DNA of 21,295 nucleotides from Bordetella parapertussis (GTDB lineage: Bacteria > Pseudomonadota > Gammaproteobacteria > Burkholderiales > Burkholderiaceae_C): positions 1 to 21,295 of the forward strand of contig CAMDSU010000007.1 in assembly GCA_945907335.1 (NCBI GenBank), written 5' to 3'. The notes below the pieces were generated by a model. The model saw only the letters and a list, made by a program, of their open reading frames with translations, was not told where the DNA came from and made no database searches. A program made the translations under genes and the position numbers. The stretch's first letter is position 1. Each line of letters starts with the position of its first letter. Shown here in pieces: positions 1 through 21,295 of the stretch.

Positions 1-162
1 CGATTAACTGCCCAAGAGATTGCCGCCAAAGTTGGGGGCTATGCCCCATCTGTGGGTAGGTGTAGTGACGCAATATTGTCTGAGCTGCTTACTCGAGGTC
101 ACAGCATTCGATACGACAATTCATCTAATCCAAAGTGCTTCGTCTTAAACAGCTTATCCTGA
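1..162 (+). CDS. C-terminal fragment of unidentified protein, possibly winged-helix
   Basis: An open frame runs from the first base to a TGA at 160-162 and gives the last 53 residues of a protein that begins outside the window. The segment starts LTAQEIAAKVGGY and continues with a stretch that could form a second helix and a wing (LSELLTRGH, then a short basic strand). This looks like the end of a winged-helix DNA-binding domain, where 'LTAQEIAAKVG' would be the first helix of the helix-turn-helix. I do not recognise the family, and the start is not visible. It is transcribed toward purH, which lies on the other strand, with a 100-base gap holding repeat-like sequence. The reading frame is short, so the coding call is moderate and the DNA-binding call is tentative. 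Confidence 0.45.
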   Translation, partial: RLTAQEIAAKVGGYAPSVGRCSDAILSELLTRGHSIRYDNSSNPKCFVLNSLS

Positions 163-190
163 GTTTTTGCTAAATGGTTTCTTTTTGAAC

Positions 191-232
191 GGAATTAATT
201 GGAACCTGACCCCAATTTCCCCGAATTTCCCC
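191..232. repeat. GGGGTCAGGTTCCAA-type motif with CCCC/AATTT repeats
   Basis: Between the fragment at the window start and the end of purH there is a compact block of low-complexity and repeat-like sequence. It holds AATTAATT at 193-200, then on the minus strand TTGGGGTCAGGTTCCAAT (198-215). This is followed by three CCCC runs (210-213, 219-222, 229-232) separated by AATTT or GAATTT. From general familiarity, GGGGTCAG-plus-AATT motifs of this kind recur in many proteobacterial genomes, often near REP elements and their Y1-type transposases. No transposase is visible here, so at most this is a remnant or a non-autonomous copy. Confidence 0.35.
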
Positions 233-262
233 TTGAAGAAGATCAGCCAGCGCTGTCAACCC

Positions 263-1837
263 TCAATGCCTGAAATGCCTCACCCCCGTGAACACCATGG
301 CAACACCACGCTCATTGGCCGCGTCAATCACTTCCTGATCCCGCATGGAGCCGCCGGGTTGAATCACGCAATTCGCGCCCTCGTCCACCACCACATCCAA
401 GCCATCGCGGAACGGGAAAAACGCATCGCTGGCCACCACCGTGTTTTGCAAACTCAGCTTGGCGTGCCCTGCTTTGATAGCCGCTATACGCGCTGAATCA
501 AGTCTGCTCATCTGACCCGCACCCACGCCCATGGTCATGCCATTGGCGCAAAACACAATCGCGTTACTCTTCACAAACTTGGCAACTTTCCAAGCGAACA
601 ACAGATCTTGCATTTGCGCGGGGCTGGGTTGCTTGGTGGTCACCACTTGCATGTCATTCAAAGACAAACGGTGGTTGTCAGCGGTTTGCATGAGCAAACC
701 TGAACCCACGCGCTTCACATCCAGCAAATTCAAACCATTAGCCCAAGGCGTGTCGCCGCCCGGCGGTAGCGCGATTTGCAACACCCGCACATTCGCTTTG
801 GCTTGCAATTGCACCAGAGCTTCGCCAGTGAAAGACGGCGCGATCAACACTTCCACGAACTGCTGCGCCAGCGCTTGCACGGTGGACAAATCGACCGGGC
901 AATTGAAAGCGATGATGCCGCCGAAAGCCGATGTCGGGTCGGTCTGGTAAGCCTTTTTGTAAGCGGACAAAGCGTCTTCGGCCACCGCCACACCACAAGG
1001 GTTGGCGTGTTTGACGATGACGCAAGCCGGCGTGTCAAAACTCTTGACGCATTCCCATGCCGCGTCTGCGTCTGCAATGTTGTTGTACGACAGTTCTTTG
1101 CCTTGCAATTGACGCGCAGTCACCAGCGAACCCGGCGCGGGTTCGGCATCCCGGTAAAACGCTGCCAGTTGGTGCGGGTTCTCGCCGTAACGCAAGTCTT
1201 GCAATTTGACAAAGCGGCCATTGGCCTGTGCGGGGAACAAACTGCGTTGCTCGGTGGCCAAGTCCAGCGAGGACAAATAATCGCTGATCGCGCCGTCGTA
1301 CATGCTGATGCGGTTGAACGCGGCCACCGCCAGTTTGAAACGCGTGGCTTCACTCAAACCCTGGTGCTCGCGCCATTCGTCAATCACTGGCTGATACTGC
1401 GATGCGTGGGTCAACACGGCCACATGCTTCCAGTTTTTGGCGGCGCTTCGCACCATCGCCGGTCCGCCTATGTCGATGTTTTCAATCGCATCGTCCAGTG
1501 TGCAATCGGGCATGGCCACCGTGGCTTCAAACGGGTACAAATTGACCACCAGCAAATCAATGGTTTCAATGCCGTAGTCTTGCAAGGCCTGCATGTGGGC
1601 AGGCACATCACGCCGCGCCAACAAGCCGCCATGCACCTTGGGGTGCAGGGTTTTGACACGCCCATCGAGCATTTCAGGGAAACCGGTCAGGTCGGCGACT
1701 TCTCGCACCGGCAAACCTTGGGCGGCCAGCAACTGCGCCGTACCACCAGTGGAAATCAGCTTGACACCTAATGCATGCAATGCCTGGGCGAGTTCCACAA
1801 CACCGGTCTTGTCGGACACGGAAATCAATGCATTCAT
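263..1837 (-). CDS. purH: Bifunctional AICAR formyltransferase/IMP cyclohydrolase
   Basis: PurH carries out the last two steps of IMP synthesis in the cytoplasm: formylation of AICAR with 10-formyl-THF, then ring closure to IMP. The 524 residues match the usual length of about 525. The N-terminal MGS-like cyclohydrolase domain is clear ([10 protein letters not shown] near 28-37; [20 protein letters not shown] at 57-76). The transformylase domain has LRYGENPHQ (215-223), the catalytic Lys276-His277 in [10 protein letters not shown], and AFGGIIAFN. The C-terminus TGVRHFRH is complete. The start ATG gives the family-typical [12 protein letters not shown]. PurH is the last gene of dusB-fis-purH, 42 bases after fis. 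A ruvC-like gene, which I would expect next in many Burkholderiales, is absent; the repeat-like block and a foreign fragment follow instead. Confidence 0.98.
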
Positions 1838-1879
1838 GGATACAACTTTCTAATGAGCTGACAAGGTAAAGCGTAACAG

Positions 1880-2113
1880 TCAGAGTAATTTGTGATCGGT
1901 GAGTTTTTTACGCAAGGTATTGCGATTCAGTCCCAGCCAAGTGGCCGCGCGCGACTGGTTGCCGTCTGCGTGTTTCATGACGACATCGAGCAATGGCTTT
2001 TCCATGACTTGAATCATCATGTCATGCAATTGATCGGGTTCAGCACCACGCAAATCCTTGAAATACGTTTCAAGGCTGTGGCGAATCACCTCTTCAATCT
2101 GCTTTTTACTCAT
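1880..2113 (-). CDS. fis: Fis-family DNA-binding protein
   Basis: This is a 77-residue protein of the Fis family, the nucleoid-associated factor that bends DNA and acts at rRNA promoters and recombination sites. The C-terminal helix-turn-helix is evident: GNQSRAATWLGLNRNTLRKK at residues 51-70, with Asn-Arg-Asn-Thr in the recognition helix. The N-terminal half (about 5-45) carries the helices expected for dimerisation. Betaproteobacterial Fis is shorter than the 98-residue E. coli protein at the N-terminus, and this length fits that form. The start codon overlaps the dusB stop by four bases, so translation is probably coupled. The dusB-fis pairing is conserved across proteobacteria. Confidence 0.95.
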   Translation of the reverse strand: MSKKQIEEVIRHSLETYFKDLRGAEPDQLHDMMIQVMEKPLLDVVMKHADGNQSRAATWLGLNRNTLRKKLTDHKLL

Positions 2114-3141
2114 GTGCTTGTCTCCAAAACGGATGTGTGTTGTATGGGCTCTAAACGGTCTGACAGCTGGGCCAAGCCGTCAAAATAATTGGCAACAGCG
2201 AGCAACTGCAGGTCGCAGTCGTCGATGGCATTCATGCTTTTTCTAAAGGCCAATGCATGCGGCAGGCCATGCGTATACCAAGCAATGTGTTTGCGTGCAC
2301 TGCGCACGCCCAAGTGCTTGCCGTAAAGGCTGTAGTGGTCTTGCAAATGGTGCAAGAGCAATCGCTTGACCTCGGCGACCAAAGGTGAGGCAAGCTCGCT
2401 GCCGTGGCTAAGGTAATGCGCAACTTCGCGAAATATCCAAGGACGCCCTTGGGCAGCACGCCCAATCATCACCGCATCAGCCCCAGTCAGCGCCAGGACT
2501 TGTTTGGCTTTTTGTGGGGAATCAATGTCGCCATTGGCCACCACAGGAATGGTCAGCGCTGCCTTCACCAGGGCAATGGTTTCGTACTCAGCAAAGCCGC
2601 TGTAGCCCTGTTCGCGGGTGCGGCCATGCACCGTGACCATTTGCACACCGGCTGATTCGGCTTGTCTGGCCAGTGAGATGACATTGCGCTGATCGGCACG
2701 CCAACCGGTGCGCATCTTCAGCGTCACGGGTACCTCGTAGGGCATGGCTGCATTCACCACCGCTTGCACAATTTGCATAGCGAGTTTTTCGTCTTGCATC
2801 AACGCTGACCCTGCCCATTTGTTGCAGACTTTTTTGGCGGGACAGCCCATGTTGATATCGATGATCTGAGCGCCGCGCTGGATGTTGTAGACCGCCGCGT
2901 CAGCCATCATGTCGGCATCTGTGCCAGCGATCTGCACGGCGATGGGGCCGTCTTCACCGTCGTGGTTGGCTCGACGCGAGGTTTTCAAACTGTCCCACAA
3001 ATCTTTGCGCGATGTGACCATTTCGCTGACCGCATACGCCGCACCCAGTTGTTTGCACAACATGCGAAACGGCCTGTCTGTGACACCTGCCATGGGTGCC
3101 ACAAACACGTTGTGTGCTAACTCAAACGAACCGATGCGCAT
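2110..3141 (-). CDS. dusB: tRNA-dihydrouridine synthase B
   Basis: This FMN enzyme reduces specific uridines in the tRNA D-loop to dihydrouridine using NADPH. The 343-residue sequence has the family landmarks in order: the FMN-binding start VAPMAGVTDRPFR (14-26), SEMVTSRK, IDINMGCPAKKV with catalytic Cys100, VTLKMRTGW, VTVHGRTREQGYSG, VVANGDI and MIGRAAQGRPWIF. The C-terminal helical tRNA-binding domain follows. It is the first gene of the dusB-fis-purH operon, so its upstream region (3142-3290) should hold the operon promoter. No good Shine-Dalgarno sequence precedes the ATG, but the N-terminus MRIGSFELAHNVFVAPM fits the family well. Confidence 0.97.
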   Translation of the reverse strand: MRIGSFELAHNVFVAPMAGVTDRPFRMLCKQLGAAYAVSEMVTSRKDLWDSLKTSRRANHDGEDGPIAVQIAGTDADMMADAAVYNIQRGAQIIDINMGCPAKKVCNKWAGSALMQDEKLAMQIVQAVVNAAMPYEVPVTLKMRTGWRADQRNVISLARQAESAGVQMVTVHGRTREQGYSGFAEYETIALVKAALTIPVVANGDIDSPQKAKQVLALTGADAVMIGRAAQGRPWIFREVAHYLSHGSELASPLVAEVKRLLLHHLQDHYSLYGKHLGVRSARKHIAWYTHGLPHALAFRKSMNAIDDCDLQLLAVANYFDGLAQLSDRLEPIQHTSVLETST

Positions 3142-3290
3142 GTGGACTCAATAGCTGTGCTCAAAAAGGAGGCACGATTCTAGCGGTGTGAAATGTTTTT
3201 GTATGCGTTTTTTTTGATGTATTTTTTCACTGAACATTTGTGCGTTTTTGTATCGGTTTTTTTGCACGCACAACAATTACACTGCCTCAG
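3142..3290. promoter_or_regulatory. Divergent intergenic region dusB / yqaA
   Basis: This 149-base non-coding region separates the divergent dusB operon and the YqaA-type gene, so it should hold promoters for both. It is T-rich on the plus strand, with T8, T6 and T7 runs between 3200 and 3270, and has imperfect repeats of TGTAT-CG-T(n). On the minus strand TAGAAT (3177-3182) is a plausible -10 element about 36 bases before the dusB start, but no convincing -35 element sits at the right distance. I infer promoter function mainly from the gene arrangement. Confidence 0.4.
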
Positions 3291-3764
3291 ATGGAGAATT
3301 TTTTTCAATCCCTATTGACAAACCTAGCGCAGCCCGAGTATGGGTTGATCGTTTTATTTGGTGCGTCCTTGTTGGCAGCGACTTTGTTACCGTTGGGTTC
3401 CGAGCCTGTTTTATTAGGCTTAATCACTTTGAATCCATCGCTGCTGTGGCCCGCATTGTGTGTGGCAACCATAGGCAACACATTGGGTGGCGCAGTGGGT
3501 TGGTGGATGGGGGTGGGCGCAGACCGTTTATGGGCAACTCACCAACCGTCCTTCAATAAAGCACACCATTTGCGCGCCCTGAAATGGTTGCAGCGTATGG
3601 GGCCTGCAGCGTGTTTAGGCGCATGGTTACCCGTGATAGGCGACCCGTTGTGCGTGGTGGCTGGTTTTTTAAGGCTGCCGTTTTGGCCGTGTGTGTTTTA
3701 CATGGCCATTGGCAAAGCACTTCGTTATGGTGTGCTGGTGTTTGGCTGGCAATGGATCGTTTGA
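3291..3764 (+). CDS. yqaA: YqaA-family inner-membrane protein (SNARE-associated/DedA-like)
   Basis: This 157-residue integral membrane protein belongs to the small YqaA branch related to the DedA (SNARE-associated) family. That family is linked to membrane integrity and lipid flipping, but this branch has no proven reaction. Visible signatures are LLAATLLPLGSEP, a glycine-rich NTLGGAVGWWMG segment, the RMGPAACLGAWLPVIGDPLC re-entrant-loop motif, and IGKALRYG near the end. Several hydrophobic segments are present. I chose the ATG at 3291 (MENFFQSLL). A GTG at 3240 would add 17 residues unlike the family start, and neither start has a clear ribosome-binding site. The gene converges on ychF with a 57-base gap. 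Confidence 0.85.
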   Translation: MENFFQSLLTNLAQPEYGLIVLFGASLLAATLLPLGSEPVLLGLITLNPSLLWPALCVATIGNTLGGAVGWWMGVGADRLWATHQPSFNKAHHLRALKWLQRMGPAACLGAWLPVIGDPLCVVAGFLRLPFWPCVFYMAIGKALRYGVLVFGWQWIV

Positions 3765-3821
3765 GCAGCGTGAATCAACAAGCAGGTCGAAAAAATGCTT
3801 GCGTGATGATCACGACACCTG

Positions 3822-4913
3822 TCAGGAACTGAATAAAAAGTTCATCACATCGCCGTCTTTCACCACATATTCTTTGCCTTCCGCACGCATTTTTCCTGCG
3901 TCCTTGGCGCCTTGCTCACCCTTGAACTGAATGAAGTCGTTGAAGGCGATGGTTTGCGCACGTATGTAGCCTTTTTCAAAATCGGTGTGTATGACACCGG
4001 CGGCTTGCGGGCCGGTATCTCCTACGCGAATGGTCCATGCCCTCACTTCTTTCACGCCTGCGGTGAAATAAGTTTGCAAACCCAGCAACATATAAGCAGA
4101 GCGGATCAAGCGGTTCAACCCTGGTTCTTCTTGTCCGAGTTCTGCCAAAAACATGTCGCGGTCTTCGTCACTCATCTCGCTCATTTCGGCTTCAAGCTTG
4201 GCGCTGATAGCCACCACAGGGGCATGCTGCGCTTGAGCAAATTTTGAGAGTCGCTCCAGCATGGGGTTGTTCTGGAATCCGTCCTCGGCCACGTTAGCCA
4301 CAAACATGGCGGGCTTAGCGGTGATCAGGAAAAATTGTTTGACCGCGAGTTTTTCTTCCTTGCTGAAGTCAATGGTGCGCACCGGCTTGGTGTCATTCAA
4401 CGCGGTCTGGCAGCGTTCCAAAATAGCGACGAGTTTGGCGGCTTCCTTGTCGCCTGAGCGTGCGGTTTTTTGATGGCGATGAAGCGCTTTTTCCACGCTG
4501 CTCAAGTCTGCCAAGCACAACTCAGTTTGAATCACTTCAATGTCTGAAATAGGATCGACCTTGCCAGCCACATGAATCACGTTGTCGTCTTCAAAACAGC
4601 GCACTACATTCACAATCGCATCGGTTTCGCGGATGTGCGCCAAAAACTGGTTGCCAAGTCCTTCACCTGTGCTCGCTCCTGCCACCAACCCGGCGATATC
4701 CACAAACTCGACGATGGCGGGTACAACGCGCTCGGGTTTGACGATATCTGACAATTGGTCCAAACGTGTATCTGGTACCTCAACCACACCAACATTGGGC
4801 TCGATCGTGCAAAACGGGTAATTTTCAGCCGCAATGCCTGCTTTGGTGAGGGCGTTGAACAGGGTGGACTTACCGACGTTGGGCAAGCCCACGATGCCGC
4901 ATTTCAAACTCAT
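3822..4913 (-). CDS. ychF: Redox-regulated ATPase YchF/OLA1
   Basis: YchF is an OBG-related P-loop ATPase that associates with ribosomes and has been linked to stress responses. The 363 residues equal the E. coli length. The P-loop GLPNVGKS is at 9-16, followed by [10 protein letters not shown] (31-40) and the G3 motif DIAGLV. The base-recognition motif is NVAE, the NxxE form that makes this family prefer ATP over GTP. The C-terminal TGS domain (about 280-363) includes [17 protein letters not shown] and [12 protein letters not shown]. An AAGGA Shine-Dalgarno lies seven bases before the ATG. In many proteobacteria ychF follows pth; here its upstream neighbour is the divergent UbiH-family gene, 88 bases away. 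Confidence 0.97.
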
Positions 4914-5001
4914 GGCTGATTCCTTGGAAAGCTAATGCACACGCTAGGGTTGTGCGCAAAGCCTGAAATTCTACGGGCAGGCAACTCCTACAATAGAAAG
5001 C

Positions 5002-6120
5002 ATGTCTTCTTCCTTCGATATTTGCATACGCGGCAGCGGCGTGGTTGGTAGCACTTTGGCGCTTTTGCTCGCGCGACAGCGCTTGCGTGTGGCCTTGGTG
5101 GGTCATCCTTCACCGGCCACTGATGTGCGCGCTTTTGCCCTGAACGCGCAGTCCCGGGAAGTTTTGTCTGAGCTTCGTTGTTGGCCTGAATCGCCCCATG
5201 TCACTGCGGTGCAATCCATGCAAGTGTGGGGCGATGCTGGTGGATTCGTGCAATTCCAGGCGCCCTCGTTCAATGGTTTGACACATATCGTCGATGTGCC
5301 CGCGCTAGAGCAGATGCTGTCGCAAGCTATCCATTATCAGACTGAGATTCAACGTTTTGACTCTGCCCCACAAGCCACACTGACTGTGGTGTGTGAAGGT
5401 CGCAGCAGCCAATCCCGCAAAGAACTTGGCGTGGCCTACAACAGCATGCCGTATGCCCAACACGCATTGGCCACCCGTGTGCAATGCGACAAACCGCATC
5501 GTCAACAAGCATTGCAATGGTTTTCCCGCAGTCACGGCGAGCTCGACATATTGGCGCTCCTGCCCTTGGGTGGCAATGCGGGACAAGAGGCTGCCGTCGT
5601 ATGGTCTTTGCCATCTTCACGTGCGTTGGCGCTTGAGCAAGCATCGGCGCATGAACTGTCGCTGGCGCTGTCACAGGCCAGCCAACAGGTGTTGGGGCCA
5701 TTAACAGTCATCGCACCCGCTCAAGTTTGGCCACTTCATCAGGCCCAAGCCCTGCAATGGAGCGGACATTTTGACAATGGTCAATCGTGGGTACTGGCCG
5801 GGGATGCGGCACACACCATCCACCCTCTGGCAGGCTTGGGCTTGAACCTGGGCTTGGCAGATATCAGCGAATTGGCATCGATACTCAAAGAGCGCGAAAC
5901 ATCCGCCTATTGGCGGCCCTTGAACGATCCGTATTTTTTGCGCCGCTACGAGCGCGCACGCAAAGCGGGCATGCAATCCACATGGTTGGCCTGTGATGGC
6001 TTACACCGCTTGTTCAATCAACCCATGATCCCTATTCAGCAACTGCGCAACTGGGGCTTGAACAGCTTCAATCAGTTCAATGCTCTCAAGCTTTGGACCA
6101 TGCGCCAAGCCATGCATTAA
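5002..6120 (+). CDS. UbiH/UbiF/COQ6-family FAD-dependent monooxygenase
   Basis: This 372-residue group A flavoprotein hydroxylase belongs to the family that hydroxylates the ubiquinone ring. The FAD-binding GxGxxG is RGSGVVGS (Gly11, 13, 16), followed by the DVRAFALN stretch typical of UbiH-like proteins. The second FAD motif is GDAAHTIHPLAGLGLNLGL, beginning at Gly267. The DG motif in the middle is degenerate. The usual CxGxxS is replaced by VCEGRSS, with little conservation around it, so the protein is divergent and the hydroxylated carbon cannot be assigned. Placement before dsbC and the M61 peptidase is familiar in Burkholderiales. A quinone role is known for the family but only inferred here. 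Confidence 0.85.
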   Translation: MSSSFDICIRGSGVVGSTLALLLARQRLRVALVGHPSPATDVRAFALNAQSREVLSELRCWPESPHVTAVQSMQVWGDAGGFVQFQAPSFNGLTHIVDVPALEQMLSQAIHYQTEIQRFDSAPQATLTVVCEGRSSQSRKELGVAYNSMPYAQHALATRVQCDKPHRQQALQWFSRSHGELDILALLPLGGNAGQEAAVVWSLPSSRALALEQASAHELSLALSQASQQVLGPLTVIAPAQVWPLHQAQALQWSGHFDNGQSWVLAGDAAHTIHPLAGLGLNLGLADISELASILKERETSAYWRPLNDPYFLRRYERARKAGMQSTWLACDGLHRLFNQPMIPIQQLRNWGLNSFNQFNALKLWTMRQAMH

Positions 6121-6138
6121 TCAACCCTCGGAATAACC

Positions 6139-6873
6139 ATGTCTTACCAAACGATTCGTCACGCACTGGCAATTTTCTTTGCCTTGTCCCTAAGCTGTTT
6201 CAGCACCGGTGCTGTGTTTGCGCAAGGAGAAGAAGCGCAGATTCGAAAAAACTTGAAAGAGCGCATGCCGCAGATTCAGCCAATCGACGAAGTACGGCGC
6301 ACCCCCATGCCTGGATTGTTTGAAGTGCGTGTGGATGGAACCGACATTTACTACACCGACGCAAGCGGCCATTTTTTATTGCAAGGCCAATTGATTGACA
6401 CGCGCAATCAACGCAACTTGACCGAAGAACGCTTGCAAAAAATCATGGCCATTGATTTCAAGTCACTGCCTTTCAAGGATGCAATCACTTGGGTGAAAGG
6501 CAACGGCGAGAGAAAAATTGCGGTTTTTGAAGACCCCAACTGTGGCTATTGCAAACGCTTTGAACGTGACATCGCCAAGTTAGACAACGTCACAGTGTTC
6601 GTTTTTCTTTACCCCATACTGGGCAAAGACTCGGTGGAAAAATCTAAATCAATATGGTGCGCCAAAGATGCTGCCAAGTCTTGGCAAGACTGGATGGTGC
6701 GTGACCAAGCGCCTGCCGTCGCAAACTGTGACACTGGCAGTCTGAAACGCAATATGGAATATGGTCAGAAAATGAAAATCACAGGGACACCCACCACACT
6801 GCTACCCGACGGCACACGTATTCCAGGGGCGATTGAATTGTCGCAACTTGAAAAACTATTAGCCAAGCAATGA
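6139..6873 (+). CDS. dsbC: Periplasmic disulfide isomerase DsbC
   Basis: DsbC is a V-shaped dimeric periplasmic thiol-disulfide isomerase that reshuffles wrong disulfides and is kept reduced by DsbD. A signal peptide is clear (hydrophobic core near 8-27, probable cleavage after Ala28 in AVFA-Q). The N-terminal dimerisation domain spans about 30-90, and the thioredoxin domain carries Cys135-Gly-Tyr-Cys138 in FEDPNCGYCKRFE with cis-Pro218 in GTPTT. A second cysteine pair, Cys174 and Cys197, matches the structural disulfide of E. coli DsbC. The length of 244 is typical. It follows the UbiH-family gene by 18 bases and overlaps the M61 peptidase by four, so the three probably form an operon. Confidence 0.95.
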   Translation: MSYQTIRHALAIFFALSLSCFSTGAVFAQGEEAQIRKNLKERMPQIQPIDEVRRTPMPGLFEVRVDGTDIYYTDASGHFLLQGQLIDTRNQRNLTEERLQKIMAIDFKSLPFKDAITWVKGNGERKIAVFEDPNCGYCKRFERDIAKLDNVTVFVFLYPILGKDSVEKSKSIWCAKDAAKSWQDWMVRDQAPAVANCDTGSLKRNMEYGQKMKITGTPTTLLPDGTRIPGAIELSQLEKLLAKQ

Positions 6874-8642
6874 GTGTCAACACCGCAAGCGTTCACTACC
6901 AGGTTCGCGTACTCAACCTGCATGCCCACCAATGGGAAGTGGTACTGACGCTGCAACAACCCCAAGCGGTGCAACATTTACAACTGCCGGTTTGGATTCC
7001 GGGCAGTTACATGGTGCGGGAATTTTCAAAGCAACTCAGCCAGATGAGGGCCACACAGCATGGTGTCACTTGTGCCGTAGAACAAACCGCCAAAGCTACT
7101 TGGCAAGTTCATGCGAATCCTTCGCATGCTTTGCAAGTGCGTTACATCGTCCACGCCTATGACGCATCGGTACGTACTGCTTGGCTAGATGCATTGCGTG
7201 GTTTTTTCAACCCGACGAGCCTGTGTTTGATCGCTATCGGCCATGAAGAACAATCACTCTCCATCGATATTGCTCAGCCTGAAGCATGCCCGCATTGGCG
7301 GGTAGCAACCGCATTGCGCCCAGTCAAAATCAGTTCGCATGGGTTTGGCCTTTACCGAGCAGACAACTATGACGAACTGGCTGACTCACCGGTTGAAATG
7401 GCAGACTTTTGGGCAAGTGATTTTGTCGTCAGGGGCGTTCCACACCGTGTCGTGGTCACGGGTGCGACGCCGTCATTTGACGGTAATCGGTTGCTGGCTG
7501 ACATGCAAAAAATTTGTGAAGCTGAAATTCATTTTTGGCACGGTACGCGCAAACCTCCGCATGACCGCTATGTGTTTTTCATCAACGCGGTAGCTGATGG
7601 CTATGGCGGCTTAGAGCATTCCCACAGCACAGCGCTGATGTGTAAGCGCGACGACTTGCCCCGCGTTGACCATGCTGCATCTAACGATGGCTATATCAAT
7701 TTATTGGGCCTGATCAGTCACGAATATTTCCACACGTGGAATGTCAAACGCTTGCGCCCTGTTTCGTTTGCCCGTTATGACTACACACAAGAAAATTACA
7801 CGCCGTTGTTGTGGTTCTTTGAAGGTTTGACCAGTTACTACGATGACCTGTTGTTGTGCCGTGCCGAATTGATTTCGCCTGCGGTGTATTTGAAGCTGCT
7901 TGGAAAAACCATCAACAACGTGTTGCAAACACCGGGGCGACATGTTCACAGTGTTGCGCAAGCCAGCTTTGAGGCGTGGACCAAGCTTTACCGTCCTGAT
8001 GCCAACAGTCCCAACTTATCCATCAGTTACTACGCCAAAGGGGCATTGGTCGGTCTGTGTTTAGATTTGTCGTTGCGAAAAACGGGCCACAGCCTGGACC
8101 AAGTGATGCGACTCTTGTGGGAACACTGCAAAGCTGGACCGATGCAAGAAGGCGATGTCTCACAGGTACTCAAGACCTTGACCGGCCGCAGTTGGCAACG
8201 TGAAATCAAGGCTTGGGTACACGGCACAGGCGAGTTGCCATTGAGGGAATTGCTTCATGCACAAGGCATAGAAATCATAGAAGACACTTGTCCATTGGCA
8301 CAACAACTTGGGCTGCGCGTACAAGAAAACCATGCTGTGCACATCCAAAGCGTACTGAGTGACAGTGCCGCTGAAGTGGCGGGATTCGCGCCTGGCGATG
8401 AATGGCTGGGGGTGGCTATCGCTGGCAACCGCAGTACTGGTGCCAGTGCTTGGCGCATCAAACGCCTTGACCAATTACCCGCCCTGCTGGGTAAACACAA
8501 AAACTTGACGGCTTTGATTTCTCGTGACGGCAGGCTGCTGCAACTACCGCTTCGGCTGCCTGCCAAGGCTGTCAAACAATGGCGCTTAGGCATTGCCCAC
8601 GCCAACAAAGTGGGGCAATGGCTGGCTGGGAAACAGGCTTGA
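6870..8642 (+). CDS. M61-family metallopeptidase with PDZ domain (glycyl aminopeptidase-like)
   Basis: This 590-residue zinc peptidase belongs to family M61, whose characterised member in Sphingomonas cleaves N-terminal glycine. The N-terminal beta-rich domain shows the family phrase VWIPGSYMVREFSKQL (near 43-58). Substrate-binding GGLEHSHS begins at residue 246. The zinc site is HEYFH (His284, Glu285, His288), with WFFEGLTSYYDD about 30 residues later providing the likely third ligand, Glu318. A C-terminal PDZ domain surrounds AAEVAGFAPGDE near residue 500. I see no signal peptide, so the protein is probably cytoplasmic although dsbC is periplasmic. The ATG overlaps the dsbC stop by four bases. 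Its physiological substrate is unknown. Confidence 0.93.
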   Translation: MSVNTASVHYQVRVLNLHAHQWEVVLTLQQPQAVQHLQLPVWIPGSYMVREFSKQLSQMRATQHGVTCAVEQTAKATWQVHANPSHALQVRYIVHAYDASVRTAWLDALRGFFNPTSLCLIAIGHEEQSLSIDIAQPEACPHWRVATALRPVKISSHGFGLYRADNYDELADSPVEMADFWASDFVVRGVPHRVVVTGATPSFDGNRLLADMQKICEAEIHFWHGTRKPPHDRYVFFINAVADGYGGLEHSHSTALMCKRDDLPRVDHAASNDGYINLLGLISHEYFHTWNVKRLRPVSFARYDYTQENYTPLLWFFEGLTSYYDDLLLCRAELISPAVYLKLLGKTINNVLQTPGRHVHSVAQASFEAWTKLYRPDANSPNLSISYYAKGALVGLCLDLSLRKTGHSLDQVMRLLWEHCKAGPMQEGDVSQVLKTLTGRSWQREIKAWVHGTGELPLRELLHAQGIEIIEDTCPLAQQLGLRVQENHAVHIQSVLSDSAAEVAGFAPGDEWLGVAIAGNRSTGASAWRIKRLDQLPALLGKHKNLTALISRDGRLLQLPLRLPAKAVKQWRLGIAHANKVGQWLAGKQA

Positions 8643-8649
8643 ATAAGTG

Positions 8650-9948
8650 TCAGAGTTTTCGCAAATCCATCACACGCTTGGCCTTGCCCTGGCTGCGCTC
8701 GATGGTGCCTTCGGCGCACAACTCGACCGATAAACTGCTGCCTATATAGGCCTTGGCGTCATGAACCAATGCGTTCGCCGCAGTCAATGCCTGGCTTGAA
8801 TCTACCGCCACACCTGCGCGAGTTTCTACCTTCACGGACAAGTTGTCCAACGGTCCAGACCGGGTCAACACACATTGGTAGTGCGCACTCAATGCGGGCT
8901 GTCGCAAGATCAATTCCTCAATTTGCGAAGGGAACACATTGACACCGCGAACAATCATCATGTCGTCACTGCGGCCCGTGATTTTTTCAATGCGCCGCAT
9001 GGTGCGAGCAGTGCCGGGCAATAAACGGGTGAGGTCCCGCGTTCGGTAACGGATGATGGGCATGGCTTCTTTGGTGAGACTGGTGAACACCAATTCGCCC
9101 CACTCCCCTTCAGCAACAGGTTCACCGGTGTTGGGATCAATGATCTCCGGGTAAAAATGGTCTTCCCATACCGTGGGGCCGTCCTTGGTCTCAATACATT
9201 CGCTGGCAACGCCTGGACCAATCACTTCTGATAAACCATAAATGTCTACCGCGTCTATGCCCATGCGTTTCTCAATATTGATACGCATGTCATTGGTCCA
9301 GGGTTCTGCGCCAAAAATTCCCAATCGCAAACTCACTGCTTGTGCAGGTATGCCTTGTCGCTCGAACTCATCGGCCAAGGCCAGCATATAACTCGGGGTG
9401 ACCATGATGATGTCAGGCTTGAAGTCGTGAATCAATTGCACCTGTCTTTCAGTTTGCCCACCACCGAAAGGCACAACGGTGAGGCCCAATTTTTCTGCGC
9501 CGTAATGTGCACCCAGTCCGCCGGTGAACAAACCATACCCGTAACTGATGTGCACGGTGTCTCCCGGGCGTGCACCAGCAGCACGGATACTGCGGGCCAC
9601 ACACTGCGACCACGTGTCGATGTCGTTCAAGGTGTAGCCGACCACCGTAGGTTTTCCCGTGGTACCGCTTGAAGCATGTATGCGGGCGAGTTGTGCACGG
9701 GGAACCGCAAACATGCCAAAGGGATAACTGTCGCGTAAATCTGCTTTTGTGGTGAAGGGAAACTTAGACAGGTCCGACAAGTGACGGCAATCAGTAGGAT
9801 GCAACCCCGCTGCATCAAACTTCGCCCGATAGACTGGCGAATGCGTATAAGCATGCATCAAACTTGAGCGAAGTCGTTGCAATTGCAGTGCACGCAACTC
9901 ATCAATGCTGGCTTTTTCAATCGGCTCTAAGGGAAAAGCTTTGTTCAT
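8650..9948 (-). CDS. paaK: Phenylacetate-CoA ligase
   Basis: PaaK activates phenylacetate to phenylacetyl-CoA with ATP, the entry step of aerobic phenylacetate catabolism. The 432 residues match the family. The AMP-binding loop is ASSGTTGKP (92-100), and further motifs are YGYGLFTGGLGAHYG, the adenine-site YGLSEVIGPG, and RTRDLTRLLPG with the C-terminal lid region (RSDDMMIVRGVNVFPSQIEE). The last residues AKRVMDLRKL are typical. The N-terminus lacks the extra domain seen in other AMP ligases, as expected for PaaK. It overlaps paaI by four bases and is the last gene of paaG-paaI-paaK. Its 3' end faces the M61 gene with only seven bases between stops, so readthrough antisense transcription is possible. 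Confidence 0.96.
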   Translation of the reverse strand: MNKAFPLEPIEKASIDELRALQLQRLRSSLMHAYTHSPVYRAKFDAAGLHPTDCRHLSDLSKFPFTTKADLRDSYPFGMFAVPRAQLARIHASSGTTGKPTVVGYTLNDIDTWSQCVARSIRAAGARPGDTVHISYGYGLFTGGLGAHYGAEKLGLTVVPFGGGQTERQVQLIHDFKPDIIMVTPSYMLALADEFERQGIPAQAVSLRLGIFGAEPWTNDMRINIEKRMGIDAVDIYGLSEVIGPGVASECIETKDGPTVWEDHFYPEIIDPNTGEPVAEGEWGELVFTSLTKEAMPIIRYRTRDLTRLLPGTARTMRRIEKITGRSDDMMIVRGVNVFPSQIEELILRQPALSAHYQCVLTRSGPLDNLSVKVETRAGVAVDSSQALTAANALVHDAKAYIGSSLSVELCAEGTIERSQGKAKRVMDLRKL

Positions 9949-10385
9949 GGTGTCACCACTTGGCCTGGTATTTGTGCACTTTTCCCTCTGAAAAGCGCAA
10001 TCACTTCATCATGCTGGTTACGCACCGACATGTCATACACCCCATGGCGACCGCTGAGTACCTGCTCTTGGCCAGTGCAGGTCAGCACATCGTCCAATTT
10101 CGCTGGCTTTAAAAATTCGATGCTGGCTGCCGCAGCCACCGCATTGTGGTTATGGCTGTTGCAAGCAAATGCAAATGTGGAATCAGCCAATGTAAAGATG
10201 AAGCCACCGTGGCAAATCCCATGCCCATTCAAATGCAAGGCCCGCACCTGCATGCGCATACGCGCATGACCGGGCGCACATAACAGCAATTCCATGCCCA
10301 TGGTGTCTTTGGAGGCGACATCGGAGGCGAACATGGTGTTGCCAACCATCGTGGCCAGCGCCTCAGCGCTGTTGGGAAAAGACAT
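9945..10385 (-). CDS. paaI: Hydroxyphenylacetyl-CoA thioesterase PaaI
   Basis: PaaI is a hotdog-fold tetrameric thioesterase that hydrolyses ring-hydroxylated phenylacetyl-CoA and so frees CoA from dead-end intermediates. The 146-residue protein carries the diagnostic stretch NGHGICHGGFIFTLADS (53-69), with Asp68 in the position of the catalytic aspartate and the HGG turn at 59-61, followed by FAFACNS. It sits three bases after paaG and overlaps paaK by four bases, which makes coordinated expression very likely. No feature is missing or unusual. Confidence 0.95.
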   Translation of the reverse strand: MSFPNSAEALATMVGNTMFASDVASKDTMGMELLLCAPGHARMRMQVRALHLNGHGICHGGFIFTLADSTFAFACNSHNHNAVAAAASIEFLKPAKLDDVLTCTGQEQVLSGRHGVYDMSVRNQHDEVIALFRGKSAQIPGQVVTP

Positions 10386-10388
10386 GGC

Positions 10389-11183
10389 TTACTGTCCCGT
10401 GAATCGCGCGGGGCGTTTTTGCAGAAATGCACTCACGCCTTCGATGTAATCATGGGTTTTCCCCATGGCAGATTGGGTATCTCTTTCCACATCAAGTTGC
10501 TGGTTCAAGCTGCGCGTTCCCGCTTCACGCAACAGTGAACGAGTGGCCACCAAAGCTTGGGTAGGCATGGCAGCCAAGCGTGTGGCCATTTCCATGGAAG
10601 CCGCCACACAATCGTCTGCGACCTCCCAAATCATTCCCCATTCTTTGGCTTGGGCGGCAGGCAATTTATCGCCAGTCATGGCCAATGCCATGGCACGCGC
10701 CAAACCTAATCGCTCCACCAAAAACCAACTGCTGCCAGCGTCAGGTATCAAACCGATTTTGCTGAATGCTTGAATGAAGCTCGCACCCGGGGCGGCAATT
10801 GCAATATCGCAAGTCATTGCCAAAGAAGCACCGGCACCAGCAGCGACACCATTGACCGCAGCGATCGTTGGCATACGCAACTGTTGCAAGCGACGCGCGG
10901 TCGGATTGAAAGCCTGATCAATCACCGGGCCGGGGTCTGCGCGTTCCACCAAGTCAGGGCCTTCAGCAAAATCGAATTCAGCCAAATCTGCCCCGGCACA
11001 AAAACCACGGCCTGCGCCAGTAATCACCAAGGCGCGAATGGATTTATCAGCCTCAGCTGTATCCAAGGCAGCCCATAAATCATGGTGCATACGTCGGGTA
11101 AAGCTGTTGAGTGCCTGCGGTCGGTTCAAGGTCAGCTTTGCCACGCTTCCTTGGGCTTCATATAAAACAGTGTTTTCGCTCAT
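10389..11183 (-). CDS. paaG: Ring-1,2-epoxyphenylacetyl-CoA isomerase (oxepin-CoA forming)
   Basis: PaaG is a crotonase-family isomerase that converts the 1,2-epoxide of phenylacetyl-CoA to oxepin-CoA and later shifts a double bond. I set the start at 11183 (MSENTVLYEA) because AAAGGAGA (11189-11196) sits ideally upstream; an in-frame ATG at 11252 would add 23 unrelated residues. Over 264 residues it shows the oxyanion-hole motifs FCAGADLAEF (61-70) and GVAAGAGASLAM (112-123). Asp148 in GLIPDAGSS is the position of the catalytic aspartate, while the Glu typical of hydratases is absent, as expected for the isomerase. It is the first gene of paaG-paaI-paaK. The epoxidase genes paaABCDE and paaZ are not in the window. 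Confidence 0.92.
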   Translation of the reverse strand: MSENTVLYEAQGSVAKLTLNRPQALNSFTRRMHHDLWAALDTAEADKSIRALVITGAGRGFCAGADLAEFDFAEGPDLVERADPGPVIDQAFNPTARRLQQLRMPTIAAVNGVAAGAGASLAMTCDIAIAAPGASFIQAFSKIGLIPDAGSSWFLVERLGLARAMALAMTGDKLPAAQAKEWGMIWEVADDCVAASMEMATRLAAMPTQALVATRSLLREAGTRSLNQQLDVERDTQSAMGKTHDYIEGVSAFLQKRPARFTGQ

Positions 11184-11281
11184 TTTTGTCTCCTTTGGGG
11201 ATAATTTAACACCGCACTTTAAAAATCCATCCTTGGTTATAGTTGCCCGCATCTTTAACAGCGTTTGAGCAGGGTTTTTTC
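11184..11281. promoter_or_regulatory. Divergent promoter region paaG / enoyl-CoA hydratase operon
   Basis: This 98-base non-coding gap separates two divergent catabolic operons, so both promoters should lie here. On the plus strand TATAGT (11238-11243) is a good -10 candidate, 38 bases before the hydratase ATG, but the hexamer 17 bases upstream of it is a poor -35. This would suit an activator-dependent promoter. The paaG ribosome-binding site is at 11189-11196. I see no long palindrome of the ACCGN(n)CGGT type that could be assigned to a PaaR-like repressor. Confidence 0.4.
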
Positions 11282-12061
11282 ATGGCATACGAATTCATCA
11301 ACACACATATTGAGGCCGACAAAGTTGGAGTCATCACCCTCAACCGTCCGAAGCAATTGAATGCATTGAGTCCGGATTTGATGGTCGAACTCGGCCACGC
11401 ACTCACTGCATTCGATGCCAATGAAAGCATTGGCTGCATCATCATCACGGGCAGCGAAAAGGCATTTGCCGCGGGCGCAGACATTGGCGCAATGGCCACC
11501 TATTCATTTGCCGATGTGTACAAAAACGACTACATCACCAAGCACTGGGAAACCATACGCAGTATTCGCAAGCCAGTCATCGCTGCTGTCAGTGGGTTTG
11601 CGTTGGGTGGCGGATGCGAACTTGCCATGATGTGCGACTTCATCATTGCCGCTGACAATGCGCGCTTTGGTCAACCAGAAATCAAACTCGGCATCATTCC
11701 GGGTGCCGGTGGCACACAACGCTTGCCACGTGCGGTGGGCAAAGCCAAAGCCATGGATTTGGTGCTGACAGGTCGCATGATGAATGCCGAAGAAGCAGAA
11801 CGCGCTGGACTGGTCAGTCGCATCGTCGCCATAGACAAATTGATGGAAGAAACCCTCGGTGCAGCTTTGGCTATTTGCAGCTATTCACAGATAGCCGTTA
11901 TGGCCGCCAAAGAATCGGTGAACCGCTCATTTGAAAGCGGTCTGAGTGACGGCGTGATGTTCGAGCGTCGTATTTTTCACGCATTGTTTGCCACGCAAGA
12001 CCAAAAAGAAGGCATGGATGCCTTTGTCAACAAGCGCGCCGCAAACTTCAAACACCTGTAA
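11282..12061 (+). CDS. Enoyl-CoA hydratase (crotonase family)
   Basis: This 259-residue crotonase-fold enzyme probably adds water across a 2-enoyl-CoA. Both catalytic glutamates of true hydratases are present: Glu113 in [11 protein letters not shown] and Glu133 in [19 protein letters not shown]. The oxyanion-hole glycines lie in [11 protein letters not shown] (61-71) and ALGGG (107-111). The start ATG at 11282 gives [10 protein letters not shown]; a TTG 39 bases upstream would add an unrelated leader. It could serve as PaaF for the divergent phenylacetate genes, or as the first gene of the plus-strand operon, since the next gene begins 19 bases downstream with its own AGGAG site. The sequence is too general to choose a substrate. 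Confidence 0.92.
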
Positions 12062-12080
12062 ACCCAGATAGGAGCAAGCA

Positions 12081-13103
12081 ATGACCGCACATGACAGCCA
12101 GCAAAATGCAGCTCAAAAAAACAGTTACTTGGTCTTGAAGTCATTGGCAGGTTTAGTGCTTGTATTGGCCGGCTTGTTTTTTTTAGGCCCTGTCAATGAA
12201 TTCGGTTCTGACACACCTAGCGCCAGAGAGCCGCTGCCTACCTCTTTGGCTGAGTTAGACAACTGGCTGCAAACCAGCGAATCACGTTTTGAAAATTTAC
12301 GCCCCGGCACTGCAAAAGGTGTGGTGTGGGCGGCACCTGACAAACAAAAAACCCCTTGGTCTGTGGTTTATATCCATGGCTTTTCTGCCTCACGGTTAGA
12401 AACCGCCCCGTTGGCGGATCAAGTTGCCAAAGCATTAGGGGCGAATTTGTTCTATACCCGCCTGAGTGGTCATGGCTTATCAGGCCAAGCCATGGGCGAA
12501 GCGACCGCACAAGATTGGATGGCTGATACGCTTGAGGCGGTTCGCATAGGGGCTACGCTGGGTGACAAAGTCTTGGTCATCAGTTGTTCAACAGGCTCTA
12601 CATTGTCAACTTGGTTAGGCACCACGCCACAAGCCTCTGCAGTGAATGCATTTGTGTTTATCTCACCCAACTACGGTTTGAAAAACAAAATGTCCGAGTT
12701 GATCAACGCTCCCTGGGGCCAACATATTGCGACAGCCGTTTCAGGCGACACCATTCGCTATGAACAAACCGACCCGAGGGAAATCGCGGGTTGGACCGGC
12801 ACATACCCCACCAAAGCCCTCTTCCCCATGATGGCGCTGGTAAAAAAAGTCAGAGACAGCGATTTGTCTGCTTTCCAGACACCGGTGTTTGTGCTTTACA
12901 GCGCAGCCGATCAAACCGTTGACCCTGTACAAATCAAAGCCACATTTGCACGACTGGGCTCAAAGAAAAAATCCATCGATGCCGTGACATACAGCCAAAG
13001 CAAAGGTCAACATGTGCTGGCTGGTGACATACGCGACCCGCAATCGGTAGCACCCATGGCCGAATCCATCATCAAATGGACAGAAACTCTGCACACCCCA
13101 TGA
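12081..13103 (+). CDS. Membrane-anchored alpha/beta hydrolase
   Basis: This 340-residue hydrolase has one N-terminal hydrophobic segment (about 16-36) after a short stretch with lysines, so it is probably anchored with the catalytic domain outside the inner membrane. The fold markers are the oxyanion-hole HGF (99-101), the nucleophile elbow SCSTG with Ser170, an acid at Asp277 in YSAADQTVDP, and His311 in KGQHVLAGD. The elbow has Ser instead of Gly in its first position (SxSxG rather than GxSxG). It may cleave an ester or amide bond. N-formylmaleamate deformylases of nicotinate degradation share the fold, but they are smaller and soluble, so I do not transfer that name. It overlaps the next gene by four bases. 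Confidence 0.85.
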   Translation: MTAHDSQQNAAQKNSYLVLKSLAGLVLVLAGLFFLGPVNEFGSDTPSAREPLPTSLAELDNWLQTSESRFENLRPGTAKGVVWAAPDKQKTPWSVVYIHGFSASRLETAPLADQVAKALGANLFYTRLSGHGLSGQAMGEATAQDWMADTLEAVRIGATLGDKVLVISCSTGSTLSTWLGTTPQASAVNAFVFISPNYGLKNKMSELINAPWGQHIATAVSGDTIRYEQTDPREIAGWTGTYPTKALFPMMALVKKVRDSDLSAFQTPVFVLYSAADQTVDPVQIKATFARLGSKKKSIDAVTYSQSKGQHVLAGDIRDPQSVAPMAESIIKWTETLHTP

Positions 13104-14302
13104 CTGTATCGACGCCCCATGTTTTGATTGCAGGCGCCGGCCCAGTGGGCATGATGAGCGCGCTGGCCTTAGGTCGCGCGGGTATTCGCGTGACCTTGCT
13201 TGAATCTGCTGCTGGCTTGAACCGAGATTTGCGGGCTTCTACTTTTCATCCCCCCACACTTGATATGTTGGCCAAGTATGGGCTGACTTCATCACTGATT
13301 GAACAAGGACTGGTTGCCCGCTTTACGCAGCAACGCGACCGCACACAAGGCGTCATCGCTGAATTTGATTTGTCTCAGCTGACTGGGCTCACCGACCATC
13401 CGTTTCGATTGCAATGCGAACAATGGAAATTGACCGACCTGATCATGGCGCAGTTGACTCAACTACCGCATGTCTCTTTAGCGTTTGACAGCCGTGTAGA
13501 AAGCGTCTCACAAACTGAAAACAGCGTCAGCGTCAACGTAAGACAAGGCGATCAATTACAGACCTTGCACGGCGATTACCTGATTGGTGCTGATGGTGCA
13601 TGGAGTGCGGTTCGTACACAACTGGGAATTGCTTTCGAGGGCTATACCTATCCTGAAAGATTTTTGGTGGTGTCAACCCCATTTGAATATGCAGACCACA
13701 TGCCACAACTGTCTTATGTGAACTATTGCTCTGACCCCTATGAATGGTGTGTGCTGCTGAGGGTGCCTACCTTGTGGCGCGTGTTGTTTCCCACCAAAGA
13801 AGACGAAACAGACGAGCAGGTGTTGACTGACGAGTCCGTACAAACGCGGTTACAGCGTTTGTTGCCTCAATCAGAAGACTACACCGTGGTTCACCGTACG
13901 CTGTACAAAGTCCACCAACGTGTGGCGCAACATTTCCGCCAAGGACGTGTTTTTCTGGCAGGTGACGCTGCTCATATCAACAACCCGTTGGGTGGCATGG
14001 GCATGAACGGCGGTATTCACGATGCCATGAATCTTTGCGAAAAATTGATGGCTGTCCTTTTGCAAGGCGCACACACAGAAGTGCTGGATTTGTACGAAAA
14101 ACAGCGTCGCACCATCGCCATTGAATACATCAATGCCAGCACAGCCCGCAATAAAAAAGAAATTGAAGAACGCGACCCCGTGCTCAGACAAAAAAACCAT
14201 GATGAATTGCGCGCCCTTGCTGCTGATCCTGCGAGCAGCTTGGCCTACTTACGAAAAACTTCCATGATTGATGCGCTAGAACGCGCCAAGGCTTTGACAT
14301 GA
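13100..14302 (+). CDS. Group A FAD-dependent aromatic-ring monooxygenase
   Basis: This 400-residue single-component flavin hydroxylase is of the MhpA/PobA/NicC type; such enzymes use NAD(P)H and O2 to hydroxylate an aromatic or heteroaromatic ring. All three motifs are present: GAGPVG (12-17), the DG motif IGADGAWSAVR (162-172), and the GD motif GDAAHINNPLGGMGMNGG (288-305). The start ATG overlaps the previous stop by four bases; an in-frame ATG at 13076 lies inside the previous gene. It has no C-terminal thioredoxin-like domain, so it is shorter than phenol hydroxylases. In this operon it is the only oxygen-using enzyme and therefore the likely first oxidative step. The substrate is unknown. 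Confidence 0.9.
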   Translation: MTVSTPHVLIAGAGPVGMMSALALGRAGIRVTLLESAAGLNRDLRASTFHPPTLDMLAKYGLTSSLIEQGLVARFTQQRDRTQGVIAEFDLSQLTGLTDHPFRLQCEQWKLTDLIMAQLTQLPHVSLAFDSRVESVSQTENSVSVNVRQGDQLQTLHGDYLIGADGAWSAVRTQLGIAFEGYTYPERFLVVSTPFEYADHMPQLSYVNYCSDPYEWCVLLRVPTLWRVLFPTKEDETDEQVLTDESVQTRLQRLLPQSEDYTVVHRTLYKVHQRVAQHFRQGRVFLAGDAAHINNPLGGMGMNGGIHDAMNLCEKLMAVLLQGAHTEVLDLYEKQRRTIAIEYINASTARNKKEIEERDPVLRQKNHDELRALAADPASSLAYLRKTSMIDALERAKALT

Positions 14303-15204
14303 TCGAAAAAGGTTTAACCAAAATCAGCCATTCACAACGACGTGCATTGCTGCGCGAACGACTCTCAAAAGGTCGATTGGTAGTGGCGCCCGGTGTGTTT
14401 GAAATGGTGTCGGCAAAAATCGCTGACCGCATGGGTTTCGATGCTCTTTATATGACGGGTTATGGCACGGTAGCGTCTTATTTGGGGTTGCCAGACGCTG
14501 GCTTAGCCACCTATACAGACATGGTCAACCGGGTTTCCCAATTCACCAGCATCACAAACACTCCCTTGATTTGCGACGGCGACACAGGATACGGTGGCTT
14601 GTTGAATGTGATGCACACTGTGCGCGGCTATGAGGCTGCTGGTGCTTGTGCTATTCAGTTAGAAGACCAGGAATTCCCCAAAAAGTGCGGGCACATGCTG
14701 GGCAGGCGGGTGATTCCAATGCAAGACATGGTCGAAAAAATTCGCGTTGCAGTCGAAACCAGAGATGACCCCAATTTCCAGATCATCGCGCGAACAGATG
14801 CACGTACCACTTTGGGTTTGGACGAAGCATTGCGTCGTGCCGAAAGTTATGCGCGTGCAGGTGCAGATGTGTTGTTCGTGGAAAGCCCAGAGTCTGTGGA
14901 GGAGATGGAAAAAATCGCAAAAAGTATTGATGTGCCACTGGTCGCTAACATGGTTGAAGGCGGCAGAACACCAGTGCTCACCTATGAACAACTTGAAGCC
15001 ATCGGTTATGGGCTGGCCATCTTTCCTGCAACGGCTTTTCTGGCGGCAGGAGCGGCCATGCAAAGCGTCTACCAAACACTTCTGACCGACAAATCGAGCA
15101 CGAAGGTGACCCAGCCGCTTTATAACTTTCAGGAGTTTTCAAAATTGATGGGTTTTGATTGGGTAAGTCAGTTTGACCAGCAGTTCAAAACATCCGACCA
15201 ATGA
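14299..15204 (+). CDS. Isocitrate lyase/PEP mutase-superfamily C-C lyase
   Basis: This 301-residue TIM-barrel enzyme has the superfamily metal-site motif DGDTGYGG (93-100), Glu122-Asp123 in QLEDQ, and IARTDAR. Crucially it has KKCGH (128-132) with Cys130, the general acid of isocitrate, methylisocitrate and 2,3-dimethylmalate lyases. PEP mutases and carboxyphosphonoenolpyruvate mutases lack this motif. A retro-aldol/Claisen cleavage of a 2-substituted malate-like acid, giving pyruvate or glyoxylate plus a carboxylate, is thus more likely than phosphonate chemistry. The length fits PrpB or dimethylmalate lyase rather than full isocitrate lyase. It overlaps the monooxygenase gene by four bases. 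Oxaloacetate hydrolase or decarboxylase activity is an alternative within this clade. Confidence 0.88.
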   Translation: MIEKGLTKISHSQRRALLRERLSKGRLVVAPGVFEMVSAKIADRMGFDALYMTGYGTVASYLGLPDAGLATYTDMVNRVSQFTSITNTPLICDGDTGYGGLLNVMHTVRGYEAAGACAIQLEDQEFPKKCGHMLGRRVIPMQDMVEKIRVAVETRDDPNFQIIARTDARTTLGLDEALRRAESYARAGADVLFVESPESVEEMEKIAKSIDVPLVANMVEGGRTPVLTYEQLEAIGYGLAIFPATAFLAAGAAMQSVYQTLLTDKSSTKVTQPLYNFQEFSKLMGFDWVSQFDQQFKTSDQ

Positions 15205-15848
15205 ACATGAACCGTGACGATATTTACCGCAGACAAGGGCTGGGCGACACCTCGGGCGTGGGTCAGCGTTGTGGTTTGATTGTGGTGGACTTCGTCAACG
15301 GATTTGTAGATATCAATCAACTGGGTGGGCCGCATATTGAAGCTGCAGCCCATGCTAGCGTCCCGCTGTTGCATGCATTTCGTCACATGCAATTGCCTGT
15401 GGCACACACCCGCGTGGTGTTTGCAGAAGACGGCTCAGACATCAACGTATTTGCCCAACGCATCAAACCATTACAGCGCTTAACTGAGGATGCGCACAGT
15501 TCGAAAATTGTCCCCTTTTTGCAACCCGTTGTAGGCGAATTGGTGGTGCGCAAACAAACTGCCTCGGCATTCTTCAACACACCTTTGGCTGCTTGGTTGC
15601 ATTTGCATGGTGTCGATACTGCTGTGGTCGTCGGTTGCACCACCAGCGGCTGTGTCCGGGCCACCGTGGTGGATGCCATGCAACACAACTTTCGCACGGT
15701 TGTGGTCAGCGACTGTGTAGGGGATAGAGCCACAGAGCCGCACGATGCCAACTTGTTTGACATGCAACAAAAATATGCAGATGTCATGTCGCGCGACTTG
15801 TTGATCGAATCACTTTTTTCTACACGCAAAGGCCAAGCACATGACTGA
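15201..15848 (+). CDS. Isochorismatase-family amidohydrolase (N-carbamoylsarcosine amidase/maleamate amidase-like)
   Basis: This 215-residue cysteine hydrolase probably removes ammonia from an amide or carbamoyl group. The catalytic triad of the family is visible: Asp30 in LIVVDFVNGF, Lys118 in VVRKQTASAF, and nucleophile Cys151 in GCTTSGCVRATVVDA. The GCTTSGCVR phrase is the form shared by N-carbamoylsarcosine amidase and maleamate amidase (NicF) and differs from true isochorismatases, which lack the cysteine. The start overlaps the lyase gene by four bases, with a second ATG six bases later. Its presence implies that the pathway substrate or an intermediate contains an amide or a ring nitrogen, unless the enzyme acts on another bond. 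Confidence 0.9.
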   Translation: MNMNRDDIYRRQGLGDTSGVGQRCGLIVVDFVNGFVDINQLGGPHIEAAAHASVPLLHAFRHMQLPVAHTRVVFAEDGSDINVFAQRIKPLQRLTEDAHSSKIVPFLQPVVGELVVRKQTASAFFNTPLAAWLHLHGVDTAVVVGCTTSGCVRATVVDAMQHNFRTVVVSDCVGDRATEPHDANLFDMQQKYADVMSRDLLIESLFSTRKGQAHD

Positions 15849-16584
15849 TCATCTTGCGTATCGAAAAAAGTTTGGCACGCTGGGGCCATCGACCAACACA
15901 GTGGTGCAACCCGACTTCGACGATTTGCGCCCCGCTGGCGTGACCAACCACTACAGCCGAATTGCCATTCCGAACGACCCGGTCAACGATGACGCCAGTT
16001 TTTTGCGCTTGGTCGACAACATCAACCTTGCCACATTGGATGCGGTGGATATTTTGCGCTCATGCGAGATGGATTATTTGGTGATGGGCATGTCTGCCGC
16101 CACCTTTTGGAATGGCAGAAGTGGCGCCGAAAAATATTTACAGAACATGACCGAGCGCGCAGGTGTGGGCGTCTCTTGCGGTTCATTTGCCACAGAAACT
16201 GCACTCAACACGCTCGGGGTCAAACGCATTGCTTTCATGTCTCCCTATTTTGAAGTCGCCAATGCACAAGTCAAAAGGTTTTACCAAGATTGTGGCTTTA
16301 CGGTAGTACGTGATGTGTGTTTGAAAAGACCCAGTCCGGTTCAAATCGCTCACACCACAGATGCAATCTGCCGACAAGCCATCAAAGAAATTGATGGAGA
16401 TGATGTGGACGCTATTGTTCAAGTCGGTACCAACTTATCGATGATTCGATTGGCTGCTGCGGCAGAACTCTTTTTGGGTAAACCGGTCATTGCCATCAAT
16501 ACGGCCACCTATTGGCATGCGCTGCGTGCCTGCGGGATCCCAGATAAACGCAGTGGCTTTGGCAGTTTGCTGGAACACCATTGA
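15841..16584 (+). CDS. Asp/Glu racemase-superfamily protein (maleate isomerase/arylmalonate decarboxylase-like), cysteine-less at both usual sites
   Basis: This 247-residue two-domain protein resembles maleate cis-trans isomerases and arylmalonate decarboxylases. It has the GTLGPSTNTVVQPDFDDL start (12-29), LGVKRIAFMSPYF (125-137) and PVIAINTATYWHAL (215-228). Members normally use a cysteine near the end of each of two strands; maleate isomerase has both and arylmalonate decarboxylase only the second. Here the first site reads VMGMSAATFW (81-90) and the second AIVQVGTNLSM (191-201), so neither has Cys. The nearest cysteines are Cys75 and Cys113 (VSCGS). Racemase or isomerase chemistry by the usual two-thiol mechanism is therefore doubtful. 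The gene overlaps the amidase gene by eight bases. Confidence 0.82.
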   Translation: MTDHLAYRKKFGTLGPSTNTVVQPDFDDLRPAGVTNHYSRIAIPNDPVNDDASFLRLVDNINLATLDAVDILRSCEMDYLVMGMSAATFWNGRSGAEKYLQNMTERAGVGVSCGSFATETALNTLGVKRIAFMSPYFEVANAQVKRFYQDCGFTVVRDVCLKRPSPVQIAHTTDAICRQAIKEIDGDDVDAIVQVGTNLSMIRLAAAAELFLGKPVIAINTATYWHALRACGIPDKRSGFGSLLEHH

Positions 16585-16587
16585 AAC

Positions 16588-16592
16588 AAGGA
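16588..16592 (+). promoter_or_regulatory. Ribosome-binding site deciding the Bug receptor start
   Basis: AAGGA lies six bases before the ATG at 16599. This supports 16599 over the in-frame TTG at 16581, which would overlap the previous stop but has no Shine-Dalgarno sequence and would place six extra residues before the signal peptide. Confidence 0.7.
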
Positions 16593-16598
16593 CTCTAC

Positions 16599-17573
16599 AT
16601 GTCGTTCACACGATTGATCCACTGGACATCGATACTTGCTATTGCGTGCTCAACCGGTTTTGTGGGTGCACAAACTTTTCCGGCCAAACCTATCAAACTG
16701 GTTATTCCCGCAACCACTGGCACTTCAGATGTGATTGCCCGCGCCTTAGCCCCTCGGTTGTCGAGCGTCTTGGGTCAAAGCATTGTGGTGGAGCAAATGC
16801 CCGGTGCTGGCACCAATATAGGCAATCACTTTGTCGCCAAATCTGCACCAGATGGCTACACGCTTTTGATCAATGGCTTACCGTTGGTCACTAACCTCGC
16901 GCTGTATTCGCAACTGCCTTACAACCCCATGACCGATCTCATACCTGTGATTGGTTTGGCCGAGGTCAATAATGTGATCACGGTTCACCCATCGCTGGGT
17001 GTGCAGACTTTGAAGGATCTGGTGCAATTGGCCAAGACCAAACCCGGCCAATTGAATTACGGCTCTCCAGGTGCCGGCAGCTCCGGGCATTTGTCAGCTG
17101 AAATGCTGGGGTTGAAAACCGGCGCACTCATGGTGCATCTCCCTTACAAAGGGAACTCGCAAGCCACCATGGATTTGTTGCGTGGCGAATTACAAGTCGG
17201 CTTCATGAACCTGCCCATGGCTTTGCCCCAAGTCAAAGCAGGCAAGCTCAAAGCACTGGCAGTCACCGGCGCCAAGCGTTCAAAACTGTTGCCTTATGTG
17301 CCCACTGTTGCGGAAGCCTTGGGCATGCCAGACTTCGAACTGACCGCGTGGTTTGTCATCATGGCGCCAGCCAAAACACCTCCCCATGTGATTGCTCTAT
17401 TGAACAAAGAGATAGACAAAATTTTGAAAGACCCTGACTTTGTGGAAAAAATTCACAATGCCGGTGCAGAAGTCATCGGAGGCAGTGCCGCTTCTTTTGA
17501 ATCGCGCATGAAAAAGGATGCGGCGCGTTTAGGCGAGTTGATCAAGCTCGCGGGCACCAAAGCAGAGCCATGA
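16599..17573 (+). CDS. Bug/TctC-family periplasmic solute-binding protein
   Basis: This 324-residue extracytoplasmic receptor belongs to the tripartite tricarboxylate transporter family, expanded in Burkholderiales, whose members bind carboxylates, amides or aromatic acids. A signal peptide is clear, with cleavage probably in FVGA-QTFPAKPIK. Family motifs follow: IKLVIPATTGTSDVIARALAP, VVEQMPGAGTNIG, VAKSAPDGYTLL, NYGSPGAGSSGHLSAEML, HLPYKGNSQATMDLLRGE and FVIMAPAKTPP. No membrane subunits (TctA/TctB) are encoded in the window, as is common for these orphan receptors. Its place between the catabolic enzymes and the CoA ligase suggests it delivers the pathway substrate or a related carboxylate. 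It overlaps the next gene by four bases. Confidence 0.93.
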   Translation: MSFTRLIHWTSILAIACSTGFVGAQTFPAKPIKLVIPATTGTSDVIARALAPRLSSVLGQSIVVEQMPGAGTNIGNHFVAKSAPDGYTLLINGLPLVTNLALYSQLPYNPMTDLIPVIGLAEVNNVITVHPSLGVQTLKDLVQLAKTKPGQLNYGSPGAGSSGHLSAEMLGLKTGALMVHLPYKGNSQATMDLLRGELQVGFMNLPMALPQVKAGKLKALAVTGAKRSKLLPYVPTVAEALGMPDFELTAWFVIMAPAKTPPHVIALLNKEIDKILKDPDFVEKIHNAGAEVIGGSAASFESRMKKDAARLGELIKLAGTKAEP

Positions 17574-19207
17574 TCGACTCACCCATTGTCAGCACCATGA
17601 TGCCGGTGCATTTATCGCTGAACCATTTCTTAGAACGTGCGGGTTTGCTGTTTGCTACCAATGAGGTCATTTCCAGGCGGCCTGACAAAAGCTACGTACA
17701 CCATACCTATGCAGATATTTACACACGCACCCGCCAACTGGCACAAGCGCTGTTGCAGTTGGGGCTGAAAAAAGGTGACCGTGTGGCCACCTTGTGCTGG
17801 AACCACCATGTGCACTTGGAATGCTATTTTGGTATTCCTGCGGCTGGCGGCGTGATGCACACGCTGAACCTGCGCTTGTCAGCGGACGAAATTGCATGGA
17901 TAGCCAACGATGCAAAAGACCGATTCTTGATTGTTGACGATGTGTTGTTGCCGTTACTCAACCAATTCAAAGACCAATGCCATTTTGAAAAAATCATCGT
18001 GGTGCCTTTCTCTGGACAAGCACACAATGGGTCGGCGCTGGACTATGAAACTTTGCTGTCGCAAACTGACACTTCTGATTTTCAATATGTGAAGCACCAT
18101 GAAGACGATCCCGTGTCTATGTGTTACACATCAGGCACGACTGGCAAACCCAAAGGCGTGGTGTATTCACACCGCTCCACGGTGCTGCATACCTTGGTGG
18201 GTTGTTTGGGTGATTTCTGGTCATTGAAAAGTACCGATGTGGTGTTTCCCGTTACCCCCATGTTTCATGCCAACAGCTGGGGCATCCCTTATGGCGCGAT
18301 GATGATGGGCGCCAAACTGGTGTTTCCCGGCCCACACCTGCACCCCGAGGACTTGCTCGATTGCATGCAATACGCGCCACCGACATTGGCGCTGGGTGTA
18401 CCCACCATTTGGATGGGATTGATACAAACCTACGAAGCTGCATTGCAAACACAGCCAAACCGCTGGCGCTTGCCCAAAGGTATGCGTAGTTTGGTGGGCG
18501 GTGCAGCAGTACCGCAAGCATTGATCAAGGCATTCGACAAACACGGTATCTGGATCATGCAAGGCTGGGGCATGACCGAAACATCTCCACTGTGTACGGT
18601 GTCCTACACCAAAGCAGAATTTGCCAACGCCACTGAAGATGAAAAATATCGACGCGCAGCCATGGCAGGTATGCCGGTTCCATTGGTTGACTTGCGTATC
18701 CGCGATGACAACGGCCTCGACGCAGCATGGGATGGTCAGCAAGTGGGTGAGATTCAAGTCAGCGGACCATTCATCACTGGCAGCTACCACCAAGTACCGG
18801 TCCAAGCCGATAAGTTCACAGACGATGGTTGGCTGCGCACCGGCGATGTTGCCAGTGTTGATGCGGCAGGTTTTGTGCGTATCACCGACCGAACCAAAGA
18901 CCTGATCAAGTCTGGCGGTGAATGGATCAGCTCAGTCGATTTAGAAAATGCTTTGATGGCGCATGCCACCATTGCCGAAGCTGCTGTGATCGCCATACCT
19001 GATGTCAAATGGAGCGAACGACCACTGGCCTGTCTGGTCTTAAAGCCTGGCGCAACACTAGATGCACAAGAACTTGGCAAGCATCTGCAAGCAATGGGGT
19101 TTGCCAAGTGGCAATTGCCAGACCGCTACGAATTACTGCCGCAAATTCCACGCACATCCACGGGTAAATTTTATAAATTGAAATTGCGTGAAATGTTCCC
19201 CTCCTGA
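17570..19207 (+). CDS. AMP-forming acyl-CoA ligase (medium/long-chain, AlkK-like)
   Basis: This 545-residue adenylate-forming ligase activates a carboxylic acid to its CoA thioester. The P-loop MCYTSGTTGKPKGVVYSH begins at residue 184. Other motifs are FPVTPMFHANSWGIPY, the adenine-site GWGMTETSP, DDGWLRTGDVASVDAAGFVRI and DRTKDLIKSGGEWIS. The C-terminal catalytic Lys is in IPRTSTGKFYK. It resembles AlkK-type ligases for medium or long chains, which have broad specificity. As the last gene of the operon, overlapping the receptor gene by four bases, it probably activates the pathway substrate or a late fragment, with the upstream enoyl-CoA hydratase acting after it. Confidence 0.92.
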   Translation: MIDSPIVSTMMPVHLSLNHFLERAGLLFATNEVISRRPDKSYVHHTYADIYTRTRQLAQALLQLGLKKGDRVATLCWNHHVHLECYFGIPAAGGVMHTLNLRLSADEIAWIANDAKDRFLIVDDVLLPLLNQFKDQCHFEKIIVVPFSGQAHNGSALDYETLLSQTDTSDFQYVKHHEDDPVSMCYTSGTTGKPKGVVYSHRSTVLHTLVGCLGDFWSLKSTDVVFPVTPMFHANSWGIPYGAMMMGAKLVFPGPHLHPEDLLDCMQYAPPTLALGVPTIWMGLIQTYEAALQTQPNRWRLPKGMRSLVGGAAVPQALIKAFDKHGIWIMQGWGMTETSPLCTVSYTKAEFANATEDEKYRRAAMAGMPVPLVDLRIRDDNGLDAAWDGQQVGEIQVSGPFITGSYHQVPVQADKFTDDGWLRTGDVASVDAAGFVRITDRTKDLIKSGGEWISSVDLENALMAHATIAEAAVIAIPDVKWSERPLACLVLKPGATLDAQELGKHLQAMGFAKWQLPDRYELLPQIPRTSTGKFYKLKLREMFPS

Positions 19208-19361
19208 ACTTCTGATTGAATAGCTATTGAATAGGTTATGTGGAGGAATACAAAGATTCTTAAGTTTTTGTATAGGTGTATTCGGTATTTACCCGTATAT
19301 TATTTTTATCGAAACGTTAAAAATTCTGTTTCAAACTTATTCAATCCCAAGGACCTCCACG
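19208..19361. other. AT-rich intergenic region with 11-base-period direct repeat
   Basis: This 154-base gap lies between the catabolic operon and a small exported protein. It contains two copies of ATTGAATAG (19215-19223 and 19226-19234) whose starts are 11 bases apart, roughly one helical turn, just after the ligase stop. The remainder is very AT-rich, with TATATT near 19296. No hairpin-plus-T-tract terminator is evident for the operon. A promoter for the next gene should lie here, but no convincing -35/-10 pair was found. Confidence 0.35.
19349..19353 (+). promoter_or_regulatory. Ribosome-binding site for the small exported protein
   Basis: AAGGA is eight bases before the ATG at 19362. It fixes the start directly before the signal peptide and argues against in-frame starts further upstream, such as 19227, which would put 45 unrelated residues ahead of it. 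Confidence 0.65.
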
Positions 19362-19772
19362 ATGAACAGCTTCCTGAAATCTTTTTTCGTCATTGCAATG
19401 ACTGGTTCATCGTTTGCGGCTCAAGCCTCTTGGGACGTGAGTGTCGCCTCCAACAACAATGAATACCTTTATGCATCAGCAGACTCATACGCAGCTGATG
19501 GCGACTTGCGTTTTGCTCGCCAAATGACCAGTTCTGCCACGCCAGATGCGAATGGCTTTTTGTATCTTGAAACCATTGCACAATTCAGCTGCACCAAAAA
19601 TGCCATTCAGGTGGTTAAAGCCACCGGCTTCAAAACTTGGGATGACAACGGCCAATCTGTTGACAGCCTTTTGGGCATGTGGCGCGCCGTGAAAAACGGC
19701 AGCAACGAGCAAGTCATGTTGAACAAACTTTGCAACACATCATTGGCCGACGCTTCCAAGTTCACCAACTAA
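19362..19772 (+). CDS. Small exported protein, possibly surface-adhesin-E-like
   Basis: This 136-residue protein has a clear signal peptide (MNSFLKSFFVIAMTGSSFAAQA, cleavage likely before Ser23-Trp24). The mature part of about 114 residues has two cysteines, Cys77 and Cys124, well placed for one disulfide in the periplasm or on the surface. A Trp just after cleavage, a Tyr/Asp-containing strand, a DG-turn followed by AR-Q, and an ETIAQFSC strand loosely recall the Adhesin_E domain found in many betaproteobacterial small exported proteins, but I hold this only weakly. No enzymatic motif is seen. A strong terminator follows its stop within 20 bases. Its function is unknown. Confidence 0.75.
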   Translation: MNSFLKSFFVIAMTGSSFAAQASWDVSVASNNNEYLYASADSYAADGDLRFARQMTSSATPDANGFLYLETIAQFSCTKNAIQVVKATGFKTWDDNGQSVDSLLGMWRAVKNGSNEQVMLNKLCNTSLADASKFTN

Positions 19773-19790
19773 GCTAATACAAACCTCGAA

Positions 19791-19818
19791 AAAAAACCGA
19801 CCATTGGGTCGGTTTTTT
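19791..19818. terminator. Bidirectional Rho-independent terminator
   Basis: A perfect inverted repeat has a GC core CCGACC / GGTCGG, a four-base ATTG loop (19803-19806), and A6 / T6 flanks that extend the stem and supply a U-tract on both strands. It sits between two convergent genes (stops at 19772 and 19843) and should end transcription from either side. Confidence 0.92.
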
Positions 19819-19842
19819 TATGGAAGAAACCTTAACTACGGT

Positions 19843-20190
19843 TTATTCTTTTTCTTCCTCTTTAGGTTTGGTTTTTTTCAATTGGTAAGCATTGTCTCGC
19901 TGTATCCTAATTACCATGAAATAACAATCACGCTTGACCCCACCATTTTTAATCATGTCGCAAAACGTAGCACTTCCCGCAAAAGAAGCTTTGCAATAAT
20001 TCATGTCGTCTGCTTTGGTTTTCAGCGTACACGAGCTCAAGTCTTCTGCCTTGACAGCAGCAACAGCCAGTAAAAATAGTATGCAAGCAATAGACTTAAA
20101 GATAGTATTCTCCAGTTGCGAGTTTGATTCTGAAGCTTGAGTCACGGCACATACCCACAACTCCTCACGTTTTTTAAATATTTGTTGCAT
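19843..20190 (-). CDS. Small cysteine-rich exported protein with N-terminal extension
   Basis: This 115-residue protein of unknown family starts at an ATG preceded by an excellent site, AAAGGAG (20196-20202), five bases upstream. A signal-peptide-like segment, FKSIACILFLLAVAAVKA (31-48), is internal, after 30 polar residues. The mature part of about 67 residues has four cysteines in SSC, NYC, TFC and RDC, and a charged tail KKTKPKEEEKE. The N-terminal extension is unusual: a second GGAG lies before the Ile30 codon (ATC), where an ordinary signal peptide would begin. It converges on the bidirectional terminator and lies downstream of the SbtA-like gene behind a terminator. I cannot assign a function. 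Confidence 0.65.
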   Translation of the reverse strand: MQQIFKKREELWVCAVTQASESNSQLENTIFKSIACILFLLAVAAVKAEDLSSCTLKTKADDMNYCKASFAGSATFCDMIKNGGVKRDCYFMVIRIQRDNAYQLKKTKPKEEEKE

Positions 20191-20195
20191 CTCAA

Positions 20196-20202
20196 CTCCT
20201 TT
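20196..20202 (-). promoter_or_regulatory. Strong ribosome-binding site of the cysteine-rich exported protein
   Basis: AAAGGAG on the minus strand, five bases before the ATG at 20190, supports the longer form of the small protein despite its internal signal-like segment. Confidence 0.7.
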
Positions 20203-20221
20203 ATGCAGTCAACCCCAACCT

Positions 20222-20251
20222 AAAAAAACACTTTTAATTACCTTCAAAGTG
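20222..20251 (-). terminator. Probable Rho-independent terminator after the SbtA-like gene
   Basis: Read on the minus strand, CACTTT (20246-20251) pairs with AAAGTG (20229-20234) across an 11-base loop and is followed directly by seven T residues (20222-20228). The stem is short and AT-rich, so it is weaker than the terminator at 19791-19818. Its position 28 bases after the permease stop is right. Confidence 0.55.
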
Positions 20252-20278
20252 CTACTTATTTAAATTCTTGACAAAACC

Positions 20279-21289
20279 TCACGAATAAAACTGTCCGCTC
20301 ACCCATGTGTAACTGGGTATTCCAATAAGTAGGTTCAATGGAAAAGTGATTCCCAACGACATTCCAATATAAAGAGATGGCTTCGCCTCAGGGACGGCGG
20401 TACGCAGTACAGCAGGAACCGCGATATATGACGCACTCGCCGCCAACACCATCAGCAAAGTCGCATCACCGCGAGAGACTTGGTTCAAAAGCGCAATCAC
20501 CAGCGCCAGTGCAGCATGCAATATCGGCGCCAAAACCGCATATATCAGCAAGCCAGGTGAGATACCTTTGAGTTGATGGACGCTTCTGGCCGTCATCAAA
20601 CCCATATCCAGCAAGAAAAATGCGAGCATGCCTTTGAATAAATCTCCCGAAAAAGGTTGCATCGCAGCCTTGCCTGTCTCTCCGGAAATAAAACCAACCA
20701 GCATGGCACCGAGCAACAACAATTGGGCACCATCCGTGAAAGATTCATGCAGTATTTTTTTAAATGAATGGCTCGGTCCTGAAGACGAACCAATCAGCAC
20801 AGTAACGCCGTTGTGAATCTGTAGATTCGATCGCGCAGATTGTTTCTGTCTGTGCGAATTGGCAAAAAACACAGCCAAGATGATGGCGGGAGATTCCATC
20901 AATGCCATGGCAGCCGCCATATGTCCGCCAAATGCAATGCTGTTGTTATCCAAGTATTGAACTGCCGTGACAAATGTCACAGCGCTGACCGAACCGTATG
21001 TCGCCGCCACTGCCGCCGCATCAAATCCCGACAAATATCTTCTCAACACGGCATACCCTATAAGCGGTATGACCACAGCAAGCGCAATGGCAGATCCCAA
21101 GCTGGTGGCCACCTCACGGGTGAAGCCTGAATGCGCCAACGCAAATCCACCTTTCAATCCCAAGGCCATCAACAGGTACAACGATAAAAAGCGTGAGATA
21201 GCGGATGGGATCTCTAGGTTGGATTTGACACTGGCGGCCAACACACCAAACACAAAAAATAAAATTGCCGGGTCAAGAAATACCTGCAT
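20279..21289 (-). CDS. sbtA: SbtA-family sodium-dependent bicarbonate permease
   Basis: This 336-residue integral membrane protein has about ten hydrophobic segments in two halves, the pattern of the SbtA (PF05982) family, which imports bicarbonate with sodium in cyanobacteria. Recognisable phrases are DPAILFFVFGVLAASVKSNL (6-25), SLYLLMALGLKGG, ATYGSVSAVTFVTA, and MALMESPAIILAV before a polar cytoplasmic loop (about 145-180). The second half has FFLLDMGLMTA and ASASYIAVPAV. The first-half motifs match SbtA well. In a heterotroph it may supply bicarbonate for anaplerosis, but the transported ion is not proven. No SbtB-like PII gene is in the window; it could lie just upstream, outside. The N-terminus is close to the usual start, six bases from the window edge, so the gene is probably complete. 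Confidence 0.85.
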   Translation of the reverse strand: MQVFLDPAILFFVFGVLAASVKSNLEIPSAISRFLSLYLLMALGLKGGFALAHSGFTREVATSLGSAIALAVVIPLIGYAVLRRYLSGFDAAAVAATYGSVSAVTFVTAVQYLDNNSIAFGGHMAAAMALMESPAIILAVFFANSHRQKQSARSNLQIHNGVTVLIGSSSGPSHSFKKILHESFTDGAQLLLLGAMLVGFISGETGKAAMQPFSGDLFKGMLAFFLLDMGLMTARSVHQLKGISPGLLIYAVLAPILHAALALVIALLNQVSRGDATLLMVLAASASYIAVPAVLRTAVPEAKPSLYIGMSLGITFPLNLLIGIPSYTWVSGQFYS

Positions 21290-21295
21290 TGCATG

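Follow-up and report, generated by a model that had tools for sequence, protein, structure and literature searches.

The window (the whole stretch of DNA analyzed, 21,295 nucleotides) encodes a flavin monooxygenase (FMO), an isocitrate-lyase-like lyase (ICL), an isochorismatase-fold amidase (ISO), a maleate isomerase/arylmalonate decarboxylase-fold protein that lacks the catalytic cysteines (AMD; P0006), and a TctC receptor. We consider it an evenly balanced possibility that these form a catabolic module for a small, probably ring-shaped nitrogen compound. As judged from the sequences of other loci, where these five genes recur widely, conservation covers only part of the eight-gene operon that an earlier note on this DNA had described.

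The eight ORFs do lie in a single direction, as the earlier note had stated (all on the plus strand, 11282-19207; Table 1), and its family assignments were correct at the fold level in the profile and family searches. The size range that it gave for the overlapping junctions (4-8 bases) also stands; their number is not five but six (4, 4, 4, 8, 4, and 4 bases, with the FMO start set at 13100 and the TctC start at 16581). The ech-abh junction is a gap of 19 bases. Note that an ATG at 13076 is likewise open for FMO, and that the TctC ORF starts with TTG, with an in-frame ATG 6 codons downstream. Scans for sigma-70-type promoters (3; shuffle mean, 8.1) and terminators (12; 11.8 in shuffles) gave no excess, and thus the argument for co-transcription comes from the gene packing.

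Table 1. Genes of the cluster and the divergent context, with positions in the window
Gene	Product	Positions	Strand	Family evidence
ech	Enoyl-CoA hydratase	11282..12061	+	Passes the cut-off of the general enoyl-CoA hydratase model, falls short of that of PaaF
abh	Alpha/beta hydrolase, hydrophobic N-terminal stretch (accessory)	12081..13103	+	Hydrolase_4
FMO	Single-component FAD monooxygenase, PnpA/HspB subgroup (core)	13100..14302	+	
ICL	PEP-mutase/isocitrate-lyase superfamily lyase, KKCGH motif (core)	14299..15204	+	
ISO	Isochorismatase-fold amidase, maleamate amidase relative (core)	15201..15848	+	
AMD (P0006)	Maleate isomerase/arylmalonate decarboxylase fold without catalytic cysteines (core)	15841..16584	+	
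TctC	TctC/Bug substrate-binding receptor (core, less specific)	16581..17573	+	Pfam TctC
FACL	Acyl-CoA ligase (accessory)	17570..19207	+	
paaK, thioesterase, paaG-like	Genes divergent from ech (context)	8650..11252	-	

The scan for AMD relatives gave 596 stretches, 543 of which were confirmed; the best 80 of the 543 were kept, and conservation was counted over those 38 loci among the matches listed that carry a close relative of P0006. Many loci are from related MAGs and do not represent independent events, some (L012, L020, and L034) begin inside the cluster, L043 and L057 were left out of one locus set, and ORF calling at the loci was rough, with some antisense ORFs remaining. Among these 38 loci, ISO was near AMD in 34, FMO in 31, ICL in 30, and a TctC relative (at least 30% identity, within 8 kb) in 32; FMO, ICL, ISO, and AMD were contiguous in this order in 24. 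Since the TctC family is large, the receptor is weaker evidence for the module. The co-occurrence search that the earlier note had proposed for the central families showed that they occur together across the Burkholderiales and, in other arrangements, elsewhere in the Pseudomonadota. Judging by the titles of the loci, the core is often present in Burkholderiales of ponds and lakes, freshwater relatives of Limnohabitans among them, and with this distribution the natural substrate may be a common compound. Isolates carrying it include Limnohabitans sp. 2KL-1 and G3-2 and Pigmentiphaga kullae K24. When FMO was used as an independent bait in plasmids, 29 records were obtained (E 1e-40), in 7 of which AMD matches adjoin FMO by coordinates. 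Five other plasmid relatives of FMO, chosen by hand (39-51%), had no ICL beside them; four had no AMD relative, and the remaining one (L104) had one of 25%. Genes for SDR, ALDH, hydratase, and imidase-like proteins recur next to the core at other loci.

As for the accessory genes, abh and FACL orthologues were found in only 3 of the 38 loci among the matches listed, L008-L010, which are the three nearest relatives, and ech accompanied the core in one, L008, which keeps the whole eight-gene order; L009 and L010 end before the ech position. In the 11 genomes with an ech orthologue (E 1e-90), ech lies apart from the core, and we rejected it as a module gene; from these gene positions, it is probably not part of the module. 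In two of the 11, both Limnohabitans, ech adjoins paaG as in the window (flanks of up to 1.5 kb). Because of this small number and the short flanks, its assignment to paa is likely, not proved. The claimed eight-gene extent was therefore not borne out. That the eight genes, ech and abh included, serve one pathway would agree with the short gaps, the single direction, the gene order retained at L008, and locus L015, where a non-orthologous ligase (30% identity) and a crotonase (28%) directly follow the core; however, we hold it to be very improbable in view of the rarity of the accessory orthologues beside the core and the separate position of ech. Since L015 carries its own ligase and crotonase, the ligase retains some weight as a pathway member.

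AMD shows the fold of the Asp/Glu racemase superfamily. Arylmalonate decarboxylase, maleate isomerase, and the Asp/Glu racemases possess catalytic cysteines, whereas both were absent in 81 of 81 AMD sequences among the matches listed (the alignment took in 92 of the 96 AMD ORFs after a length filter). All 81 have Gly at the position of Cys188 of arylmalonate decarboxylase, which a passage of PMC4996985 describes as the proton donor. Distant AMD paralogues kept the two cysteines in 10 of 11 and 9 of 11 cases, and both are replaced in AMD relative to NicE, while the NicE of L105 and L106 retain both. The score with the NCBIfam arylmalonate decarboxylase model was 46 bits (cut-off, 225). With both residues missing, the cysteine-based mechanism of the family is not available to AMD, and P0006 was rejected as a maleate isomerase, racemase, or arylmalonate decarboxylase; a racemase- or isomerase-type function is not supported. 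There is also a naming problem, because relatives of P0006 are called maleate isomerase or arylmalonate decarboxylase, and all 81 checked lack the cysteines needed.

Among the matches listed, FMO grouped in fold and sequence with PnpA (4-nitrophenol hydroxylase) and HspB, and HspB/NdpD and PnpA were its closest relatives in sequence and model. PnpA and HspB hydroxylate the ring at a substituted position. 2-Methyl-3-hydroxypyridine-5-carboxylate oxygenase was not among the 50 FMO matches listed, which excludes nothing. ISO had its best structure match in the maleamate-type 3ot4 (204 bits; next, 133), is 53-57% identical to three amidases adjoining annotated 2,5-dihydroxypyridine dioxygenases (NicX), and by its sequence is a predicted maleamate amidase of the NicF type. 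The ISO counterpart at L070 is only 37% identical, and this suggests that the amidase step persists even where its gene has been replaced.

ICL matched the isocitrate lyase/PEP mutase superfamily profile and carries the KKCGH-type signature, in which Lys128, Cys130, Gly131, and His132 are invariant across 12 aligned core lyases. The nearest known members are petal death protein and a phosphonomutase: the profile of the 12 lyases scored 276 bits with the former, 270 with phosphonomutase, 241 with dimethylmalate lyase, and up to 240 with methylisocitrate lyase. Possible partner enzymes were found at some loci. In the 87 loci plus the window, LeuD-like genes were present in 10, LeuC-like genes in 9, and PuuE-like (imidase-like) genes in 14, and L046 has another aconitase-family pair; among 16 core genomes, a dedicated LeuC and a PuuE-like orthologue were each present in 5 (the query's own genome counted). 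The PuuE-like protein best fits allantoinase PuuE, far under the cut-off (158 versus 425 bits), and the PuuE-related family includes, according to a part of PMC9304392, a cyclic imidase. The nearest relative of the window (a 2.5-Mb MAG, completeness not given) has one LeuC (55%), no second close LeuC, and no PuuE-like orthologue (best, 31%), so that hydration and imide opening are putative in it.

From these families, we infer each reaction, and the order of reactions, as follows. The TctC receptor would bind a carboxylate outside the membrane, FMO would, like PnpA and HspB, hydroxylate a substituted ring position, AMD would act on the FMO product by non-cysteine chemistry (tautomerisation, ring opening, or decarboxylation), and ISO would release ammonia from a maleamate-like half-amide. 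The resulting diacid would be hydrated to an alkylmalate; some genomes have dedicated LeuC/LeuD that could do this, and the window species would use its household enzyme or a different one. Cleavage of the alkylmalate by ICL would yield a carboxylic acid and a 2-oxo acid (pyruvate, for example), and in the window species the ligase would activate the carboxylic acid with CoA.

Other substrates were weighed against this pathway. That the module serves a different class, such as hydantoins or pyrimidines, seems fairly unlikely; ISO would then take a ureido or carbamoyl compound as its substrate, and ICL would cleave oxaloacetate or methylisocitrate. In its favour, N-carbamoylsarcosine amidase matches ISO (133 bits), the PuuE-like partner fits allantoinase best as described above, and the lyase superfamily includes oxaloacetate and methylisocitrate enzymes, but the maleamate-type structure scores higher with ISO, the LeuC/LeuD-type hydratase adjoins the core in 9-10 loci, and ICL stays below the methylisocitrate lyase cut-off (280 versus 354 bits). 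We regard as quite improbable a variant of nicotinate or hydroxypyridine breakdown in which FMO makes 2,5-dihydroxypyridine, a NicX-type enzyme encoded elsewhere opens the ring, and ISO and AMD correspond to NicF and NicE. The closeness of ISO to NicF and of FMO to HspB is in keeping with it, as are NicX relatives in 6 of the 16 core genomes (four at 74-82% identity, two at 40%); against it, no relative of NicX or of NicD (N-formylmaleamate deformylase; tblastn) was found in the window or the 87 loci (E 1e-5), the other 10 core genomes, including the nearest relative of the window, have no NicX relative (E 1e-10), AMD lacks the two NicE cysteines, and the lyase would be left without a role.

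It appears highly improbable that the substrates are monopyrroles derived from chlorophyll or haem. In this scheme, a dialkylmaleimide would arise when the HspB-like FMO strips a side chain from an oxidised pyrrolinone. It would be opened to the half-amide by the cysteine-free AMD or, in genomes that have one, by the PuuE-like imidase; ammonia release by ISO would leave the dialkylmaleate, and the LeuC/LeuD-type hydratase and ICL would form and split the dialkylmalate; methyl-vinyl, methyl-ethyl, or haematinic rings would yield pyruvate and butenoate, butyrate, or glutarate, the acid being activated by the ligase. The fuller loci combine an imidase-like gene, the amidase, the LeuC/LeuD-type hydratase, and the lyase (all four in the genome of L038 and in the loci or genome of L047 and L054), the titles of many loci point to ponds and lakes, and senescent leaves and lake sediments are reported to contain maleimides and haematinic acid, as cited in a portion of PMC7318184. 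However, in that same portion the study's own leaves gave haematinic acid and no maleimides, the window species lacks a PuuE-like imidase candidate, and no paper on bacterial use was found in the open-licence PMC literature. If true, this scheme would mean that AMD adds a reaction type new to the Asp/Glu racemase superfamily.

The earlier note's view that the operon has no characterised counterpart held, in that no paper on such an operon was found in the open-licence PMC literature. The lumichrome (riboflavin) lum cluster of Nocardioides, with its hydrolases, TPP enzyme, and methyl-group oxidation, loosely resembles the accessory genes of L004 and L039, but it uses Rieske and extradiol dioxygenases, and the portion of its description at hand names no FMO-ICL-AMD-like set (PMC12746152). 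Since family searches of the window ORFs of at least 150 aa found no Rieske or extradiol dioxygenase gene, identity with the lumichrome route, as far as that portion describes it, was rejected. The hxn nicotinate pathway of Aspergillus nidulans likewise has a PuuE-related cyclic imidase followed by an amidase, but is fungal and, in the part of PMC9304392 covering it, has no lyase of the ICL type, and the window lacks an imidase candidate. With the nic cluster (nicCEDXF), the module shares a NicF-like amidase (53-57%), a flavin hydroxylase, and a NicE-fold protein. Of the four fold types said to be common to maleamate pathways, the likeness is strong for the amidase, but AMD is only 25% identical to NicE, FMO is 24% identical to NicC, and abh gave no match with NicD at E up to 10. 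Identity with nic was rejected, as the locus has neither NicX nor NicD and AMD is without the NicE cysteines; the proposed distinction from nic by the absent 2,5-dihydroxypyridine dioxygenase and the extra C-C lyase agrees with the gene set. The nicotine (HspB/NdpD) and 4-nitrophenol (PnpA) pathways use a ring-cleaving dioxygenase, whereas the window has none. In anaerobic nicotinate fermentation, 2,3-dimethylmaleate hydratase and 2,3-dimethylmalate lyase catalyze successive kinds of step, and an aconitase-family hydratase beside an isocitrate-lyase-family lyase is likewise seen in 9-10 of our loci. Here, however, an amidase stands upstream, the window locus is without the hydratase, and the hosts are aerobes, since they carry an oxygenase. 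By the proposed pathway, an alkylmalate would be reached aerobically with no ring-cleaving dioxygenase at the locus.

Contigs of the genome_contigs collection were scanned with an alignment of P0006 (AMD; maleate isomerase/arylmalonate decarboxylase fold without the catalytic cysteines), giving at least 596 stretches, of which 543 were confirmed; the analysis was performed on the best 80 loci, many of which come from kin MAGs and are not independent. Among these 80 of 543, 38 had an AMD at least 67% identical to that of the window (close-AMD loci), and relatives of the flavin hydroxylase (FMO), the isocitrate-lyase-like lyase (ICL), the isochorismatase-fold amidase (ISO), and the TctC receptor lay within 8 kb of AMD in 31, 30, 34, and 32 of the 38, respectively. 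The order FMO-ICL-ISO-AMD was unbroken on the same strand in 24 of them; part of the remainder (L012, L020, and L034) begin within the cluster at a contig end. The nearest relative of the window among the matches listed was L008, from a pond Comamonadaceae MAG (AMD 96% identical). The other 42 of the 80 loci had an AMD less than 62% identical, with FMO, ICL, and ISO nearby in 14, 9, and 7, which indicates that the AMD family is broader than the module. The conserved route without known counterpart proposed in the earlier note is supported for five of its eight genes (the core: FMO, ICL, ISO, AMD, and TctC) and not in its eight-gene extent; the role it gave P0006, as an Asp/Glu-racemase-like protein, had to be corrected.

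Close packing of the eight-ORF run begins at 12081 (window ORF list). An abh gene and a ligase orthologue (90-95% identical) accompanied the core only in L008, L009, and L010 among the 38 close-AMD loci, and ech only in L008, the contigs of L009 and L010 ending before its position. At L015, a ligase (30% identity) and a crotonase (28%) directly follow the core, which partly supports a late CoA-activation step. For ech, the best NCBIfam model was the general enoyl-CoA hydratase, above cut-off, with the PaaF model below cut-off. An ech orthologue (E 1e-90) was found in 11 of the 12 core genomes searched: in Limnohabitans 2KL-1 and G3-2 it has the same divergent arrangement with paaG that the window shows, with the core on another contig, and the short flanks of ech in the remaining nine held neither paaG nor any core gene. 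Thus, ech is unlinked to the core; it likely works in phenylacetate breakdown.

Genes of the window, and gene sets at other loci
Feature	Position	Strand	Remark
purH, dusB, ychF, ubiH-like gene			before the paaK, thioesterase, and paaG-like genes
paaK, thioesterase, paaG-like gene		minus	upstream of the eight ORFs
ech, enoyl-CoA hydratase	11282-12061	plus	start of the eight-ORF run (11282-19207)
abh, alpha/beta hydrolase	12081-13103	plus	
FMO	13100-14302	plus	
ICL	14299-15204	plus	
ISO	15201-15848	plus	
AMD (P0006)	15841-16584	plus	
TctC	16581-17573	plus	
ligase (FACL)	17570-19207	plus	
small Adhesin_E-type protein	19362-19772	plus	after the operon; ATG at 19362, ORF list starts at TTG 19227
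Sbt_1-type transporter protein	20279-21289	minus	close to the corresponding genes at L008, L009, and L010 as well
L108, second cluster	1-19801 (G010:C16:34000-53800)		
L101, set with FMO relative (46%)	4690-13673		
L102, set with FMO relative (43%)	4517-11846		

ISO scored 204 bits against structure 3ot4, which we take to be the maleamate amidase NicF, versus 133 bits against N-carbamoylsarcosine amidase, and three ISO relatives (53-57% identical) adjoin annotated 2,5-dihydroxypyridine dioxygenases. The ISO of locus L070 is just 37% identical, so that the amidase step seems to be retained there despite exchange of the gene. With a profile built from 12 core lyases, petal death protein, which prefers alkylmalates, scored 276 bits and a phosphonomutase 270, followed by 2,3-dimethylmalate lyase at 241 and methylisocitrate lyases at 216-240; these scores are compatible with more than one substrate.

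Partner genes were counted in 87 loci plus the window, on ORFs from a rough custom caller: LeuD-like (10), LeuC-like (9), PuuE/polysaccharide-deacetylase-like (14), two kinds of SDR (14 and 12), lactonase-like MBL (12), ALDH (11), Liv permeases (11-12), and one kind of GntR (21). At L046 a different aconitase-family pair occupies the hydratase place. At L002, L003, and L043, AMD is accompanied by a cupin and a weakly WelO5-like oxygenase in place of FMO, together with LeuC/LeuD and ICL (L002) or a CoA transferase and an HMG-CoA-lyase-like protein (L003 and L043); this exchange suggests that the last step of the lower pathway splits a malate-type acid. Of 16 core genomes, 5 encode a LeuC 72-100% identical to the query and 5 a PuuE-like orthologue (82-100%), counting the query's own genome each time; the genome search found neither in the nearest relative of the window.

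A second cluster, represented by L108, also occurs among genomes with the core; it comprises two isochorismatase-like and four PuuE-like proteins, one hydantoin-racemase-like protein and one MmgE/PrpD protein, as well as a Liv ABC transporter and a hydratase pair of the aconitase family. At least three PuuE-like matches share a single contig in 8 of 16 core genomes. At L101 and L102 the FMO relative is part of a different recurrent set, which includes an amidohydrolase, a DUF4286 protein, and a member of the 'amino acid synthesis' family. At L049, L050, and L062, AMD and a NicC-like hydroxylase (32-34% identical to NicC) are divergently oriented; these loci come from genomes of the Hyphomicrobium type and from one unplaced Pseudomonadota MAG.

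The gene content was observed directly, and the reaction steps are proposed: after uptake of the substrate, FMO would hydroxylate the ring, AMD would convert the product, ISO would release ammonia, hydration would give an alkylmalate, ICL would cleave it, and, in the window, the resulting acid would be activated with CoA. That the module serves the breakdown of chlorophyll or haem monopyrroles is conceivable and quite improbable. Breaking down a dialkylmaleimide would call for four enzymes (imidase, half-amidase, hydratase, and dialkylmalate lyase), and the fuller loci hold candidates for all four; for the imidase, the link was taken from the HxnM work (PMC9304392). PMC7318184 cites reports of maleimides and haematinic acid in senescent leaves and lake sediments, and describes haematinic acid alone, with no maleimides, in that study's own leaves.

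Identity of the module with the aerobic nicotinate cluster (nic) was rejected, since no relative of the 2,5-dihydroxypyridine dioxygenase NicX or the N-formylmaleamate deformylase NicD was found at E 1e-5 in the window or the 87 loci, and NicX relatives were absent from 10 of 16 core genomes, among them the nearest relative of the window (four had one at 74-82%, two at 40%). The earlier view of a gene set distinct from nic, without this dioxygenase, is borne out. By homology, ISO points to a maleamate-like intermediate. The pathway type is familiar.
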